Positions 1-64,000 of a DNA stretch of 64,000 bases are shown in pieces. Location: contig JAITLL010000047.1 of the NCBI GenBank assembly GCA_031277915.1, forward strand, positions 100,647 to 164,646, read 5' to 3'. Positions within the stretch are counted from its first letter, which is position 1. Each line of letters starts with the position of its first letter. This stretch comes from Acinetobacter sp. (GTDB taxonomy: Bacteria > Pseudomonadota > Gammaproteobacteria > Pseudomonadales > Moraxellaceae). The position numbers and the translations under genes are program-made. The notes beneath the pieces were generated by a model that was given only the letters and a program-made list of their open reading frames with translations, ran no database searches and was not told the origin of the DNA.

Positions 1-188
1 AATATGTTTTGAGCGCTTGTATTCAACTGATTCGAAGTTTTCCGATTGCTAAATCGAATTTATCAAACTTATAGAAAAGCTTATCTAATAAAAATAGTTT
101 TAGACCAATTGGGAAAAAAATAAACTCGTTACACAAATATTTAATGGCTGACGATAGCTAAATATTTATAACGTTTTAATATTATTTT
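1..188 (+). promoter_or_regulatory. Leader region of the amino-acid ABC operon
   Basis: This AT-rich stretch has no convincing coding potential and precedes the first permease gene. It contains an inverted repeat, AAATATTTA at 135-143 and TAAATATTT at 159-167, separated by 15 bases and ending about 20 bases before the likely TTG start. It could be an operator or a weak hairpin. No clear -35/-10 pair was assigned, and whatever gene lies upstream is outside the window. Confidence 0.35.
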
Positions 189-860
189 TTGGAATTTTCC
201 TTGAACTGGCAGTATATCCATAGTGTGTTGCCGCAATTTTTCTCTGCAACTTTGACCACGCTGAAAATTTCAATTATCAGCATTATTTTGGCGATTATTG
301 TAGGGCTAATTTGCAGCATTTTAATCACATATCGCGTGCGGGTGCTAAATAGAATTGCCCAGTTCTATATTGAGTTATCTCGAAATACCCCTTTATTAAT
401 TCAACTGTTCTTTTTGTATTACGGTTTGCCAAAACTCGGTATCAAAATTGATGGTTTTGCTTGTGGTGTGATCGGACTGACCTTTTTAGGCGGAAGCTAT
501 ATGGCTGAAGCTTTCCGAGCAGGTTTGCAGTCTGTTGCAAACGGGCAGATTGACTCAGCAAAAAGTATTGGTCTGCAACCGACTCAAATTTTTAGATATG
601 TCATTTTTCCTCAAGCACTGGCTATTTCAATTCCAGCAATTGGGGCAAATTGTCTATTTTTGATTAAAGAAAGTTCTGTGGTCAGTGCCATAGCTGTCGT
701 TGAACTGCTTTTTGTCACCAAAGACTTAATTGGCATGGACTATAAAACCACGGAAGCTTTGTTTTTACTCATCATGGCCTATCTGATTATTTTATTGCCT
801 GTATCTATTTTAACCAGTTATCTGGAGCACAGAAGTCGGAAGGTGAGCCATGGAACTTGA
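189..860 (+). CDS. Polar amino-acid ABC transporter permease (His/Glu/Gln/Cys family)
   Basis: This is an inner-membrane permease of the HisM/GltK type, about 223 residues, the usual length for the family. Several hydrophobic helices span roughly residues 15-45, 55-100 and 150-215. The EAA-type loop that contacts the ATPase is visible around residues 102-130 (EAFRAG, then DSAKSIGL). The start is a TTG; no strong ribosome-binding site is seen, so the exact start is uncertain. It overlaps the next permease by 11 bases, so the two are probably translationally coupled and form a heterodimer. The substrate cannot be read from the sequence; a polar amino acid is the family expectation. Confidence 0.88.
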   Translation: MEFSLNWQYIHSVLPQFFSATLTTLKISIISIILAIIVGLICSILITYRVRVLNRIAQFYIELSRNTPLLIQLFFLYYGLPKLGIKIDGFACGVIGLTFLGGSYMAEAFRAGLQSVANGQIDSAKSIGLQPTQIFRYVIFPQALAISIPAIGANCLFLIKESSVVSAIAVVELLFVTKDLIGMDYKTTEALFLLIMAYLIILLPVSILTSYLEHRSRKVSHGT

Positions 861-1515
861 TTATTTATTTCAAGCGAGTCACCTCGAGCGCTTAATGTGG
901 GGACTTTGGGCAACTGCAAAAATTGCTTTTATTTCGGTATTTTTCTCTGCGATTTTAGGCACGGTTTTAGGTGTCATTATGACTTCTAAAAACATAGTCG
1001 TTAAAGCGCTGTGTCGCCTGTATTTAGAAGCGATTCGAATCATTCCAATTTTAGTTTTACTGTTTGTGTTTTATTTCGGCTTTGCAACATGGTTTAACTG
1101 GCAGTTTTCCGCAATGTGGGTGTGCGTTGTTGTATTTGTTTTATGGGGTACGGCTGAAATGGGAGATTTGGTTCGTGCAGCCATTACTTCAATTGATCAG
1201 CATCAACGTGATTCGGCTTATGCGCTCGGACTTAACCATGTTCAAGCTTTAATCTATGTCATTTTTCCGCAAAGTCTAAAACGAGTAACACCAGGCGCGA
1301 TTAATTTATTTACCCGAATGGTGAAAACCAGCTCTTTGGCAGTGCTGATAGGTGTCGTTGAGGTCATTAAAGTTGGTCAGCAAATTATTGAAAATTCGCT
1401 GTTGACCGTGCCGAGTGCTTCTCTTTGGATTTATGGCTTTATTTTTATTTTGTATTTTCTGATTTGCTATCCCTTATCTCGTTTGGCTGCACATTTGGAA
1501 AAGGTCTGGGAGTAA
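850..1515 (+). CDS. Polar amino-acid ABC transporter permease, second subunit
   Basis: This is the second inner-membrane permease of the importer, 221 residues, paralogous to the preceding gene. Hydrophobic helices lie near residues 20-45, 60-95 and 185-212. The cytoplasmic EAA-type loop reads [20 protein letters not shown] around residues 109-128. The ATG overlaps the end of the first permease gene, and the ATPase follows after two bases, so the cassette is tightly packed. It would pair with the first permease to form the membrane channel. Confidence 0.9.
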
Positions 1516-1517
1516 TT

Positions 1518-2249
1518 ATGCCTTTGTTATCGATACAACAATTACAGAAATCATTTGCACAAAGTCATATTTTACAGGGCATTGATCTGGATGTAGAACA
1601 AGGAGAGGTGGTTGTTATTTTAGGCCCATCGGGCTGTGGTAAAAGTACCTTACTGCGCTGTATTAATGGGTTAGAACCAATTCAGGGTGGTGAGATTCGT
1701 TTAACTGGCTCAGGTGTGCTCGGTAAAGATGTGGACTGGACTAATGCTCGTCAAAAAATTGGCATGGTTTTTCAGAACTATGAGCTATTTGGGCATATGA
1801 ACGTCATTGACAACATTTTGCTTGGACCACTCAAAGTACAAAAACGTCACCGTGATGAAGCTGAACAAATAGCTGATGAGTTGTTAAAGCGAGTGGGGTT
1901 GTTTGAGCGAAAACTTGATTATCCACGACAACTTTCTGGTGGACAAAAACAGCGTATCGCTATTGTGCGTTCATTAGTTATGCAACCTAAAGTCATTTTG
2001 CTTGATGAAATTACCGCTGCACTTGACCCAGAAATGGTCAGGGAAGTGCTTGATGTAGTACTCAAGTTAGCGAATGAAGGAATGACCATGTTGATTGTGA
2101 CACATGAGATGTCCTTTGCCCGTAAGGTTGCCGACCGCATTATTTTTATGGATAAGGGCAAGATTATTGAACAGGCTTCACCAGAAGAATTTTTTGAACA
2201 GCCAAAAACAGAACGAGCGAAAGCCTTTCTAAATATTTTGTCGTACTAA
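1518..2249 (+). CDS. Amino-acid ABC transporter ATP-binding protein
   Basis: This 243-residue ATPase energises the importer on the cytoplasmic face. Walker A is GPSGCGKS at about residues 36-43, the Q-loop is near VFQNYE (84-89), the ABC signature LSGGQ is at 139-143, Walker B VILLDE at 159-164, and the switch histidine is in VTHEMS. The ATG at 1518, two bases after the permease stop, was chosen because the protein then begins like other GlnQ/HisP-type ATPases; an in-frame upstream extension would only overlap the permease. One small oddity is [11 protein letters not shown], where most relatives have LLDEPTSALDP. Confidence 0.93.
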
Positions 2250-2279
2250 ATTTTTATTATTTGAATCATGAGGAAGTGA

Positions 2280-3140
2280 ATGTTTAAACGTAATTCAATA
2301 AAAATATTAAGCAGTCTTGCCGTTGCTGGGGTGTTGTTAACAGCATGTAGTAAAACGCCATCCACTGAACAGGCAAGTAATACTCAAGTGGATGAATCTT
2401 TAGAACAAATCAAAAAAAATGGAGTTCTAAAAGTGGCCGTTTTTGCTGATGATCCGCCATTTGGTTATGTAGACAGTGCGGGGAATAATCAGGGCTTTGA
2501 TGTGGCTTTAGCAAAACGGGTGACCAAAGATTTGCTTGGTGATGAAAAGAAAGTTGAGTTTATTGTGACTGAAGCTTCAAATCGGGTGGAGTTCTTAAAA
2601 TCAAACCGTGCCGATGTGGTATTCGCAACATTTACAGTAACGCCTGAACGTAAAGAGGTTGTCGATTTTGCTGAGCCTTATTTAAAAGGTGCTTTTGGGA
2701 TAGTCTCACCTAAAGCCAAGCCGATTACAGATATTGCCCAATTAGAAGGTAAGACATTAATTGTCAATAAAGGCACAAGTTCAGATACCTACTTTACCAA
2801 GCATTATCCGAAAGTAAATTTACTGAAGTTTGAACGAAATTCGGATGCCTTCAAAGCATTAACTGATGGTCGTGGTGACGCAATTTCACAAGATAGTACT
2901 TATGCTTTGGCGTGGGCCGCGAAGAACCCAAGTTATGTAGCAGGCATTCAGTCTATTGGTGATCAAGAGTTTATTGCACCAGCAGTTAAAAAGGGTAATA
3001 CGCAATTATTGAACTGGCTTAATACTGAAATTAAGCAGCTCAGAACAAGTGGTGAAATTAATAAAATTTATGATGAAACCTTGAAACCAATTTACGGTGA
3101 CTCGGTTAATCCGAATGTGTTTTTAGATGTAGGCCAATAA
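2280..3140 (+). CDS. ABC transporter substrate-binding lipoprotein, family 3 (possibly cyst(e)ine or acidic amino acid)
   Basis: This 286-residue periplasmic binding protein starts with a lipoprotein signal peptide; the lipobox LTAC puts the lipidated cysteine at residue 23. The mature part is a two-lobe family 3 solute-binding domain with FGYVDSAG, NQGFDVALA and TPERKEVVDFAEPY motifs. In this family the TPER arginine contacts the ligand carboxylate. It lies directly downstream of the permeases and ATPase and probably feeds them. Relatives include CjaA/FliY-type cysteine or glutamate/aspartate binding proteins; the ligand is not decidable by eye. The next gene is a clear paralogue, so this is a tandem duplication. 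Confidence 0.9.
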   Translation: MFKRNSIKILSSLAVAGVLLTACSKTPSTEQASNTQVDESLEQIKKNGVLKVAVFADDPPFGYVDSAGNNQGFDVALAKRVTKDLLGDEKKVEFIVTEASNRVEFLKSNRADVVFATFTVTPERKEVVDFAEPYLKGAFGIVSPKAKPITDIAQLEGKTLIVNKGTSSDTYFTKHYPKVNLLKFERNSDAFKALTDGRGDAISQDSTYALAWAAKNPSYVAGIQSIGDQEFIAPAVKKGNTQLLNWLNTEIKQLRTSGEINKIYDETLKPIYGDSVNPNVFLDVGQ

Positions 3141-3222
3141 TTTTCGATATCGCTAGAGCAGTGTTTAAAAGTAGGCGCTGCGATTTTAAATAAGACTTTT
3201 ACAAGAACGATAGGGTGAAATA

Positions 3223-4089
3223 ATGACAACATTAACATTTCAAAACGTGAAGCATATTTTGGCTGCATCTTTACTGAGTTTAGGTTTAGTTGCATGTAAC
3301 AAAGGAACTCAGTCTACTGAAAAAACGGCTGATACCACACAAACTACGTCAAGTATTGAGCAGATCAAAAAGAATGGCGTGGTACGAATTGGCGTATTTA
3401 GTGATAAACCGCCGTTTGGATATTTAGATGCTCAAGGTAAAAATCAGGGCTTTGATGTAGAAATTGCCAAGCATGTCGCTAAAGATTTGCTGGGTGATGA
3501 AAACAAAGTTGAATTTGTTTTAACTGAAGCGGCTAATCGTGTCGAATATTTAAAAGCCAATAAAGTGGATATTATTTTTGCAAACTTTACAGTTACGCCA
3601 GAACGTAAAGAAGTAGTCGATTTTGCTAAGCCTTACTTAAAAGTGGCGCTAGGCGTGGTTTCTCCTAAAAGTCATCCGATTACCGATGTTGCTCAACTTA
3701 AAGATAAAACTTTATTGGTAAACAAAGGTACAACGGCTGATTCATTCTTCACTAAGACTCATCCTGAAATTAAACTACAAAAATATGAGCAAAACACTGA
3801 AACTTTTGATGCTTTAAAAGATGGCCGTGGTGCTGCACTTGCACATGATAACTTGCTGGTTTTAGCTTGGGCTAAAGAAAATCCAAATTACACCGTTGGC
3901 ATTACTAATTTAGGTGAGCAGGACTTAATTGCACCCGCAGTGAAAAAGGGTGATAAAGAGTTGCTTGACTGGTTGAACCAAGATTTAGAGAAACTGGCGA
4001 AAGAAGGCGTGATTCATCAGGCTTATGAAAAGACGTTAAAACCAGTGTATGGTGATACGATTAATCCAAAAGATCTATTGGTTGAGTAA
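3223..4089 (+). CDS. ABC transporter substrate-binding lipoprotein, tandem paralogue
   Basis: This second family 3 solute-binding lipoprotein has 288 residues and lipobox LVAC, with the cysteine at residue 25. It shares long stretches with its upstream neighbour, including NQGFDV, TVTPERKEVVDFA, LVNKGT, DGRG and IAPAVKKG. The ligand-binding architecture is therefore preserved, while the signal peptides and lobe surfaces differ. The 82-base gap between the two genes has no obvious terminator. Two binding proteins on one permease/ATPase set usually widen or tune substrate range, but a regulatory or redundant copy is also possible. Confidence 0.9.
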   Translation: MTTLTFQNVKHILAASLLSLGLVACNKGTQSTEKTADTTQTTSSIEQIKKNGVVRIGVFSDKPPFGYLDAQGKNQGFDVEIAKHVAKDLLGDENKVEFVLTEAANRVEYLKANKVDIIFANFTVTPERKEVVDFAKPYLKVALGVVSPKSHPITDVAQLKDKTLLVNKGTTADSFFTKTHPEIKLQKYEQNTETFDALKDGRGAALAHDNLLVLAWAKENPNYTVGITNLGEQDLIAPAVKKGDKELLDWLNQDLEKLAKEGVIHQAYEKTLKPVYGDTINPKDLLVE

Positions 4090-4102
4090 TTCTAATAAAG
4101 AG

Positions 4103-4267
4103 GATTCTAGATAGGATTTGCTTGAGCTAATGTTCATCTACAGCCTGCCCATAATTTATAAAGATAATGTTTTTGCAATATTTTTTTATAGATGTAAACA
4201 GTGGTCAGGTTCTGTAGATGAGAAAGTTTTTTGGTTACTTTTCCAAAAAAAGTAACAGAATTAGCTG
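4103..4267 (-). repeat. Intergenic palindromic repeat, copy A (inverted relative to copy B)
   Basis: The core of 86 bases (4135-4220) starts with CATCTACAG and ends with CTGTAGATG, so its ends are exact 9-base inverted repeats. On the minus strand it matches the core at 6767-6852 at about 74 of 86 positions by hand count. Similarity continues on one side through a hairpin-forming element (GTTACTTTT at 4234-4242, AAAAGTAAC at 4248-4256) and on the other side for about 30 bases. No protein is encoded. It resembles a REP- or MITE-like dispersed element; mobility is inference. Confidence 0.8.
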
Positions 4268-4323
4268 TTTGCTTTAGAGGTTAAAAGGGTAGGATTCCAT
4301 CGTGCTAATCCATTGAATTTATA

Positions 4324-5259
4324 TTACTTTAACTTAAATAAAGTCGGCTCTGCTGCTAATTTATCTGCCAAATATTGAATCAACACACTCAATTTAGGCG
4401 GGACATGCCTTGTCGGTGGGTAAAGTAACCACAGCCCACCACTATAATAGGTTTTAAAATACCAATCTGGTAAAACCTGAACTAAAGTACCTTGTTGTAG
4501 ACCATGGCGTGCAACAAAGTAAGGCAAGCTCGCAATACCTAAATGCTGTAATGCGGCACTCAAACGCACACCCGTATGATTTGCAGCATAACGCCCACGC
4601 ACAGCCACACTGATCGATTTATTTCCTTGTTGAAATTTCCATTTTGAGTCACTGGCTTGTTCGCCCAAGTAAATACATTCATGCTGCTTTAAATCATGAG
4701 GATGGTTCGGTGTGCCATGCTTGGCCAAATACTCAGGTGTGGCACAAATCAAATGGTCAATATCAATGAGCTTTCGACCCATCAACCCACCCGGTGGTTG
4801 CTCTGTAATCCGAAGCGCTAGGTCAACTCCATCATCAATGAGGTCTATATAGCGATCTTCTAGAAGCATTTGAATATCAATTTTTGGGTAGCGTTCTAAA
4901 AATTCAGGTAAATGCGGATGAATCATAAAATGCCCCACAGCTTTGGGAACACTCATGCGAATAATACCTTCAGGTTCGATATGAAATTGCCCTGAACTTT
5001 CCATAACTGCTTGTGCAGCATTCACCATATCTAAACAGCGTTGATAGACCTGTTGCCCACTTTCACTTAAACGAAGTTTCCGTGTAGTCCGATAGAGTAA
5101 GCGGGTGCCTAAAGCACGTTCTAAACGGGCAATCGCACGACTAACAGCAGAAGGTGTGGTACCAAGCTGCCTTGCAGTTTCAGAAAAACTTTCTGACTCG
5201 ACTACCTTAACGAAGGTCGCCATTTCATTTAATAGACCCAGATTTTGATTTGTGCTCAT
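4324..5259 (-). CDS. LysR-family transcriptional regulator
   Basis: This 311-residue regulator has an N-terminal winged helix-turn-helix (about residues 13-70, with FSETARQLGTTPSAVSRAIA) and a C-terminal effector-binding domain (about 95-300). Family members normally bind the divergent promoter and respond to a small metabolite. It is divergent from the AlaX-like and LysE-type exporter genes, separated by 89 bases, and is therefore the likely regulator of that pair. The whole three-gene module lies between inverted repeat copies. The inducer is unknown; an amino acid would fit the neighbours. Confidence 0.9.
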   Translation of the reverse strand: MSTNQNLGLLNEMATFVKVVESESFSETARQLGTTPSAVSRAIARLERALGTRLLYRTTRKLRLSESGQQVYQRCLDMVNAAQAVMESSGQFHIEPEGIIRMSVPKAVGHFMIHPHLPEFLERYPKIDIQMLLEDRYIDLIDDGVDLALRITEQPPGGLMGRKLIDIDHLICATPEYLAKHGTPNHPHDLKQHECIYLGEQASDSKWKFQQGNKSISVAVRGRYAANHTGVRLSAALQHLGIASLPYFVARHGLQQGTLVQVLPDWYFKTYYSGGLWLLYPPTRHVPPKLSVLIQYLADKLAAEPTLFKLK

Positions 5260-5348
5260 GAGGCAAAAGTTATTTGGATTTTGATTGGATTATCGCGCTT
5301 AAGAAATCGCAATACAATCTTTTCATCGTAAGGTATGTATGAAAGAGT

Positions 5349-5990
5349 ATGACACAAGCATTGTATTTATTAGGCACATTGAGTGCTGAGGTAGAGGTCT
5401 TAGCGTGTATTCCATCTGAAGATGGACGTTTTGCTGTGCGTTTATCAGTAACACCGTTTCACCCGCAAGGTGGTGGTCAACCTAGTGACACTGGAAAAAT
5501 TGCAGAGGTAGATGTAGTTCACGTTGCAATTGAACAAGGTGAAATAATTCATTATTGCTCACACCCCGTTGATTTGGGAAAGACATTAGCTCAAGTTGAT
5601 GAAAAGAAACGTCATTATCATAGCCGATTACATTCGGCTGGACATCTCATTGCACATGTAATGCATTTATTTGGCTGGCAAGCTATAAAAGCTCAGCACT
5701 GGCCCAACGACGCTCGTGTTCAGTTTATTCCTTTAGATACGGCCCAGCAGTTAGATGGTGAAACTCTTCAGCAGCAATGTTCTCACTATATTCAAGATGG
5801 TTTGCCAACCCATTTTCATCAACATGCTGATGGCTTTCGTGAAATCAGTTTTGGTGAGTTTCCTGCATTTCCTTGTGGCGGAACTCATGTCACGTCATTA
5901 GCAGATATTGGTTCTATAGAAATTCAGTCTTATCAGTTTAAAAAAGGGAAGCTCAGTGTCAACTATAGCGTTGCCGAGGGGGTTGCATAA
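5349..5990 (+). CDS. AlaX-like alanyl-tRNA editing domain protein
   Basis: This 213-residue stand-alone protein resembles the editing domain of alanyl-tRNA synthetase. Visible hallmarks are GGGQPSD at residues 41-47, the zinc-type HxxxH (HSAGH, 95-99) and CxxxH (CGGTH, 176-180). Family members hydrolyse Ser-tRNA(Ala) or Gly-tRNA(Ala), acting in trans in the cytoplasm. All four predicted metal ligands are present, so it should be functional. It lies immediately upstream of a LysE-type exporter with zero spacing and is divergent from a LysR gene, which suggests an amino-acid stress cassette. The ribosome-binding site is weak. Confidence 0.85.
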   Translation: MTQALYLLGTLSAEVEVLACIPSEDGRFAVRLSVTPFHPQGGGQPSDTGKIAEVDVVHVAIEQGEIIHYCSHPVDLGKTLAQVDEKKRHYHSRLHSAGHLIAHVMHLFGWQAIKAQHWPNDARVQFIPLDTAQQLDGETLQQQCSHYIQDGLPTHFHQHADGFREISFGEFPAFPCGGTHVTSLADIGSIEIQSYQFKKGKLSVNYSVAEGVA

Positions 5991-6629
5991 ATGTGGCAGT
6001 TGTATGGACATGAGTTTTTAACGCTAGCACTCATTCACTTTATGGCGGTGATTTTACCGGGTCCAGATTTTGTGATTACGGTCAGACAAAGTGTGCGTTA
6101 TGGTTACCTAATTGGATGTCTGACCGCGATTGGTATTGGTGTTGGGATTTCGGTTCATGTCTTTTATACCTTGGTTGGGATTGGTTTTTTGATTCAGCAA
6201 AGTGAATGGCTCATGTCGCTTATTAGAGCAGCAGGAGCAGTGTATTTAATTTATTTGGGGTGGCAATGTTTACGTAGTCAGCCAAATACCAATATTGAAA
6301 TTAATGGTCAAACAGACAGTGATACTCCAAGTTTATTTAAATCTTTTACGATGGGTTTTCTCACCAATGCGTTAAACCCCAAAGCCACTATCTTTTTTCT
6401 GGCAATTTTTACGACGATTGTAAGTACGACCACACCGATGAAAGTTCAGGTCTTTTATGGGGTATGGATGTGTATGGTCAATGCCATCTGGTTTATGGTG
6501 GTGAGTGTACTGTTTGCACAGCCTATTGTACGTAAACGATTTTTGGAGTTTGGAGTTTACTTTGAGCGGGTAATGGGGGTGTTGTTAATTGGGATTGCAT
6601 TGAGATTGATTTGGGGATTGTTTGTTTAA
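5991..6629 (+). CDS. LysE/RhtB-family amino-acid exporter
   Basis: This 212-residue inner-membrane exporter has about six hydrophobic segments. The LysE/RhtB hallmark MAVILPGPDFVITVRQS (about residues 18-34) and the NALNPKATIFFLAIF motif (about 126-140) are both visible. The ATG follows the preceding stop codon with no gap, so it is almost certainly translationally coupled to the AlaX-like gene. Family members export homoserine, threonine, leucine, lysine or similar molecules. Pairing with a tRNA-editing protein suggests export of an amino acid that is mischarged when abundant, such as serine or an analogue; this is inference. Confidence 0.88.
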   Translation: MWQLYGHEFLTLALIHFMAVILPGPDFVITVRQSVRYGYLIGCLTAIGIGVGISVHVFYTLVGIGFLIQQSEWLMSLIRAAGAVYLIYLGWQCLRSQPNTNIEINGQTDSDTPSLFKSFTMGFLTNALNPKATIFFLAIFTTIVSTTTPMKVQVFYGVWMCMVNAIWFMVVSVLFAQPIVRKRFLEFGVYFERVMGVLLIGIALRLIWGLFV

Positions 6630-6718
6630 TTGCTGTGAGTATTTAAGGATATTACAGAAGTACGATTGTAGATATAGTTTTCACGACGGAGTCTTACCGT
6701 TTATACATCAGAATAACG

Positions 6719-6890
6719 TAGCTAATTCTGTTACTTTTTTTGGAAAATGTAACCAAATAACTTTCTCATCTACAGAACCTGTTAACTGTTTTCACTTATC
6801 GGGAAATGTTGCAAAAACATTATTTTTATAAATTATGGGCAGGCTGTAGATGACTCTTAGCTCGAGCCGAAGGCTAACCTAGAAATCGAA
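6719..6890 (+). repeat. Intergenic palindromic repeat, copy B
   Basis: The core 6767-6852 is 86 bases, exactly the length of copy A, with terminal inverted repeats CATCTACAG and CTGTAGATG. Upstream similarity to copy A covers GCTAATTCTGTTACTTTTTT-type sequence with an interrupted hairpin (GTTAC 6730-6734, GTAAC 6749-6753). Downstream both copies share TTAGCTC and CTAGAA words. Together with copy A it brackets the LysR/AlaX/LysE module in inverted orientation. Confidence 0.8.
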
Positions 6891-7025
6891 TTTTAAATAA
6901 TAAGACTCCGCCGTGATAACCGCTAATGACTTTTAGTTCAGCCCAAAGCTATTCACAAGCTCTTAGATAGCACGACAGAGTATTATCGCTTAAAGTTTTA
7001 ATTTCTTCAGTCGCCTTCGGCTGGA

Positions 7026-7147
7026 CTTACTTTGGTTTCGCTCAAAGTAAGCAAAAGCATTGTCATCTGCAAAACCTGTCGACTTATTTCATTTAACTAG
7101 TATTTCACAGAAACAGAATCTTTTTGATGCTACGCAGGTTGCAGACG
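7026..7147 (+). repeat. Intergenic palindromic repeat, copy C (divergent)
   Basis: This has the same design as copies A and B but has diverged in sequence. A hairpin (CTTACTTT 7026-7033, AAAGTAAG 7044-7051) is followed by an 84-base core whose ends are CATCTGCAA (7064) and TTGCAGACG (ending 7147), with internal CCTG and CAGG words. The conserved layout with covarying hairpin arms suggests selection or copying of the structure rather than chance. Confidence 0.65.
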
Positions 7148-7243
7148 ACTTTTGCGCGAGTAAATGTAGTGCTAGGACTATTTGAGTTTTAATAGTTTCC
7201 TCATTGAAAAATTGAATTTTAATGATGGCAAATTAATTATAAA

Positions 7244-7269
7244 AAAAGACCGCTCAAAAGCAGTCTTTT
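7244..7269 (-). terminator. Rho-independent terminator of the encapsulin operon
   Basis: The arms AAAAGAC...GCT (7244-7254) and AGC...GTCTTTT (7259-7269) form a stem with one mismatch and a four-base loop. Read on the minus strand it follows the desulfurase stop by 17 bases and runs into a T tract, as expected for an intrinsic terminator. Confidence 0.8.
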
Positions 7270-7286
7270 CTAGTCTAGAAATAGAT

Positions 7287-9248
7287 TTAATTGCTACGCC
7301 TATTACGCGTCAGTTGATGTAAAACCGATACCAATAAATCAATTTCTTCAGTTGTATTATAAAAAGCCAAAGACGGACGCACGGTCTGTTCCACACCAAA
7401 ACGACGTAAAATTGGTTGTGCACAGTGGTGGCCAGAACGTACCGCAATACCATGTTGATTTAAAGCTTTGCCCACTTGTTCAGTTGAATAGCCTTGTAAG
7501 GTAAAGGACATGACACTGGCTTTGTGATGTGCGGTTCCGATCAAGCGTAAACCAGACACACTGCTCAGTGCATTTTGACCATATTCGAGTAGATCATGTT
7601 CATAGCGAGCAATGTTATGAATACCTAGACTTTCGACATATTCAAGTGCAGCGCCTAAGCCGACAGCATCGGCAATGTTTCCAGTTCCAGCTTCAAACTT
7701 GTTTGGTGCAGGTTGGTAAACCACCTGTTCGAAGGTAACATCTTGAATCATGTTACCTCCACCTTCCCAAACAGGCATGCTTTCTAGCAACTCTGGTTTT
7801 GCATAGACCGCGCCAATACCCGTCGGCCCAAACACTTTATGTCCAGAGAACACAAAAAAGTCTGTATCAAGGGCCTGAATATCGGTAGGGATGTGCGAAA
7901 CAGATTGAGCACCATCAACTAAAACACGTACACCTTTGGCATGAGCAATTTTAATGACTTCAGCAACAGGTGTGACTGTACCTAAAGCATTCGAAACTTG
8001 AGTAATCGAAAGTAGTTTAGTGCGCTCATTAATCAGTCTTGGCAACTCTTCTAAAATAATCTGACCTGTGTCATCGACAGGAATGACCCTTAATTTTGCT
8101 CCAGTTTTTTTAGTGAGTTGATACCAAGGCACAATATTGGCATGGTGCTCCAAGTGAGAAACAATGATTTCATCACCTTCACCAATATTTTGTTCGCCCC
8201 ATGTTTTTGCAATCAGGTTAATGCCTTCGGTTGTTCCCCGAACAAAGATAATTTCTTTGGAAGAGGGCGCACCAATGAATCGGGCAACTACATTTCTTGC
8301 ATATTCATAAGCATCGGTGGCACGAGCCGCTAATTCATGTGCAGCACGGTGAATATTCGAGTTTTCATGCTGATAAAAATAAGCAATCCGATCAATCACG
8401 CGTTGCGGTTTTTGTGTGGTCGCAGCATTATCCAACCAGACTAGAGGGCGGCCATTGACGCGTTCTTGTAAAATTGGGAAATCGCGGCGAATGGCGTGTA
8501 TATCTAGCGGTTGCGCACTGCTTGCTACAAAGGTGGGTTGTGATGGTTGATAATGACTATAACTTTGTCCACTTTGAGGCAAGTCTAAAAAATAAAATGC
8601 AGAGCTTGCCGAACTTTGGGTAGGCGTGTTCGTTGCAAAACGATCTTCAGCCAGCAATGATTTCAGCTGGTCACCATGGGGCAACTGAAAAGACTGCGCA
8701 ACTGAGTAATTATCCTCAACACCTTTAACTGAAGGTTCTGCTGTACTTGGAGCAGAAAAATCATTTAAAAAATAATACGGTGATTCACCTGCACCAGTAG
8801 GTACGCTTGGTTCAATGCGTGGCACATTGGGTTCACTATGAGCAGCTTGTGGCAAATGTGGTTCAAATGGTGGGCGCGGTAAATTCGCACCACCAACCAC
8901 AGGTGCAGACGCTACAATTCGGCGTTCAGGGTAATCTGGCAAATTTGGAATATGCTCAGGATATTCCGGATTGAGACTTTTCTGAAAGGCGATATTAGGC
9001 GCACGACCACTGAGTGCAGAAAATGGTTCACCTGGTTGTGGTGGGTGCGGTGGTGCTCCGACAGGTAAGTCCAAGTTAAGGCCCGATGGAGAAGCTGAAC
9101 TGCTTGAGCTTGGTAATGCTGAAAAAAACTCATTGGCAAGACAGGCAATCGTGGATTCATCGGGGAAGTTGGCTGGTGGGTTAACACCAGTCACTTCAGG
9201 CCCCGTTGGACTACCTTGCAGATTACTTGTAGTTAACTGGGTAGTCAT
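7287..9248 (-). CDS. Family 2A encapsulin cargo: SufS-type cysteine desulfurase with long disordered targeting arm
   Basis: This PLP enzyme converts cysteine to alanine plus enzyme-bound persulfide sulfur. Residues ~248-653 are a complete class V aminotransferase/SufS-like domain, with PLP lysine in FSGHK (K471) and catalytic cysteine in RSGHHCAQP (C609). Residues 1-247 are Pro/Ser-rich low-complexity sequence with short hydrophobic islands: CLANEFFSALP (~36-46), SPYYFLNDFS (~156-165) and SSAFYFLDLP (~215-224). Such arms load desulfurase cargo into family 2A shells. The start at 9248 was chosen because a GGAGG motif precedes it; it overlaps the shell gene by 26 bases, indicating coupled translation. 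An upstream in-frame ATG at 9272 is less likely. Confidence 0.95.
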   Translation of the reverse strand: MTTQLTTSNLQGSPTGPEVTGVNPPANFPDESTIACLANEFFSALPSSSSSASPSGLNLDLPVGAPPHPPQPGEPFSALSGRAPNIAFQKSLNPEYPEHIPNLPDYPERRIVASAPVVGGANLPRPPFEPHLPQAAHSEPNVPRIEPSVPTGAGESPYYFLNDFSAPSTAEPSVKGVEDNYSVAQSFQLPHGDQLKSLLAEDRFATNTPTQSSASSAFYFLDLPQSGQSYSHYQPSQPTFVASSAQPLDIHAIRRDFPILQERVNGRPLVWLDNAATTQKPQRVIDRIAYFYQHENSNIHRAAHELAARATDAYEYARNVVARFIGAPSSKEIIFVRGTTEGINLIAKTWGEQNIGEGDEIIVSHLEHHANIVPWYQLTKKTGAKLRVIPVDDTGQIILEELPRLINERTKLLSITQVSNALGTVTPVAEVIKIAHAKGVRVLVDGAQSVSHIPTDIQALDTDFFVFSGHKVFGPTGIGAVYAKPELLESMPVWEGGGNMIQDVTFEQVVYQPAPNKFEAGTGNIADAVGLGAALEYVESLGIHNIARYEHDLLEYGQNALSSVSGLRLIGTAHHKASVMSFTLQGYSTEQVGKALNQHGIAVRSGHHCAQPILRRFGVEQTVRPSLAFYNTTEEIDLLVSVLHQLTRNRRSN

Positions 9249-10155
9249 GATATTTGTCCACCTCCACATCATCTAATACTGCCAGCGCATCATCAGTGAG
9301 TACTGCAAGTGAGCAATATAATGAGATTAGATACGACGCAATCGCGTTACGGTTGATTCCCATAAAGCGTACCGAAAGCCCTGGTGACTGTTCTCCAGCA
9401 AGGCCTGGTTGGAACAACCCAACAATGCCTTGACGCTTTTCACCAACACGAAGCAGCAAGATTTTAGTTTTGCCATCTTCAACCGGAATTTTATTGGATG
9501 GAATAAGTGGAATACCGCGCCATGTAATGAACTGAGAACCAAATAAGCTAACCGTTGGAGGTGGTACGCCACGACGTGTACATTCACGGCCAAATGCTGC
9601 AATCGCATCAGGATGTGCTAGGAAAAAACCTGGTTCTTTCCAGACTTTACGCAGCAAATCATCGAAATCATCTGGAGTCGGTGGGCCATTTAAAGTTGAA
9701 ATACGTTGGTCATCTGTCACACTCGCCAATAAACCATATTCAGGGTTATTGATAAGCTCACTTTCTTGACGTTCTTTAATGGTTTCAATGGTTAAACGAA
9801 GTTGTTCTTTAATCTGGTCATGTGGGCTGCTGTAAAGGTCAGCAACACGTGTATGTACATCTAAAACAGTTGATACACCATTTAAAAAGTATTCGCGTGG
9901 CTCAGGGTCATAATCAACAAAAGTCTGAGGTAATGTTGCTTCATCACGCTGAGTGCAAGCCACCTGAATGTCATCGGTATTATTTACACGGTTTAGGCGA
10001 TAAATACCTGCTTCAACAGGAAGCCATTGAAGTAAGTGAGTCAGCCATCTGGGAGTAATTGTAGAAAGTTGGGGAGCAGTTTTGGTTGCATTGGCCAGTT
10101 GACGGGCCGCATGGTCCCCAAGAGCAAGTTGGGCTTTGTCTGTATTTTTCGCCAT
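9223..10155 (-). CDS. Family 2A encapsulin nanocompartment shell protein (SrpI-like)
   Basis: This 310-residue protein has the HK97-like fold seen in SrpI-type encapsulins. It self-assembles into a hollow icosahedral protein shell in the cytoplasm. Recognisable parts are the N-terminal arm, the VDYDPEPREYFLNGV and RVADLYSSPHDQIKEQLRL segments, and the conserved middle and C-terminal part (PPPTVSLFGSQFITWRG, RVGEKRQGIVGLFQPGLAGE, GINRNAIASYL). The length fits family 2A without the cyclic-nucleotide-binding insert of family 2B. Its direct partner is the overlapping desulfurase gene. In published work on Acinetobacter and Synechococcus relatives, as I recall it, the loaded shell stores elemental sulfur; whether this copy does so is inference from homology. 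Confidence 0.95.
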   Translation of the reverse strand: MAKNTDKAQLALGDHAARQLANATKTAPQLSTITPRWLTHLLQWLPVEAGIYRLNRVNNTDDIQVACTQRDEATLPQTFVDYDPEPREYFLNGVSTVLDVHTRVADLYSSPHDQIKEQLRLTIETIKERQESELINNPEYGLLASVTDDQRISTLNGPPTPDDFDDLLRKVWKEPGFFLAHPDAIAAFGRECTRRGVPPPTVSLFGSQFITWRGIPLIPSNKIPVEDGKTKILLLRVGEKRQGIVGLFQPGLAGEQSPGLSVRFMGINRNAIASYLISLYCSLAVLTDDALAVLDDVEVDKYHDYPVNYK

Positions 10156-10403
10156 GAATCTTTTTCCTTATTACAGTGGCTTGGTAAATCAAAAATTAAA
10201 AATTCTAGGATGGATATAAACTAGAATTAGTTCTGGTTTTAAAATAAAAGAGCGTTATAAATTTTTAAAATAAGAAGTTTATTTATTAAAAAATCTATTT
10301 TTAAAATAAAAATATATTTAAATTAGAAATAAGAATTTAATTAATTTGCTAAGTTTTTAGTATTTATTTGTCTCCTTATCTATTTATTTAATATCTATAG
10401 TTT
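10156..10403 (-). promoter_or_regulatory. AT-rich gap with perfect palindrome upstream of the encapsulin gene
   Basis: These 248 bases separate the serine acetyltransferase from the shell gene and contain no gene. A perfect inverted repeat, AATTCTAG (10201-10208) and CTAGAATT (10221-10228) with 12 bases between, sits 46-73 bases before the shell start codon. The rest is extremely AT-rich. A dedicated promoter with an operator for a dimeric regulator is plausible. The shell and cargo could thus be controlled separately from the two upstream genes. Confidence 0.5.
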
Positions 10404-11345
10404 TTAACTGGGAATATGATTTTTTTGATAAGACTCATTTGGTGACTGTAAAATCTGGCTACCCGCAGCAATACTATGTGTAAGCCAGACATTACCCCCA
10501 ATAATAGAACCTCGGCCAATCGTAATACGACCTAAAATCGTGGCACCTGCATAGATCACAACGTCATCTTCAACAATTGGATGGCGTGTATAGTCTTTTT
10601 TCAAAGCACCATCATCATTCGTTTCAAAACGTTTAGCTCCAAGTGTTACGGCCTGATAAATACGAACACGTTCCCCAATGACACTGGTTTCACCAATCAC
10701 CACACCTGTACCATGATCAATGAAAAATCCTTTACCAATTTTTGCACCGGGATGAATATCAATGCCCGTTGCAGAATGTGCCAACTCAGAAATAATGCGA
10801 GACAATAGAGGCACTTGAGCATAGAGCTGATGTGCAATACGGTGGTAAATAATCGCAAAGATGCCTGGATAGCAGAGTAATACTTCATCTACACTATGTG
10901 CTGCCGGATCACCTTCATAAGCCGCTCGCACATCGCCATCTAAAAGACGACGTATAGAAGGTAGTGTGTTGGCAAAATCCTGCACAATATTTTGAGCAAG
11001 TTCCTGTGGTTGTTGGGCTGTGCTCAAATGACCCAAATGTCGTTTTGCCTCATAATTTAAAGCCAGTTGTACCTGAGCATGTAAAGCTGTCAGCACTCGA
11101 TTTAAAGTGTAGGCAATATAGGAATCTTCAGTTTCTTGGCGTAAGTCAGCAGGGCCTAAACGCATTGGAAATAAAATGCCGCAAAGGTCATCTAAAATAG
11201 CTTTTAAAGCTTCTTTAGACGGAAGTTCACGGCCCCCAAATTCTTTGGTTCTGTGCTGTTGCTGACGCCAGTCATGCCTTGCTTGTTGTAAGCCCTGTAC
11301 AACAGCATTAATGTTCCATTGAGTCACAAGCTTTCCTTGATTCAC
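10404..11345 (-). CDS. Serine O-acetyltransferase (EpsC/SrpH type) of the encapsulin locus
   Basis: This enzyme transfers acetyl from acetyl-CoA to L-serine, giving O-acetylserine, the precursor of cysteine. The 313-residue protein has a helical N-terminal domain (~1-190) and a left-handed beta-helix with hexapeptide repeats (~195-300). Key segments are TGIDIHPGAKIGKGFFIDHG and VVIGETSVIGERVRIYQAVTLGA. Its length and placement match SrpH-type proteins found beside family 2A encapsulins rather than classic CysE. It lies 18 bases downstream of the rhodanese gene and probably supplies the cysteine that the encapsulated desulfurase consumes. Confidence 0.92.
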   Translation of the reverse strand: MNQGKLVTQWNINAVVQGLQQARHDWRQQQHRTKEFGGRELPSKEALKAILDDLCGILFPMRLGPADLRQETEDSYIAYTLNRVLTALHAQVQLALNYEAKRHLGHLSTAQQPQELAQNIVQDFANTLPSIRRLLDGDVRAAYEGDPAAHSVDEVLLCYPGIFAIIYHRIAHQLYAQVPLLSRIISELAHSATGIDIHPGAKIGKGFFIDHGTGVVIGETSVIGERVRIYQAVTLGAKRFETNDDGALKKDYTRHPIVEDDVVIYAGATILGRITIGRGSIIGGNVWLTHSIAAGSQILQSPNESYQKNHIPS

Positions 11346-11363
11346 TGAAAATTTATTGAAGTT

Positions 11364-11873
11364 TTAGTCTTGTTGCCAAGGGAGTTGATGAATACGCCAG
11401 CCGTTTTTCTGATTACGTTGTTGGTTATCATCTAAGTCACCTTCAAAGCCTTCAAGAACGTTATAAATGTGCTCAAAACCTGCATTAAATGCGGCTTCGG
11501 CTGCTTGTGCTGAACGGTTGCCACTACGACATAGCAAAAGAATGGTTTTATCTTTGCCAACTTTTGATTCAAGCTCTTTTAAAAAACGTGGATTGCGGTT
11601 AAACGATGTGCCTGTTGCCCAAGCGACATGAACACTTTTAGGGACATAACCTACAAATTTACGTTCTTCATTGGTGCGCACATCAACTAAAACAGCTTCT
11701 TCTTGTTGTATGAGTTGCCATGCATCAGTAGGTGATAAACTGCCACTAAAATTCAATTTATGGTCTTGTGCGTATTGCTGTGCTTTAGAAAGAATTTCTT
11801 GGGCTGAAAAGGATGGATTTGAATCATTTGAGATAAAGCTTTGCGGAGCTTCTGTATTTAATTTAGCGTTCAT
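11364..11873 (-). CDS. Rhodanese-like sulfurtransferase of the encapsulin locus
   Basis: This is a single rhodanese domain (~residues 45-160) in a 169-residue protein. The active-site loop is LLLCRSGNRSAQAA with the persulfide-forming cysteine at residue 115, and VDVRTNEER lies near residues 63-71. Such proteins move sulfane sulfur between acceptors. It is the first gene of the minus-strand sulfur operon, followed after 18 bases by serine acetyltransferase. A role in loading, releasing or detoxifying sulfur from the compartment is reasonable inference. The N-terminal 40 residues show no recognised domain. Confidence 0.9.
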   Translation of the reverse strand: MNAKLNTEAPQSFISNDSNPSFSAQEILSKAQQYAQDHKLNFSGSLSPTDAWQLIQQEEAVLVDVRTNEERKFVGYVPKSVHVAWATGTSFNRNPRFLKELESKVGKDKTILLLCRSGNRSAQAAEAAFNAGFEHIYNVLEGFEGDLDDNQQRNQKNGWRIHQLPWQQD

Positions 11874-12070
11874 TGAATATATCCTTATCTTCGATTCAGA
11901 TTGTTATTGTTCAATTTACGCGTTTTTAAATATAAGCAAAAATAAGGAATATCTATTTATATATATTATTTTTATAAATAAGAATGGGGCATATTTTTAT
12001 AAAAAAGTATTAATTAAGCTTATATAGTTCTTTAATTAAAATTGATGGAATAGTAATTTTAATAGTTAGT
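11874..12070 (-). promoter_or_regulatory. Upstream region of the encapsulin operon
   Basis: This AT-rich non-coding region precedes the rhodanese gene. An inverted repeat, TATTTATA (11954-11961) and TATAAATA (11973-11980) with 11 bases between, has the geometry of a LysR-family site. In such AT-rich sequence this may arise by chance. No confident promoter hexamers were assigned. Confidence 0.3.
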
Positions 12071-12107
12071 AAAAAACCGTGTGAATTAAAATAATCCACA
12101 CGATTTT
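12071..12107 (-). terminator. Rho-independent terminator after the SDR gene
   Basis: CGTGTG (12078-12083) pairs with CACACG (12097-12102), extended by flanking A/T pairs after one mismatch. Read on the minus strand, the hairpin follows the SDR stop codon and ends in a run of six T residues. Confidence 0.75.
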
Positions 12108-12112
12108 AAAAA

Positions 12113-12850
12113 TTAAGCAAATCCACCATTTACCCGAATGACTTGTGAATTTACCCAGCGTCCATCTGGGCCAGCTAACATAGCAATTACACTGGCAATT
12201 TCTTCAGGTGTTCCGATTCGTTCTAATGGAGCGAGTTTTGCAATAGCTGCCACTTGCTCATCAGTTTTTCCATTATAAAAAAGGTCAGTTCCTATCGGGC
12301 CGGGTGCAACTGCATTTACAGTAATATTTCGGCCGCGTAACTCATTTGCTAACACATGTACTAAGCCTTCTACACCTGCTTTTGAAGCAATATAGGGGCC
12401 ATATGCCGGAAAAGATTTAGCAATTACGCTGGTCGAAAGGGCAATGATTCGGCCACCATCTGGAACTGTTTCAGCTGCATGAGCCAATATTAAAAACGCA
12501 CCACGTAAATTGGTATGAATTACTTTATCGAAATCTGGCAGACTTTCAGGGGTAATTTTTGCCATAGGCATAATACCGGCACTATGAACTACTACATCTA
12601 ATTGACCATTTACGGCTTTTGCTTCTTGAAATAAACGACCCACCTCATATTCATTTGCTACGTCGGCTTGAATAGCAGAAGCTTGACCACCTTGTTCCAC
12701 AATATGATCTACAGTTGCTTGGGCATGCACCTTATTGCCAGCATAGTTAACAATGACATAAAAGCCATCTTGGGCTAAGCGTTCAGCAATTGCACGACCA
12801 ATACCGCGTGATGCACCTGTAACAAGAGCTGTCTTTTTTGAAATATTCAT
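12113..12850 (-). CDS. Short-chain dehydrogenase/reductase (FabG-like)
   Basis: This 245-residue NAD(P)-dependent oxidoreductase has a Rossmann fold. The cofactor motif TGASRGIG is near residues 11-18, the NxAG-equivalent HSAG near 89-92, and the catalytic YxxxK as YIASK near residues 151-155. The substrate is not evident. It is divergent from a LysR gene across about 125 bases with a candidate operator. That arrangement, a quinone- or aldehyde-type SDR controlled by a divergent LysR, is common in this genus. Confidence 0.9.
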   Translation of the reverse strand: MNISKKTALVTGASRGIGRAIAERLAQDGFYVIVNYAGNKVHAQATVDHIVEQGGQASAIQADVANEYEVGRLFQEAKAVNGQLDVVVHSAGIMPMAKITPESLPDFDKVIHTNLRGAFLILAHAAETVPDGGRIIALSTSVIAKSFPAYGPYIASKAGVEGLVHVLANELRGRNITVNAVAPGPIGTDLFYNGKTDEQVAAIAKLAPLERIGTPEEIASVIAMLAGPDGRWVNSQVIRVNGGFA

Positions 12851-12899
12851 TTTTAGATTGCCTGTTTGTGTAAGTATGGCTTATTTTAATAGTATAGAA

Positions 12900-12941
12900 A
12901 TATGGGATAAATCTTTATAATTGGATAAGATAATTCCATAT
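12900..12941. promoter_or_regulatory. Candidate LysR operator between SDR and LysR genes
   Basis: An inverted repeat, ATATGG at 12900-12905 and CCATAT at 12936-12941, brackets a sequence with two GGATAA words. It sits in the 125-base divergent intergenic region, the expected position for a LysR-regulated, autoregulated promoter pair. Confidence 0.4.
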
Positions 12942-12975
12942 TCATTAATAATAGATGGAGTTAAAAACGAGCACC

Positions 12976-13911
12976 ATGGATAAATTTGATACCTTGCAAC
13001 TTTTTACCCGCATTGTGGAGCTGGGTAGCTTTAGTCAGGCAGCCGATCAACTGAATATCCCACGTGCTACAGCAAGTAACGCCATTAAAGATTTAGAGAA
13101 CAACTTGCAATGCCGTTTATTAGAGCGGACTACACGGCATGTAAGAGCCTCGTTAGATGGACAGGCATTTTATGAGCGTTGTACACAAATATTGTCGGAA
13201 CTCGATGATGCAGAATCATCATTACGGAATGTAATTGCTCAGCCCCGAGGTTTATTGCGTGTCGATTTATCAGGCGCACATGCGACCAAAATTGTTTTAC
13301 CTAATATCGACCAATTTCACGAGTTGTACCCCGACATTGAACTGGTAATTAGTACAGGAGATCGCTTAGTTGATCTTATTAGAGAAGGGATAGACTGTGT
13401 GGTGAGGGCCGGGCGTTTGGAGGACTCCACTTTAATTGCTAGACATTTGGTCGATATGCCTCAAGTGATTTGTGCAAGTGCTGACTATTTAAATAGACAT
13501 GGAACACCACAGCAACCAGAAGATTTGTTATCACATTATTGTGTTAATTTCTTTTCGACATCAGGTGGACGAAATTATCCATTTGAATTGATGGTGAATG
13601 GCAAAAAACAAGATTATTTTTTGAAAAGCTGGATCGCGGTAAATGATGCTGAAAACTATGTATTATCTGCTTTACGTGGGGCAGGTTTAATTCAGGTACC
13701 GCGTTATCATGTGGCAAATGAATTAAAAGACGGGCGACTGGTTGAGGTTTTATCTGAATGGGAAATCCCAAAGATGTCAGTTTCTGCTTTATATCCGCAG
13801 CATCGGCAACTCTCACCACGCGTACGAGTTTTTGTCGCTTGGCTGAGTGAGTTATATACGGGGTATTTTGCAAACTCTGACTACCCGCAATTGGGTAGCC
13901 AAGTAGAGTAA
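12976..13911 (+). CDS. LysR-family transcriptional regulator
   Basis: This is a LysR regulator of about 311 residues with an N-terminal helix-turn-helix (FSQAADQLNIPRATASNAIK, about residues 18-37 from the chosen start) and a C-terminal sensor domain. The ATG at 12976 was preferred because the protein then begins MDKFDTLQLF like its relatives; an in-frame ATG at 12955 is possible. It is divergent from the SDR gene and is the likely regulator of it. The effector is unknown. Confidence 0.88.
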   Translation: MDKFDTLQLFTRIVELGSFSQAADQLNIPRATASNAIKDLENNLQCRLLERTTRHVRASLDGQAFYERCTQILSELDDAESSLRNVIAQPRGLLRVDLSGAHATKIVLPNIDQFHELYPDIELVISTGDRLVDLIREGIDCVVRAGRLEDSTLIARHLVDMPQVICASADYLNRHGTPQQPEDLLSHYCVNFFSTSGGRNYPFELMVNGKKQDYFLKSWIAVNDAENYVLSALRGAGLIQVPRYHVANELKDGRLVEVLSEWEIPKMSVSALYPQHRQLSPRVRVFVAWLSELYTGYFANSDYPQLGSQVE

Positions 13912-13929
13912 ATATTACTTTATAGTTGA

Positions 13930-14778
13930 TTAAACTTTATCTTGAGTCTTGGTCTCAAAGTCGTTGGCATCATGGCGTTCATGTAACTGTGTTTCTAAAT
14001 CGCCAAAGGTACGATTGACCATACGACCACGTTGTACCGCAGGACGCGCTAAAATTGCATCTGCCCAACGCTGAACATTATTATATTGATCGACACCTAA
14101 AAACTCTGCGCCGTTATATACCCAGTTTTTAACAAGACCACCATACCAAGGGAATGCAGCAATATCAGCAATGCTATATTCAGAACCTGCTAAATATTCA
14201 TGCTTTGCTAAATGCTGATCTAACACATCAAGTAAACGTTTAGTTTCCATAGCAAAGCGGTTAATTGCATATTCAACTTTAACGGGTGCATAAGCATAAA
14301 AATGTCCAAAACCGCCACCTAAGTAAGGCGCGCTGCCCATTTGCCAGAATAACCAATTAAGACATTCAGTACGTGCAGCAATATCAGTTGGAATGAATGC
14401 CTTAAACTTTTCAGCCAAGTAAAGCAAAATTGAGCCAGATTCAAATACTCTTAATGGCGGGTTTTGGCTATGGTCAACCAATGCTGGAATTTTAGAGTTT
14501 GGATTAACTTCTACAAAGCCACTACCAAATTGCTGTCCTTCACCAATTTTAATCAGCCAAGCATCATATTCAGCATCTTGATGACCTAATGCTAAAAGCT
14601 CTTCTAGCAAAATAGTGACTTTTTGTCCATTAGGTGTGGCTAAAGAGTAGAGCTGAAGCGGATGTTTCCCGACAGGAAGTGTATGCTCGTAACGAGCACC
14701 TGAAGTAGGTTGGTTTAAATCGGTTTTTTCTCCAGTCCATTGCCAAACTTGTGGAGGAGTATAGTTTGAATCACTCAT
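13930..14778 (-). CDS. yghU: Glutathione S-transferase, YghU type (disulfide-bond reductase)
   Basis: This 282-residue Nu-class glutathione transferase has an N-terminal thioredoxin-like domain (~45-130; LYSLATPNGQKVTILLEEL) and a C-terminal all-helical domain (~135-265). The SKIPALVDH and ESGSILLYLAEKF glutathione-binding segments are clear. Family members such as E. coli YghU bind two glutathiones and reduce disulfides. It lies 32 bases downstream of a second transferase gene on the same strand, so the two are probably co-transcribed for thiol or peroxide stress. It converges with the LysR gene. Confidence 0.88.
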   Translation of the reverse strand: MSDSNYTPPQVWQWTGEKTDLNQPTSGARYEHTLPVGKHPLQLYSLATPNGQKVTILLEELLALGHQDAEYDAWLIKIGEGQQFGSGFVEVNPNSKIPALVDHSQNPPLRVFESGSILLYLAEKFKAFIPTDIAARTECLNWLFWQMGSAPYLGGGFGHFYAYAPVKVEYAINRFAMETKRLLDVLDQHLAKHEYLAGSEYSIADIAAFPWYGGLVKNWVYNGAEFLGVDQYNNVQRWADAILARPAVQRGRMVNRTFGDLETQLHERHDANDFETKTQDKV

Positions 14779-14810
14779 TTTTTATCTCGTGTCTGGTGTA
14801 CATAAAGGGT

Positions 14811-15437
14811 TTAGTTATGTCGCAAGGCAAGCCATTTTTGTACGGTTGGACGTTGCCATTGTTGTAATGCATAGTTTTTTAAACGCTCTGGAACAGCATC
14901 GCCATTTTGAATGAGGCGTTGCAACATTAGGGCAAGTTCAGCATCCACAATACTCCATGAACCAAAAAGAAATTCTGCATGAGGAGCGAGAAGTTTTTCT
15001 GCAACAAAGAACAGTTTCTCTGCTGATTTTTGGCCTTCTTCTGAAAGTGGAGTGGGCTTGGGCTGAATGAAAATAACATCGGTTGGACGCTCAGTTCTTA
15101 GTGCCACTAAGTCGGATCTGAGCCATGCCTGAACTTGTCTTGCTCTTGCACGTGCTTGTATATCTTTTGGATAAATAGATGTATCTGGATAAAGCTCTTC
15201 AATATATTCCAAAATGGCAGAAGATTCTGATAAAGCAAAATCATGATGTTCAAGTACAGGCACTTTGGCTGTTAATGACTTTTCTACGTAAGACTTTTCA
15301 AACTGGCTTTGCTGGCCTAAGTTGATGGTTGCTATTTCAAATGGAATTTGTTTTTCATGTAGCCCTACAAAAACTGTAAACGCATAGGGACTTAGAAATT
15401 GTGAATCTGTGTACAGCTTAAAATTTTCATTATTCAT
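14811..15437 (-). CDS. yfcF: Glutathione transferase, YfcF-like
   Basis: This protein of about 208 residues has a thioredoxin-like N-terminal domain (~6-85; LYTDSQFLSPYAFTVFVGL, KVPVLEHHDFALSESSAILE) and a helical C-terminal domain. It resembles E. coli YfcF, a glutathione transferase with peroxidase activity. The ATG at 15437 is preceded by AAGGA at good spacing; an upstream in-frame TTG would give a slightly longer product. It is the first gene of a probable two-gene operon with the YghU-type transferase. Confidence 0.82.
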   Translation of the reverse strand: MNNENFKLYTDSQFLSPYAFTVFVGLHEKQIPFEIATINLGQQSQFEKSYVEKSLTAKVPVLEHHDFALSESSAILEYIEELYPDTSIYPKDIQARARARQVQAWLRSDLVALRTERPTDVIFIQPKPTPLSEEGQKSAEKLFFVAEKLLAPHAEFLFGSWSIVDAELALMLQRLIQNGDAVPERLKNYALQQWQRPTVQKWLALRHN

Positions 15438-15603
15438 AACATTATCCTTACGATCGGGCAAGTTTTTAGTTTATGGAGGTTCTTATGATTTGGAGGTGCT
15501 TTTAAAAATCAAACTTCAAAAAATTGGCATATCCTTTCTATAAAATGCCATTTTTTAGTAGAGCATAACAATCAAAATAATTTCTATAAAATTCACATAT
15601 TTT

Positions 15604-16062
15604 TTATAAAGGTACTTCTGTAGTGAGTTTGATGTTCTGCATTGGAATTTCAGTTTTAATACTTTGTACTCCATTTATTCGAGTCAAATGTTCAATCTGA
15701 AATTTACGGTATTCATCTAAATCAGCTGACATAACGCGTAGCAGAAAGTCGCAGTCACCAGCCATAAGATGACACTCTACCACTTGAGGCAGATCTTTAA
15801 TCACATCAATAAATTTATCCACTGTTTCAGCATCTTGAGCAACTAACCAGATGCGGGTAAAAAGTGTTAAGCCTTTTCCGACTTTTTCTGCATCTAAAAG
15901 CGCTACATATTTTTGAATGATACCTGCTTCTTCTAAAAGCTTGACTCGACGTAGGCATGGAGAGGGAGATAAACCCACTATTTGTGCTAGTTCATTATTC
16001 TGTAGTCGCCCATTCTTTTGTAAAACAGATAAAATCTGTCGATCTATTCGATCAAGTTGCAT
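15604..16062 (-). CDS. Lrp/AsnC-family transcriptional regulator
   Basis: This 152-residue regulator has an N-terminal helix-turn-helix (about residues 4-60; LDRIDRQILSVLQKNGR, LSPSPCLRRVKLLE) and a C-terminal RAM ligand-binding domain (about 70-145). It is divergent from azlCD across 137 bases. An Lrp-type protein next to AzlCD normally controls branched-chain amino-acid export and senses the exported amino acid, so local control of azlCD is likely. Confidence 0.9.
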   Translation of the reverse strand: MQLDRIDRQILSVLQKNGRLQNNELAQIVGLSPSPCLRRVKLLEEAGIIQKYVALLDAEKVGKGLTLFTRIWLVAQDAETVDKFIDVIKDLPQVVECHLMAGDCDFLLRVMSADLDEYRKFQIEHLTRINGVQSIKTEIPMQNIKLTTEVPL

Positions 16063-16199
16063 TGGTTTTAAATTCCATAGATTTTTATATTATTAATATT
16101 TTATATCAAAATTATAATCTCAAGTGATTTATTAAAAATTTAATACCAAGAGGTTTAGCATAAAATTGTACATGATGAATTTGATGCTGGATAACCACC

Positions 16200-16925
16200 A
16201 TGAATGGCTATTTACGAACCTTAAAATTTCCAGAACACTTAGAGGTGGATCAAGAGCTTTTACGCGGTATGAAAGCTTCATTACCTGTGGTGTTAGGATT
16301 TATTCCAATTGCTTTGGTGTTTGGAGCCCAAGCAACAGGCAAAGGGCTGGCAGTCGCAGCAATTCCGTTAATGACTGGATTGAATTTTGCTGGAGGTTCT
16401 GAATTTACTGCAGTGAATTTATGGACGACACCGCCTCATATCGCATTAATCGTGCTTATGTCTATTTTGGTCAATTCTCGTCATGTGTTGATGGGAGCTG
16501 CTTTAGCAAGCTATACCACTCATTTGTCGCGACGGAAAATGTTACCTGCATTATTTTTTATGTGTGATGAAAGTTGGGCAATGTCTTTGGCTGATGCTCG
16601 AAAAAATCAAGGTTTTAGTCTGACTTATTATCTCGGGGTATCTGCATTTCCATATTTAACATGGGTGAGTTTTTCAACAGTTGGAGCAGTTCTTGGCCCG
16701 AAAATTGGCAATCTGGAACAGTTTGGTTTCGATATGGCATTTACTGCAATTTTTTTGGTATTGCTCAGAGGCATGTGGAAAAATTTCAATGCAAGTAAAC
16801 CTTGGTTGGTCAGTTTGGTTGTGGCATGCATAACTTATTTGTGGATACCGGGTGCTTGGTATGTACTTGCTGGGGCACTTTCAGGTTTGGCATCTGCATG
16901 GCTTTGGGGAGAAAAACATGCTTGA
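16200..16925 (+). CDS. azlC: AzlC-family branched-chain amino-acid exporter, large subunit
   Basis: This 241-residue membrane protein has about seven hydrophobic segments. The AzlC signatures are visible: GFIPIALVFGAQATGKGL near the N terminus, TGLNFAGGSEFTAVNLW, and NSRHVLMGAAL. With AzlD it forms a heteromeric exporter for branched-chain amino acids or analogues. Its stop codon overlaps the azlD start by 8 bases. The adjacent Lrp-type regulator is divergently transcribed. Confidence 0.9.
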   Translation: MNGYLRTLKFPEHLEVDQELLRGMKASLPVVLGFIPIALVFGAQATGKGLAVAAIPLMTGLNFAGGSEFTAVNLWTTPPHIALIVLMSILVNSRHVLMGAALASYTTHLSRRKMLPALFFMCDESWAMSLADARKNQGFSLTYYLGVSAFPYLTWVSFSTVGAVLGPKIGNLEQFGFDMAFTAIFLVLLRGMWKNFNASKPWLVSLVVACITYLWIPGAWYVLAGALSGLASAWLWGEKHA

Positions 16926-17217
16926 TTCAATGAGTTTTATGACAATTGTATTGATGGCAATCACGACTTATCTCACTAGAATTTCAGGTTTTCTTCTGTT
17001 GAGAAATAAGACACTTTCTCCAAGAATGCAGTATGTGATGGAAAGTATGCCAGGCTGTGTCCTAATTTCAGTGATTGCACCTGTATTTGTGTCTAAAGAC
17101 CCTGCAACATTGGTTGCATTGGCTATAACGACTATTGCCGCGACGCGATTGGGTTTATTGTCCACCGTTTGTATTGGTGTTGCGAGTGCGGGATTATTAC
17201 GACATTTATTTTCCTAG
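16918..17217 (+). CDS. azlD: AzlD-family branched-chain amino-acid exporter, small subunit
   Basis: This is a small membrane protein of 99 residues with three to four hydrophobic helices and the family motif TYLTRISGFLLL near residues 17-28. The ATG at 16918 overlaps the azlC stop by 8 bases, indicating coupled translation. It completes the two-component AzlCD exporter. It converges with a LysR gene a few bases downstream. The segment AGCATTTTCA (17217-17226) with TGAAAATGCT (17239-17248) could form a shared hairpin, but it lacks a T tract. Confidence 0.9.
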   Translation: MLDSMSFMTIVLMAITTYLTRISGFLLLRNKTLSPRMQYVMESMPGCVLISVIAPVFVSKDPATLVALAITTIAATRLGLLSTVCIGVASAGLLRHLFS

Positions 17218-17222
17218 CATTT

Positions 17223-18128
17223 TCACGGTTTAATGTGCTGAAAATGCTGACGGATAATACTAAGCCAAGCTTGTACTGCTGGTGAGACAGGAAGATTCTT
17301 TTTCCAAGCCATCACTAAGTGCCATTGAATATTTGGTTTTTCGAGTGGCACTGCTGCAAATAAAGTCGGGTCAAGCATGTCTGTATAATATTGTGGCAAG
17401 AGAGCGATTCCCATACGTTGTAGCACCATATCTGCCAAGAGGTGCCATTGGCTGGTGCGACAAGCAATGGTTGGGTAGAAACCATGCTGCTTACATGCAT
17501 CAAGAATAATACTATTTAAAGAGAAATTTTCAGGAAACATTAAAAACGATTGGTGTTGTAGTTCTTCTAGATTTATTTTTTTACGAGTTGCCCAAGTTGC
17601 ATCCCGACGTAAAAGGACCATTAAAGGATAGTTACATAATTCAATGCTATTAAAGATTTGTTCATCAAAGGGCTGCAATAAAACACCGACGTCTAACTCA
17701 TTATTAAGTAAGGCCTGTTCAATACCACGCGAACCTACTTCCATAAAAGCCAATTCAATCTCTGACCATTGCTGGTGATAATCAAACAGAGCAGTCGTTA
17801 AGAGCTGTGAACCTAAAGGCGGAACGCCAAGTTTTAAAGTCCCTGTTTTTAATTGTTGATAGTTTTCTATCTCAAGAAAGATGTTTTGTTCTGCCTGAAG
17901 AAGCTCGATGGCATGTTGATAAATGCGCTCTCCAATTTCAGTTAACTTGATTTGCCTTTTCCGTCCGTGATCTGGCTTAACCAAAAGCTGTACCTGAAGC
18001 TGTTCTTCAAGCTGCTGTAATATTTTACTAATGGTAGGTTGAGTCAGATACAACTCTTCAGCGGTACGGGTAAAACTTTTAGTTTTTACCAGTGTAACGA
18101 AGCACTGTAATGATTTTAGAGAAAGCAT
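17223..18128 (-). CDS. LysR-family transcriptional regulator
   Basis: This 301-residue LysR protein has its helix-turn-helix in residues ~15-45 (FTRTAEELYLTQPTISKILQ) and a C-terminal sensor domain. It is divergent from the LrgA/LrgB-like pair. LysR proteins beside CidAB/LrgAB pairs commonly sense acetate or overflow metabolism (CidR-type), so control of the neighbouring pair is likely but inferred. Confidence 0.88.
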   Translation of the reverse strand: MLSLKSLQCFVTLVKTKSFTRTAEELYLTQPTISKILQQLEEQLQVQLLVKPDHGRKRQIKLTEIGERIYQHAIELLQAEQNIFLEIENYQQLKTGTLKLGVPPLGSQLLTTALFDYHQQWSEIELAFMEVGSRGIEQALLNNELDVGVLLQPFDEQIFNSIELCNYPLMVLLRRDATWATRKKINLEELQHQSFLMFPENFSLNSIILDACKQHGFYPTIACRTSQWHLLADMVLQRMGIALLPQYYTDMLDPTLFAAVPLEKPNIQWHLVMAWKKNLPVSPAVQAWLSIIRQHFQHIKP

Positions 18129-18238
18129 AATAAAGAATAGATTATTCCATTTTAGAATAATATTAACATGAATAATTCATATTTAGCAGATTTCATCGAG
18201 GTAGCATAATAGTGTAGTTAACCATCTAATTTCGTAAA

Positions 18239-18659
18239 ATGAGTACTGAATCAGCTTCTGGAACACCCACACAACCTTCATTTTTAGTTTTAGTTAAACA
18301 AATTTTGATTTTGGTGGGTCGGATATCTCTTACATCAAAAACTCGGTGTACCTGTCTCGGCAGGCATTTTAGGTATGTTTTTATTGCTTCTATGCCTGTT
18401 CTTTAAAATTATCAAAATGGATCAGGTAGCAATGGGAGCAACTGTTGTTTTAGGAGAGTTGTTGCTGTTTTTTGTGCCCGTTGTGGTCGCCGTAGTGCAG
18501 TATAAAACCTTGTTTATGACCGAAGGGTGGCAAATTGTCTTGAGTATTGCAGTTGGGACCATTTCGGTCATGCTCAGTACATGTCTGACTATTCACTATT
18601 ACAATCGTTTGAAAGCTTATTTACAGGCTCGCAAACGTCTTCAACATAAGCATATCTAA
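18239..18659 (+). pseudogene. CidA/LrgA-family holin-like protein, frameshifted
   Basis: An ATG at 18239 opens a frame reading MSTESASG...KQILILVG, then the frame is lost near 18317-18322. The rest of the family sequence (QKLGVPVSAGILGMFLLLL onward, three hydrophobic segments) continues in another frame to the stop at 18659. The total length of 421 bases is one more than a multiple of three, so a net +1 or -2 change fits. Restoring the frame gives about 139 residues, normal for LrgA. An internal ATG at 18375 could yield a 94-residue remnant lacking the first helices. A sequencing error cannot be excluded. Confidence 0.8.
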
Positions 18660-18670
18660 GAGAAAATGAC

Positions 18671-19360
18671 ATGAATATTTGGTCAATTCTTTGCCTGATC
18701 TGGACTTTGATAGCCTATGTTGTGGCAAAGCGAATCTATCAGAAAAATCCAAAACTTTGGTTGTCACCCGCGATTAGCGTGCCTGTACTTACCATCATTT
18801 TGATGACAATTTTTGGAATTTCATATCAAACTTATGCAGAAGATACGCAGTGGATTGTTAATTTATTAGGGCCTGCAACGGTTGCGTTTGCTGTACCGAT
18901 TTATCGCTATCGGGAGACGATTCGTAAAAACCTTGGGGTTCTTTCGATTGCGATTATTGTGGGGATGAGTGTAGGCGTGATGTCTGCCTATGAAATGGCG
19001 CAGTGGTTCCACTTTAGCCCTGAAGTGACCAACAGTTTGATGGCACGTTCTATTTCAACACCATTTGCCATGATTTTAGCGGAAGATATTCACGGTTCGG
19101 CAGCGTTGGTTTCACTATTTACCGTTATTACTGGTTTGGTAGGTATGATTTGCGGCGATGCGATTTTAGCGATTACTAAAATCCGTTCTAATGTGGCAAA
19201 TGGGGCAGCCTTCGGAAATGCAGCCCATGGTTTTGGTACAGTTAGAGCGCAACAGCGCAATAGTGAAGAAGGTGTAATTGCCAGTTTGACCATGGTTATT
19301 GCTGGTATTTTAATGGTACTGATTGGGCCATTTGCCATTCATCTATGGTTGCTGTTGTAG
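18671..19360 (+). CDS. LrgB/CidB-family protein
   Basis: This 229-residue membrane protein has multiple hydrophobic helices. LrgB hallmarks are LLGPATVAFAVPIY (~65-78), SISTPFAMILAEDIHG (~127-142) and AAFGNAAHGFGTVRA (~178-192). The partner LrgA/CidA-like gene directly upstream (11-base gap) is frameshifted. The family is linked to murein hydrolase control and, in plants and bacteria, to organic-acid or glycolate/pyruvate movement. It converges with the MocR-type gene a few bases downstream. Confidence 0.9.
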   Translation: MNIWSILCLIWTLIAYVVAKRIYQKNPKLWLSPAISVPVLTIILMTIFGISYQTYAEDTQWIVNLLGPATVAFAVPIYRYRETIRKNLGVLSIAIIVGMSVGVMSAYEMAQWFHFSPEVTNSLMARSISTPFAMILAEDIHGSAALVSLFTVITGLVGMICGDAILAITKIRSNVANGAAFGNAAHGFGTVRAQQRNSEEGVIASLTMVIAGILMVLIGPFAIHLWLLL

Positions 19361-19367
19361 GTTTTAT

Positions 19368-20858
19368 CTAACTTGATTTGTCATGTTGTTGAATAATTCT
19401 TGATAGTTTTTTGATGGCTTGTCTCATCAGTTCGGGTTCAAAATCGCCTAAGCCAACAATTAAGCCCGGACGTTGTTGCTCTTTTGAAAATGTCGGTGAA
19501 ATTGCTTTAATGGCAATGCCTGCATCGACTGCCGAGTTTGCAACTTCAATGTCATTAATATGATGAGCGAGCCATAACACCATATGCATGCCTTGATCGC
19601 CCGGTTGTAACCAAGCCAGCTCTTGAGGTATGTATTTTTCAATCAAACCAATAATGTATTCTCGGACTTCTGCATAGACATTTCGAGTGCGTCGAATATG
19701 CCGCTCTAAATAACCTTCTTGAATAAAAGCAGCCAAAACGTGTTGATCAGCAGCAGGCGGGTGCCGATCAATTAATACTCTGAGTCCACAAAAAGGAGCT
19801 ATCAGTTCTTTGGGCAACACGGCATAGCCAAGTCTAAGAGACGGAAATAGGACTTTACTGAAAGTCCCAAGATAAATTACTTGGTCGGGCGCCATACCTT
19901 GTAAAGATGGAAAGGGTTGACCGTTATAACGGAGTTCACTGTCATAGTCATCTTCAATGATCCATGCATTTTGCTGTTTTGCCCAAGCCAATAAAGCAGT
20001 ACGTCTTGCTAGGCTCATCGGCATGCCAAGTGGGTATTGATGAGATGGTGTCACAAAAGCAGCACGCGCATGTTTAGAAAGCTTTATTCCAGTTTCAACC
20101 TGAATTCCTTCTTCATCGACAGGAACACGCACCATCCGAATGTTTTGTACAGCATGCTCAAAAATGGCTGTGGTACCCCGATAAGCCGGATCTTCAATCC
20201 ACACCTCATCTTTTGCTTCAAATAAAATCTGGCTGCAAATATAAAGTGATTGCTGGATGCCGGGAGTAATCACAATTTGGTCAGGTTCGCAGTGGACAGA
20301 ACGAGATCGACGTACATAGTCTGCGATAGCAATTCTTAGTGACAGCACGCCTTGAGGTTCACCATAACCCGAAGGAACTCCGGCTCCTCGCGATCTAAAT
20401 TTATTACCGAATTTACGCCAGATATCACTTGGTTGAGTGCGACCAATCGGAACAGATACCGCAAAAGGAGTGTGGGGAAGCGGTTTAAACTCTTTAAGCA
20501 CTTGAGCATAAGAAAGTGCTGACTTAGTCAAAGGGATTGCGCTAGGTGTGGTTTCTTTTTGAGAGTGTTGCGGCGTAGTTTTTTTAGCTAAAGCATGAGA
20601 TACATAGGTGCCAGTTCGTGCTTGGGAGTCAAAAACACCTTCAGCTAAAAGCTGATCGTAAGCTTCAATAATCGTTCCGCGAGCGACCCCAAGTGTCTGA
20701 GCCAATTCACGAGAAGAAGGCAACGGATCGCCGGGCTGTAAATCACCACTTTGTACGGCTTCGCGTAAAGCTTGAGTGAGTTGAGCACTAATCTTGCCTT
20801 GGCTTTTATCAATTTTTGCAATAGACGGAAGTTCAACAACTTTTGCTATTCTTGCCAT
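19368..20858 (-). CDS. MocR/PdxR-family regulator (GntR DNA-binding plus aminotransferase-like domain)
   Basis: This 496-residue two-domain protein has a GntR-type winged helix (~15-85; LTQALREAVQSGDLQPGDPL, SSRELAQTLGVARGTI) fused to a class I aminotransferase fold (~125-490). The PLP lysine lies in YLGTFSKVLFPSLRLGY and the DDYDSELRYNG motif precedes it. MocR proteins act as PLP-dependent transcription factors rather than enzymes. It is divergent from the PaiB-like and GNAT genes, about 115 bases away, which are likely targets. Confidence 0.9.
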   Translation of the reverse strand: MARIAKVVELPSIAKIDKSQGKISAQLTQALREAVQSGDLQPGDPLPSSRELAQTLGVARGTIIEAYDQLLAEGVFDSQARTGTYVSHALAKKTTPQHSQKETTPSAIPLTKSALSYAQVLKEFKPLPHTPFAVSVPIGRTQPSDIWRKFGNKFRSRGAGVPSGYGEPQGVLSLRIAIADYVRRSRSVHCEPDQIVITPGIQQSLYICSQILFEAKDEVWIEDPAYRGTTAIFEHAVQNIRMVRVPVDEEGIQVETGIKLSKHARAAFVTPSHQYPLGMPMSLARRTALLAWAKQQNAWIIEDDYDSELRYNGQPFPSLQGMAPDQVIYLGTFSKVLFPSLRLGYAVLPKELIAPFCGLRVLIDRHPPAADQHVLAAFIQEGYLERHIRRTRNVYAEVREYIIGLIEKYIPQELAWLQPGDQGMHMVLWLAHHINDIEVANSAVDAGIAIKAISPTFSKEQQRPGLIVGLGDFEPELMRQAIKKLSRIIQQHDKSS

Positions 20859-20973
20859 AATTCTGGTCTACTTAAAAAAATACAAAGTGGTTCTTTTTAA
20901 TAAACCACATAAGCCAGAAAATTTACAACACAAAATATAAATAACCCTGATATTTACAGTGAGGTTTTTAGCT

Positions 20974-21609
20974 ATGTATATCCCCGATGATTTTGCAGAA
21001 AACCGTTTGGATGTATTGCATTCTCTTATTATAGAACATCCATTTGGGGTACTTTTTACTCATGGAAATAATGGCTTAGATGCAAACCATCTTCCATTCG
21101 AGTTGCAGGAAAATGAAGGGGAATTGGGTGTACTCCATGCCCATGTGTCTCGCATTAATTCTGTTTGGCAGGACATTAAAGATGGAGATGAGGTCTTGGT
21201 CGTATTTCAAGCTGGTGATGCTTATATTTCACCAAATTGGTATCCATCCAAACATGAACAGCACAGACAAGTGCCTACTTGGAACTATAGGGTTGTGCAT
21301 GCATATGGCAAAGTGACGATTCGAGATGATGAACGTTATGTTCGTGGTGTAGTGGCTCGTTTAACTCGTACCCATGAAGCATCTCAACCGGAACCATGGA
21401 AAATGTCAGATGCACCGAAAGACTATCTTGAACCCATGTTAAAAGCCATTGTAGGTATCGAAATTGAAATTACCAAGCTTCAAGGAAAATCAAAACTTGG
21501 ACAAAACAAAGAACGCCGAGACATTCTAGGGGCGGCAGATGGCCTATCCAAATCTGGTCATCAAACTATAGCCGATGCCATGTACAGTGTCGCTGAGTTA
21601 AATAAATAA
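20974..21609 (+). CDS. PaiB-like FMN-binding protein
   Basis: This protein of about 211 residues has the split-barrel FMN-binding fold of the PaiB family. It starts MYIPDDF and contains ANHLPFEL and the HEQHRQVPTWNYRVVHAYG segment typical of the family. PaiB is described as a negative regulator in Bacillus, but a flavin-dependent enzyme role is also possible. The ATG at 20974 is preceded by GAGG at suitable spacing. It is followed closely by a GNAT acetyltransferase, reminiscent of the paiA/paiB association, and is divergent from a MocR gene. Confidence 0.88.
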   Translation: MYIPDDFAENRLDVLHSLIIEHPFGVLFTHGNNGLDANHLPFELQENEGELGVLHAHVSRINSVWQDIKDGDEVLVVFQAGDAYISPNWYPSKHEQHRQVPTWNYRVVHAYGKVTIRDDERYVRGVVARLTRTHEASQPEPWKMSDAPKDYLEPMLKAIVGIEIEITKLQGKSKLGQNKERRDILGAADGLSKSGHQTIADAMYSVAELNK

Positions 21610-21651
21610 TTTTGAAAATATAGAAATTTAGTATTGATTGAGGAGACAAAG

Positions 21652-22245
21652 ATGTCTTGGACTACGTCTGTTGAGCTAGTTGGCGAATACGTTATTTTAA
21701 AGCCGCTAGATGTAACACATGCTGAATCGCTCGCAGAAGCAGTTTGCGATGGAGAACTCTATAATCTTTGGTACACGCGTGTTCCAAGACCTGAGCAGAT
21801 GACCGCTGAAATTGAAAGACGTCTTGGTTTGCAACATTCAGGTTCTATGTTGCCATTTTATATTGAAGACCGAAAAACAGGGAAGGCTTTAGGAATGACG
21901 ACTCTAATGCATATTGAAGCAGCTCATCGCCGTGTAGAAATTGGTTCGACGTGGTACCGAAAGTCTGCACAGCGTTCGCCAGTCAATACTGAGTGTAAAA
22001 AGCTATTGTTGGCTCATGCATTTGAGTCTTTAGACTGTATTGCGGTTGAGTTACGCACATCTTCTTTAAACGTTCAAAGCCAAGCCGCAATTGTCCGTTT
22101 AGGTGCAAAGCTCGATGGGGTACTCAGAAGCCATCAAATTGTGAAAGATGATATTTTACGCGACACACACGTTTACAGCATTTTAAAACATGAGTGGCCT
22201 GCAGTTCGCCAAAACTTGGAGTGGATGTTGAGTAAGCCACGTTAG
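21652..22245 (+). CDS. GNAT-family N-acetyltransferase (RimJ/RimL-like)
   Basis: This 197-residue acetyltransferase of the Acetyltransf_3 group uses acetyl-CoA to modify an amine on a small molecule or protein. The family layout is recognisable: VILKPLDVTHAESL near the N terminus, IGSTWYRKSAQRSPVNTECK in the acetyl-CoA region, and SLNVQSQAAIVRLGAKLDG in the last third. The ATG at 21652 follows AGGAG at good spacing. It is probably co-transcribed with the PaiB-like gene (42-base gap). The substrate is unknown. Confidence 0.88.
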   Translation: MSWTTSVELVGEYVILKPLDVTHAESLAEAVCDGELYNLWYTRVPRPEQMTAEIERRLGLQHSGSMLPFYIEDRKTGKALGMTTLMHIEAAHRRVEIGSTWYRKSAQRSPVNTECKKLLLAHAFESLDCIAVELRTSSLNVQSQAAIVRLGAKLDGVLRSHQIVKDDILRDTHVYSILKHEWPAVRQNLEWMLSKPR

Positions 22246-22262
22246 AAAGAAGCTGAAAATCT

Positions 22263-22295
22263 TTAAGGTATCTTCTCTTTAAGACGATACCTTAA
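22263..22295. terminator. Hairpin between convergent GNAT and MFS genes
   Basis: A perfect 10-base stem, TTAAGGTATC (22263-22272) with GATACCTTAA (22286-22295), has a 13-base loop. There is no strong T tract on either strand, so it is a candidate bidirectional terminator only. Its right arm includes the MFS stop codon. Confidence 0.45.
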
Positions 22296-23509
22296 TCTGT
22301 ATAAGTAGAAACATAGCGTTGTTGGCCGGCTTTAAAACCAAAATAAAGCAGCAAAATAGCGATACAAACTAGAAAGATTTCGACCTGTATAAAATGATTG
22401 GGAGATCGGTATATTAAGCCGATAAATAAAGACCCAAATGCACCTATTCCAAAACCAATACTCTGAACCATACTTGATAGCTTCGCCGCGACAAAGGTGC
22501 TTTCCGAACGTAAAACGATCATTGTCATCGCAATAGAAGTTAAAGCACCTTGACCTAAACCAAGAATGACTGCCCAAATGATGATAGAGCTGATTGGTGC
22601 AGCTAAACATCCTAAAAAACCGACTAAAGTGAGTAAAACAACGACTATATTGAACCATGATTGATGTGGTAAGCGGGTTGCAATCATAGGTGCAAGAAAG
22701 CATGCAATCGTCTGTAAAAAAATAGAAATTGAAACAATAAGGCTGGCATCAATGGCTGCAATTCCTCGATCTCTTAAGAAGGGAGCTAACCATCCAAAAA
22801 CACTAAAAGAATACATGGATTGTAGTACCATAAAAATAGTGACTTGCCACGCTAACTTACAATGTAAAAGGCCTCGAATTTTAGGCGTGAGAATTTTACT
22901 ACGTACTGTATTTTTGGGAAATTGCTTATACCAAATAATGCAAGTCAAAATTGCAGGAATAGACCAGCAGGATAATGCTTTACTCCAGCTTCCTTGAAAG
23001 AAGTGTTGTAATGGGATGGTCATTCCGGCAGAAACAGCAGTTCCCCCTAATAATGCCATGGCATACAAACCCGACATTAGCCCTGTAAATTTGGAAAAAT
23101 CGCGTTTGATCAAACTGGGCAGTAACACATTAATGATTGCTATTGATGCTCCAGCAATGATCGTTCCAATCACTAAACCAGTTAAACCGTTTAACCCTCG
23201 GATATAAATTCCACTTGCCAGTAAAAGCAACGCAATGTAGATCGTACGTTCAATGGTTAAGTCTTGAGCAAGCTTTGGTGCAAAAGGTGCAAACAGGCCA
23301 AGACAGAGCACAGGTAGCGTGGTGATTATGCTCACGAGAGTTGATGATAGATGGAGTGCTTCACGAATCTCTGGCATTAAAGCACCAAAACTTGGAAAAA
23401 TTGTACGCAAATTAAAAGAGACCAGAATGAGGCTGATTGCCCAAAAAATTAACCTTTTTGAGTCATGCGGTTTAGTGCCGTCATGCATTTGGATATTCTC
23501 GGCATTCAC
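22292..23509 (-). CDS. MFS transporter, CynX/NimT-like
   Basis: This inner-membrane transporter of about 405 residues has roughly 12 hydrophobic helices. The early motif SFNLRTIFPSFGALMPEI resembles CynX/NimT (cyanate/nitroimidazole) family members. A GTG at 23509 is preceded by AGGA at good spacing and was chosen; an ATG at 23488 is an alternative. It is divergent from a SAM-dependent methyltransferase gene. The substrate is unknown. Confidence 0.85.
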   Translation of the reverse strand: MNAENIQMHDGTKPHDSKRLIFWAISLILVSFNLRTIFPSFGALMPEIREALHLSSTLVSIITTLPVLCLGLFAPFAPKLAQDLTIERTIYIALLLLASGIYIRGLNGLTGLVIGTIIAGASIAIINVLLPSLIKRDFSKFTGLMSGLYAMALLGGTAVSAGMTIPLQHFFQGSWSKALSCWSIPAILTCIIWYKQFPKNTVRSKILTPKIRGLLHCKLAWQVTIFMVLQSMYSFSVFGWLAPFLRDRGIAAIDASLIVSISIFLQTIACFLAPMIATRLPHQSWFNIVVVLLTLVGFLGCLAAPISSIIIWAVILGLGQGALTSIAMTMIVLRSESTFVAAKLSSMVQSIGFGIGAFGSLFIGLIYRSPNHFIQVEIFLVCIAILLLYFGFKAGQQRYVSTYTD

Positions 23510-23622
23510 GTAAGAGATCCTGATGAAGTGAAGTTTGGATGAGTAAAAAGATTTAATGTATATAAAAATTATATACATTATTTGTTTGTTATTAGATTAT
23601 CATATGGATAAAAGGTTTTACA

Positions 23623-24405
23623 ATGGATGAAAAAATGGATGTTCTAAACTTTAAAGATCATTTTTCTAACAACTCTGATCGTTATGCTGCATATCGCCCG
23701 TCATATCCTATTGATCTGGTCGATGAGTTAGCGCATTTCTGTCCTGCTCAGCAACGAGTTTTGGATTGCGGATGTGGTACAGGGCAACTTTCCGTTTTAT
23801 TGGCAGAGAGATTTGATGAAGTCATTGCAACGGATGCAAGTGCAACACAAATAGAAAAAGCAAAAATGCGTGAAGGGGTTATTTACCGAACGGCTTTGGC
23901 TGAAGAGAGTGGATTGGCGGATGGAACGGTAGACTTAATCACCGTTGCTCAAGCAGCGCATTGGTTAGATTTGGACAAGTTCTATCAAGAAGTCAATCGA
24001 GTTGCTCGGCCTAATGCCATTATTGCTTTAATTACTTATGGTGTTTTACATGTAGAAGGGGCTGTAGATACCCTTATTCAGCAATTTTATTATAAGACAA
24101 TTGGACAGTACTGGCCCGAAGAGCGAAAGCATGTTGAAGATGGTTATCGTAATTTACCGTTTCCATTTCTTGCGGTAAAAATTCCATCTGTAAATATGGA
24201 AGCATTTTGGAGTCTGGATGAGCTTATGGGTTATTTTAATACTTGGTCAGCAGTCAAAGAAGCACAGAAAATTTTAGGTCATAACCCCGTAGAACAATTT
24301 CGGGAAGAATTATTACCTGAATGGGGAAATCCGGAAACAAAGAAAAAAATTACATGGCCTTTATCTATTCGAGCAGGAAGAGTTCACCCAAAGGAACAAT
24401 CTTAA
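23623..24405 (+). CDS. Class I SAM-dependent methyltransferase
   Basis: This 260-residue protein has a Rossmann-like methyltransferase domain. The SAM-binding motif VLDCGCGTGQLS is near residues 45-56, followed by VIATDAS (motif II). The N-terminal FKDHFSNNSDRYAAYRPSYP segment matches the Methyltransf_11-type group related to trans-aconitate or ubiquinone methyltransferases. No substrate can be assigned. It overlaps the convergent LysR gene by four bases at the 3' end. Confidence 0.88.
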   Translation: MDEKMDVLNFKDHFSNNSDRYAAYRPSYPIDLVDELAHFCPAQQRVLDCGCGTGQLSVLLAERFDEVIATDASATQIEKAKMREGVIYRTALAEESGLADGTVDLITVAQAAHWLDLDKFYQEVNRVARPNAIIALITYGVLHVEGAVDTLIQQFYYKTIGQYWPEERKHVEDGYRNLPFPFLAVKIPSVNMEAFWSLDELMGYFNTWSAVKEAQKILGHNPVEQFREELLPEWGNPETKKKITWPLSIRAGRVHPKEQS

Positions 24406-25298
24406 TTGGATGATGAATAGGATTTTAAGAACTTTAATAAGGTTACCGCTGCACTACTGAGAGGTCGGTCTGATGACCAACATGCACCAACCTTTAAAGA
24501 GTCTCCTTCTTTATTGGGTAGTTTTAATGCAATAATATCTGGTTCATTTTCAATTGCAGCTATAGGAAGTGTTGTAATTGCTAAGCCAGAACGAACAGCC
24601 GATAAAATAAGTGCCGGATTTTCTGATTCTAAAATGATATTTAGAGGAACACCCAAGGCTGCTGCATAGCGTTCGACTAGATCTCTTTGATGATAACTAG
24701 TAGGGTAAATTGCTAAGGGGCTTGATAATAATTTATCCCATGAAATGCTTTCAGGCCGGCCTAATTGCTCATGAAATGCTGAGGAAACACAGGCAACATT
24801 TTCCAAATTCCATAGGTATTCTGTTTCTAGTTTAGGTTGCATACCTTTGTAGACCGTTAAACCTAAATCTAAAACCTCTTTTTTAACCAGATCTTCAATT
24901 TCTAAAGCACCAGCTTGATATACTTTTACATGAATTTTGGGATATAACGCCATAAACTGAGGAAGCACTTGCGATAATGCAAATTGTGTGACCATGGCAG
25001 GAGCCGCAATACGTAATTGACCAATAGATAAGTTTTCTAATTCTCTAATTTCAGTCTTAACATTCATTAATAAATTCATGACAGGCGTTGCACGTTCTTT
25101 GAGTAAACGTCCACTTTCTGTGAGTTCAACCTTACGACCTGAACGAATAAATAAGTTTGTTCCTAATTCTTTTTCTAAATCTCTAATTGTAATGCTCACG
25201 GCAGATTGAGCTACATCCAAAGCATTGGCCGCAGCAGAGAAACTACCATTTTGTATTACAGCCATAAAGACTTCGATACGACGGAGTTTGATCTTCAT
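24402..25298 (-). CDS. LysR-family transcriptional regulator
   Basis: This 298-residue regulator has an N-terminal helix-turn-helix (residues ~17-40; FSAAANALDVAQSAVSITIR) and a C-terminal sensor domain of the Cbl/Nac-like group. It begins 34 bases downstream of an AraC-type gene on the same strand and may be the last gene of an SDR/AraC/LysR transcript. The target is unknown. Confidence 0.88.
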   Translation of the reverse strand: MKIKLRRIEVFMAVIQNGSFSAAANALDVAQSAVSITIRDLEKELGTNLFIRSGRKVELTESGRLLKERATPVMNLLMNVKTEIRELENLSIGQLRIAAPAMVTQFALSQVLPQFMALYPKIHVKVYQAGALEIEDLVKKEVLDLGLTVYKGMQPKLETEYLWNLENVACVSSAFHEQLGRPESISWDKLLSSPLAIYPTSYHQRDLVERYAAALGVPLNIILESENPALILSAVRSGLAITTLPIAAIENEPDIIALKLPNKEGDSLKVGACWSSDRPLSSAAVTLLKFLKSYSSSN

Positions 25299-25332
25299 TT
25301 TATGCTAAAAGGTGATGCGATAAGGCTTGCTA

Positions 25333-26355
25333 TCATACAAGTCTTATATCGTTTTTACTAATACCTTGCGTTTGCCGATATTCTTGAGGTGTATTACCCG
25401 TCCAGTTTTTAAATGCTCTGCTAAAAGAGTTGTGCTCTTGAAAGCCCAATAGAAATGAAATTTCACTAGTACTCATTGATGATTTTTCTAAATAATGTTG
25501 GGCAAGAGACCGACGTGTCACATCTAAAAGCGTTTTAAAATTGGTTTGTTCTTCTAAAAGTAGCCGTTGTAATGTGCGTTTGCTCATCGCGAGTCTTTGA
25601 GCAACATCATCTATCGTACACAGTCCAGCAGGTAGGTTTTCTAAAAGTATTGCTTTAACTTTTTCGCTAACTGTTGCATCTTCATCAAGCTGTATAAGAC
25701 TACGCTGTAAGTTTGGCTCGAAAAAAGACCACATGGTCGGGTTGGCTGTTAAAAAAGGACGTTCAGCATCTTGGTGTGAAAAGACAATTGAAATGTGTTC
25801 ACTTTTTTGTGGCTGAATACCAAAAAATGTTTTGTATTCAGCCAAATTAATAGGCAAGTCGGGCAGCGTAACTTTCGATGGTATGACCTGATGCCTTGTA
25901 CAGATTCTTGCTAATTGAGCAAAAAAGACCAGTTCAGACATCGCTAGGCTTTGGGGCGTTGGCGTAGATACATCATAAAATTTGAGTTCTAGCGTTGTTG
26001 TGTCATCATCAATTGCAACTTTTAACTGCATTGGCCCAACCAGCCTTTTAAAGTTAGATAGACGCTGTATAGCAATATTAAAATTGGGACTACAAATACA
26101 CGCAAAAATTGCTGGGTCAAAAAGTTCAACAGTAATCATTTGACCGATTTTTAAAGGTAAGTCATTTATTCCTGCAAGTTGTTCAATTGCATGCCAAAAA
26201 TTGAAATATTGAATGGGCGTAAGGCTTGCATCTTTACGGTTAAATAAATCAAGCGGCAGAGATGCCAAACGTAATGCATCTTCAATATTTATGCCTAAGT
26301 CATTAAGTAATAACTTCCAATTAGTATTTAGGGCAAAATTTGAAGCATATTTCAT
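25333..26355 (-). CDS. AraC-family regulator with N-terminal arabinose-binding-type domain (OruR-like)
   Basis: This 340-residue protein has an N-terminal ligand domain (~20-200) followed by a C-terminal AraC double helix-turn-helix (~235-335). The segments TIDDVAQRLAMSKRTLQRLL and EISFLLGFQEHNSFSRAFKN are textbook. It resembles the OruR/ArgR group of AraC proteins. It lies 39 bases downstream of an SDR gene on the same strand and may regulate it. Confidence 0.9.
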   Translation of the reverse strand: MKYASNFALNTNWKLLLNDLGINIEDALRLASLPLDLFNRKDASLTPIQYFNFWHAIEQLAGINDLPLKIGQMITVELFDPAIFACICSPNFNIAIQRLSNFKRLVGPMQLKVAIDDDTTTLELKFYDVSTPTPQSLAMSELVFFAQLARICTRHQVIPSKVTLPDLPINLAEYKTFFGIQPQKSEHISIVFSHQDAERPFLTANPTMWSFFEPNLQRSLIQLDEDATVSEKVKAILLENLPAGLCTIDDVAQRLAMSKRTLQRLLLEEQTNFKTLLDVTRRSLAQHYLEKSSMSTSEISFLLGFQEHNSFSRAFKNWTGNTPQEYRQTQGISKNDIRLV

Positions 26356-26394
26356 TTTGGCATCTCATCATTAAGTTTGTGTTGGTCACTTCAT

Positions 26395-27225
26395 TTATTT
26401 AATAACGGACATGACCATACGATCAAACACACGGTCACCAAACCATTTACGTACAAATATCATCAGTTTGGCATATTTACCACCCACATAGCGTGTTTTA
26501 GGTGAGGATGCATGGACAGCTTTCATGAGCATATCAACAACCACTTGCACATCTGAAAGCGCACCTTTTTCGACAGATATATGCGTTGCATTGGCAACTG
26601 CTTTTGCCATTTTTTGATAGGCGCTGTTGCCTGAACGTTCAAGCATAGGCTTGACCATCACATCTGCAAATTCAGTTGCAATGGCACCAGGCTCGATGAC
26701 GACAACATCAATATTAAATGATTTTAATTCTAAACGTAGACAGTCTGACCAACCTTCAACAGCATGTTTACTGGCATGGTACCAACTACCAAGTGGGGTA
26801 TAAATTTTTCCACCCATTGATGAAATATTGATAATACGACCCCGCATTTTCTTACGCATACTTGGAAGAATTTTTTGAGTTAAGTAAGCCATACCAAAAA
26901 GATTTACTTCAAATTGATAACGGGCATCGGCGAGGGTTGTATCCTCCATAGCACCATACATGCCAAAGCCCGCACAGTTAATTAAAATATCAACACCATG
27001 GGTTTCTTTTTCAATAGTTTTCACAACTTGGTCGATATCATCCTGATTGGTAATATCCATTTTTAATGTATGTGCGCCAAGCACTTTTAATTCATTCATG
27101 GCTTCAATGCGACGTGCAACGGCATAAACAGTTGCACCTTCTTTGAGTAATGCTTTAGTAAATGCTTTACCCATGCCAGATGAAGCACCTGTGATGAGAA
27201 TGATTTTTTCTTTAACTGTGTTCAT
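26395..27225 (-). CDS. Short-chain dehydrogenase/reductase
   Basis: This 276-residue oxidoreductase has TGASSGMG at about residues 12-19 for cofactor binding, NCAGFG near 85, the catalytic serine in NISSMGG, and YHASK as the YxxxK motif. A C-terminal extension (~230-276) is longer than in minimal SDRs and contains a hydrophobic KLMIFVRKWFGDRVFDRMV stretch, which could mediate membrane or partner contact. It is the first gene of a probable three-gene minus-strand unit with AraC and LysR genes. Confidence 0.9.
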   Translation of the reverse strand: MNTVKEKIILITGASSGMGKAFTKALLKEGATVYAVARRIEAMNELKVLGAHTLKMDITNQDDIDQVVKTIEKETHGVDILINCAGFGMYGAMEDTTLADARYQFEVNLFGMAYLTQKILPSMRKKMRGRIINISSMGGKIYTPLGSWYHASKHAVEGWSDCLRLELKSFNIDVVVIEPGAIATEFADVMVKPMLERSGNSAYQKMAKAVANATHISVEKGALSDVQVVVDMLMKAVHASSPKTRYVGGKYAKLMIFVRKWFGDRVFDRMVMSVIK

Positions 27226-27405
27226 ATTTTGCCTCTCAACTAAAGTTTTTAAGGAACTTGTTTTTCGATAGAGACATCATAGAAATTTGAACAATATTCA
27301 CCCAAATCGAATGGCGACAATGTTTAATCAAAGTGCGCCAAACTATTTAAAAATATCAGTTCCTAGAAATAAGAACAGATAAACACTCGGTTAAATTAAA
27401 GCTTC

Positions 27406-28578
27406 TTACCGTCTTTTGCTTAACCAGAGTAATGAGCATGCGGTGATTATTAACCATGGTATTAAAGCGATATTCATTGCTTTCCAGCCAAATAAATCGA
27501 GTAAAGCACCAGCGCTAAAGGAGCAGATTAAACCGACAATAAAAACAGTCATGTCGTTAATAGCTTGGGCCTTGGCTTTTTCAGCCGAAGTATATGTCCC
27601 TGTGAGTAAAGAGGTACTACCAATAAATAAAAAGTTCCATCCCACACCTAATAAAACTAAAGAAATAGCAAAAGAGGCGAACTGAATACCCGATAGAGCA
27701 AATCCAATGTAGCAGGCAAATAATAAAAGACCTGCAAACATGATTTTAAGCACTCCAAAGCGAGCAATTAAATTTCCAGTAAAGAACGAGGGTAGAAACA
27801 TACCAAGTACATGTAGTTGAATGACTGTCGTAATTGATCCAAGTTCATGGTGTGAATGTCGCATGGCAATTGGTGTGGCAGTCATACCTAAAATCATGAT
27901 GCCGTAACCTGTTACTGCACCCAACAGAGCAACTAAATAGGTGGGTTGAAAGACAATCTGTTGCCATGGACGACCAGCAGTAAAGTCAGACTTTTGCTCA
28001 ACGGTATCGGCAATGTGTAGGCTAGATAAAATCCCCATTGCAATAAATGAGATAATGCTAATAATTAAAAATGAACCGATATATTCTAAATGCTGGAATA
28101 AAGACCCACCAAAACGAGCCAAAGTCGGGCCAATCAGTGCTGCAACAATTCCACCTGCCATCACCCAAGAAATAGCCCGTGAACGGAATGCATCATTTGC
28201 CACTTCACTGGCAGCAAAACGATAAAACTGAGCAAAGGATTGATAGGCCCCGACACATAGCGTACCTAAGGCTAAGAGAATAAGTGAACTATAAAAGATA
28301 CCAATTGCGGCAATAATGCCACCAAGTACACCTAAAAAAGCACCGAATAGAAAACCGTTACGCCGTCCTACACGTGCCATTAACATTGAGGCTGGAAACA
28401 TCATTAAAGCTGTACCCAAAAACATAGATGCGATGGGTAGCGTTGCAAGTGTTGGGGTATTTGCGATATTAGCCCCAACCAAGCCGCCAATGGTCATAAC
28501 CATGACAGAAACAGTTTGGAAAAGGGATTGGGAACTTGCCAAAATTAATACTTGGCGATGCATTGTATTTTGAAGCAT
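27406..28578 (-). CDS. MFS transporter
   Basis: This 390-residue inner-membrane protein has about 12 hydrophobic helices. The MFS loop 2-3 motif is seen as MLMARVGRRNGFLFG. It resembles YcxA/YdeR-like uncharacterised MFS exporters. It starts 9 bases after the cupin gene and is likely the last gene of an SDR/cupin/MFS operon. A role exporting a toxic or oxidised metabolite is only a guess. Confidence 0.87.
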   Translation of the reverse strand: MLQNTMHRQVLILASSQSLFQTVSVMVMTIGGLVGANIANTPTLATLPIASMFLGTALMMFPASMLMARVGRRNGFLFGAFLGVLGGIIAAIGIFYSSLILLALGTLCVGAYQSFAQFYRFAASEVANDAFRSRAISWVMAGGIVAALIGPTLARFGGSLFQHLEYIGSFLIISIISFIAMGILSSLHIADTVEQKSDFTAGRPWQQIVFQPTYLVALLGAVTGYGIMILGMTATPIAMRHSHHELGSITTVIQLHVLGMFLPSFFTGNLIARFGVLKIMFAGLLLFACYIGFALSGIQFASFAISLVLLGVGWNFLFIGSTSLLTGTYTSAEKAKAQAINDMTVFIVGLICSFSAGALLDLFGWKAMNIALIPWLIITACSLLWLSKRR

Positions 28579-28587
28579 AAAGAGCCT

Positions 28588-29262
28588 TTAATTATATTCA
28601 GCAATAGCTGAGGCTAGATGTCCGGTTTTTACATAAATAGAAGAGCCAGACAAACCAGCTTGAAAATGTACATGTGTTTTCGGTGGTAGGCGTATCCATG
28701 TGCCAGTTTCATAAACTATTTCTTTATCGACCAATTGACCTTGGGTAATCAAAATTTCGATTCCGTCATTGGCATCTTCAGTAAAAAATTGCTGTGGGTT
28801 GAGTTTTTCTAAATAAGTGTGTTCGTAACTTGCATCAACCAATGTGCAAATTAAACGCGAACCTATTTCTTGCCATTGTGCTGGGTCATTGGTGTTGATT
28901 CGTAAGGTTTGAGTTTCTGACGTAGGAATTTGCATAAGTTTGACAAAAATCAATGTACCTTCTTTGCTCGACGGTTGATGTACTGACAGATGTGGACTGC
29001 GTAAATACCATCCAGCGGGGTAGTGTTGATTTAGATTTTCAGTAAATACGCCTGAAAGTACGAGGATTTCCTCACCATGATGATGTCGATGTTCTGGGAA
29101 AGTTGTATGTGGCGCATATTTCACTAAACTAGTCGCACGGGCTACTTCATCACCAATACGATCAAGCATGACGCGATCAACTTCCCCACGGGGAGATTGC
29201 ACCCAGTGATAGTCTTCAGGTTTGATAATCACAGCCTGTGAAAAATCGGCATGGATCAACAT
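28588..29262 (-). CDS. Cupin-domain protein (ChrR-type anti-sigma cupin fold)
   Basis: This 224-residue protein has a first cupin domain with the metal-binding signature PEHRHHHGEEILVLSGVF (about residues 56-73) and a second, degenerate cupin half ending KTHVHFQAG near residue 200. It resembles the cupin part of ChrR but has no zinc-binding anti-sigma domain and no sigma-factor gene beside it, so a dioxygenase or sensor role is as likely. It is co-linear with an SDR gene upstream and an MFS gene 9 bases downstream. Confidence 0.82.
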   Translation of the reverse strand: MLIHADFSQAVIIKPEDYHWVQSPRGEVDRVMLDRIGDEVARATSLVKYAPHTTFPEHRHHHGEEILVLSGVFTENLNQHYPAGWYLRSPHLSVHQPSSKEGTLIFVKLMQIPTSETQTLRINTNDPAQWQEIGSRLICTLVDASYEHTYLEKLNPQQFFTEDANDGIEILITQGQLVDKEIVYETGTWIRLPPKTHVHFQAGLSGSSIYVKTGHLASAIAEYN

Positions 29263-29353
29263 GAATACTCTCCTCGTAAACTAAATTCTCTTTATTCAAT
29301 AACAAAATAAACAGAACGAATTAGCAAGTTAAATAAATGCTCTGTATGAAAAA

Positions 29354-30124
29354 TTAGTGACCAGCCATCACACCACCATCTACAGGAAGAATAGTTCCTG
29401 TAATCCAAGAGGCATTAGCTGATGCAAGGAATAAAATCGCTTCGGCAATGTCAGCCGGTTGACCGTTGCGGCCTAGAGGATGGAAAGAGTTAAAAGTCGG
29501 TAAAGCTTCTTTAACCTGATCTTCGCTCATAAACGTGTTGTAAACAGGTGTTTCTACTACGCCTGGCGCAACGGTATTGATGCGAATATTTGATTCGGCT
29601 AATTCAATGGCTAAGTTATGAGTGAGAGCATGTACCCCTGCATTTGCTGCTGAGTAAGCAGAAGAAGGGGTTGCTTTTACAGCTTGTAATGCCCAAAGCG
29701 AACCTGTTTGTACAATTGCGCCGCCTCCACGTTGTTGCATGGCTTTAGCAGCAGCTTGTGCCATAAAAAACTTGCCTTTCAAAATGGTATCTAAAAACCA
29801 GTCGTATTCTGTTTCAGTAATATCAAGGAAAGATTTTGGGTTAAACACACCTGCATTATTGATAAGAATATCAACACCGCCAAATGTTTCAGATGCTACT
29901 TTTACTAAGTTTTTTGCAGTTTCAGGGTCGGCTATATCACCAGCAAAGTAGCGAACTTTTTCACCTGTCGGATCTATTTCATGGGCAGCTTTTTGCAATT
30001 TATTTTCATCGCGGCCACCAATTACAACATTGGCGCCTTCTTGAACCAAGCGAATTGCAACTTCTTTACCAATACCAGAACCGCCACCAGTAACGATGGC
30101 AACTTTTAAAGAAAATCTACTCAT
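29354..30124 (-). CDS. Short-chain dehydrogenase/reductase (FabG-like)
   Basis: This 256-residue NAD(P)-dependent oxidoreductase shows TGGGSGIG (about residues 12-19), the NNAG motif near 88-91, the catalytic serine in QTGSLW and YSAAN at the usual YxxxK position. The lysine is replaced by asparagine in that stretch, which reads SAYSAANAGVHALTHNLA. It is probably first in an operon with the cupin and MFS genes. A candidate operator (30224-30266) lies about 100 bases upstream. Confidence 0.88.
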   Translation of the reverse strand: MSRFSLKVAIVTGGGSGIGKEVAIRLVQEGANVVIGGRDENKLQKAAHEIDPTGEKVRYFAGDIADPETAKNLVKVASETFGGVDILINNAGVFNPKSFLDITETEYDWFLDTILKGKFFMAQAAAKAMQQRGGGAIVQTGSLWALQAVKATPSSAYSAANAGVHALTHNLAIELAESNIRINTVAPGVVETPVYNTFMSEDQVKEALPTFNSFHPLGRNGQPADIAEAILFLASANASWITGTILPVDGGVMAGH

Positions 30125-30223
30125 GTGTATATCCTTAAGGCTAAATAAAATAAATTGATTGACTTATAAAACTGATGTATCGCAACCAATGTAGGTTTAT
30201 TTTAGGAATATAGTTTTTTATTC

Positions 30224-30266
30224 ACAAATGAGATAATCTGCTTGTTCGGTAAAGAAAATCTTTAGT
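30224..30266. promoter_or_regulatory. Conserved operator-like motif, copy 1
   Basis: ACAAATGAGATAAT (30224-30237) is followed after 12 bases by TAAAGAAAATCTTTAGT, whose TAAAGA-AAA-TCTTTA part is an inverted repeat. The same two blocks with a 13-base spacer occur at 31959-32002, immediately before a LysR gene. Copy 1 lies in the divergent region between the SDR and AraC genes, so a shared regulator is plausible. Confidence 0.55.
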
Positions 30267-30384
30267 TTGTGAAGCATGTTTGAATGGCTAAAGATGCTTG
30301 CAATAACATATTGGTTTGAATATCTATAAAAGAATTCTTTTCTCTTAATGAAAAAATACTAGAATAAATCATTGTCATGTCAGG

Positions 30385-31200
30385 ATGCTCCCATTGTCCA
30401 GACCAATCCATCAGGTTGATCCTTTGCGTCCTCCAATAGTTGGAACAGAGGCAATATCATTATTGACAGAACATTCATTCCCTCGTCATTCGCATGATTA
30501 TTTTGGGATTGGTGTGATTACGCGTGGCGCGCAGCGCTCATGGAGTTTGGTTGGTCAGGTTGAAGCTGGCCAAGGTGATGTCATTATTGTAAATCCGGGC
30601 GAAATTCATGATGGTATTCCGCTTGATGGGCCTCGTGCTTGGCAAATGATTTATATTCAACCCGAAATATTAAAGCAAGAATTGCTTGCAGAGGGACGTA
30701 GTGCTGATGCCATCTTGCATCCTTTGGTTCGTGATGGACTTTTGAGCCAACGACTGTTGCAACTATTCAAAGAAATGGCTTTGCCAGTGGTTGAGCATGT
30801 GGCATTGGAGGAAATGCTACTCTTTAGTTTGATGCATGCTAGTCGCTATCACATGTTATCGGAGCGCTATCAGCCAACCCGTTGCTCGTCTGTTCAGCGT
30901 GCTAAAGAATATCTTGATGATATGGCAGAGCACACGGTTACATTGAGCGAGTTGGCAGGTTTATGTGATTTAAGCCGTTTCCAATTACTCAGAAGCTTTT
31001 CTCGTGAGGTTGGAATTACCCCGCATGCTTATTTGTTGCAACGACGAGTATGCCATGCACGCCATTATTTACAGCAGGGAAATAGCATAATTGAAGCTGC
31101 ATTGCGTGCAGGTTTCGCCGATCAAAGCCATCTAACACGAGCTTTTGTACGTCAGTTGGGCATTACGCCAAGTCGTTATCAAAAAGCCATTTTGTCTTAA
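30385..31200 (+). CDS. AraC-family regulator with N-terminal cupin sensor
   Basis: This 271-residue protein has an N-terminal AraC-ligand (cupin-like) domain (~20-150; FPRHSHDYFGIGVITRGAQ) and a C-terminal double helix-turn-helix (~170-268; TLSELAGLCDLSRFQLLRSF, and FADQSHLTRAFVRQLGITPS). It lies directly upstream of a LysE-type exporter (79-base gap) and is divergent from the SDR/cupin/MFS unit. AraC proteins of this sort commonly regulate an adjacent exporter. Confidence 0.9.
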   Translation: MLPLSRPIHQVDPLRPPIVGTEAISLLTEHSFPRHSHDYFGIGVITRGAQRSWSLVGQVEAGQGDVIIVNPGEIHDGIPLDGPRAWQMIYIQPEILKQELLAEGRSADAILHPLVRDGLLSQRLLQLFKEMALPVVEHVALEEMLLFSLMHASRYHMLSERYQPTRCSSVQRAKEYLDDMAEHTVTLSELAGLCDLSRFQLLRSFSREVGITPHAYLLQRRVCHARHYLQQGNSIIEAALRAGFADQSHLTRAFVRQLGITPSRYQKAILS

Positions 31201-31279
31201 AAGATCTCTGCAATTTTATTCAAGACCTATCTCTATGCTTCTGTGATACTCAGCCAAAATCCATGTCTGGAGCAGGCTT

Positions 31280-31900
31280 ATGCAGATTAGTATCGAATTT
31301 CTCATTACATCACTTATTGTTGTGATTTCACCGGGTTCCGGGGCAATTTATACCATTGCAACAGGTTTATCTCGTGGGGCAAAAGCCAGTCTTATTGCAG
31401 CAGTTGGTTGTACACTTGGCATTATTCCACACATGCTGCTTGCAATATTGGGACTTGCTTTAGTATTTCTCACCAGCACCTTTGTATTTACCATCTTAAA
31501 ATTTTTAGGTGTGGCTTATTTGTTATATATGGCGTGGTTATCGCTTCAAGACAAAGGAGCATTTCATTTTGAACAAGAAAATACCGAGCATTCAGCCTTT
31601 AAAATTATGAGTTATGCAGTATTTATTAATTTATTTAACCCAAAGTTGCCTTTATTTTTTCTCGCTTTTTTACCTCAGTTCGTTGCAAATGATACGCCTA
31701 CGCCAACATGGGATATGTTGCTGTTGAGCATGATCTTTATGCTGATCACATTAGTGGTTTTTATGTTTTATGGCGTTTTTGCAGCAATGATGCGCCAGCA
31801 TGTATTAGGCAAACCTACTGTACTGAAATGGCTTAGACGTAGCTTTGCTTTAGGTTTCATTAGTTTGAGTATGAGGCTGCTATTTAGTTCTAAGTCTTGA
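31280..31900 (+). CDS. LysE/RhtB-family exporter
   Basis: This 206-residue inner-membrane protein has about six hydrophobic segments. The family signature VVISPGSGAIYTIATGLSRG (about residues 14-33) and FINLFNPKLPLFFLAFLPQF (about 114-133) are visible. The typical PGP near the N terminus is PGS here. It is probably controlled by the upstream AraC gene. The substrate is unknown; amino acids or their derivatives are typical. Confidence 0.88.
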   Translation: MQISIEFLITSLIVVISPGSGAIYTIATGLSRGAKASLIAAVGCTLGIIPHMLLAILGLALVFLTSTFVFTILKFLGVAYLLYMAWLSLQDKGAFHFEQENTEHSAFKIMSYAVFINLFNPKLPLFFLAFLPQFVANDTPTPTWDMLLLSMIFMLITLVVFMFYGVFAAMMRQHVLGKPTVLKWLRRSFALGFISLSMRLLFSSKS

Positions 31901-31958
31901 AAGTACTAAAATCGTAATTGCATTGAATGCAAGCATTTTGAAATAGAGTTTTACGAGT

Positions 31959-32002
31959 ACAAATGAGATAATTTTTGTTACCTCATAAAGAAAATCTTTA
32001 GT
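31959..32002. promoter_or_regulatory. Conserved operator-like motif, copy 2
   Basis: This is the same pair of blocks as at 30224-30266: ACAAATGAGATAAT, then a 13-base spacer, then TAAAGAAAATCTTTAGT. It ends only 3 bases before the ATG of the LysR gene at 32006. That placement suggests the LysR protein represses its own synthesis and that copy 1 is a second target. Confidence 0.55.
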
Positions 32003-32005
32003 GCC

Positions 32006-32920
32006 ATGAATTCACCAGTTTATTTGAATGCACTCCGTGCTTTTGAAGCCAGCGCGCGACATAAAAGTTTTTCTGCTGCGGCAAAAGAGTTAAATGTTAC
32101 TCCGGCTGCAGTGGGGCAATTGGTGCGTACACTCGAAGATTGGCTAGGCTTTCCTTTATTTCATCGACAAACTAACGGTAAAAATCGGCTTATTGCCACT
32201 GAGTTGACTGAGTCAGTTTTACCAGATATTCGGGCGGGTTTTGATAAGCTGACTTTAGCTTTAGAAAAATTAAAACAAGATTCTCTATCAGGCGTTCTTC
32301 ATATTGCAGTGAGCCCTGCATTCGCCGAAAAATGGCTATTGCCAAGAATTGACCACTTTCAAAAACAATATCCAGATATTGATATTCGTTTAGATATTAA
32401 CCTTAAAGCCGTAGATTTTTTAGAGCAAAAAGTCGATGTGGGTGTCAGATATGGCCAAGGGCAGTGGCAAGGTTTAGAAGCTATTAAACTCATGGATGAA
32501 GAGGTTTATCCCGTATGTTCACCCGCATTTTTAAAAGAACATTCATCACTCTTAACGCCGAACTATCTAAAAAATATCACTTTAATTCATGACCTTTCTA
32601 TGGAAAAACATCAACAATTTCCAGGGTGGCAATCTTGGCTAAGAAGTGTGGGTTTGGATGACATCAATATTAGCCGTGGTATGCAAATCAACAGTTCATC
32701 TGCGGTTTTACAGGCTGCAATGGAAGGACATGGTGTCGCATTAGCACGTAGTGTCATGGCGCAAAAAGATATACAGACCGGACGATTAGTTCGTTTATTT
32801 CCTCAAATTCATTTCTCATCACCTTTTTCTTATTATTTGGTATGCCGACCAGAATATACAAACTTGCCTAAAGTCAGAATCTGTCTGGAATGGTTTTTTG
32901 AAGAAATTCATCGAATATAA
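32006..32920 (+). CDS. LysR-family regulator, GcvA-like
   Basis: This 304-residue protein has a GcvA-type helix-turn-helix (LNALRAFEASARHKSFSAAA, about residues 6-25) and a C-terminal sensor (VDVGVRYGQGQWQGLEA is typical). The conserved motif directly upstream suggests autoregulation. It is followed by the malonate decarboxylase genes, but the better candidate for malonate control is the MdcR-like gene at the far end of that cluster. The likelier targets here are the LysE and SDR/cupin genes. Confidence 0.88.
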   Translation: MNSPVYLNALRAFEASARHKSFSAAAKELNVTPAAVGQLVRTLEDWLGFPLFHRQTNGKNRLIATELTESVLPDIRAGFDKLTLALEKLKQDSLSGVLHIAVSPAFAEKWLLPRIDHFQKQYPDIDIRLDINLKAVDFLEQKVDVGVRYGQGQWQGLEAIKLMDEEVYPVCSPAFLKEHSSLLTPNYLKNITLIHDLSMEKHQQFPGWQSWLRSVGLDDINISRGMQINSSSAVLQAAMEGHGVALARSVMAQKDIQTGRLVRLFPQIHFSSPFSYYLVCRPEYTNLPKVRICLEWFFEEIHRI

Positions 32921-32929
32921 AATTAATCG

Positions 32930-32944
32930 TTAACCTGAGGTTAA
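32930..32944. promoter_or_regulatory. Palindrome upstream of mdcA
   Basis: TTAACCTGAGGTTAA is a 7-base inverted repeat around a central G. It lies about 90 bases before the mdcA start codon in the only non-coding stretch ahead of the malonate cluster. It is a candidate operator for the malonate regulator; with no T tract it is unlikely to be a terminator for the preceding LysR gene. Confidence 0.4.
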
Positions 32945-33031
32945 TAACCACTGATGCAGGTTGATTGATCGAAATTCCATAAAGCGTTTTTATAGATACA
33001 GAACAAAACTGCGATCTATATAGGTAAGCAC

Positions 33032-34711
33032 ATGGAAGGATCAGTTCAGAATAAAGAACGGTTATGGACAAAGCGGCGTCATGCCAAACAACTAAAACTA
33101 GAGATGGCAAACCAATATACCGATGGTGTGGTTATTCCAACTCAAGACATTATTAAAGTTTTAGAAACCTTAATTACACCGGGTGACAAAGTTGTACTCG
33201 AAGGAAATAACCAAAAGCAGGCAGATTTCCTTTCGCGTTCTTTAGCACAAACCAACCCAGATGTTTTATATGATTTACATATGATCATGCCAAGTGTTGG
33301 GCGTTCGGAACATCTTGACCTATTTGAAAAAGGCATTGCGCGTAAACTCGATTTTTCTTTTGCTGGCCCACAAAGTTTACGTATTAGTCAGTTAATTGAA
33401 GATGGGCTGCTAGAGATTGGTGCGATTCATACTTATATCGAACTATATTCACGTTTGGTGGTCGACCTCATTCCAAATGTGGTGCTCTCAGCTGGTTTTA
33501 TGGCTGACCGTCAAGGCAATATCTATACGGGCCCAAGTACCGAAGATTCCCCAGCACTTATTGAACCTGCGGCTTTTAGTGACGGTATTGTGATTGTTCA
33601 AGTCAATGAATTGGTTGATGACGTCTCAGAGTTACCACGTGTCGATATTCCTGCTTCTTGGGTGGATTATGTAGTGGTTGCAGACCAGCCATTTTATATC
33701 GAACCGTTATTTACTCGTGACCCGAAACATATCAAGCCTGTGCACATACTCATGGCGATGATGGCAATTCGCGGAATTTATGAAAAGCATAATGTGCAAT
33801 CGTTAAATCATGGCATTGGTTTTAACACTGCGGCAATTGAACTGATTTTACCGACCTATGGCGAGTCTTTAGGTTTAAAAGGAAAAATTTGCCGAAACTG
33901 GACACTGAATCCGCATCCAACCTTAATTCCAGCGATTGAAACAGGTTGGGTTGAAAGCGTGCATTGCTTTGGTACCGAACTGGGTATGGAAAAATATGTT
34001 GCAGCTCGTCCTGATGTGTTCTTTACAGGACGTGATGGTGCTTTACGTTCCAACCGCATGATGTGTCAGCTCGCGGGTCAGTACGCCGTTGATCTATTTA
34101 TTGGCGCAACTTTGCAAGTTGATGGTATGGGACATTCTTCGACTGTTACCAAAGGCCGTTTGGCTGGTTTCGGTGGTGCACCAAATATGGGACATGATCC
34201 ACGCGGACGTCGTCACGATACGCCAGCATGGTTAGATATGCGTTTGCAAGGTGCTAATGAAACAGATACCTATTTGGCACGTGGTAAAAAACTCGTTGTG
34301 CAAATGGTGGAAACTTTCCAAGAGGGCGGTAAGCCGACTTTTGTGGAGCGTCTTGATGCGATTGATGTTGCTAAAACAGCAGGCCTACCTTTAGCACCGA
34401 TCATGATTTATGGTGATGATGTGACCCATTTACTCACCGAAGAAGGCATTGCTTATCTATATAAAGCAAGCAGCCAAGAAGAGCGCCAAGCCATGATTGC
34501 TGCGGTGGCAGGCGTGACCAGTATTGGTTTAACTCAAGACCCTAAAATAACCGCACGTTTAAGAAGCGAAGGTCTAGTGGTATTCCCTGAAGATTTAGGT
34601 ATTCGCCGCACCGATGCAACACGTGAGCTTTTAGCTGCAAAAAATATTGCCGACTTGGTGACATGGTCAGATGGTTTATATCAACCCCCTGCAAAATTCA
34701 GGAGTTGGTAA
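33032..34711 (+). CDS. mdcA: Malonate decarboxylase alpha subunit (acetyl-ACP:malonate ACP transferase)
   Basis: This 559-residue CoA-transferase-like subunit exchanges acetyl for malonyl on the dedicated acyl carrier protein MdcC. It has the normal family length and recognisable MdcA segments (TRRHAKQLKLE at the N terminus, TGRDGALRSNRMMCQLAGQYA, GGAPNMGHDPRGRRHDTPAW). It is the first gene of the cluster mdcABCDEGHLM, which together turns malonate into acetate and CO2. AGGTAAG lies just upstream of the ATG. The last codons overlap the start of mdcB by one base. Confidence 0.95.
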   Translation: MEGSVQNKERLWTKRRHAKQLKLEMANQYTDGVVIPTQDIIKVLETLITPGDKVVLEGNNQKQADFLSRSLAQTNPDVLYDLHMIMPSVGRSEHLDLFEKGIARKLDFSFAGPQSLRISQLIEDGLLEIGAIHTYIELYSRLVVDLIPNVVLSAGFMADRQGNIYTGPSTEDSPALIEPAAFSDGIVIVQVNELVDDVSELPRVDIPASWVDYVVVADQPFYIEPLFTRDPKHIKPVHILMAMMAIRGIYEKHNVQSLNHGIGFNTAAIELILPTYGESLGLKGKICRNWTLNPHPTLIPAIETGWVESVHCFGTELGMEKYVAARPDVFFTGRDGALRSNRMMCQLAGQYAVDLFIGATLQVDGMGHSSTVTKGRLAGFGGAPNMGHDPRGRRHDTPAWLDMRLQGANETDTYLARGKKLVVQMVETFQEGGKPTFVERLDAIDVAKTAGLPLAPIMIYGDDVTHLLTEEGIAYLYKASSQEERQAMIAAVAGVTSIGLTQDPKITARLRSEGLVVFPEDLGIRRTDATRELLAAKNIADLVTWSDGLYQPPAKFRSW

Positions 34712-35595
34712 TGATGGCACAATTTCAATATCAAACACTTAGCGATAGCCAGTTTTTAGCAGATATGGCGGTCGAGGCTTTGATTGATGAAGTTAATCTG
34801 ACGCCTAAACCAGCTTTGGTTGATCGCCGTGGCAGTGGTGCACATGATGACCTAACTTTGGACTTAATGGAGCGCTCTGCGAAAAGTTTAGGGCCCATGT
34901 TTGAGGCAATGGCCCAAGCTGCAAAGCATCATGGAAAAGTCTGTTTGGCCTTGCGTGAAGACATTGGAGAAATTGGTCGCCAAGGTGAAAACACCATGAT
35001 GTTGGCGACAGATGGTGTCAACACACACCGCGGAGCAATTTGGGCATTGGGTTTAATGGTAACGGCAGCAGCATTAGCACGCAGTAATCAGCAATATTTA
35101 TCGGCTGTTGAGCTATGCCATTTAGCAGGCCAGCTTGCTCAGCTTGAAGATCGCTTTATTCCAAAGCAGGTTTTAAGTCATGGTCAGCAAGTACAAAAGA
35201 AATTAGGCATCTTAGGTGCGAAAGAACAGGCACAACAAGGTTTTCCAACTATTGTGAATTTTGGTTTAAAGCAACTTCATCAAAGTCGTAGTAAACCCAT
35301 GAAAGAAGAGTTTGCGCGTTTAGATGCCTTACTTGCCATGATGACTGATCTGACCGATACATGTGTGCTTTATCGCTCTGGAACATCTGGTTTAAAGCGT
35401 ATGCAACAAGGTGCTCAGCAAGTACTGGATTTGGGCGGTAGCTCAAGCTTAGAAGGTCGACGTGCTTTGCATCTTTTAGAGATAGATCTGCTTCGGATGA
35501 GGGCTTCTGCTGGTGGTGCCGCAGATTTGTTGGCAGCAACACTATTTATAGATCGTGTTGAGCAGTCATCTGGAAAAAATAAAAAGGGATTTTGA
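34711..35595 (+). CDS. mdcB: Triphosphoribosyl-dephospho-CoA synthase
   Basis: This CitG-like enzyme of about 294 residues makes the precursor of the MdcC prosthetic group from ATP and dephospho-CoA. Diagnostic stretches are EVNLTPKPALVDRRGSGAHD, REDIGEIGRQGENTMMLATD and GVNTHRGAIWALGL. The ATG at 34711 overlaps the mdcA stop in a TAATG; a second ATG follows at 34714. It works with MdcG, further down the same operon, to modify MdcC. Confidence 0.93.
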   Translation: MMAQFQYQTLSDSQFLADMAVEALIDEVNLTPKPALVDRRGSGAHDDLTLDLMERSAKSLGPMFEAMAQAAKHHGKVCLALREDIGEIGRQGENTMMLATDGVNTHRGAIWALGLMVTAAALARSNQQYLSAVELCHLAGQLAQLEDRFIPKQVLSHGQQVQKKLGILGAKEQAQQGFPTIVNFGLKQLHQSRSKPMKEEFARLDALLAMMTDLTDTCVLYRSGTSGLKRMQQGAQQVLDLGGSSSLEGRRALHLLEIDLLRMRASAGGAADLLAATLFIDRVEQSSGKNKKGF

Positions 35596-35597
35596 TT

Positions 35598-35897
35598 ATG
35601 GAAACACTTCATTTTGAATTTGTGGCCACAGAGCCACCGATAAAAAAAGCGTTGGTAGGATGTGTTGGCTCGGGTGATTTAGAAATTTTGATGGAACCGG
35701 GCGAAACAGGAAAAGCTTCTATTCACGTGGTGACTTCGGTAGATGGCAGTGCAGCACGTTGGCACAATCTTTTTGAACGAATTTTTACTGCGCAAATACC
35801 GCCAGCGGTCAATATTGATATTCATGACTTTGGTGCAACTCCCGGTGTCGTTCGTTTACGTCTGGAACAAGCATTGGAGGAGATTGCTCATGACTGA
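35598..35897 (+). CDS. mdcC: Malonate decarboxylase acyl carrier protein (delta subunit)
   Basis: This 99-residue carrier protein carries a 2'-(5''-phosphoribosyl)-3'-dephospho-CoA group. The attachment serine is in GCVGSGDLE at residue 25, the same position as reported for Klebsiella MdcC. The ATG at 35598 is preceded by an AAAAAGGG stretch and lies 2 bases after the mdcB stop. It overlaps mdcD by 8 bases. Confidence 0.93.
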   Translation: METLHFEFVATEPPIKKALVGCVGSGDLEILMEPGETGKASIHVVTSVDGSAARWHNLFERIFTAQIPPAVNIDIHDFGATPGVVRLRLEQALEEIAHD

Positions 35898-36741
35898 TAT
35901 TCAAAGCTTGTTAAATAAACAAGATTTTATTGAACTTAGTGCAAGAGAACGTGCGAAAGCTCTGTTAGATGCTGGTTCTTACAAAGAATTACTCGACCCA
36001 TTTGCACGTGTTATGTCGCCTTGGCTCGTTAAGCAAAATATTGTGCCGCAAGCCGATGATGGTGTGGTGATTGCAAAAGGATCTATTCAAGAACGCCCAG
36101 TGGTTTTAATTTCAATTGAAGGTTTATTTCAAGGTGGAAGTTTAGGCGAGGTGGGTGGTGCCAAAATTGCAGGTGCCTTAGAACTTGCAGTTGAAGACAA
36201 TCTGAAAGGGATTCCAACAGCGGCAATTTTATTGTTAGAGACGGGCGGCGTTCGCTTACAAGAAGCAAATTTAGGTTTGGCTGCAATTGCTGAAATTCAG
36301 GCTGCAATTGTGAACTTACGGCAGTATCAACCCGTGATTGCTGTGGTCGCAGGCAGTGTAGGGTGCTTTGGTGGCATGTCAATTGCGGCTGGTCTATGTA
36401 GCTATATTGTAATGACACAAGAAGGACGTTTAGGCTTAAATGGCCCGCAAGTGATTGAACAAGAAGCTGGTGTTCAAGAATATAATGCCAAAGATCGTCC
36501 ATTTATATGGAGTATTACAGGTGGTAATCCGCGCTTCGCTAGTGGTTTGGCAGATGCTTATGTAGACGATGATCGTCAAAAAATTCGTCAGCAAGTTATC
36601 GATTATTTAATCCAAGGCGTGCCTCATCAGCATCGTAGTTCAAATTACTCATTCTATTTAGCGAAGCTACAACAAGTCGATACTGCTGAGCAAATTACTC
36701 CAGCACAGGTTCAGGCTTTGTATCAAGGAGAGCAAGCATGA
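35890..36741 (+). CDS. mdcD: Malonate decarboxylase beta subunit
   Basis: This 283-residue carboxyltransferase-fold subunit, with MdcE, decarboxylates malonyl-ACP to acetyl-ACP. Typical segments are FIELSARERAKALLDAGSY, EGLFQGGSLGEVGGAKIAGA and GSVGCFGGMSIAAGLCSY, which include an oxyanion-type glycine-rich loop. The ATG at 35890 overlaps the end of mdcC by 8 bases and was preferred over in-frame upstream ATGs that would run through mdcC. It overlaps mdcE by 4 bases. Confidence 0.94.
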   Translation: MTDIQSLLNKQDFIELSARERAKALLDAGSYKELLDPFARVMSPWLVKQNIVPQADDGVVIAKGSIQERPVVLISIEGLFQGGSLGEVGGAKIAGALELAVEDNLKGIPTAAILLLETGGVRLQEANLGLAAIAEIQAAIVNLRQYQPVIAVVAGSVGCFGGMSIAAGLCSYIVMTQEGRLGLNGPQVIEQEAGVQEYNAKDRPFIWSITGGNPRFASGLADAYVDDDRQKIRQQVIDYLIQGVPHQHRSSNYSFYLAKLQQVDTAEQITPAQVQALYQGEQA

Positions 36742-37565
36742 ATATCGCCGTTGATACATTAAAAGCATCTACACGTGGTGCACATTGGTTTAAAGCATTC
36801 ACACAGGGTTTTAAGACGGTTGAAGGTTTTCCAGCTTCAGTTTGGGTGGCCGATGGTCAAATTGATCAGCAAGCGGTACGTGTGGTTGCTGTCGTTCAAG
36901 ACAGTAATAATTTGTTCCCACGCGCGAGACAAGGTGAAGTTGGGCTGCTAGAAGGCTGGAGTTTAGCAAAAGCGGTTGATGACGTGATTCAAGCCGATGT
37001 TCATTCAGAAACTAAACGCGGCATTTTATGCTTGGTTGATGTGCCAAGTCAGGCCTATGGGCGCCGTGAAGAATTATTGGGTATTCATCAAGCTTTAGCG
37101 GGTGCAGTAGATAGTTATGCCAGAGCCAGATTGGCAGGCCATCCTGTTGTCAGTTTATTGGTTGGTAAATCGATGTCGGGTGCTTTCTTGGCGCATGGAT
37201 ACCAAGCCAATCGTATTATTGCCTTAAAAGATTCAGGTGTTATGGTGCATGCGATGGGTAAGGAATCTGCTGCACGCGTTACCTTACGGTCGGTTGATGA
37301 GTTAGAGCAATTGGCATCAAGCATTCCTCCAATGGCTTATGACATTGAAAGTTATGCAACGCTGGGTTTGTTATCTGAACTGTTATCTGTTGAAAACCCT
37401 GAACAACCGACAACCGATGATCTACTGTTAGCGAAACAGGTGGTTGCTCAAGCATTTAAAGAAATTAATGCTGATCAATCTAGAGGATTGGAACAAAGGC
37501 TTCACGGCAAAAACCGTCAAATGTCTAAAAAGGTCCGTGAATTATTGCGCGAGCAATGGTCATGA
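36738..37565 (+). CDS. mdcE: Malonate decarboxylase gamma subunit
   Basis: This 275-residue partner of MdcD in the decarboxylase active site belongs to the same carboxyltransferase superfamily. Visible family stretches include RGILCLVDVPSQAYGRREEL, GHPVVSLLVGKSMSGAFLAH and VMVHAMGKESAARVT. It begins in an ATGA overlap with mdcD and ends in an ATGA overlap with mdcG, a strongly coupled arrangement. Confidence 0.94.
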   Translation: MNIAVDTLKASTRGAHWFKAFTQGFKTVEGFPASVWVADGQIDQQAVRVVAVVQDSNNLFPRARQGEVGLLEGWSLAKAVDDVIQADVHSETKRGILCLVDVPSQAYGRREELLGIHQALAGAVDSYARARLAGHPVVSLLVGKSMSGAFLAHGYQANRIIALKDSGVMVHAMGKESAARVTLRSVDELEQLASSIPPMAYDIESYATLGLLSELLSVENPEQPTTDDLLLAKQVVAQAFKEINADQSRGLEQRLHGKNRQMSKKVRELLREQWS

Positions 37566-38164
37566 AACTTGAGCTTGAAGCCCATGATTTACTGTGGGGC
37601 ATGATGGTCGATTGCTTGGCCGATGATGCTCCACTTTGGGTGAAAGAGGTTTTGCTACGAGGCGATCCTGTTGTAGTTCGGCGTGCAATTACTCCTGTAA
37701 ATCAGGTGGCTGTGGGTGTAAGAGGACAATTTCGTTATCAACGATATGCTGCGCAAATGCCAAGAATTGCTATTAGCAAACAGCTTAAACCCGAAGCGCT
37801 GACAGAAGTAAATCCTAGTCATTTTAAACACTTGGCAGAGCATTTACAGAACATTTCCAACATCATGAAATGTTTTGCAGGATGTTGGGGATATACAGGA
37901 AGTTTCGGCTTTGAACTGGCAACTGGCATTGAGACAGTAACTGAGCAAAGTGACATTGATTTGTTGATTCGAGCTGAACAGCCTTTTAGCAAAATGCAGG
38001 CGATTGAGCTACTCGAAAATTTTCAGCAAGTAGGGCTGAATGTGGATATACAGCTTCAACTTCCACAAGGTGGTTTGGCGTTAAAAGAATGGGCTGGGAA
38101 CAGTGAAAAAGTTCTATTAAAACGTTCTGATGGTGCTGTTTTAGTAGCAAACCCATGGAATTAG
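37562..38164 (+). CDS. mdcG: Phosphoribosyl-dephospho-CoA transferase (MdcG)
   Basis: This nucleotidyltransferase-like enzyme of about 200 residues attaches the phosphoribosyl-dephospho-CoA group to MdcC. The likely metal-binding acidic motif is EQSDIDLLIRAE (about residues 126-137), with the upstream GSFGFELATG strand. The ATG at 37562 lies in a 4-base overlap with mdcE and was preferred over the ATG two codons upstream. Confidence 0.92.
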   Translation: MKLELEAHDLLWGMMVDCLADDAPLWVKEVLLRGDPVVVRRAITPVNQVAVGVRGQFRYQRYAAQMPRIAISKQLKPEALTEVNPSHFKHLAEHLQNISNIMKCFAGCWGYTGSFGFELATGIETVTEQSDIDLLIRAEQPFSKMQAIELLENFQQVGLNVDIQLQLPQGGLALKEWAGNSEKVLLKRSDGAVLVANPWN

Positions 38165-38176
38165 GGAATAGATATC

Positions 38177-39115
38177 ATGGCTTCAATTTGGGTATATCCG
38201 GGACAAGGTGTGCAACGAAGCAATATGTTGCACAACTTACCTCAAACCGCTCTGGTTAAAGAACACCTTGAGCGTGCATCGAATGCACTCAAAGAAGATG
38301 TCTTGATGTTGGATAGTTCGGCTGCATTGCAATCGACACGTGCGGTACAGCTTTGTTTACTGATTTCAGGTGTAGTGAGTTCTGCACTATTAACTGCGGA
38401 AAACTTAACGCCTGATTATGTTGCGGGTCTATCGATTGGTGCATGGTCGGCTGCGGTTGTAGCAGGAGTTTTAGCCTTTGAGGATGCCGTTCGCTTGGTT
38501 GCCTATCGAGGTGAACTCATGCAAAACGCCTATCCAACAGGCTATGGTATGACTGCCCTGATTGGTACAGACCGTGCAGCTGTTGAAAGATGGGTCAAAC
38601 AAATTTATGAAATAGCGCCAGAGGTGTTTGTTGCAAATATTAATGCACATAACCAGATCGTTATTTCAGGAAGCTTTGAAGCCATGAACCAAGTTGCTGT
38701 TTTGGCAAGGCAACAAGGCGTGGTGGCAAAAAAATTAGATGTATCGGTGCCATCGCACTGTGAATTATTAAGTCAGCAAGCAACGCAACTTGCAGCGTCT
38801 ATGGAGGGAGTGACTTTAAAGCAGCCTAAAATACGTTATTTAAGTGGTACAACGGCTCGTACGCTTAGCAAGCCAGAACAGATTGGTGATGACTTGGCTT
38901 TTAATATGAGTCGAACTGTAGATTGGGAAAGTACCATCCAAGCTGCATGGGAGCGAGGTGTGAGGTTACAGATCGAAGCTTTGCCGGGAACGGTGCTTAC
39001 TACACTTGCACGCCGAACATTTAAAGAAGGAACCGTGTTGTCATTTCAAGGGACACGCATAGACAGTATTCAGATGGCAATGCAAAAAGAACAGGCAAAT
39101 TGTTTTTCTTTTTGA
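38177..39115 (+). CDS. mdcH: Malonyl-CoA:ACP transacylase of malonate decarboxylase (epsilon subunit)
   Basis: This 312-residue FabD-like acyltransferase primes the carrier by loading malonyl from malonyl-CoA. The oxyanion motif YPGQGVQ is at residues ~7-13, the nucleophile serine is in GLSIG (S86), and the histidine of the dyad is in NINAHNQIVISG. It follows mdcG by 12 bases and precedes the transporter genes. Confidence 0.93.
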   Translation: MASIWVYPGQGVQRSNMLHNLPQTALVKEHLERASNALKEDVLMLDSSAALQSTRAVQLCLLISGVVSSALLTAENLTPDYVAGLSIGAWSAAVVAGVLAFEDAVRLVAYRGELMQNAYPTGYGMTALIGTDRAAVERWVKQIYEIAPEVFVANINAHNQIVISGSFEAMNQVAVLARQQGVVAKKLDVSVPSHCELLSQQATQLAASMEGVTLKQPKIRYLSGTTARTLSKPEQIGDDLAFNMSRTVDWESTIQAAWERGVRLQIEALPGTVLTTLARRTFKEGTVLSFQGTRIDSIQMAMQKEQANCFSF

Positions 39116-39163
39116 GGCAGATTTTACAAAAGCATAAATGATCCAAGGATATGAGGGATTGTC

Positions 39164-39580
39164 ATGATTATATATGGAGTTGGTTTACTCGCACTTTGCA
39201 CCTTGGTAGGTGTTATTGTTGGCGATCTGTTGGGCGTTTTATTGGGTGTAAAGTCCAATGTTGGTGGCGTGGGTATCGCCATGATTTTACTCATTTGTAT
39301 ACGGTTATGGATGGAAAAACGTGGTGTTATGACAGTTGAAACCGAAAAAGGCGTTTCATTCTGGGGCACCATGTATATTCCTGTTGTTGTTGCTATGGCA
39401 GCACAACAAAATGTGGTTACAGCATTATCTAGTGGACATATGGCACTCTTTGCGGCGGTAGTTTCGGTTGTCGTTTGTACATTTACGATTGCAGGTTTAA
39501 GTCGTTATAACAAAGCAAGCCCTTTACCTAAGGAAGAAGACACCACATTAAACCGCATTGGAGGCAAAGTTCATGGTTGA
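39164..39580 (+). CDS. mdcL: Malonate transporter subunit MdcL (MadL-like)
   Basis: This 138-residue membrane protein has about four hydrophobic helices (first at residues ~1-25, others near 30-50, 60-85 and 88-112). It belongs to the MadL family, whose two-gene partner is MadM. Together they form a sodium- or proton-coupled malonate importer. It overlaps mdcM by 8 bases. Confidence 0.92.
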   Translation: MIIYGVGLLALCTLVGVIVGDLLGVLLGVKSNVGGVGIAMILLICIRLWMEKRGVMTVETEKGVSFWGTMYIPVVVAMAAQQNVVTALSSGHMALFAAVVSVVVCTFTIAGLSRYNKASPLPKEEDTTLNRIGGKVHG

Positions 39581-40337
39581 ATTATTATTAAAAGACTTAA
39601 CCCATTTAGGTTTAATTACAGCTTTCGCCTTAATTGCTTTAATTATGTGGCTGTCGACCAAGCTATCTAAATATTTAACCAAGGGACGAGTGCATGCTTC
39701 AGCAATTGCCATTGTGATTGGTTTAATCTTGGCATGGTTTGGCGGAAAAATGACAGGCGGTGAAAAGGGCATAACCGATCTTGCGCTCTTTACTGGTGTC
39801 GGACTCATGGGCGGTGCAATGCTTCGTGACTTTACTATTGTCGCAACTGCATTTGAGGTACAGGCGACTGAGGCGAAAAAAGCCGGATTTATTGGCGCCT
39901 TCTCTTTATTTCTCGGAACCATTTTGCCATTTATTGTCGGTTGTATGTTTGCATGGATTTTTGGCTATCGTGATGCAGTAAGTATTACCACAATTGGCGC
40001 AGGTGCAGTGACTTATATTGTAGGGCCAGTTACGGGTGCTGCCATTGGTGCGAGTTCTGAGGTCATGGCGCTCTCAATTGCAACAGGGCTGGTGAAAGCA
40101 ATTTGTGTAATGGTTTCAACACCGCTGACCGCAAAATTTATGGGATTAGACAATCCACGTTCTGCCATGATTTTTGGTGGCTTAGCAGGAACTGTAAGTG
40201 GTGTGTCAGCTGGTTTAGCAGCTACAGATCGCCGTTTAGTGCCTTACGGTGCGCTCACAGCAACGTTCCATACAGGTCTTGGCTGCTTAATGGGGCCGAC
40301 TGTTTTGTTCTTTGCTGTTAAAGCTTTAGTCGGTTAA
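39573..40337 (+). CDS. mdcM: Malonate transporter subunit MdcM (MadM-like)
   Basis: This 254-residue polytopic membrane protein has about seven hydrophobic helices and MadM-type segments (GLMGGAMLRDFTIVATAFEV, TIGAGAVTYIVGPVTGAAIG, AKFMGLDNPRSAMIFGGLAG). The ATG at 39573 is preceded by GAGG and overlaps mdcL. It is the last gene of the malonate operon and is followed by a strong terminator. Confidence 0.93.
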   Translation: MVELLLKDLTHLGLITAFALIALIMWLSTKLSKYLTKGRVHASAIAIVIGLILAWFGGKMTGGEKGITDLALFTGVGLMGGAMLRDFTIVATAFEVQATEAKKAGFIGAFSLFLGTILPFIVGCMFAWIFGYRDAVSITTIGAGAVTYIVGPVTGAAIGASSEVMALSIATGLVKAICVMVSTPLTAKFMGLDNPRSAMIFGGLAGTVSGVSAGLAATDRRLVPYGALTATFHTGLGCLMGPTVLFFAVKALVG

Positions 40338-40357
40338 TCAATATTTAATACTCAGCC

Positions 40358-40393
40358 AAAAAGACCGTTGTTAGTAGCAACGGTCTTTTTTAT
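40358..40393. terminator. Bidirectional Rho-independent terminator between mdcM and mdcR
   Basis: AAAAAGACCGTTG (40358-40370) pairs perfectly with CAACGGTCTTTTT (40378-40390), a 13-base stem with a 7-base loop. Runs of A before and T after allow it to act in both directions. The stop codon of the convergent regulator gene falls in the loop. Confidence 0.92.
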
Positions 40394-41306
40394 TTTTGAA
40401 ATTAGAGGCAAACATTCGACATTCAGCAATCAGAGCAAGTAAGTTTGGATCGCGCTCTTTACTTTTTAAAAAGACGAGACCAATTTCTTGTTGCATGTGA
40501 TATTGCTGTTTGAGCGGAATAAGTTTAACAGAACTTTCATAAACCGCAGAAATACGACCGGGTAGTAGAGCAAAACCGACGCCAGAGCTGACCATACTAA
40601 TTAGGGTAAAAATATCATTAACTTGTAAAGCAACTTTAGGTGAAAAACCAGCTTTTTTAAAAATGATGTCGCTGTCGTTATGAGTTGCAAAACCTTTAGT
40701 TAAAGTTAGAAAAGTTTCTTCCTTTAAAAGACTTAAATCAATGTCTTTAAAATCGGCATATTTTGAATCTTTATTGACTGCCAGAAAGATATCGTCTGAA
40801 AACATCGGCAAAATTTCAAAGTCATCATCTTGAGTGGTTTCATTTAAAGCTACGATAATGGCATCAAGCTCGGTTGCCTTAAGCTTTTTCACCAAGTCCT
40901 GATTTGAACTCAGCAACAGTTGAATATCAAGCTCACTACGTCTGAGTTTAAGACCGCTAATCACATTTGGAATCGTATTTACAGTTAGAGAATAAAGAGA
41001 ACCTAAATGTAAGACCTTGGCTGCAAAACCAGCGGCTTCTCTAGTTTTATTTACGGTAATAAAAATGTCTTGTACGATTTTTTGCGCCCGCTCTTCAAAC
41101 ACATAAGCACTTTTTAAAGGAATCAGGTTACGGCCTTCATTTTTAAAAAGAGGACAACGTAAAGCACTTTCTAAAGAGTGAAGTGCTTTGTGAACACTGA
41201 CATTGCTCAGCTCCATTTCTGTTGCTGTTTTAGACAAGTTACCACAGCGCATAAAAGCTAAAAAAATCTGTATTTTTTTAAGGGTGAGTTCTTCATCAAT
41301 TTCCAT
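40371..41306 (-). CDS. mdcR: LysR-family malonate utilisation regulator (MdcR-like)
   Basis: This 311-residue LysR protein has an unusual N-terminal sequence (LTLKKIQIFLAFMRCGNLSK, then SNVSVHKALHSLESALRCPL, about residues 8-52). It resembles regulators annotated for malonate utilisation rather than generic LysR proteins. Its convergent position at the end of the mdc cluster supports that. It would respond to malonate or malonyl-CoA. The assignment to MdcR is from remembered family sequence plus context and is not certain. Confidence 0.78.
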   Translation of the reverse strand: MEIDEELTLKKIQIFLAFMRCGNLSKTATEMELSNVSVHKALHSLESALRCPLFKNEGRNLIPLKSAYVFEERAQKIVQDIFITVNKTREAAGFAAKVLHLGSLYSLTVNTIPNVISGLKLRRSELDIQLLLSSNQDLVKKLKATELDAIIVALNETTQDDDFEILPMFSDDIFLAVNKDSKYADFKDIDLSLLKEETFLTLTKGFATHNDSDIIFKKAGFSPKVALQVNDIFTLISMVSSGVGFALLPGRISAVYESSVKLIPLKQQYHMQQEIGLVFLKSKERDPNLLALIAECRMFASNFKNKKDRCY

Positions 41307-41424
41307 ATAAATACCTTGAACCTGTTTCCCTTAAAACTATCGATTTGAACTATCAAGTTACCATAAAATAAAGACCATAGAATTGTGCTTAGGTCGAAGG
41401 GTTGATTGATGAACCTGTTTTATC

Positions 41425-42825
41425 TTATTGCTGAATTGTTTTAATGATTTGATCTAATGCATCTTGAATTTTAGCGTTCCATTCAAAAGAGCAGTTGATT
41501 CGTAAATAATGCTGCTGCGAGGGTAAAACACTAAATAATTGGCTTGGAGCTACGCCAATATGCTGTTGGATCAACTCTTCATAAACTCGCATACTGTCTA
41601 GAGTGCTAGGGAGTTTAACCCAAAGAAAATAACCACTTGGGTAGTAGTACAATTCGCATGAAGCAGGTAGGTTTTGTTTTAAATAATGATAAAACTGTTT
41701 TTTATAACGTTCGAGTGAAAGCCGTAGAGTACGCAAGTGCTTTTCATAATGATGATGAGACAAAAACTCAACCAATGCATTTTGAATGAGTGCATTTACT
41801 GAAATGGTACTCATGAGCTGCAAGTGCTGAATATGGTCTGAAAATTTACCCGCATAGACCCAACCGACCCGAAAACCTGCACCTAATGTTTTAGAAAAAG
41901 ACGAGCAGTGAAGCACTAGATTTTGCTGGTCAAAATACTTCATTGAAAGTGGTTTTTGGCCACCATAAAAAAGCTCTTCATAGACATCATCTTCAATCAA
42001 ATAAATTTGATGTTCGTGAAGCAACTTGGCAATTTTATATTTAATGTCATCACTGACTGTAAAACCAATCGGGTTATGTGCATTCAGCATGAGCCAACAC
42101 ACTTTAATTGGATATGTTTGAATAACCTGTGCAAAAGCCTCTAGGTCAAAACCATGCTGAGGATGTTCAGGAATGGTAATCACTTTTAACCCTAAACGTT
42201 CTGCTGCCTGCCAAGCGCCATAAAAGACGTTTTGCTGTAATAAAATATAATCACCCGGCTGAGCAACTGCTTGTAAAGAAAGATTAAGTGCATCTAATCC
42301 ACCAGATGTAATGACAATGTCATCTGGATCTGTCTGTATCCCTTGCATGCAATAGCGTTGAGCAATCAGTTTTCTTAACGCTAAATTACCCGGAGGTAGG
42401 CTTGTAGTTTGGTCATAACTGTTTTTTTGACGCGCAAGCTGCCCCATAATCTGAATTAACTTTGGCGCATATAAAAGCTGACTATCTGGAAAGGCTGAGC
42501 CAAAAGGTATGACAGATTCATGTTGAATCGATTTAAGATATTTAAAAACTAACGAGTTAATTTCAATTTTAGAGTTAAGTGAAACCACTGAATATTGCTC
42601 GAGTGGCTTGAGTGCAATTTGCTCGGCAACGAAATAACCTGATTTTTCTTTTGAATAGATAAGACCTTGTGATTCAAGTTCTTGGTAGGCATTCATGACA
42701 GTCATTAAGCTAAAACCAGAGCGTTGTACCTGATCTCTTAATGAAGGTAATTTTTCATGCGCATTTAAAGTGCCACTTTCAATAAGTTGGCGAATACTAT
42801 GGGCAAGTTGTTCAGATTTATACAT
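41425..42825 (-). CDS. MocR-family regulator / PLP-dependent aminotransferase-like protein
   Basis: This protein of about 466 residues has a short GntR-type winged helix (~1-70; SGTLNAHEKLPSLRDQVQRS) and a class I aminotransferase fold (~90-460). The PLP lysine is in HCSSFSKTLGAGFRVGW and the preceding motif is LIEDDVYEELFYGG. The ATG at 42825 gives a protein starting MYKSEQLAHSIRQ, as expected; upstream in-frame codons add a hydrophobic extension that is unlikely. No obvious target lies next to it. Confidence 0.88.
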   Translation of the reverse strand: MYKSEQLAHSIRQLIESGTLNAHEKLPSLRDQVQRSGFSLMTVMNAYQELESQGLIYSKEKSGYFVAEQIALKPLEQYSVVSLNSKIEINSLVFKYLKSIQHESVIPFGSAFPDSQLLYAPKLIQIMGQLARQKNSYDQTTSLPPGNLALRKLIAQRYCMQGIQTDPDDIVITSGGLDALNLSLQAVAQPGDYILLQQNVFYGAWQAAERLGLKVITIPEHPQHGFDLEAFAQVIQTYPIKVCWLMLNAHNPIGFTVSDDIKYKIAKLLHEHQIYLIEDDVYEELFYGGQKPLSMKYFDQQNLVLHCSSFSKTLGAGFRVGWVYAGKFSDHIQHLQLMSTISVNALIQNALVEFLSHHHYEKHLRTLRLSLERYKKQFYHYLKQNLPASCELYYYPSGYFLWVKLPSTLDSMRVYEELIQQHIGVAPSQLFSVLPSQQHYLRINCSFEWNAKIQDALDQIIKTIQQ

Positions 42826-42871
42826 GTATGGGCTGCCCAAAATGACAAAATAAAAGATGCACTTAAGCAAT

Positions 42872-42910
42872 AATAAATGCCGTTTGCAGAATCTACAAAC
42901 GGCATTTATT
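42872..42910 (-). terminator. Hairpin terminator after the bd-oxidase operon
   Basis: AATAAATGCCGTTTG (42872-42886) and CAAACGGCATTTATT (42896-42910) form a perfect 15-base stem with a 9-base loop. It lies 13 bases beyond the stop of the small DUF2474 gene on the minus strand and separates that operon from the MocR gene. Confidence 0.85.
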
Positions 42911-42923
42911 GAGAATAATAGAT

Positions 42924-43058
42924 TTACTTTAAATAAGGGGCGGCATAAATCAATATGACTTTAAACAAACCCGCAATAACACCTAAAGCTAAAAAGCCAG
43001 CGAGCCATAGCAGAATAAACCATTGGGTTTGATTGAGTTTGACTGATAACTTTTTCAT
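42924..43058 (-). CDS. Small membrane protein, DUF2474 family, of the bd-type oxidase operon
   Basis: This 44-residue protein starts MKKLSVKLNQTQWFILLWLAG and has one hydrophobic helix (about residues 12-38) ending in YAAPYLK. The ATG at 43058 is preceded by a run of five G residues. It lies 15 bases after the cydB-type gene and before the operon terminator. DUF2474 proteins occupy this position in many CIO-type oxidase operons and are thought to play a part like CydX/YbgT. The gene is too short for most automatic gene finders. Confidence 0.85.
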   Translation of the reverse strand: MKKLSVKLNQTQWFILLWLAGFLALGVIAGLFKVILIYAAPYLK

Positions 43059-43073
43059 AAAACCCCCATACAT

Positions 43074-44081
43074 TTAGTGATAGCCTTCATCACCTACACG
43101 AACTTTGTCTCTGAATACCCAGTAAGACACAATGGTGTAAGCAATAATGATCGGAATCAGAATAAGTGCACCAACCAAAGCAAACATCTGGCTTGAGTGA
43201 GGGGCTGCTGCCTGCCAAATAGTCACTGATGGCGGAATAATATATGGCCATAAACTAATGACGAAGCCTGTAAATGCAAGGAAAACTAGGGCCAGTGTAT
43301 ATACAAATGGCTTGAGGTCATGTTGCTGCTTTTTACACGCTGATAAAATCAGGCCGACAAATAATAAGACCAAAATAGGCACAGGGCTAAAATAAAACAG
43401 GTTTGGTAAAGAGAACCAGCGATCTGCAATTTCAGGATGAGTTAACGGAGTATATAAACTCACGCCACCAAAAATAATGAGCAACGCAATAATTAGCTTT
43501 GGCATAAGCTCATACATACGTTGCTGCAAGCCTTTTTCAGTTTTTAAGATGAGCCATCCACATCCTAAAGTGGCATACATGGCAACTACGCCAATACCTG
43601 TGAAGATCGTAAATGGAGATAACCAATCAAGTGATCCACCCGCATAAATACCATTTTCGGTTTTAATCCCTTGAATATAAGCACCTAAAATAATCCCTTG
43701 GAGAAAGCTGGTTAAAATTGAACCCCAGATAAAGGCTAAATCCCAAAGATGCTTGGTGCGATGAGCCTTAAAACGGAATTCAAAAGCAACACCACGGAAA
43801 ATCAGAGCAATCACCATGAAAATGATCGGTAAATAGAGTGCTGATAAAACTGTTGAATAGACCAGTGGAAATGCAGCATATAGACCAGCACCACCGAGAA
43901 CCATCCACGTTTCATTACCATCCCAGACAGGAGCCACGGTATTCATCATCACGTCACGTTCTTGGCTGTTCTTAATAAATGGGAACATAATCCCGATTCC
44001 TAAGTCAAAGCCGTCCATGACGACATAAATCATGACACCTAAACCGATAATACCGACCCATATTAAAGAAAGATCAATCAT
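43074..44081 (-). CDS. cioB: Cytochrome bd-type (cyanide-insensitive) quinol oxidase subunit II
   Basis: This 335-residue polytopic membrane protein is of the CydB family. The N-terminal helix contains the conserved DGFDLGIG stretch (about residues 22-29), and NGNETWMVLGGAGLYAAFP follows near 55-75. With subunit I it reduces oxygen with quinol electrons at the inner membrane. The ATG at 44081 overlaps the subunit I gene by 8 bases; longer frames would run back into that gene. cydB is an alternative name. Confidence 0.92.
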   Translation of the reverse strand: MIDLSLIWVGIIGLGVMIYVVMDGFDLGIGIMFPFIKNSQERDVMMNTVAPVWDGNETWMVLGGAGLYAAFPLVYSTVLSALYLPIIFMVIALIFRGVAFEFRFKAHRTKHLWDLAFIWGSILTSFLQGIILGAYIQGIKTENGIYAGGSLDWLSPFTIFTGIGVVAMYATLGCGWLILKTEKGLQQRMYELMPKLIIALLIIFGGVSLYTPLTHPEIADRWFSLPNLFYFSPVPILVLLFVGLILSACKKQQHDLKPFVYTLALVFLAFTGFVISLWPYIIPPSVTIWQAAAPHSSQMFALVGALILIPIIIAYTIVSYWVFRDKVRVGDEGYH

Positions 44082-45519
44082 GACGGTTCTCTCCAGAGTT
44101 TTGTTTGCTGTCAATGTTTTCATCGACTGCACTGAGTGGACGCATTGGTGTTTTAAAGTGTCCGACACCACCAGTTTCAACACTTGGTGTATCAATAAAT
44201 GATGGGCCTTTATTAATCAGTTTTAAGGTGTAGTAGATACCGCTACCAAAAACGATGGTATAAACCGCCACAAAAATAAAGAGACTGAGGCCGACTTGTT
44301 CTGCAGAAACCGTATGTGAAAGTCCATCTTTAGTTCGCATAATGCCATATACAACCCACGGTTGACGGCCTACTTCAGTGGTTACCCAGCCTGCAAGTAA
44401 TGCAACATAACCTGCTGGGCCCATTAATAAAGCAAATTTGTGGAACCATGATGTTTCATAAAGCTTTCCACGTTTACGTAGCCAAAGTGCAATTAAAGAC
44501 AGGGTGACCATGAGTACACCAAGGCCTACCATCACACGGAAGCTCCAGAAAACAATCGTTGAATTTGGACGGTCTTCAGGTGCGAAATCTTTTAAACCCG
44601 TCACTTGACCATCTAAGCTATGCGTTAAAATTAAGCTACCCAAATATGGAACACCTACTTCAAAATGGTTACGTTCTTCTTTCATATCTGGAATTGCAAA
44701 TAGCAATAACGGCATAGGCTCATTGTGATTGGTTTCCCAGTGACCTTCCATTGCTGCAAGTTTGGCAGGTTGATGTTCACGAGTATTCAAACCATGATTA
44801 TCGCCAATCACCACTTGTAAACATGAAGTCACAAGCACCATCCAAAGACCCATCGAGAACGATTTTTTCACTAATTCATCACGACGGCCTTTTACTAAAT
44901 GCCATGCAGATGTTCCCACCACCAATAAAGATGAAACCAAGAAGGCTGCTGCACCCATGTGGGCAAAGCGGTAAGGGAAAGATGGGTTAAAGACAATTGC
45001 AAACCAGTCTTTTGGCACAATAATGCCGTTTTCGATGGCAAAGCCTTGAGGTGTCTGCATCCAGCTATTGGAAGATAAAATCCAGAACATGGAAATACAT
45101 GTTCCGATGGCAACCATAAGTGTCGCAAAGAAATGGGCTCGAGGACCAACACGCCCCCAGCCAAATAACATAATGCCTAAGAAACCTGCTTCTAAGAAGA
45201 AGGCACTCAAGACTTCATAGGTTAGTAAAGGACCAGTAATACTTCCGGCGACTCGTGAAAATTCACTCCAGTTAGTACCGAACTGGTAACTCATGACCAC
45301 GCCCGAGACTACACCCATACCAAAGGCAACGGCAAAGATCTTAATCCAGTATTTAAATAGATCTTTATAAATCGGGTTCTGGGTCCTTAACCACTTCCAC
45401 TCTAATACTGCTAAAAAACAGGCAAGACCGATAGAGGTGGCTGGGAAAATGATATGGAAAGATACTGTGAAAGCAAATTGTATTCGCGCTAATTCTAGAG
45501 CGGTTAGACCGAGGCTCAT
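44074..45519 (-). CDS. cioA: Cytochrome bd-type (cyanide-insensitive) quinol oxidase subunit I
   Basis: This 481-residue haem-bearing subunit has about nine hydrophobic helices. Conserved elements include ARIQFAFTVSFHIIFPATSI with histidine 22 as a likely haem ligand, and TYEVLSAFFLEAGFLGIMLF. The quinol-binding loop is short, which fits the CIO subtype rather than the long-loop E. coli CydA. These oxidases support respiration at low oxygen, under cyanide or nitric oxide stress. cydA is an alternative name. Confidence 0.92.
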   Translation of the reverse strand: MSLGLTALELARIQFAFTVSFHIIFPATSIGLACFLAVLEWKWLRTQNPIYKDLFKYWIKIFAVAFGMGVVSGVVMSYQFGTNWSEFSRVAGSITGPLLTYEVLSAFFLEAGFLGIMLFGWGRVGPRAHFFATLMVAIGTCISMFWILSSNSWMQTPQGFAIENGIIVPKDWFAIVFNPSFPYRFAHMGAAAFLVSSLLVVGTSAWHLVKGRRDELVKKSFSMGLWMVLVTSCLQVVIGDNHGLNTREHQPAKLAAMEGHWETNHNEPMPLLLFAIPDMKEERNHFEVGVPYLGSLILTHSLDGQVTGLKDFAPEDRPNSTIVFWSFRVMVGLGVLMVTLSLIALWLRKRGKLYETSWFHKFALLMGPAGYVALLAGWVTTEVGRQPWVVYGIMRTKDGLSHTVSAEQVGLSLFIFVAVYTIVFGSGIYYTLKLINKGPSFIDTPSVETGGVGHFKTPMRPLSAVDENIDSKQNSGENRHD

Positions 45520-46168
45520 AAACTTTCCCCCTGTGAACTAGCTGATGATGGTTAAATGAGTTAAATACTTATTTTCAGGCAACAAAGTATTTTGACGATT
45601 AAACTTACTTCTGAGATAAATGTTCTTTGCAAGTAAAATGCCAACAGGGTGGAGTAATATAATTGCTTGATATTTCAAGAGAATAGACGGATTGATTGTT
45701 CTCAATCTGTTAACAAAGTTTATGCATGATGTTGCATTTGTAAAAATGCATGTTGCATTGAAACATTGATGAAATATCTGACGATGCGCCATAGATCGTT
45801 TCATGAAAACTACCTACCTTAAGAAGCTTTCTTAATCATGCACTCGCTAATTTTGTATATCTAGATACAGAAATTTTTTATAAAACTATAACAGTCTGGA
45901 GCAATTGTGAGGTGTGCTATAGTTTTTTTTCAATTATCTGTAGCTATATATCCATTCACCTAAAGTCCAAAATAAATGAACAAGATTTACGAATGGCCAA
46001 AATCATCGTTATAAGCAACATCAATGCGACTTTGGGTTTTTATATAAGCGCAGGATAAATTACTTCTTTTTTATTCCCTTGTTGTTTTGTGTGAGGTCTG
46101 GTTGTTGCGTAGTTTATTAAAGACCTGATTTAAGTGTAGCTCTTCTAAAATAGCTTGGATGTTAAAAA
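45520..46168. other. Long intergenic region between the bd-oxidase operon and the hypothetical gene
   Basis: No credible gene is seen in these 649 bases; a short minus-strand frame here has no family features. The region must contain the oxidase operon promoter. A near-direct duplication, ATGCATGATGTTGCATT (45722-45738) and ATGCATGTTGCATT (45746-45759), lies about 200-240 bases before the cioA start. A small palindrome, TATCTAGATA, is at 45858-45867. The 46000-46168 part is the leader of the plus-strand gene. Confidence 0.5.
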
Positions 46169-46987
46169 ATGTTTACTACTTCTCAACTCAATGTCCTGCA
46201 TAAAATTATTAAAAATCAGCCTATTCCAGCTTCTATAATGGCTCAACTAGAGCAGACCTATGTTAATTTTGAAGCAACTATATTAAGAGCAAAGGTTCTC
46301 AGAGACTTTTCTAAATCTGAAACTGTATATTTAATTCAATCTCATATTCACCTAAAGCAAAGCAGTGTGGCTTACCTATTTTCACCTTTTATATTTGCCA
46401 ATTTAAATAAAGCAGCTATTTACACAACACCTGCGACAGCGCCTGTGCTTTCTATTCTTAATAAATATTATCAAGCTGAAAAAAAGGCACTTTTCAAGAT
46501 TGATGATGTTCTAGAAAGCTTAAAAATATATATAGATTTAGAGTTAGCAGAGCTGAGTGAAATTGAATTTATTTATTTAAGTTTAATTAAAGCACTGTGT
46601 AGAAGTGATCTCTCTACCATTTTTCTAATCACTGATTTAGATATTGATTTAGAACATTTGAAAGAGCTTGAGCAGTTCTTGAAAGTCAAAATTTATTGGA
46701 TTAACACAAAAAAAAGCGATGATTTAAAAGATATAAATGAATTGGAAATGCGTAAATTATTATTCAAAAATAAGGATGATACGTATGTGAAATTATGCGC
46801 GAAATTTGCCCAGATGAATGCAGAGCTGATAGGGTTGTGTGACACCTTCACCACACCTCAAATGACGCATTTAATTGATGATATGTTTTATTCAGAACAT
46901 ATTTTCGAAAAATTATCTGTCTATTCAGAATATATGCAAACCTTATTGCAAAGTCAGCATAGTCTTAACAAGAAAGCGATAGCTTAG
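46169..46987 (+). CDS. Hypothetical protein, no family recognised
   Basis: I do not recognise this 272-residue protein. It is rich in Leu, Ile and Lys, with no signal peptide and no clear membrane helix. The middle part (about residues 115-180) alternates helix-like stretches with a hydrophobic strand FLITDLDIDL, suggesting a small alpha/beta domain. The C-terminal 60 residues look helical (MNAELIGLCDTFTTPQMTHL). It stands alone: the upstream gap is long, and the next gene is 117 bases downstream with a different theme. The base composition looks slightly more AT-rich than its neighbours. Confidence 0.75.
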   Translation: MFTTSQLNVLHKIIKNQPIPASIMAQLEQTYVNFEATILRAKVLRDFSKSETVYLIQSHIHLKQSSVAYLFSPFIFANLNKAAIYTTPATAPVLSILNKYYQAEKKALFKIDDVLESLKIYIDLELAELSEIEFIYLSLIKALCRSDLSTIFLITDLDIDLEHLKELEQFLKVKIYWINTKKSDDLKDINELEMRKLLFKNKDDTYVKLCAKFAQMNAELIGLCDTFTTPQMTHLIDDMFYSEHIFEKLSVYSEYMQTLLQSQHSLNKKAIA

Positions 46988-47104
46988 CACTGTAAGCTTT
47001 TACTTTGCGTTATATAAAGAATGAATACAGTTATAAAAAAATAATCGTTTTCATGTGAAATAAATATTTTATGGTAAAAGCAAAGCAATATTGGTTTTAC
47101 ATAA

Positions 47105-48400
47105 ATGACAAATTTAAATTTTGGGCATCATCTCGGTTCACTAACGCATGCGGCACTTAGTCAGGCTTCAATCATTTCTCGAGTATGGGGTGAAGGGCCG
47201 TCATCACGTTATGATGAGTTGGCAAAAAATTTTAGACCGACTTTTGCGCGTATTAAAGAAGGGGCTTTAATCCGTGAGCAGCAGCATATTTTGCCATATG
47301 AACAACTTCAGTGGCTCAAAGATATTGGTTTTACACGATTACGACTTCCTAAAGCTCATGGTGGCTTTGATGCAACCATTCCTGAATTATTTGCATTGCT
47401 CATTGAACTTTCAGAGGCCGATTCAAACTTACCACAAGCTTTGCGTGTGCATTTTGGTTTTACTGAAGATGTGTTGGTAAGTAAAGATAAAGCGTTTCAA
47501 CAGCGTTGGTTCAGTCGAATTGCAAATGGTGAAACGGTGGGTAGTGCGTGGTCTGAAGGTGGAAAGGAGTCAATTGATCAGTTCGAAACACACTTGTATC
47601 GAGATGATAACGGTAAAATTCGTGTTAAAGGCCAAAAATATTACACCACAGGGAGTCTATATGCAGACTGGGTCGAAATTGGTGTAACTGACTTAAAGGG
47701 TGAGTCTGGTTCGGTCGTTGTTCGCCGTGAAGATGACGGCGTTGAAATTGTCGATGACTGGAACGGCTTTGGTCAGCAACTTACTGCAAGCGGTACAGCA
47801 TATTTCCATGACGTATTAGTCGATGAAACTGAAATTTTACCTGATGATGACCGCTTTAAATATTCAGCGGCTTACTATCAATTGGTTCAACTGGCAATCA
47901 TTACAGGTCTAGGACGTGCTGCAACCTATGATGTTTCTCAAGCTGTGGCGAAACGTACCCGAAACTACACGCATGCGAATGCTCAACTTGTAAAACAGGA
48001 CCCACAAATTTTACAAGTAGTGGGACAAGTTCGTGGCGCGGCTTATAGTGCAGGGGCGATTGTTGAAAAAGTTGCACAAAGCTTGCAGCGTGCTTACCTG
48101 GCTGCATTTCAAAATAATGAGCAGCTTGAAGAGGAGCAAAATGCGCTTGCCGAGCTTGAAAGTGCACAGTCTCAAACCGTTATTACCGATTTAGTTTTAA
48201 ATGCATCTACAATTTTATTTGATGCTTTAGGCGCTTCAGCAACAGATAAAGATTTAGGTCTAGATCGATACTGGCGTAATGTACGAACTTTATCTTCACA
48301 TAACCCGAGAGTATTTAAAAATCGAATTATCGGTGATTTTAGTGTGAACGGTACATTACCACCGTATCAATGGCGAATAGGGAATGTTGCTAAGCAATAA
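47105..48400 (+). CDS. Acyl-CoA dehydrogenase-fold monooxygenase, SfnB/DszC-like
   Basis: This 431-residue flavoprotein has the acyl-CoA dehydrogenase fold: N-terminal helices (~55-150), a beta domain (~155-265; GSAWSEGGKE and KGQKYYTTGSLYADW) and a C-terminal helical domain (~270-410). This branch (SfnB, DszC, TdsC) uses reduced flavin and oxygen on organosulfur compounds such as sulfones rather than dehydrogenating acyl-CoAs. Location next to an NtaA/DszA-like monooxygenase and tau genes supports a sulfur-scavenging role. No flavin reductase gene is nearby. Confidence 0.85.
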   Translation: MTNLNFGHHLGSLTHAALSQASIISRVWGEGPSSRYDELAKNFRPTFARIKEGALIREQQHILPYEQLQWLKDIGFTRLRLPKAHGGFDATIPELFALLIELSEADSNLPQALRVHFGFTEDVLVSKDKAFQQRWFSRIANGETVGSAWSEGGKESIDQFETHLYRDDNGKIRVKGQKYYTTGSLYADWVEIGVTDLKGESGSVVVRREDDGVEIVDDWNGFGQQLTASGTAYFHDVLVDETEILPDDDRFKYSAAYYQLVQLAIITGLGRAATYDVSQAVAKRTRNYTHANAQLVKQDPQILQVVGQVRGAAYSAGAIVEKVAQSLQRAYLAAFQNNEQLEEEQNALAELESAQSQTVITDLVLNASTILFDALGASATDKDLGLDRYWRNVRTLSSHNPRVFKNRIIGDFSVNGTLPPYQWRIGNVAKQ

Positions 48401-48413
48401 GTTATAATTTTAG

Positions 48414-48445
48414 ATATTAAGCTGCTATTTTTTGCGGCTTAATAT
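48414..48445 (+). terminator. Hairpin terminator after the SfnB-like gene
   Basis: A 12-pair stem with one G-T wobble (48414-48425 with 48434-48445) encloses an 8-base T-rich loop and is followed by TATTTATG. It lies shortly after the stop codon and separates the two monooxygenase transcripts. Confidence 0.6.
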
Positions 48446-48578
48446 TATTTATGTTTTTTATAAATAAATTATAAAAATCTATTAGAATAAAATCATATTT
48501 TTTTTGGGGTTTATGTTATAAAGAAAACCTAAAAATTGATTTAGTATAAAAATAAATAAAATGCTGGTTGATATTTTT

Positions 48579-49970
48579 ATGACTAAGAAAATTAGTTTTA
48601 ATGCTTTTGAAATGAATTGTATTGCTCACCAATCTCCAGGATTATGGCGACATCCCCAAGACCGATCTGTTGAATATAAAGATTTAGAATATTGGACAGA
48701 TTTAGCAAAAATTCTTGAGCGTGGTTTTTTTGACGGTATTTTTATTGCAGATGTACTTGGTATTTATGACGTTTATCATCAAAGTGCTGAACATGCTTTA
48801 ACAGGTGCAGTACAAGTTCCAGTCAATGATCCGCTACAGATTGTGCCAGCGATGGCCGCAGTCACAAAGCACTTGGGTTTTGGTGTCACGACCTCTATTT
48901 CCTTTGAGCATCCTTATCCTTTTGCTAGACGTATTAGTACGCTAGATCATTTAACCAAGGGGCGAGTTGGATGGAATATCGTGACTTCTTATTTGGAAAG
49001 TGGCTCGAAAAACTTGGGCCTAAAAACTCAGGTCAACCATGACAATCGTTATGATATTGCTGATGAATATTTAGAAGTTCTTTACAAACTTTGGGAAGGT
49101 TCTTGGGAAGAAGGGTCGGTACTTCGTGACCGTGAAAGCGGTATCTTTGCTGACCATAAAAAAGTGCATCCAATTCAGCACGAAGGTAAATACTTTACTG
49201 TACCGGGTATCCATATTTGTGAGCCATCACCGCAGCGAACGCCAGTACTTTATCAAGCAGGTGCATCCTCACGTGGGCAGAAGTTTGCTAGTCAAAATGC
49301 TGAGTGTGTATTTATTGCAGCGCCGTCTAAAATTGCCACTAAAAAAGTGGTACAGGGCATTCGTCAAAAATTGGCTCAAGAAGGCCGAGACCCATACTCA
49401 GTTAAAATTTATGCACTTTTGTCGATTGTCACTGATGAAACTGATGCAAAAGCGCAGGCTAAGTTTAAAGAATATCAAAACTATGGAAGCTACGATGGTG
49501 CTTTAACATTGCTATCTGGCTGGTCTGGTGTTGATTTTTCACAATATCAACCGACCGACAAAGTTGAATATATTCAAACTAACGCGATTCAATCTTTATT
49601 AGATTCTTATGTAAATGCAGATCCAGAGCGTGTTTGGACTATTGAAGAAATTGCAAACTGGAACAGCTTAGGTGGTAATGGACCTGTGTTAGTGGGTTCG
49701 GCAGAAACTGTTTCAGATGCTTTACAGCAATGGGTTGAAGATACCGATGTCGATGGCTTTAACTTGGCCTACATTTTGGCGCATCAAACCTTTGCCGATG
49801 TGGTCGAGTTTATTGTGCCAGAGTTGCAAAAACGAGGGGTATATCAAACCTCGTATGCACATGGAACATTAAGAGAAAAATTATTTGGTGCTGGGCCATA
49901 TTTGCCTGAAAATCACCGCGGTGCAAAATATCGTAATCTAAAAGAGTTAAAACTTGCTGAGGCAAGTTAA
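48579..49970 (+). CDS. FMN-dependent monooxygenase, NtaA/SnaA/DszA (SoxA) family
   Basis: This luciferase-like TIM-barrel monooxygenase of about 463 residues uses reduced FMN and oxygen. Family segments are visible: ISFNAFEMNCIAHQSPGLW, FFDGIFIADVLGIYDVYHQS, GRVGWNIVTSYLESGSKNLG and TPVLYQAGASSRGQKFAS. Relatives oxidise nitrilotriacetate, dibenzothiophene sulfone and long-chain compounds. The ATG at 48579 was preferred over one six codons upstream, because relatives begin with the TKKISFNAF-like segment. It needs a flavin reductase that must be encoded elsewhere. Confidence 0.87.
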   Translation: MTKKISFNAFEMNCIAHQSPGLWRHPQDRSVEYKDLEYWTDLAKILERGFFDGIFIADVLGIYDVYHQSAEHALTGAVQVPVNDPLQIVPAMAAVTKHLGFGVTTSISFEHPYPFARRISTLDHLTKGRVGWNIVTSYLESGSKNLGLKTQVNHDNRYDIADEYLEVLYKLWEGSWEEGSVLRDRESGIFADHKKVHPIQHEGKYFTVPGIHICEPSPQRTPVLYQAGASSRGQKFASQNAECVFIAAPSKIATKKVVQGIRQKLAQEGRDPYSVKIYALLSIVTDETDAKAQAKFKEYQNYGSYDGALTLLSGWSGVDFSQYQPTDKVEYIQTNAIQSLLDSYVNADPERVWTIEEIANWNSLGGNGPVLVGSAETVSDALQQWVEDTDVDGFNLAYILAHQTFADVVEFIVPELQKRGVYQTSYAHGTLREKLFGAGPYLPENHRGAKYRNLKELKLAEAS

Positions 49971-49987
49971 TATTTTGCAAAGCCTTT

Positions 49988-50020
49988 AAATAAAAGCTGG
50001 TTAAATACCAGCTTTTATTT
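49988..50020 (+). terminator. Rho-independent terminator after the NtaA-like gene
   Basis: AAATAAAAGCTGGT (49988-50001) and ACCAGCTTTTATTT (50007-50020) make a perfect 14-base stem with a 5-base loop, followed by TGTCTTTTT. This is one of the clearest terminators in the window. Confidence 0.92.
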
Positions 50021-50163
50021 TGTCTTTTTATATCGGTTTTACTACTGAGTAAATAATGAAAAGATAATTCTATAATTGAGATTAAAACATCAGATTAATT
50101 TATTTTTGTATTATGTGAATAATCATTACTTTGTTCCTGTTATTAAAATTCAGGAATTATTAA

Positions 50164-51630
50164 GTGAGCACACAAGAACTCGATCATAACCACCGTTATG
50201 AAATTAAATCTCCCGATGATGTTTCACAATTAATTTCCAAATTTGCAGGGAAGGGGAAATCGAATAAAGTTATTTGGTTGGCACTAATTGGCGTATTTAT
50301 TGATGCCTATGATTTAACAACGCTGTCCTTTGGTATTGAGCAAGTTATCTCAGAGTTTTCTTTAAGTCCTGTCATGACTGGTGTGGTGGCTTCAGCAATT
50401 GTCTGCGGAACCATTGTTGGTAACCTGATTGGTGGTTGGCTGACAGATAAAATTGGCCGTTATCGGGTTTTTATGGCAGACATGGTGCTCTTTGTCATTG
50501 CTGCAATTGTCGCAGGCTTTGCACCCAATGTCTGGGTTTTGATTTTAGCCAGATTTATTATGGGGATTAGTGTCGGTATTGATTTGCCTGTGGCAATGTC
50601 ATACTTATCTGAGTTTTCTAAATTTAACGGTAGTAGCAACAAAGCAGCGCGTTTAGCAGCATGGTGCCCAATGTGGTATGCCGCTTCTTCGGTGTGTTTT
50701 GGTTTGGTTTTGGCGCTTTACTTTCTTTTACCCCCTGAGCATAGCAACTGGTTATGGCGAGCATCTTTAATTTTCGGAGCAGTGCCAGCGTTACTCATTA
50801 TTTTTATTCGTGGTAAATATTTAACTGAGTCACCCATTTGGCTTGCAAATCAAGGCGATTTAAAAGGCGCTGCTAAAGTTCTACAAGAATCCTATGCAAT
50901 TAATGCAGTTGCTACAGTTGAAAAAGTCGAAAGAACTGCTGAAAAGAAAAAGCGCGAGGGTTTTGCAGTTTTATTTAATAAAACCTATTTGCCAAGAACG
51001 ATTGTGGCAATTGTGATTCACATTTCGGTGGCATTTCAGTACACGACCATAGCCTTCTTTTTACCTTCTATTTTAACGCGTTTCTTCCATACCGATGTCT
51101 TGACGACAATTACTACAACACTCGGGCTTAATTTATTGTTTGCATTCACGGGCGGGCTGTTGGGCGTATTTGTTGCTAGCAGATTTAAATCTCGTCATGT
51201 GTTGCTTACAGGCTTTTTACTCCAGTTTATAGCCCTCATTGCTTTGGCATTCATTGGTGAACCCGGTAATAGCTTTCTACTCTACACCGCAATTGGAATG
51301 CTAGGTTTATGGCTTTTTGCCGAAGGCTTTGGGCCTGGGGCACAAATGATGGTTTATCCAACTATGGCTTATCCAGCTTCAATTCGTGGCGTTGGGGTCG
51401 GCTTTAACCGTGCAGTAACGGGTGTTGCTCAAGCAATTGCTTTGTTTGTTTTACCGATCTGGATGGCGGGATATAAAACCGATGTTTACCTGATTATTTC
51501 TATCTTTGCGTTTATTCCTTTAATTGTGATTGGACTACTGATTAAGTTTGAGCCTACCGCCCAAGATGTCGATGTTATAGATGAAGATAAAACAGAACTT
51601 CCTCTCAATAATTCACCAGTAATCGACTAG
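50164..51630 (+). CDS. MFS transporter (sugar/metabolite-proton symporter type)
   Basis: This 488-residue protein has about 12 hydrophobic helices. The loop 2-3 signature GGWLTDKIGRYRVFMADMVL and the loop at RAASLIFG-like positions match the MFS metabolite:H+ symporters. The start is GTG at 50164, preceded by AGGA with 9-base spacing. A charged C-terminal tail of about 25 residues (DVIDEDKTELPL) follows the last helix. The location between sulfur monooxygenases and tau genes suggests import of an organosulfur compound, which is inference. Confidence 0.87.
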   Translation: MSTQELDHNHRYEIKSPDDVSQLISKFAGKGKSNKVIWLALIGVFIDAYDLTTLSFGIEQVISEFSLSPVMTGVVASAIVCGTIVGNLIGGWLTDKIGRYRVFMADMVLFVIAAIVAGFAPNVWVLILARFIMGISVGIDLPVAMSYLSEFSKFNGSSNKAARLAAWCPMWYAASSVCFGLVLALYFLLPPEHSNWLWRASLIFGAVPALLIIFIRGKYLTESPIWLANQGDLKGAAKVLQESYAINAVATVEKVERTAEKKKREGFAVLFNKTYLPRTIVAIVIHISVAFQYTTIAFFLPSILTRFFHTDVLTTITTTLGLNLLFAFTGGLLGVFVASRFKSRHVLLTGFLLQFIALIALAFIGEPGNSFLLYTAIGMLGLWLFAEGFGPGAQMMVYPTMAYPASIRGVGVGFNRAVTGVAQAIALFVLPIWMAGYKTDVYLIISIFAFIPLIVIGLLIKFEPTAQDVDVIDEDKTELPLNNSPVID

Positions 51631-51651
51631 AGTAAAAGTAGATATCTAGAT

Positions 51652-51687
51652 AAAAAGAAAGGCCAACATTTGTTGGCCTTTCTTTTT
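51652..51687 (+). terminator. Rho-independent terminator after the MFS gene
   Basis: An A-rich left arm ending in GGCCAAC (from 51652) pairs with GTTGGCC and a T-rich right arm (to 51687). The core is a G/C-rich stem with an ATTT loop. It is strong in both directions and isolates the tau operon. Confidence 0.92.
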
Positions 51688-51960
51688 AGAGTTAGAAGTA
51701 ATAAGCAAAAATAACAAAAGCTTTTTTGTTTCATGTCTCATTATGTGTTTTTTGAATATCCTTTTTAATTATTGATATATAAGTATTTAAATTTTATGGC
51801 TAGCCTGTAAGTTTGTTTGAAATTTGCTTTTTACCAAAAGATAAAAACTTATAAGGAAAAGTTATTTATAAAAAATAGATAAGCAACTCATATTTTTTTA
51901 TTTTTCATTATAAAGCTGGCTGCATACCATGAGCTTATATTATTGAAAGATCATGAAGTT
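51688..51960 (+). promoter_or_regulatory. Leader and promoter region of the tau operon
   Basis: No gene is seen in this 273-base AT-rich region. It should hold the tau promoter, which in relatives is activated by CysB/Cbl under sulfate limitation; no confident operator could be picked out. A TATATAAGTATTTAAAT-like AT stretch around 51775-51795 may help activation. The region ends 10 bases after a short AAAGATCATG stretch before the chosen tauA start. Confidence 0.3.
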
Positions 51961-52983
51961 ATGAGCACGAAGACCAAACCGTTGATTATCACGGCAATTG
52001 TGGTAGTCGCAATTGTTGCATTTATCGTATGGCAAAATAAGAAAGACAATAATACAAGTGCTTCAGTTCGCGACAGCAAACCTGTCGTAATTGCCTACCA
52101 AACAGGGGTTGACCCAAGCAAAGTTGCGCAGGCCAATGGGGAATATGAAAAACATAGTCAACGTAACATTCAATGGAAAAAATTTGATGCGGGTTCAGAT
52201 GTTGTCAACGCACTTGCTTCAGGCGATGTCATACTTGGCAATATTGGTTCAAGTCCACTTGCTGCTGCGGCAAGCCGTGATTTACCGATTGAAGTCTTCT
52301 TAATTACATCAAAACTTGGTGGATCTGAAGCATTAGTGGTAAGTAATAAATCAGGCATTAAAACTCCTCAAGATTTAATTGGCAAAACCATTGCTGTACC
52401 GTTTGTTTCAACCACGCATTACAGTCTTTTGTCTGCACTTACACATTGGAACATTCCAGAAGACAAAGTCAAAATTATTAACCTGCGTCCACCTGAAATT
52501 TCAGCTGCTTGGGAACGTGGTGATATTGATGCTGCCTATGTTTGGGAACCTGCTTTAAGTAAAGCCAAAGCATCTGGTACGGTTTTAACCGACTCAAAAC
52601 AAGTGGGTGAATGGGGCGCTCCAACTTATGACTTATGGGTGGTACGTAAAGACTTTGCCGAGAAAAATCCTGATTTCTTAAAAGCTTTTGTCCAAACTAC
52701 GCTTGAGCAGCTTGAAAAATATAACCAAAACCCAGCCGCTTACGTTAAAGATGCCGATAATGTGCAAAAAATTGCGCAGCTCACAGGTTCTGATGCAAAA
52801 GATATCCCACTTTTATTAAGTGGAAACATTTACCTTGACCATGCTCAGCAAAAACAAACTCTAGATGGTGAATTTGCGCAAAATATTTTTGATACAGCCA
52901 AGTTCTTAAAAGGTCAGGGCAAGGTCGATCAACTGAAAGCCGATTATAAAGGCAATGTGAATTCTTCATTTTTGCAGCCTTAA
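51961..52983 (+). CDS. tauA: Taurine/sulfonate ABC transporter substrate-binding protein
   Basis: This 340-residue periplasmic binding protein of the NMT1/TauA type has an N-terminal hydrophobic helix (about residues 8-25, no lipobox). Typical segments are VVIAYQTGVDPSKVAQANG, LGNIGSSPLAAAASRDLPI and AYVWEPALSKAKASG. The ATG at 51961 was chosen over one six codons upstream because it places the signal helix normally. It starts the tauABCD operon, which imports taurine and releases sulfite for cysteine synthesis when sulfate is scarce. Confidence 0.92.
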   Translation: MSTKTKPLIITAIVVVAIVAFIVWQNKKDNNTSASVRDSKPVVIAYQTGVDPSKVAQANGEYEKHSQRNIQWKKFDAGSDVVNALASGDVILGNIGSSPLAAAASRDLPIEVFLITSKLGGSEALVVSNKSGIKTPQDLIGKTIAVPFVSTTHYSLLSALTHWNIPEDKVKIINLRPPEISAAWERGDIDAAYVWEPALSKAKASGTVLTDSKQVGEWGAPTYDLWVVRKDFAEKNPDFLKAFVQTTLEQLEKYNQNPAAYVKDADNVQKIAQLTGSDAKDIPLLLSGNIYLDHAQQKQTLDGEFAQNIFDTAKFLKGQGKVDQLKADYKGNVNSSFLQP

Positions 52984-52992
52984 GGAGTTGTC

Positions 52993-53787
52993 ATGAGTGT
53001 ACTAGAAGCCAAACATATTCATCTGACTTTTCCTAAACAGCAAAAGCCAGTTTTACAAGACATTAACCTAACGATTGAAGAAGGTTCTTTAACCGTCATT
53101 TTGGGCGAGTCAGGTTGTGGCAAAACAACTTTGCTTAATATCTTGGCAGGGTTTCAAAAGCCGAGTTCAGGTGATGTGCTTGTAAATCATGAAGTGGTAA
53201 ATGGACCAGATGTAACCCGCGCTGTGGTATTTCAGGATCATGCACTGCTTCCTTGGTTGAATGTTGCAGATAATGTTGGCTTCGCTTTGCAGTTAAAAGG
53301 TTTAAAGCACGCAGAGATTGAAGCACAAGTGAACGCAATTTTAAAAATTGTAGGTTTAAGTCACGTTGAAAAAGCCAATATTTGGGAACTTTCAGGTGGT
53401 ATGAAACAACGTGTTGGTATTGCCAGAGCTTTGATTAGTCACGCGCCGTTTATTTTATTAGATGAACCTTTTGCTGCATTAGATGCCTTTACTCGTGAAA
53501 ACATGCAGCAGTTAGTACTCGATTTATGGATTCAACAAAATAAAAGCTTCTTTTTAATTACGCATGACATCGAAGAAGCATTGTTGCTCAGTAATCAGTT
53601 AGTTCTGATGACAGCGCATCCAGGAAAAATTGTAGAAACTCTACATCTCGATTTTGCTAATCGATATCGTCAGGGTGAGTCTATTCGCTCAATTAAATCA
53701 GGCTCTCAATTTATTCAGCTCAGAGAACAGCTATTTGAAAGTTTAAGGGCACAAAAAGAAAGCGGTAAGGAGGCGTTAACCACATGA
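52993..53787 (+). CDS. tauB: Taurine ABC transporter ATP-binding protein
   Basis: This 264-residue ATPase has Walker A GESGCGKT (residues ~38-45), the Q-loop in VFQDHALLPWLNV, signature LSGGMKQR (~134-141) and Walker B FILLDEPFAALD. The LPWLNV stretch after the Q-loop is characteristic of the TauB/SsuB group. It follows tauA by nine bases and overlaps tauC by four bases. Confidence 0.94.
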   Translation: MSVLEAKHIHLTFPKQQKPVLQDINLTIEEGSLTVILGESGCGKTTLLNILAGFQKPSSGDVLVNHEVVNGPDVTRAVVFQDHALLPWLNVADNVGFALQLKGLKHAEIEAQVNAILKIVGLSHVEKANIWELSGGMKQRVGIARALISHAPFILLDEPFAALDAFTRENMQQLVLDLWIQQNKSFFLITHDIEEALLLSNQLVLMTAHPGKIVETLHLDFANRYRQGESIRSIKSGSQFIQLREQLFESLRAQKESGKEALTT

Positions 53788-54653
53788 GTACTAAAGATAA
53801 CGTCTATGATTATGACAAAGCAGAGTTGAAACTTAAGCCAGATGTGCAAACAGAAAAAGCTTCATTTTTATCGTCATTTTTTGAGAAGCATCGCACTTTG
53901 GCAGTTAGCATAATTAGTGTGGGAAGTGTGGTTGCACTCTGGTTCCTCATTACTGCTTTGCATGTTGTACCTGAGCTATTTTTACCAAGCCCACAGGCAG
54001 TCTGGCAAAAATTTATATCGGTCAGCCAAGAAGGCTTTATGAAAGCAACTTTGTGGCAACACTTGGCCGCTAGTATCTCTCGAGTATTTTTAGCTTTGAT
54101 TGCTGCTGTAGTGATTGGTGTTCCACTGGGTTTATGGATGGGCCTGAACAAATGGGTTCGTGCTGTTCTAGATCCTTTGGTTGAATTATTACGTCCAATC
54201 CCACCGTTAGCTTATTTGCCATTACTGGTGATTTGGTTCGGTATTGGCGAAACCACAAAAGTGCTTTTGATTTTCTTCTCGATTTTGGCGCCTGTCATTA
54301 TTAGTAGTGCACATGGTGTATTAAGCCATCAGCTTAATCGTGAACGTGCAGCATTGTCGCTAGGAGCAAGTCAGTCACAAGTATTTTGGCATGTCATTTT
54401 GCCGACGGCGTTACCTCATATTATTACTGGTATCCGTATTGGTTTAGGGGTGGGCTGGTCAACATTAGTTGCAGCAGAATTGGTTGCAGCAGACCGCGGT
54501 ATTGGTTTTATGGTGCAATCGGCAGCGCAGTTCTTAATTACCGATACGGTGATTCTAGGCATTATTGTGATTGCGATTGTCGCAGTTAGTTTTGAGCTGT
54601 TTTTACGTTGGTTACAAAAACAGTTTTCTCCTTGGTATGGTCAGCAGTTGTAG
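53784..54653 (+). CDS. tauC: Taurine ABC transporter permease
   Basis: This 289-residue inner-membrane permease has about six hydrophobic helices (first at ~40-60). The EAA-type loop is RERAALSLGASQSQVFWHVI near residues 171-195, and the conserved LVELLRPIPPLAYLPLLVIW segment is present. The ATG lies in a 4-base overlap with tauB and follows an AAGGAGG ribosome-binding site inside tauB. An N-terminal cytoplasmic tail of ~35 residues is a little longer than in E. coli TauC. Confidence 0.93.
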   Translation: MSTKDNVYDYDKAELKLKPDVQTEKASFLSSFFEKHRTLAVSIISVGSVVALWFLITALHVVPELFLPSPQAVWQKFISVSQEGFMKATLWQHLAASISRVFLALIAAVVIGVPLGLWMGLNKWVRAVLDPLVELLRPIPPLAYLPLLVIWFGIGETTKVLLIFFSILAPVIISSAHGVLSHQLNRERAALSLGASQSQVFWHVILPTALPHIITGIRIGLGVGWSTLVAAELVAADRGIGFMVQSAAQFLITDTVILGIIVIAIVAVSFELFLRWLQKQFSPWYGQQL

Positions 54654-54661
54654 TAAAGAAG

Positions 54662-55543
54662 ATGAATACAGTCGTAGCAAATTTAAATATTGAAGTGATC
54701 AAGCCTACCATTGGCGCAATTATTCACGATATTGATTTGAATGCGTTAAATGAACAGACAACGCAACAAATCCAGCAGGCTTTGCTTGATCATCAGGTTA
54801 TTTTTTTTCGAAAGCAACAATTAGCGCCGCAAGCACAAGCAGACTTGGCACGTAGTTTCGGTACCTTACATGTGCACCCGATTTATCCCTCAATTGAAGA
54901 TGTGCCTGAAGTGATGGTACTCGACAGTTGGAAACAAGATTTACGCGACAATGAGCTTTGGCACACAGATGTGACTTTTAGTCAAACTCCACCATTGGGT
55001 TGTGTTTTACAAGCCATTAAAATTCCACCTGTAGGCGGCGATACGTTGTGGTCGAGCAACATAGCAGCTTTTAAAGGACTTCCGCTCGAGCTACAGCAAA
55101 AATTACGTGGCTTAACTGCAACACACGACATTCGTAAGTCTTTTCCACTTGAACGTTTTGCTCATAACGCAGAAGAGCGTGAAAAGCTTTTGCAAACATT
55201 TAAGCGTAACCCGCCAGTGGTTCACCCCGTGGTGCGTACCCATCCAGTTACAGGTGAGCCTTTGTTGTTTATAAGTGAGGGTTTTACCACTCGAATTAAT
55301 GAGTTACCTGAACAAGAAAGCGAGCAATTACTTAATTTCTTGTTTGAACATGCGACCCAAGAGCAGTTTCATTTGCGTTGGAAGTGGCAAGATGGTGATG
55401 TCGCGATTTGGGATAACCGTTGCACACAACATAAAGCATTATTTGATTATGGCGATGCCCATCGTATCATGCACCGTGCAACCATTAATGGTGATGTGCC
55501 ATTTTATAAAAACGAACAACTGCCTGAGTTAGCCGAAGCTTAG
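54662..55543 (+). CDS. tauD: Taurine dioxygenase
   Basis: This 293-residue Fe(II)/2-oxoglutarate dioxygenase splits taurine to aminoacetaldehyde and sulfite. The iron ligands are seen as WHTDVTF (H101, D103) and DNRCTQH (H257); the 2-oxoglutarate-binding arginine is in IMHRATI (R272). These positions are within two residues of those in E. coli TauD. The ATG at 54662 lies 8 bases after tauC; longer frames run back into tauC. Confidence 0.94.
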   Translation: MNTVVANLNIEVIKPTIGAIIHDIDLNALNEQTTQQIQQALLDHQVIFFRKQQLAPQAQADLARSFGTLHVHPIYPSIEDVPEVMVLDSWKQDLRDNELWHTDVTFSQTPPLGCVLQAIKIPPVGGDTLWSSNIAAFKGLPLELQQKLRGLTATHDIRKSFPLERFAHNAEEREKLLQTFKRNPPVVHPVVRTHPVTGEPLLFISEGFTTRINELPEQESEQLLNFLFEHATQEQFHLRWKWQDGDVAIWDNRCTQHKALFDYGDAHRIMHRATINGDVPFYKNEQLPELAEA

Positions 55544-55562
55544 TTCTTTTAATTACTATTAA

Positions 55563-55600
55563 TTTCAATTCCAACGCAGGGTTTTGAGTTGGAATTGAAA
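55563..55600. terminator. Hairpin between convergent tauD and LysR genes
   Basis: TTTCAATTCCAAC (55563-55575) and GTTGGAATTGAAA (55588-55600) form a perfect 13-base stem with a 12-base loop. The T tracts are weak on both strands, but the position between convergent genes fits a shared terminator. Confidence 0.65.
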
Positions 55601-55607
55601 CGAGCAT

Positions 55608-56498
55608 TTATGTAATAGATGCGATGTGCTTAGACAAAAACTCAATAAATAGTTTAACCTTTTTTGAGAGGATCTTACGGTTTGGCCATGTCACATATAA
55701 GTAAAGGGACTGACTGGTGTAGTCTTCCAAGCACTTCTGCAATTTACCTTCTTTGTAGTAAGGCTCTGCAATAAATTCAGGAAGAAATACAATCCCGTGA
55801 TGTTTTAAGCACATATCTAATAATAATTCGCCATTATTACAGGTCATTACAGGGAAACAATTAAAAGATACTTCTTTTTGATCTTTTTGAAAAATCAACT
55901 TCTTATGTCGGTTATCTTGATAATACACTAAAAATTTATGATCTTTGAGCTCTTCTAAAGAGGTAGGTAAACCTTCTTTTTTGAAGTATTCGGGGGTTGC
56001 ATATAAGTAACGTTGATAGGTATTTAAAATTTTACTATTTGCTAAGCTAGGTGCAGACCCATCTAAACGTATGGTCAGATCAAACTTGTGTTGATTCATA
56101 TCTAATAATTGATCTGTCATAAATAAATCAATTTTGATATTTGGATATTTCCCAATAAAATCAGAAATAATATTTTGAAGAAAAATATTACTAAATGACA
56201 TAGGCGTATTTAATTTGAGTTCACCTTCTGGGTATTGCTGATTATAACTAATCTCATAGGTTGCCCATTCAAACTCACTCAATATAACTTTACAATGCTG
56301 ATAAAATTTTTCACCACACGTCGTAAGATTCATTTGCCTAGTTGTTCTATTTAAAAGTGTAGTTTTTAGGTCATTTTCTAAGTAGCAAACTCGTTTGGCA
56401 ACCAAGTCCCGAGAGATATCGAGAGCTCTGGCAGCACTACTAAAATTTCCATGTTCTACGACACTTACAAACGTTGAAATACAATCTAATCGGTCCAT
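55608..56498 (-). CDS. LysR-family transcriptional regulator
   Basis: This 296-residue regulator has its helix-turn-helix at residues ~14-45 (FSSAARALDISRDLVAKRV) and a C-terminal sensor domain. It is divergent, with a 197-base gap, from a cysteine hydrolase and an amidohydrolase gene, and is the likely regulator of those genes. The effector is unknown. The 56499-56695 gap is very AT-rich and would contain both promoters. Confidence 0.88.
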   Translation of the reverse strand: MDRLDCISTFVSVVEHGNFSSAARALDISRDLVAKRVCYLENDLKTTLLNRTTRQMNLTTCGEKFYQHCKVILSEFEWATYEISYNQQYPEGELKLNTPMSFSNIFLQNIISDFIGKYPNIKIDLFMTDQLLDMNQHKFDLTIRLDGSAPSLANSKILNTYQRYLYATPEYFKKEGLPTSLEELKDHKFLVYYQDNRHKKLIFQKDQKEVSFNCFPVMTCNNGELLLDMCLKHHGIVFLPEFIAEPYYKEGKLQKCLEDYTSQSLYLYVTWPNRKILSKKVKLFIEFLSKHIASIT

Positions 56499-56695
56499 GT
56501 ATAAAAGAAACTTAAAAAATATATATTCATGATTAAACTATAAAAATTAAAAAGCAATCATTGTTTTTATTGTATCTATACAGAATACAGATTCACGTTA
56601 ATTTATTGTCTATGTTTTTACATTTTTATCTGTTTTGATAATAACCACAAGGCAATTTTAATCGCCTTATTTATAAGGAATAATGGAGTTCCCCC

Positions 56696-57382
56696 ATGCA
56701 TAAATCACTTTTAGAACAACTATCACCAACGAATTGTCAGGTTATTTTTATTGATCATCAGCCACAAATGGCTTTTGGGGTACAGTCAATCGATCGTCAG
56801 GTATTAAAAAATAATACTGTTGGTTTGGCTAAAGCTGCAAAAACATTCAATATTCCTGTCACGATTACTACGGTTGAAACAGAAAGCTTCTCTGGACATA
56901 CCTATCCAGAACTTTTAGATGTATTTCCAGATGCTCCGTTACTAGAGCGTACTTCAATGAATTCATGGGATGACCAAAAAGTACGTGATTCGCTTGCAAA
57001 AAATAATCGCAAAAAAGTGATTGTTTCAGGTTTGTGGACTGAAGTGTGTAATAACACCTTTGCTTTTGGTGCCATGCTTGAAGGTGATTATGAAATTTAT
57101 ATGGTTGCAGATGCTTCAGGCGGTACATCGAAAGAAGCGCACGATTATTCTATGCAGCGTATGATTCAAGCAGGTGTTATTCCGGTAACTTGGCAACAAG
57201 TGTTACTCGAATGGCAACGCGATTGGGCACATCGTGATACGTATGATGCAGTTATGGCAATTGTACGCGAGCACTCTGGTGCTTACGGTATGGGTGTGGA
57301 CTATGCTTATACGATGGTACATAAGGCACCTGAACGTACAACATCAAAACACGAAGTACTTGCGCCAGTTCCTGCAAAATAA
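56696..57382 (+). CDS. Isochorismatase-like cysteine hydrolase (YcaC-like)
   Basis: This 228-residue hydrolase has the isochorismatase fold. The catalytic aspartate is in IFIDHQPQM (D20) and the nucleophilic cysteine in SGLWTEVCNNTFAFG (C118). The mid-chain lysine seen in many relatives is not obvious, where ERTSMNSW occurs, but YcaC-type members also vary there. YcaC relatives are hydrolases of unknown substrate. A ~30-residue C-terminal tail extends past the usual domain. It is co-directional with the amidohydrolase downstream (about 110 bases). Confidence 0.87.
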   Translation: MHKSLLEQLSPTNCQVIFIDHQPQMAFGVQSIDRQVLKNNTVGLAKAAKTFNIPVTITTVETESFSGHTYPELLDVFPDAPLLERTSMNSWDDQKVRDSLAKNNRKKVIVSGLWTEVCNNTFAFGAMLEGDYEIYMVADASGGTSKEAHDYSMQRMIQAGVIPVTWQQVLLEWQRDWAHRDTYDAVMAIVREHSGAYGMGVDYAYTMVHKAPERTTSKHEVLAPVPAK

Positions 57383-57491
57383 AATAGCACTGATTTAGGT
57401 AAAGGCATGTCTAGTATTCAATATTTAAGTGATATTAATACAGATATGCCTTTATTTTTTAGAACGATAATTCACAAGAATGGAGTTCAGA

Positions 57492-59366
57492 ATGACCGAA
57501 ATAAACCTCATATTCATAAATGGTAAAATCACCACCCTAGATCCTAAAAATCCAGAAGTACAAGCAATTGCGATTGCAGATGGTAAAGTCGTACGTACTG
57601 GCACAAATGATGAAATCATGAAGCTGGCAGCAGCAACCAGCAAAGTTGTAGACTTAAATGGTCGTCGCGTTATACCGGGTCTAAATGACAGCCATCTGCA
57701 TATTATTCGTGGTGGCCTAAATTACAATATGGAGCTGCGCTGGGAAGGTGTGCCATCGGTTGCTGATGCACTGCGCTTACTTAAAGAGCAAGCAGATAAT
57801 ACGCCAGCTCCACAATGGGTTCGTGTCGTGGGTGGTTGGACTGAGTTCCAGTTTGCCGAAAAGCGTTTACCGACTTTAGAAGAAATTAATAAAGCTGCGC
57901 CAGATACTCCAGTATTTGTTTTACATTTATATGCCAGTGCTATGCTCAACCGAGCTGCACTTGATGTATTAGGCTTTAATAAAGACACACCGGACCCACC
58001 AGGTGGCAAGATTGTACGAGATGAAAAGGGTGAACCAACTGGTCTGTTGCTCGCAACTCCATCCGCTATGATTTTATATTCGACTTTAGGTAAAGCACCG
58101 AAATTGCCAGTTGAAGATCAAGTCAATTCAACTCGTCACTTCATGCGTGAGTTGAACCGATTAGGCATTACTTCTGCAATTGATGCAGGTGGCGGCGGAC
58201 AAAACTATCCTGAAGATTATGATGTAATTAAGCAATTACATGATCAAAATCAAATGACAGTTCGAATTGCTTATAATCTATTTGCTCAAAAGGCAGGCCA
58301 AGAGCTTGATGATTATCGCCGCTGGACAGAAATGACATTTCCGGGCGATGGTGATGCATTATTTAGAATGAATGGAGCAGGTGAGAACCTGACTTGGTCG
58401 GCGGGTGACTTCGAAGATTTCTATGAGCCACGTCCAGATTTACCAGAAAAAATGGAAGGTGAACTTGAAGCCATTGTAGAACATTTGGCTGAAAAGAAAT
58501 GGCCATTCCGTATTCATGCAACTTATGATGAAAGTATTAATCGTTTGCTCAATGTATTTGAGAAAGTAAATGCCAAACAGCCATTTGCGACCCGATTTAT
58601 TATTGACCATGCTGAAACGGTATCTGAGCGTAATATTGAGCGTATTGGTGCATTGGGTGGTGGTATTGCCATTCAACACCGTATGGCATATCAAGGCGAA
58701 ATTTTCGTAAAACGCTATGGCGCTGAAGCTGCTCAGGCAACGCCACCTGTTAAGAAAATGTTAGAACTTGGTGTTCCTGTAGGTGCGGGGACAGATGCGA
58801 CTCGTGTTGCATCCTATAACCCTTGGGTGTGTTTGTACTGGCTAAGTACTGGTAAAACAGTTGGTGGTTTACCTTTGTATGATGAAAAGAATCTGTTAGA
58901 TCGTCAAACTGCACTCAATCTCTGGACCAAGGGTTCTGCATGGTTTTCAGGTGAAAAAGATGTCAAAGGTTCATTAACAGCAGGGGAACTTGCCGACTTG
59001 GTTGTACTGTCTGATGACTACTTCAAAGTGGAAGCAGAAGATATCCAATGGATTGAGTCTGTACTCACTGTTTTAGGTGGAAAAGTGGTATATGCAGGGG
59101 CAGAATTCAAGCAGGATGATCCACCGTTACCACCAGCATCTCCAACATGGTCGCCAGTAAAACGCTTTGGTGGACAGTGGCGTTTATCTGAAAATCGTAA
59201 TGCACCTTCTAATCAGTCATTACAGTCGCAAAGTGCTTTGTGTGAATGTGCCAGCAGTTGTGGCATGCATGGACATAGCCACTCATGGATGCTTGATGTT
59301 CCTGTAAATGATAAAGATAAAAAATCTTTCTGGGGTGCACTAGGGTGTTCTTGTTTTGCATTTTAA
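57492..59366 (+). CDS. YtcJ-like metal-dependent amidohydrolase with Cys/His-rich tail
   Basis: This 624-residue amidohydrolase starts with the small beta domain typical of the superfamily, then metal ligands in NDSHLH (H68, H70). Further conserved parts are WVRVVGGWTEFQF, FIIDHAETVSERN and VPVGAGTDATRVASYNPW. The family is YtcJ-like amidohydrolase 3. Beyond about residue 580 lies an unusual tail with cysteines 584, 586, 590, 619 and 621 and histidines 593, 595 and 597, resembling a metal-binding appendage. The ATG at 57492 follows GGAG; an ATG four codons upstream is an alternative. Confidence 0.88.
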   Translation: MTEINLIFINGKITTLDPKNPEVQAIAIADGKVVRTGTNDEIMKLAAATSKVVDLNGRRVIPGLNDSHLHIIRGGLNYNMELRWEGVPSVADALRLLKEQADNTPAPQWVRVVGGWTEFQFAEKRLPTLEEINKAAPDTPVFVLHLYASAMLNRAALDVLGFNKDTPDPPGGKIVRDEKGEPTGLLLATPSAMILYSTLGKAPKLPVEDQVNSTRHFMRELNRLGITSAIDAGGGGQNYPEDYDVIKQLHDQNQMTVRIAYNLFAQKAGQELDDYRRWTEMTFPGDGDALFRMNGAGENLTWSAGDFEDFYEPRPDLPEKMEGELEAIVEHLAEKKWPFRIHATYDESINRLLNVFEKVNAKQPFATRFIIDHAETVSERNIERIGALGGGIAIQHRMAYQGEIFVKRYGAEAAQATPPVKKMLELGVPVGAGTDATRVASYNPWVCLYWLSTGKTVGGLPLYDEKNLLDRQTALNLWTKGSAWFSGEKDVKGSLTAGELADLVVLSDDYFKVEAEDIQWIESVLTVLGGKVVYAGAEFKQDDPPLPPASPTWSPVKRFGGQWRLSENRNAPSNQSLQSQSALCECASSCGMHGHSHSWMLDVPVNDKDKKSFWGALGCSCFAF

Positions 59367-59424
59367 ATAAAAACAGTATGGGAACCTGCTTCGTTAGATG
59401 GCTTGCTTCCCTAAGGTATGTACG

Positions 59425-59586
59425 ATGAAAATGTACTTGTTATCTTTGGCTGTAGGGTTACTCGTTGGTGTCTTGTATTACGTTTTAAATGTTAAGTCAC
59501 CAGCTCCACCTCTTGTTGCGTTAGTCGGTTTATTAGGCATGGTGGTAGGAGAGCAGCTTCTTCCTTTTATTAAGTCCTATTTTTAA
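59425..59586 (+). CDS. XapX-domain small membrane protein
   Basis: This 53-residue protein has two hydrophobic stretches (about residues 3-20 and 28-45) and the XapX (DUF1427) pattern: YLLSLAVGLLVGVLYYVL, then KSPAPPLVALVGLLGMVVGE. The family is often next to amidohydrolases and hydrolases of this type; its function is unknown. The ATG at 59425 is preceded by AAGG at suitable spacing. It is the last gene before a strong terminator. Confidence 0.85.
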   Translation: MKMYLLSLAVGLLVGVLYYVLNVKSPAPPLVALVGLLGMVVGEQLLPFIKSYF

Positions 59587-59598
59587 CCAGTTTCACTC

Positions 59599-59634
59599 AA
59601 AAAAGCTAAATGGTTCCATACCATTTAGCTTTTT
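59599..59634 (+). terminator. Rho-independent terminator after the XapX gene
   Basis: AAAAAGCTAAATGG (from 59600) pairs with CCATTTAGCTTTTT (to 59634) with a 7-base loop and a T tract. It can serve both the plus-strand operon and the convergent arsC gene. Confidence 0.9.
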
Positions 59635-59654
59635 ATATTAATAAGTATCTTCAA

Positions 59655-60083
59655 TTACTTTATACGATGACCCTGTTCATCAATGATCACTTCACCATCT
59701 TCTTTTGCAAAATAGCCTAAGTTTTCTGAATCTAAAATATCTAAAACAATTTCAGAAGGGCGGCAAAGCCGTGCACCTTTTGGTGTAACCACGAATGGGC
59801 GATTAATTAAAATTGGGTATTGCACCATAAAATCAATTAACTGCTCGTCTGTCCAACGGTCTTGTTCTAACTTTAAGTCTTTATATGGATCAACATTTTT
59901 ACGAATGGCTTCACGTACAGTTAAATTTGAATCTTTAATGAGTTGAATCAGTTCCTCTTTACTTGGTGGTGTTTGTAAATATTCAATAACGAGAGGTTCA
60001 AACCCAGCATGACGAATGAGTGCCAAGGTATTGCGTGACGTTCCGCAAGCAGGGTTATGGTAGATCTTCACTAGTTCAGTCAT
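59655..60083 (-). CDS. arsC: Glutaredoxin-dependent arsenate reductase
   Basis: This 142-residue cytoplasmic enzyme reduces arsenate to arsenite with glutathione/glutaredoxin. The active-site loop is NPACGTSRNT (C13). The arginine-bearing INRPFVVTPKGARLCRP segment (about 93-109) matches E. coli plasmid ArsC. It is divergent from arsR and the ACR3 pump across 84 bases carrying a palindromic operator. The stop codon lies close to the XapX-gene terminator. Confidence 0.93.
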   Translation of the reverse strand: MTELVKIYHNPACGTSRNTLALIRHAGFEPLVIEYLQTPPSKEELIQLIKDSNLTVREAIRKNVDPYKDLKLEQDRWTDEQLIDFMVQYPILINRPFVVTPKGARLCRPSEIVLDILDSENLGYFAKEDGEVIIDEQGHRIK

Positions 60084-60117
60084 GGCAAATTTATTATCAA
60101 ATTAAGATATTGCATTT

Positions 60118-60137
60118 ATATATGGATATCCGTATAT
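60118..60137. promoter_or_regulatory. Candidate ArsR operator
   Basis: A 20-base near-perfect palindrome is centred on GGATATCC (60124-60131), with flanking ATATAT and TATAT arms and one mismatched pair. It lies between the divergent arsC and arsR start codons, 30 bases before arsR and 34 before arsC, as expected for a shared arsenite-responsive operator. Confidence 0.6.
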
Positions 60138-60167
60138 TTGCAATAACGAATATATTCTGTTGAAGAT

Positions 60168-60497
60168 ATGATCAACCAAGTCGATTTCTTTAAATGTCTA
60201 TCTGACCAAACTCGGTTAAACATTCTTAAATTAGTTCTAAATAAACAAAATATTTGTGTTTGTGAGCTAACAGAACAGCTTGAGTTGAGCCAACCGAAAA
60301 TCTCTAGGCACTTAGCCTTATTAAGAACTCATGGCGTATTGCTGGATGAAAGAAAAGGACAGTGGGTCTATTACAGCTTAAATCCTGATTTGCCTCTATG
60401 GGCTTTAGATATTTTAAAGGTGATAGAAAATGATGAGAGTAAGACAAAAGTAAAGCAACAAGATCAGCCTTTCATCACTACAACGTGCTGTGATTAA
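60168..60497 (+). CDS. arsR: ArsR-family arsenite-responsive repressor
   Basis: This 109-residue winged-helix protein carries the metalloid site NICVCELTE (C30, C32) in the DNA-recognition region, as in E. coli ArsR (ELCVCDL). A further cysteine pair (C107, C108) ends the protein. It should repress arsC and the ACR3 gene in the absence of arsenite. The spacing to the ACR3 gene downstream is 104 bases. Confidence 0.92.
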   Translation: MINQVDFFKCLSDQTRLNILKLVLNKQNICVCELTEQLELSQPKISRHLALLRTHGVLLDERKGQWVYYSLNPDLPLWALDILKVIENDESKTKVKQQDQPFITTTCCD

Positions 60498-60601
60498 TCT
60501 TCCTAGATTTCTGTCTTAAAAATTCGGATTTTCTTAGCATAAGTACATGAGTCATTTGTGTGTATTGAGCAAAATTAATCAATTCTTTCTTCGAGTAGAA
60601 C

Positions 60602-61636
60602 ATGACCAAACAAGGGCTTTCCTTTTTAGATCGAAACCTGACGCTATGGATTTTTATAGCAATGGCTTTAGGTTTATCCATTGGAGTTTTCTTTCCTCAG
60701 GCATCTGTATCTTTAAATGAATTAAGTGTAGATAACGTTAATATTCCAATCGCAATTGGCTTAATTTTGATGATGTATCCACCTTTAGCAAAGGTTGATT
60801 ACGCTGCGCTACCAGAAGTATTTAAAGATAAGAAAACCTTAACTTTATCGTTGGTACAAAACTGGATTATTGCTCCAGTTTTAATGTTTATCCTTGCGAT
60901 TGTTTTTTTGCATAGCTACCCAGAGTATATGACGGGCCTCATTTTAATTGGCTTAGCACGTTGTATTGCAATGGTATTGGTCTGGAATGGTCTTGCTTGT
61001 GGCGATAATCAATATGTTGCAGCGTTGGTTGCCTTTAACAGTATTTTCCAAATTTTGTTCTTTAGTACTTATGCATGGTTATTCTTGACCTTTTTGCCGC
61101 CATTTTTTGGTGTGGCAGGGCAGGTTATTAATGTTGATTTTTGGACCATCACACATGCTGTTTTGGTGTATTTAGGTATTCCATTTTTAATGGGATTTCT
61201 AACTCGTTTGGTTTTAGTTAAATCAAAAGGGTTAGCTTGGTATCAAACTAAATTTTTACCAAAGATCAGTCCAATCAGTCTGATTGCTTTGCTATTCACG
61301 ATTGTTGCTATGTTTAGCCTAAAAGGTGGCGATGTGGTGAGCTTACCGTTAGATGTATTACGTATTGCGATTCCACTTACGATTTACTTTGTGGTGATGT
61401 TCTTTATCAGTTTTTTTATGAGTAAACGGCTGGGGAATAACTATCCTCAAACAGCGGCAATTTCATTTACCGCGGCAGGTAATAACTTTGAGTTGGCTTT
61501 AGCTGTTGCGATTGCAACTTTTGGTTTAGCATCACCTGTGGCATTTACTACAGTAATAGGACCATTAGTTGAAGTACCTGTGCTGATTTCATTGGTTTCG
61601 GTTTCGCTTTGGTTAAAGAAAAAGTATTACGCTTAA
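60602..61636 (+). CDS. ACR3-family arsenite efflux permease
   Basis: This 344-residue transporter has about ten hydrophobic helices and the ACR3 motif [13 protein letters not shown] with the conserved cysteine 121. It ends with [19 protein letters not shown]. It extrudes the arsenite made by ArsC. The plasmid ArsB fold is different, so an acr3-type name is more accurate than arsB. The 104-base gap from arsR may hold its own promoter. Confidence 0.93.
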
Positions 61637-61672
61637 GAAATATAACAAAATTTATTTGATCAATATTTTATT

Positions 61673-61698
61673 AAAGTGCCTTTAGACAGGCACTTTTT
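61673..61698. terminator. Bidirectional Rho-independent terminator after the ACR3 gene
   Basis: AAAGTGCCT (61673-61681) pairs with AGGCACTTT (61688-61696) with a 6-base loop and a T tract to 61698. It separates the ACR3 gene from the convergent LysR gene. Confidence 0.85.
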
Positions 61699-61702
61699 AT
61701 GC

Positions 61703-62605
61703 TCAAGTCATTGTGGGTAATAGTTTTTGTAGTAGTTCAATGAAGTTTGAAACTTTAGCCGAGTTTTCATTTTCTCGTGTAATTAAGTAAATAGGAGCAT
61801 TCAGTTTTATAGAATCATCAAACTCGCGATATACAATTTCATGGTCCCAAAAATTATGCATTGAGGCTGGCACAATTGTTATACCAATTCCAGCAGCAAC
61901 TAAATTTAAGGTTGCGGTAGGTCGAGGTGCTTCCTGAACAATGCGCGGACTAAAACCTGCCTGATAGCAGCTATACAAAATATTGTCATATAAACCTTGT
62001 CCTGAAGAACGACGGTATAAAACAAAATTTTCATCAGACAAGTCACTTAAACTAATTTTCTCTTTTTGTGTAAGTGGATGACCTATAGGCAATGCCACTA
62101 CCATTGACTCATCTAATATATGAAGATGCTTTAATCCAATATCACGACTAATTGGTGCTCTTAGAAAAGCAATATCAAGTTTTTCCGAAATGAGCCAATC
62201 TAGTTGCTTTTGGCTGCCTGCTTCCTCAAGTTTTGTTTGTACCGCAGGATATATTTCCCGATATGAACGTAATACTAAGGAAATAAGCGGATGTAGGCCA
62301 GCGGAACTTGTAAAGCCAATATTGAGTTGTCCAGTTTTACCTTGGCTAACGTCTTGGACTAATTTTGGAATATGTCTGGCATGCTCTAATAAAATTTGTG
62401 CTTCTTTAAATAAGGCTAAACCTGCCTCAGTCGGTTCAATTCCACGAGGCTGGCGAATAAGTAATTGGGCACCGAGCTCTTCTTCAAGTTTTTTGAGTAA
62501 ACGTGTTAATGGCGGCTGTTGAATAAATAATCGATTTGCCGCATGAGTAATGTTTCTTTCCTCAACTACTACCACAAAGGCATGAAGCTTATGTAAATCG
62601 AGCAC
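61703..62605 (-). CDS. LysR-family regulator (BenM/CatM-like group)
   Basis: This 300-residue regulator has the helix-turn-helix at residues ~17-45 (ITHAANRLFIQQPPLTRLLK) and a C-terminal sensor. The QQPPLTRLLKKLEEELGAQL part matches the BenM/CatM subgroup, members of which respond to aromatic acids, but no aromatic genes are near. It is divergent from the two-gene chromate-type transporter and is its likely regulator. Confidence 0.88.
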   Translation of the reverse strand: MLDLHKLHAFVVVVEERNITHAANRLFIQQPPLTRLLKKLEEELGAQLLIRQPRGIEPTEAGLALFKEAQILLEHARHIPKLVQDVSQGKTGQLNIGFTSSAGLHPLISLVLRSYREIYPAVQTKLEEAGSQKQLDWLISEKLDIAFLRAPISRDIGLKHLHILDESMVVALPIGHPLTQKEKISLSDLSDENFVLYRRSSGQGLYDNILYSCYQAGFSPRIVQEAPRPTATLNLVAAGIGITIVPASMHNFWDHEIVYREFDDSIKLNAPIYLITRENENSAKVSNFIELLQKLLPTMT

Positions 62606-62705
62606 AGAAATACCTTTAGGGTATGGTTAATGAAAATAAAAGCATTTGTAGATATGCCATAAAAGTATCATTCTTTCTTGGTCAGATAAAGTGAAAAGTA
62701 ACGAA

Positions 62706-63266
62706 ATGAACCATGTTGAGATTACTATGCAGAAGGAAACCGTACCGACCTGCACTGAGTTATTTTTAGGTTTTTTAACATTAGGTTTAATTGGATTTGG
62801 TGGTGTGCTGCCTTTAGCGCGCAAAGTTATTGTAGAACAGAGGCAGTGGCTAAGTCCTAAAAAATTCACTGAATTACTTGGTCTGTGTCAATTTTTACCG
62901 GGCGGCAATATCATTAATTTATCTGTTGCGATTGGTATGGAGTTCCGTGGTGCCCGTGGAGCGGTGAGTTCGCTGCTTGGTCTAATCTTTGCGCCTACAG
63001 TAATTGTTGTACTTTTACATTATGTCTATGAGCAGTTCCAAGACAACCTCATGGTGAAGCATCTTTTCGAAGGGTTGGCAGTAGCAGCAGCGGGACTGCT
63101 GGTTGCAACAGGTTTGAAAATGCTCAAGCCTTTATTACGAAACCCAATAGCGATGTGTGTCGTTGTAGCAGCAATTGTCAGTATTGCTTTTCTAAAAATC
63201 CCCTTGCTTGTAACCATGCTGATTTTGTTAGCACTTTATTCAACTATCATTTGGAGACGTGTGTAA
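62706..63266 (+). CDS. Chromate-transporter (CHR) family protein, first half
   Basis: This protein of about 186 residues has a single CHR domain with the motif FGGVLPLARKVIVEQRQWLS (about residues 28-50), FLPGGNIINLSVAIG and about five hydrophobic segments. Short-chain CHR proteins act as pairs encoded by adjacent genes and export chromate or sulfate-like oxyanions. The start is uncertain: GTG 62691, ATG 62706 and ATG 62727 are in frame with weak ribosome-binding sites. It overlaps the second half by one base. Confidence 0.85.
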   Translation: MNHVEITMQKETVPTCTELFLGFLTLGLIGFGGVLPLARKVIVEQRQWLSPKKFTELLGLCQFLPGGNIINLSVAIGMEFRGARGAVSSLLGLIFAPTVIVVLLHYVYEQFQDNLMVKHLFEGLAVAAAGLLVATGLKMLKPLLRNPIAMCVVVAAIVSIAFLKIPLLVTMLILLALYSTIIWRRV

Positions 63267-63787
63267 TGGGTGCAGTTCTACTTACTTTAGCCATCATTTT
63301 TACTCAGTTGTCTCTTATTGCATTTGGTGGCGGCAATACAGTTTTGCCGGAAATGCAACGTCAAGTAGTTGATATTCATCACTGGATGACGGCACAAGAA
63401 TTTAGTGCATTATTTGCCATGGCTCAAGCAGCGCCTGGCCCAAACATGATGATTGTACCGTTGGTAGGATGGCATGTAGCAGGGTTGTCAGGTCTACTGG
63501 TAACGTCTACTGCTAAATTTTTACCTTCATCAATTATTACTGTGTTTGTAATGAGAGGCTGGTCAAAATTTAAAGATAAGAAATGGCGCCGTGTTTTACA
63601 GCTTGCTTTACAACCTGTCACAGTTGGAACGGTGCTTGCCAGTGCGTGGATCATTTCTGAGGCGGCCGCAATAAATACTTTACTTGTCATTATGGTAGTC
63701 ATTGCAACTTTATTATCTTTAATTAAAAAGGTTCATCCCTTGCATGTCTTGATTGCTGGGGCAGTATTTGGTGTCGTGTTACTCTAG
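63266..63787 (+). CDS. Chromate-transporter (CHR) family protein, second half
   Basis: This protein of about 173 residues has a CHR domain with FGGGNTVLPEMQRQVV (about residues 20-35) and MAQAAPGPNMMIVPLVG, and about five hydrophobic helices. The ATG lies in a TAATG with the first half, so the two are translated together as a bipartite transporter. Substrate by homology is chromate or a sulfate analogue; this would also fit the sulfur theme of the window. Confidence 0.86.
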   Translation: MGAVLLTLAIIFTQLSLIAFGGGNTVLPEMQRQVVDIHHWMTAQEFSALFAMAQAAPGPNMMIVPLVGWHVAGLSGLLVTSTAKFLPSSIITVFVMRGWSKFKDKKWRRVLQLALQPVTVGTVLASAWIISEAAAINTLLVIMVVIATLLSLIKKVHPLHVLIAGAVFGVVLL

Positions 63788-63799
63788 TTTAACCAGTTT

Positions 63800-63837
63800 G
63801 CCAACCTGCGCTGGATGAGTTCAGGTTGGCTTTTTTT
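63800..63837 (+). terminator. Rho-independent terminator after the CHR genes
   Basis: GCCAACCTG (63800-63808) pairs with CAGGTTGGC (63822-63830), giving a 9-base G/C-rich stem and a 13-base loop followed by seven T residues. This is a textbook terminator 13 bases after the stop codon. Confidence 0.92.
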
Positions 63838-63967
63838 GATTGAAGTGAATAATAATTAAATCTAAAAAACCGATCAAATCTATAAAAACATACTGTTTCA
63901 CCTATTTTGTGTTTTAACGTACTATGCATCTATTGAAAGAATTTGGATGCATTGGAGTAAAAACAGA

Positions 63968-64000
63968 TGTTAGATCAAAACATTAAAACTCAATTAAAAG
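63968..64000 (+). CDS. ahpF: Alkyl hydroperoxide reductase subunit F, partial (5' end)
   Basis: Only the first 11 codons are in the window; they read MLDQNIKTQLK. This matches the start of E. coli AhpF (MLDTNMKTQLK) closely. AhpF is the flavin reductase that regenerates peroxiredoxin AhpC. GGAG stands 10 bases before the ATG. Upstream, CTAT (63880-63883 and 63902-63905) with TACT between, spaced every 11 bases, is a weak match to an OxyR site. Confidence 0.72.

Follow-up and report, generated by a model that had tools for sequence, protein, structure and literature searches.

The closest described relative of the system reported here is the Family 2A encapsulin of Acinetobacter baumannii 118362 (PDB 8t6r), to which the elemental-sulfur paper of Benisch et al. 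(2024, Sci Adv) is reportedly tied. In excerpts of PMC11946847, 8t6r is assigned to this strain and cited to the elemental-sulfur paper. A second relative is the SrpI-CyD system of Synechococcus elongatus (PDB 6x8m). Excerpts of its description (PMC8049743) report that the N-terminus of the CyD cargo carries the motifs LARLANEFFS and AASPYYFLDG in a disordered region, and that sulfate starvation raises the levels of both SrpI and CyD.

The DNA analyzed here is a 64,000-nucleotide stretch of an Acinetobacter genome (the window). A sequence-only reading had claimed four minus-strand genes in a row, and all four open reading frames (ORFs) are present: a rhodanese, a second serine O-acetyltransferase (SAT), a shell protein, and a cysteine desulfurase cargo (CyD). 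Together they form a predicted operon. Judged by sequence, the system is the already described Acinetobacter Family 2A encapsulin operon, since its shell differs from the solved 8t6r at 3 of 310 residues.

The shell gene (9223..10155, minus strand) encodes a 310-aa SrpI-like protein, identified by family models and a structure chain match. It scores 353 bits with PF19307 and 541 bits with NF041162 encap_f2a (cut-off 380), which places it above curated cut-offs among the HK97-fold, SrpI-like Family 2A shells. It aligns end to end with PDB chain 8t6r_A, with 307 of 310 residues identical, a near-identity that refers to the shell. The S. elongatus shell belongs to the same family, and the window shell scores 509 bits in this comparison (PDB 6x8m; excerpts of PMC8049743). 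Type 2A rather than 2B is indicated by PF19307 as the sole domain, with no inserted cyclic-nucleotide-binding domain. The 2B model NF041163 does reach 429 bits (cut-off 400), but over its last ~240 model positions only and below the 2A model score. A search of the window's own genome for a second shell copy returned none.

CyD (7287..9248, minus strand) is 653 aa long when counted from an ATG within the shell gene; the mechanically called ORF, 7287-9272, begins further upstream. The protein scores 914 bits with NF041166 f2_encap_cargo1 (cut-off 800). Its N-terminal ~245 aa contain the docking-type motifs LANEFFS, SPYYFLND, and AFYFLDLP, and are followed by a SufS-type PLP domain (residues 251-646; TIGR01979, 546 bits, cut-off 475). 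The catalytic residues proposed earlier, K471 (SGHK) and C609 (RSGHHCA), are both in place in this numbering. The catalytic domain matches that of SufS cysteine desulfurases, from which CyD differs by its long cargo N-terminus; this combination of a SufS domain and an extension with docking motifs is that of a Family 2A desulfurase cargo. The S. elongatus cargo likewise has LANEFFS and YYFL-type motifs (excerpts of PMC8049743). Two YFL-type motifs occur in CyD at 46 of 60 Acinetobacter loci versus 2 of 64 others. SufE was looked for in the window's own genome (91.8% complete) and was not found. The 3' end of the shell gene and the 5' end of the CyD gene overlap by 26 nt (9223..9248, minus strand), as they do in 59 of 61 Acinetobacter loci when the CyD start is set by alignment to the window CyD, and this overlap suggests translational coupling.

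The single-domain rhodanese (11364..11873, minus strand, 169 aa; PF00581, 59.7 bits) has a ~45-aa N-terminal extension. Its catalytic Cys, correctly predicted as C115, lies in LLCRSGNRS, which contains the rhodanese active-site loop CRSGNR. The SAT gene (10404..11345, minus strand, GTG start) encodes a hexapeptide-repeat protein, which we take to be SrpH-like. It passes NF041874 (161.5 bits, cut-off 150) and stays under the TIGR01172 cysE equivalog cut-off (166 vs 210.65), so that it falls outside cysE proper and is best filed as a divergent second SAT, distinct from the housekeeping CysE. Excerpts of PMC13344012 describe an additional A. baumannii SAT as enzymatically active, and by elimination it would correspond to the window SAT. 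Between the SAT and shell genes lies an AT-rich gap of 248 bp (10156..10403, minus strand) whose AT-rich blocks are partly conserved. It is a possible candidate for a second promoter; the upstream element described below is absent from it (57 of 200 shuffles score as well). An Rfam scan of the whole window found no family at its cut-off, and terminator and sigma-70 scans of positions 7000-12200 gave nothing beyond shuffles.

Shell genes are present in 61 of 176 Acinetobacter genomes. A neighborhood comparison across genomes, which had been proposed as a check, showed that the gene set of the cassette is conserved. The 61 Acinetobacter loci contain CyD in all cases, rhodanese in 58, and SAT in 57; the corresponding numbers for 70 loci outside the genus are 66, 61, and 61. 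Neighboring genes were taken at loci located by tblastn, some of which are cut by contig ends. The family, cargo, and gene roles first proposed are thereby backed by family models, a near-identical solved shell, and conserved neighborhoods. The description of the operon as a self-contained pathway was overstated: the four genes include no cysteine synthase, and the housekeeping CysE and IscS are encoded separately in the genome.

Upstream of the rhodanese gene lies a conserved element (11915..11980, minus strand), a member of a 69-bp family defined by an alignment (A1) of 69 columns and 20 loci without internal gaps. It is a predicted activator site plus -10 region and has a TTATTT core. Two models were used, R1, whose training set does not contain the tau site of the window, and R2, whose training set does. 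The operon element is the top R1 match in its own genome (41.8 bits) and scores 34.7 bits with R2 (E 5e-8). The second-best R1 match in the whole genome (51863..51930, plus strand; 21.4 bits, positions 2-69, E 7.7e-4) lies ~40 kb away and stops 30 nt short of the probable start codon of tauA (ATG, 51961). It is the sole other R1 match at E < 0.01; the third is partial (15.6 bits, E 0.049) and the fourth covers positions 3-65 (14.4 bits, E 0.11). R2 gave two matches at E < 0.05 in this genome, the operon and tau sites. The region upstream of tauA scored 31.6 against a shuffle mean of -15.4 (sd 6.5), with none of 200 shuffles equal to it, and in 90 bp upstream of an alaX-like gene 11 of 200 shuffles score as well as the real sequence. 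Since each search of this genome, which is 91.8% complete, scored 150 candidates (the genus-wide search scored 28 per genome), the set may have more than these two members.

The genes behind the second site are tauABCD, for taurine uptake and desulfonation (51943..55543, plus strand, by family models). Three ORFs of a taurine ABC transporter (51943-52983, 52993-53787, and 53784-54653) precede taurine dioxygenase (54608-55543), all on the plus strand. TauA (TIGR01729, 400.7 bits, cut-off 304.25), TauC (NF007545, 362.7, cut-off 342), and TauD (NF007104, 485.8, cut-off 313) score above their cut-offs, and TauB (NF008421, 326.6) is under its cut-off of 357.

Across the genus, R1 matches of at least 30 bits occur in 48 of 61 genomes with the cassette versus 0 of 115 without it, and in 46 of these 48 the coordinates put the match no more than 2 kb from the shell gene. 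The training set does not include 28 of the 48, many of which are close relatives of training rows. One locus that was in it, L047 (genome G007), scores 42.4 bits. Among 20 further genus matches taken in rank order, with the window's own tau match and two loci with divergent tauABCD left out, 12 lie 10-33 nt upstream of a tauA ORF; the other eight are not at tauA, and five of them fall within ORFs. Two of the 12 are in genomes without a shell gene, G144 and G067, so that at least two such genomes have the element at tauA. Of 16 loci at which tauABCD runs divergently from the operon, 15 carry the element on each strand (weakly in two), with tau-side E < 0.05 in 13 of the 15; the remaining locus, L054, had no tau-side match. 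In a clade whose cassettes are divergent to cysE and which was not used for training, R2 gave a same-strand match in 7 of 10 loci, at a distance of 52-121 nt upstream from the rhodanese gene. Four of the ten are above the best control, three are no better than it, and three have no R2 match; L081 and L089 likewise gave no match, nor did the L090 rhodanese. The encapsulin operon and tauABCD have a predicted promoter element in common, which would place the compartment in a taurine-type (Cbl/CysB) regulon, and this common element looks new.

The shell is likely made under sulfur scarcity, because the DNA upstream of its operon matches that of the taurine operon. We consider it likely that the compartment belongs to a sulfur-limitation response, in which it would share its element with tauABCD, be under Cbl/CysB-type control, and serve as a buffer. 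The E. coli tauABCD operon is under Cbl/CysB control. The window also contains a taurine operon, with an upstream element in common with the encapsulin operon. The regulator is probably a LysR activator of the Cbl/CysB type, and the window's own genome encodes a homologue of CysB/Cbl that shares 45% identity with CysB of E. coli. Seven LysR-type ORFs in the window were considered as Cbl; within the aligned region their identity to CysB or Cbl is ~20-27%, and none is an obvious candidate. The link to sulfur starvation is common to S. elongatus SrpI-CyD, and a tau-type element goes unmentioned in the excerpts of that report (PMC8049743). A sulfur-starved A. baumannii mutant had raised cbl, cysTWA, and organosulfur genes (PMC13344012, in excerpt); this mutant is without part of the encapsulin operon, and the main text of that paper contains neither 'encapsul' nor 'taurine'. 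In excerpts of PMC8547003, tauAB and cys genes shift jointly under a drug, encapsulin is unnamed, and 'membrane protein I' and 'desulfurase' are absent from the main text. The excerpted PMC10878099 names sulfur regulation in general terms only, and a T6SS study (PMC11348943, in part) lists the shell gene in a table of expression data.

In such a response, the compartment would be made when sulfate or cysteine is short and organic sulfonates are scavenged. The shell protein would assemble into a capsid and recruit CyD via its presumably disordered N-terminus; inside, CyD would strip sulfur from cysteine and sulfur would build up, as reported in close relatives. The operon SAT would provide O-acetylserine, and persulfide sulfur would return to metabolism, probably carried by the rhodanese. 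The compartment could thus buffer scavenged sulfur without leaking sulfide or tying up cysteine. A narrower version, which we offer tentatively and lean slightly against, makes the compartment a specialized branch of the response to taurine, with one activator serving just two operons, tauABCD and encapsulin. Sulfonate sulfur would pass through cysteine into a walled reserve that the rhodanese reopens, and SAT would supply the acceptor and possibly acetylserine as inducer, so that the compartment would keep scavenged sulfur in store instead of disposing of a surplus. The promoter element in common with the taurine operon is a concrete lead to the purpose of the compartment: it indicates when the shell is probably built and offers one growth condition and one regulator as candidates. 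If the reading is correct, a sulfur-storing organelle would be tied to the use of organic sulfonates.

Sulfur importers flank many cassettes. A strict per-system count found them at 34 of the 61 loci in Acinetobacter and at 19 of the 70 elsewhere, versus 2 of 40 random control regions, all from Acinetobacter; the loci, here as in the element counts above, are related by descent, and their counts are not independent events. With looser, pooled criteria, 56 of 131 loci qualified, in 29 gene orders. In the window, a polar-amino-acid/cystine-like ABC importer (189..4089, plus strand; two permeases, ATPase, and two binding proteins) is assigned by predicted substrate class, its ORFs reaching no transporter equivalog cut-off. 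The element was not detected in the 188 bp upstream of it that lie within the window (116 of 200 shuffles score as well). Similar importers recur near the cassette at L073, on the opposite side, and in Pseudomonas carbonaria (L191). Such neighbors could bring in excess cystine, and a desulfurase that consumes cysteine would also suit a compartment built at high cysteine or sulfide to detoxify them as elemental sulfur. We regard this sink for excess as unlikely: the promoter element matches that of a scavenging system, the taurine operon, an extra SAT in the operon would be pointless under cysteine excess, and in Synechococcus starvation induces SrpI (excerpts of PMC8049743).

The compartment could instead make persulfide or S0 to be kept in reserve against oxidants, with control by sulfur source being secondary. 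A study on sulfur starvation in Pseudomonas cites induced antioxidant defences in its abstract (PMC12581299). The element and the neighbors found here indicate sulfur sources, and a primarily redox role seems rather improbable. Finally, that the element is a common AT-rich Acinetobacter promoter type with no joint regulator would fit its GC content (0.14 and 0.22 at the two sites in the window) and some weaker model matches within unrelated ORFs, but is very improbable, as dinucleotide shuffles never did as well (five tau tests with 200 shuffles each, none as good), the best of the 40 control regions reached 13.2 bits with R2 as a partial match, and strong matches in the genus concentrate on two operons.

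The four minus-strand genes recognized in the sequence-only reading were all found in the operon order proposed there: rhodanese (11364-11873), a second serine acetyltransferase (SAT, 10404-11345), the encapsulin shell (9223-10155) and the cysteine desulfurase cargo (CyD, 7287-9248). The shell was assigned to Family 2A by NCBIfam/Pfam (541 bits) and CyD to the Family 2A cargo desulfurases (914 bits), both above the curated cut-offs (380 and 800, respectively), and the catalytic residues named earlier (rhodanese C115; CyD K471 and C609) are correct. Compared with the sequences of structure chains, the shell differs from PDB 8t6r at three positions in a full-length match and scores 509 bits against Synechococcus SrpI (6x8m). 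Since 8t6r is the encapsulin of A. baumannii 118362, with a paper on elemental sulfur storage cited for it in the accessible text of PMC11946847, this match answers the question of the shell fold that had been set beforehand. The earlier observation and family call stand; the Family 2A system of the window is already known and not new.

Most Acinetobacter loci have in common an in-register block upstream of the rhodanese gene (window 11915..11980, minus strand). A sequence pattern matched 42 of 61 loci (three of the 61 lack rhodanese in the stretch) and three more were recognized by eye; 20 of these 45 loci were aligned over 69 columns with zero internal gaps. A sequence-only model built from operon loci (R1) ranked the operon first in its own genome (41.8 bits, E 3e-10), followed by window 51863-51930 (21.4 bits, E 7.7e-4, model positions 2-69), a partial match (15.6 bits, E 0.049) and a fourth match covering positions 3-65 (14.4 bits, E 0.11). 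The second site is located immediately upstream of tauABCD, the taurine uptake and desulfonation operon (51943..55543, plus strand), whose likely start codon is 30 nt on. A second model from operon and tau sites (R2), whose training set includes this tau site, gave just two matches at E < 0.05 in the same genome, the operon and the tau site (52.1 and 34.7 bits); its third match was partial (14.7 bits), as was its best score in 40 control regions (13.2 bits in 796 kb). None of the five tau upstream regions tested had its score equalled by any of 200 shuffles.

Across 176 Acinetobacter genomes, R1 matches of at least 30 bits occurred in 48 of the 61 genomes with the cassette versus 0 of the 115 without it. 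By coordinates, 46 of the 48 are no more than 2 kb from the shell; the others are in genome G045, on a different contig, and in G047, ~11 kb away. The 13 cassette genomes lacking such a match are ten with inverted SAT plus G059, G083 and G087. Among 20 further matches taken by rank (own tau match and two tau-divergent loci excluded), 12 sit 10-33 nt upstream of a tauA ORF, two of them in cassette-less genomes; five are inside ORFs, and three are in or near unrelated genes or have no downstream gene call. In tau-divergent loci, where tauABCD lies opposite rhodanese, the element was found on the rhodanese side in 16/16 and on the tau side in 15/16 (13 at E < 0.05). In a seventeenth tau-adjacent locus searched (L090), R1 matched neither side, and R2 gave a weak match upstream of tauA (11.9 bits). 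R2 also matched seven of the ten inverted-SAT loci, all outside its training set, at 10.2-20.4 bits, 52-121 nt upstream of rhodanese on the same strand; four of these exceed the best control and three do not.

As far as the literature searched shows, a taurine-type element at the encapsulin operon is an unreported, testable addition; because the key 2024 elemental-sulfur paper lay outside that literature, we claim no priority for it. Within that literature, encapsulins and taurine are mentioned together in one paper, by its title a review of bacterial microcompartments.

The analysis itself shows gene content, conserved residues and the common promoter element; the scheme that follows is inferred. 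Under a shortage of sulfate and cysteine, tauABCD and the encapsulin operon would be switched on jointly by a Cbl/CysB-type activator; one clear CysB/Cbl homologue (45% identical to E. coli CysB) is encoded in the same genome. SAT would supply O-acetylserine, the precursor of the acetylserine inducer, as the acceptor for scavenged sulfide. CyD would convert part of the cysteine to sulfur within the shell, which would also ease cysteine feedback, and rhodanese would export sulfur from the compartment as persulfide. For relatives, the accessible text of PMC8049743 describes the shell, cargo loading via the CyD N-terminus and desulfurase activity and, for Synechococcus, induction by starvation.

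The genome also encodes IscS and a separate housekeeping cysE, which adjoins an RNA methyltransferase gene. According to the accessible text of PMC13344012, A. baumannii has two active serine acetyltransferases, cysE and one named SAT; the cysE gene neighbours described there agree with fetched locus L092, so by elimination that SAT is the operon gene. The string 'encapsul' is absent from the main text of that paper. CyD seems to lack a classical SufE partner here, since no SufE was found in this genome, which is 91.8% complete. Two YFL-type docking motifs occur at the N-terminus of 46/60 Acinetobacter CyDs versus 2/64 others, perhaps providing two-point attachment to the shell.

The shell was detected in 61 of 176 Acinetobacter genomes, own genome included. 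Beyond the genus, a class sample yielded it at E 1e-100 in 5 of 368 other genomes and a phylum sample in 12 of 397, with one shell genome common to both. In the scan of relatives' contigs, the top 80 of 580 relatives were retained, 26 being labelled Acinetobacter. Among the 61 loci fetched from the 60 other shell-bearing Acinetobacter genomes, CyD is present in 61, rhodanese in 58 and SAT in 57 (inverted in 10). In 59/61 loci the shell gene overlaps CyD by 26 nt (CyD starts picked by aligning each protein with that of the window), an arrangement suggestive of translational coupling. G047 contributes two loci, with shell-CyD cassettes 20 kb apart (C1:1812217-1813137 and 1832329-1833249) and shells that share 90% and 92% identity with that of the window; a mixed shell is possible. 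In G135 (C21:294934-295864), the shell gene reads as two overlapping pieces with a break in frame, while the rest of the cassette (SAT, rhodanese, CyD) and its promoter element remain.

A sulfur importer (at least two genes of one system within ~9-10 kb of the cassette) was found in 34/61 Acinetobacter loci and in 19/70 other loci, versus 2/40 control regions at hand-chosen Acinetobacter positions clear of the cassette, where a sulfate and a methionine importer account for one region each. For stretches of at least 19 kb, the counts are 33/56 and 16/53. The Acinetobacter counts rest on a handful of inherited arrangements, namely those of the A. baumannii group, of the tau-divergent group and of loci L073 and L090. 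Taurine/sulfonate importers account for 18 Acinetobacter and 12 other loci, and the polar-amino-acid/cystine-like ABC importer of the window (189..4089, plus strand), classed as a sulfur importer by resemblance only, for 16 and 1; sulfate (7), methionine (5) and cystine (1) importers were seen in other loci and in 0 Acinetobacter loci. Other amino-acid, polyamine or sugar importers numbered 0 in Acinetobacter, 1 in other loci and 1 in controls; peptide/glutathione-type importers numbered 0, 2 and 0. The importer details extend neighbourhood statements already made in the accessible texts: Family 2A adjoins sulfur metabolism genes, as Nichols et al. state (PMC8049743), and SAT and rhodanese are enriched, according to Andreas and Giessen (PMC8346489). 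The word 'transporter' is absent from the main text of both.

Several other features lie near the cassette or near tauABCD. A LysR regulator (4324-5259) and a LysE/RhtB-type exporter (5991-6629), possibly for cysteine or acetylserine, flank the CyD end in 31/61 Acinetobacter loci, and the pair also accompanies the cassette in two neighbourhoods that differ in other respects. Another recurrent neighbour is an AprA-like flavoprotein (NF006131) accompanied by a GntR regulator (L046 4632-6446, L050, L191, L197); the flavoprotein is present in 10/61 Acinetobacter loci, and flavoprotein/GntR also in two Pseudomonas loci. Behind CyD, the intergenic stretch contains a 27-nt inverted repeat (6677-6703/6894-6920; 81% complementary, 190 nt apart). 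The 248-bp SAT-shell gap (10156-10403) is AT-rich, with blocks conserved in several lineages, and may hold a second promoter, which would allow shell and cargo to be expressed independently of SAT. An NtaA/DmoA-family FMN monooxygenase gene (48561-49970; 549.5 bits, cut-off 279.7) lies upstream of tauABCD, separated from it by a single MFS gene, and the stretch around tauABCD possibly holds further organosulfur genes.
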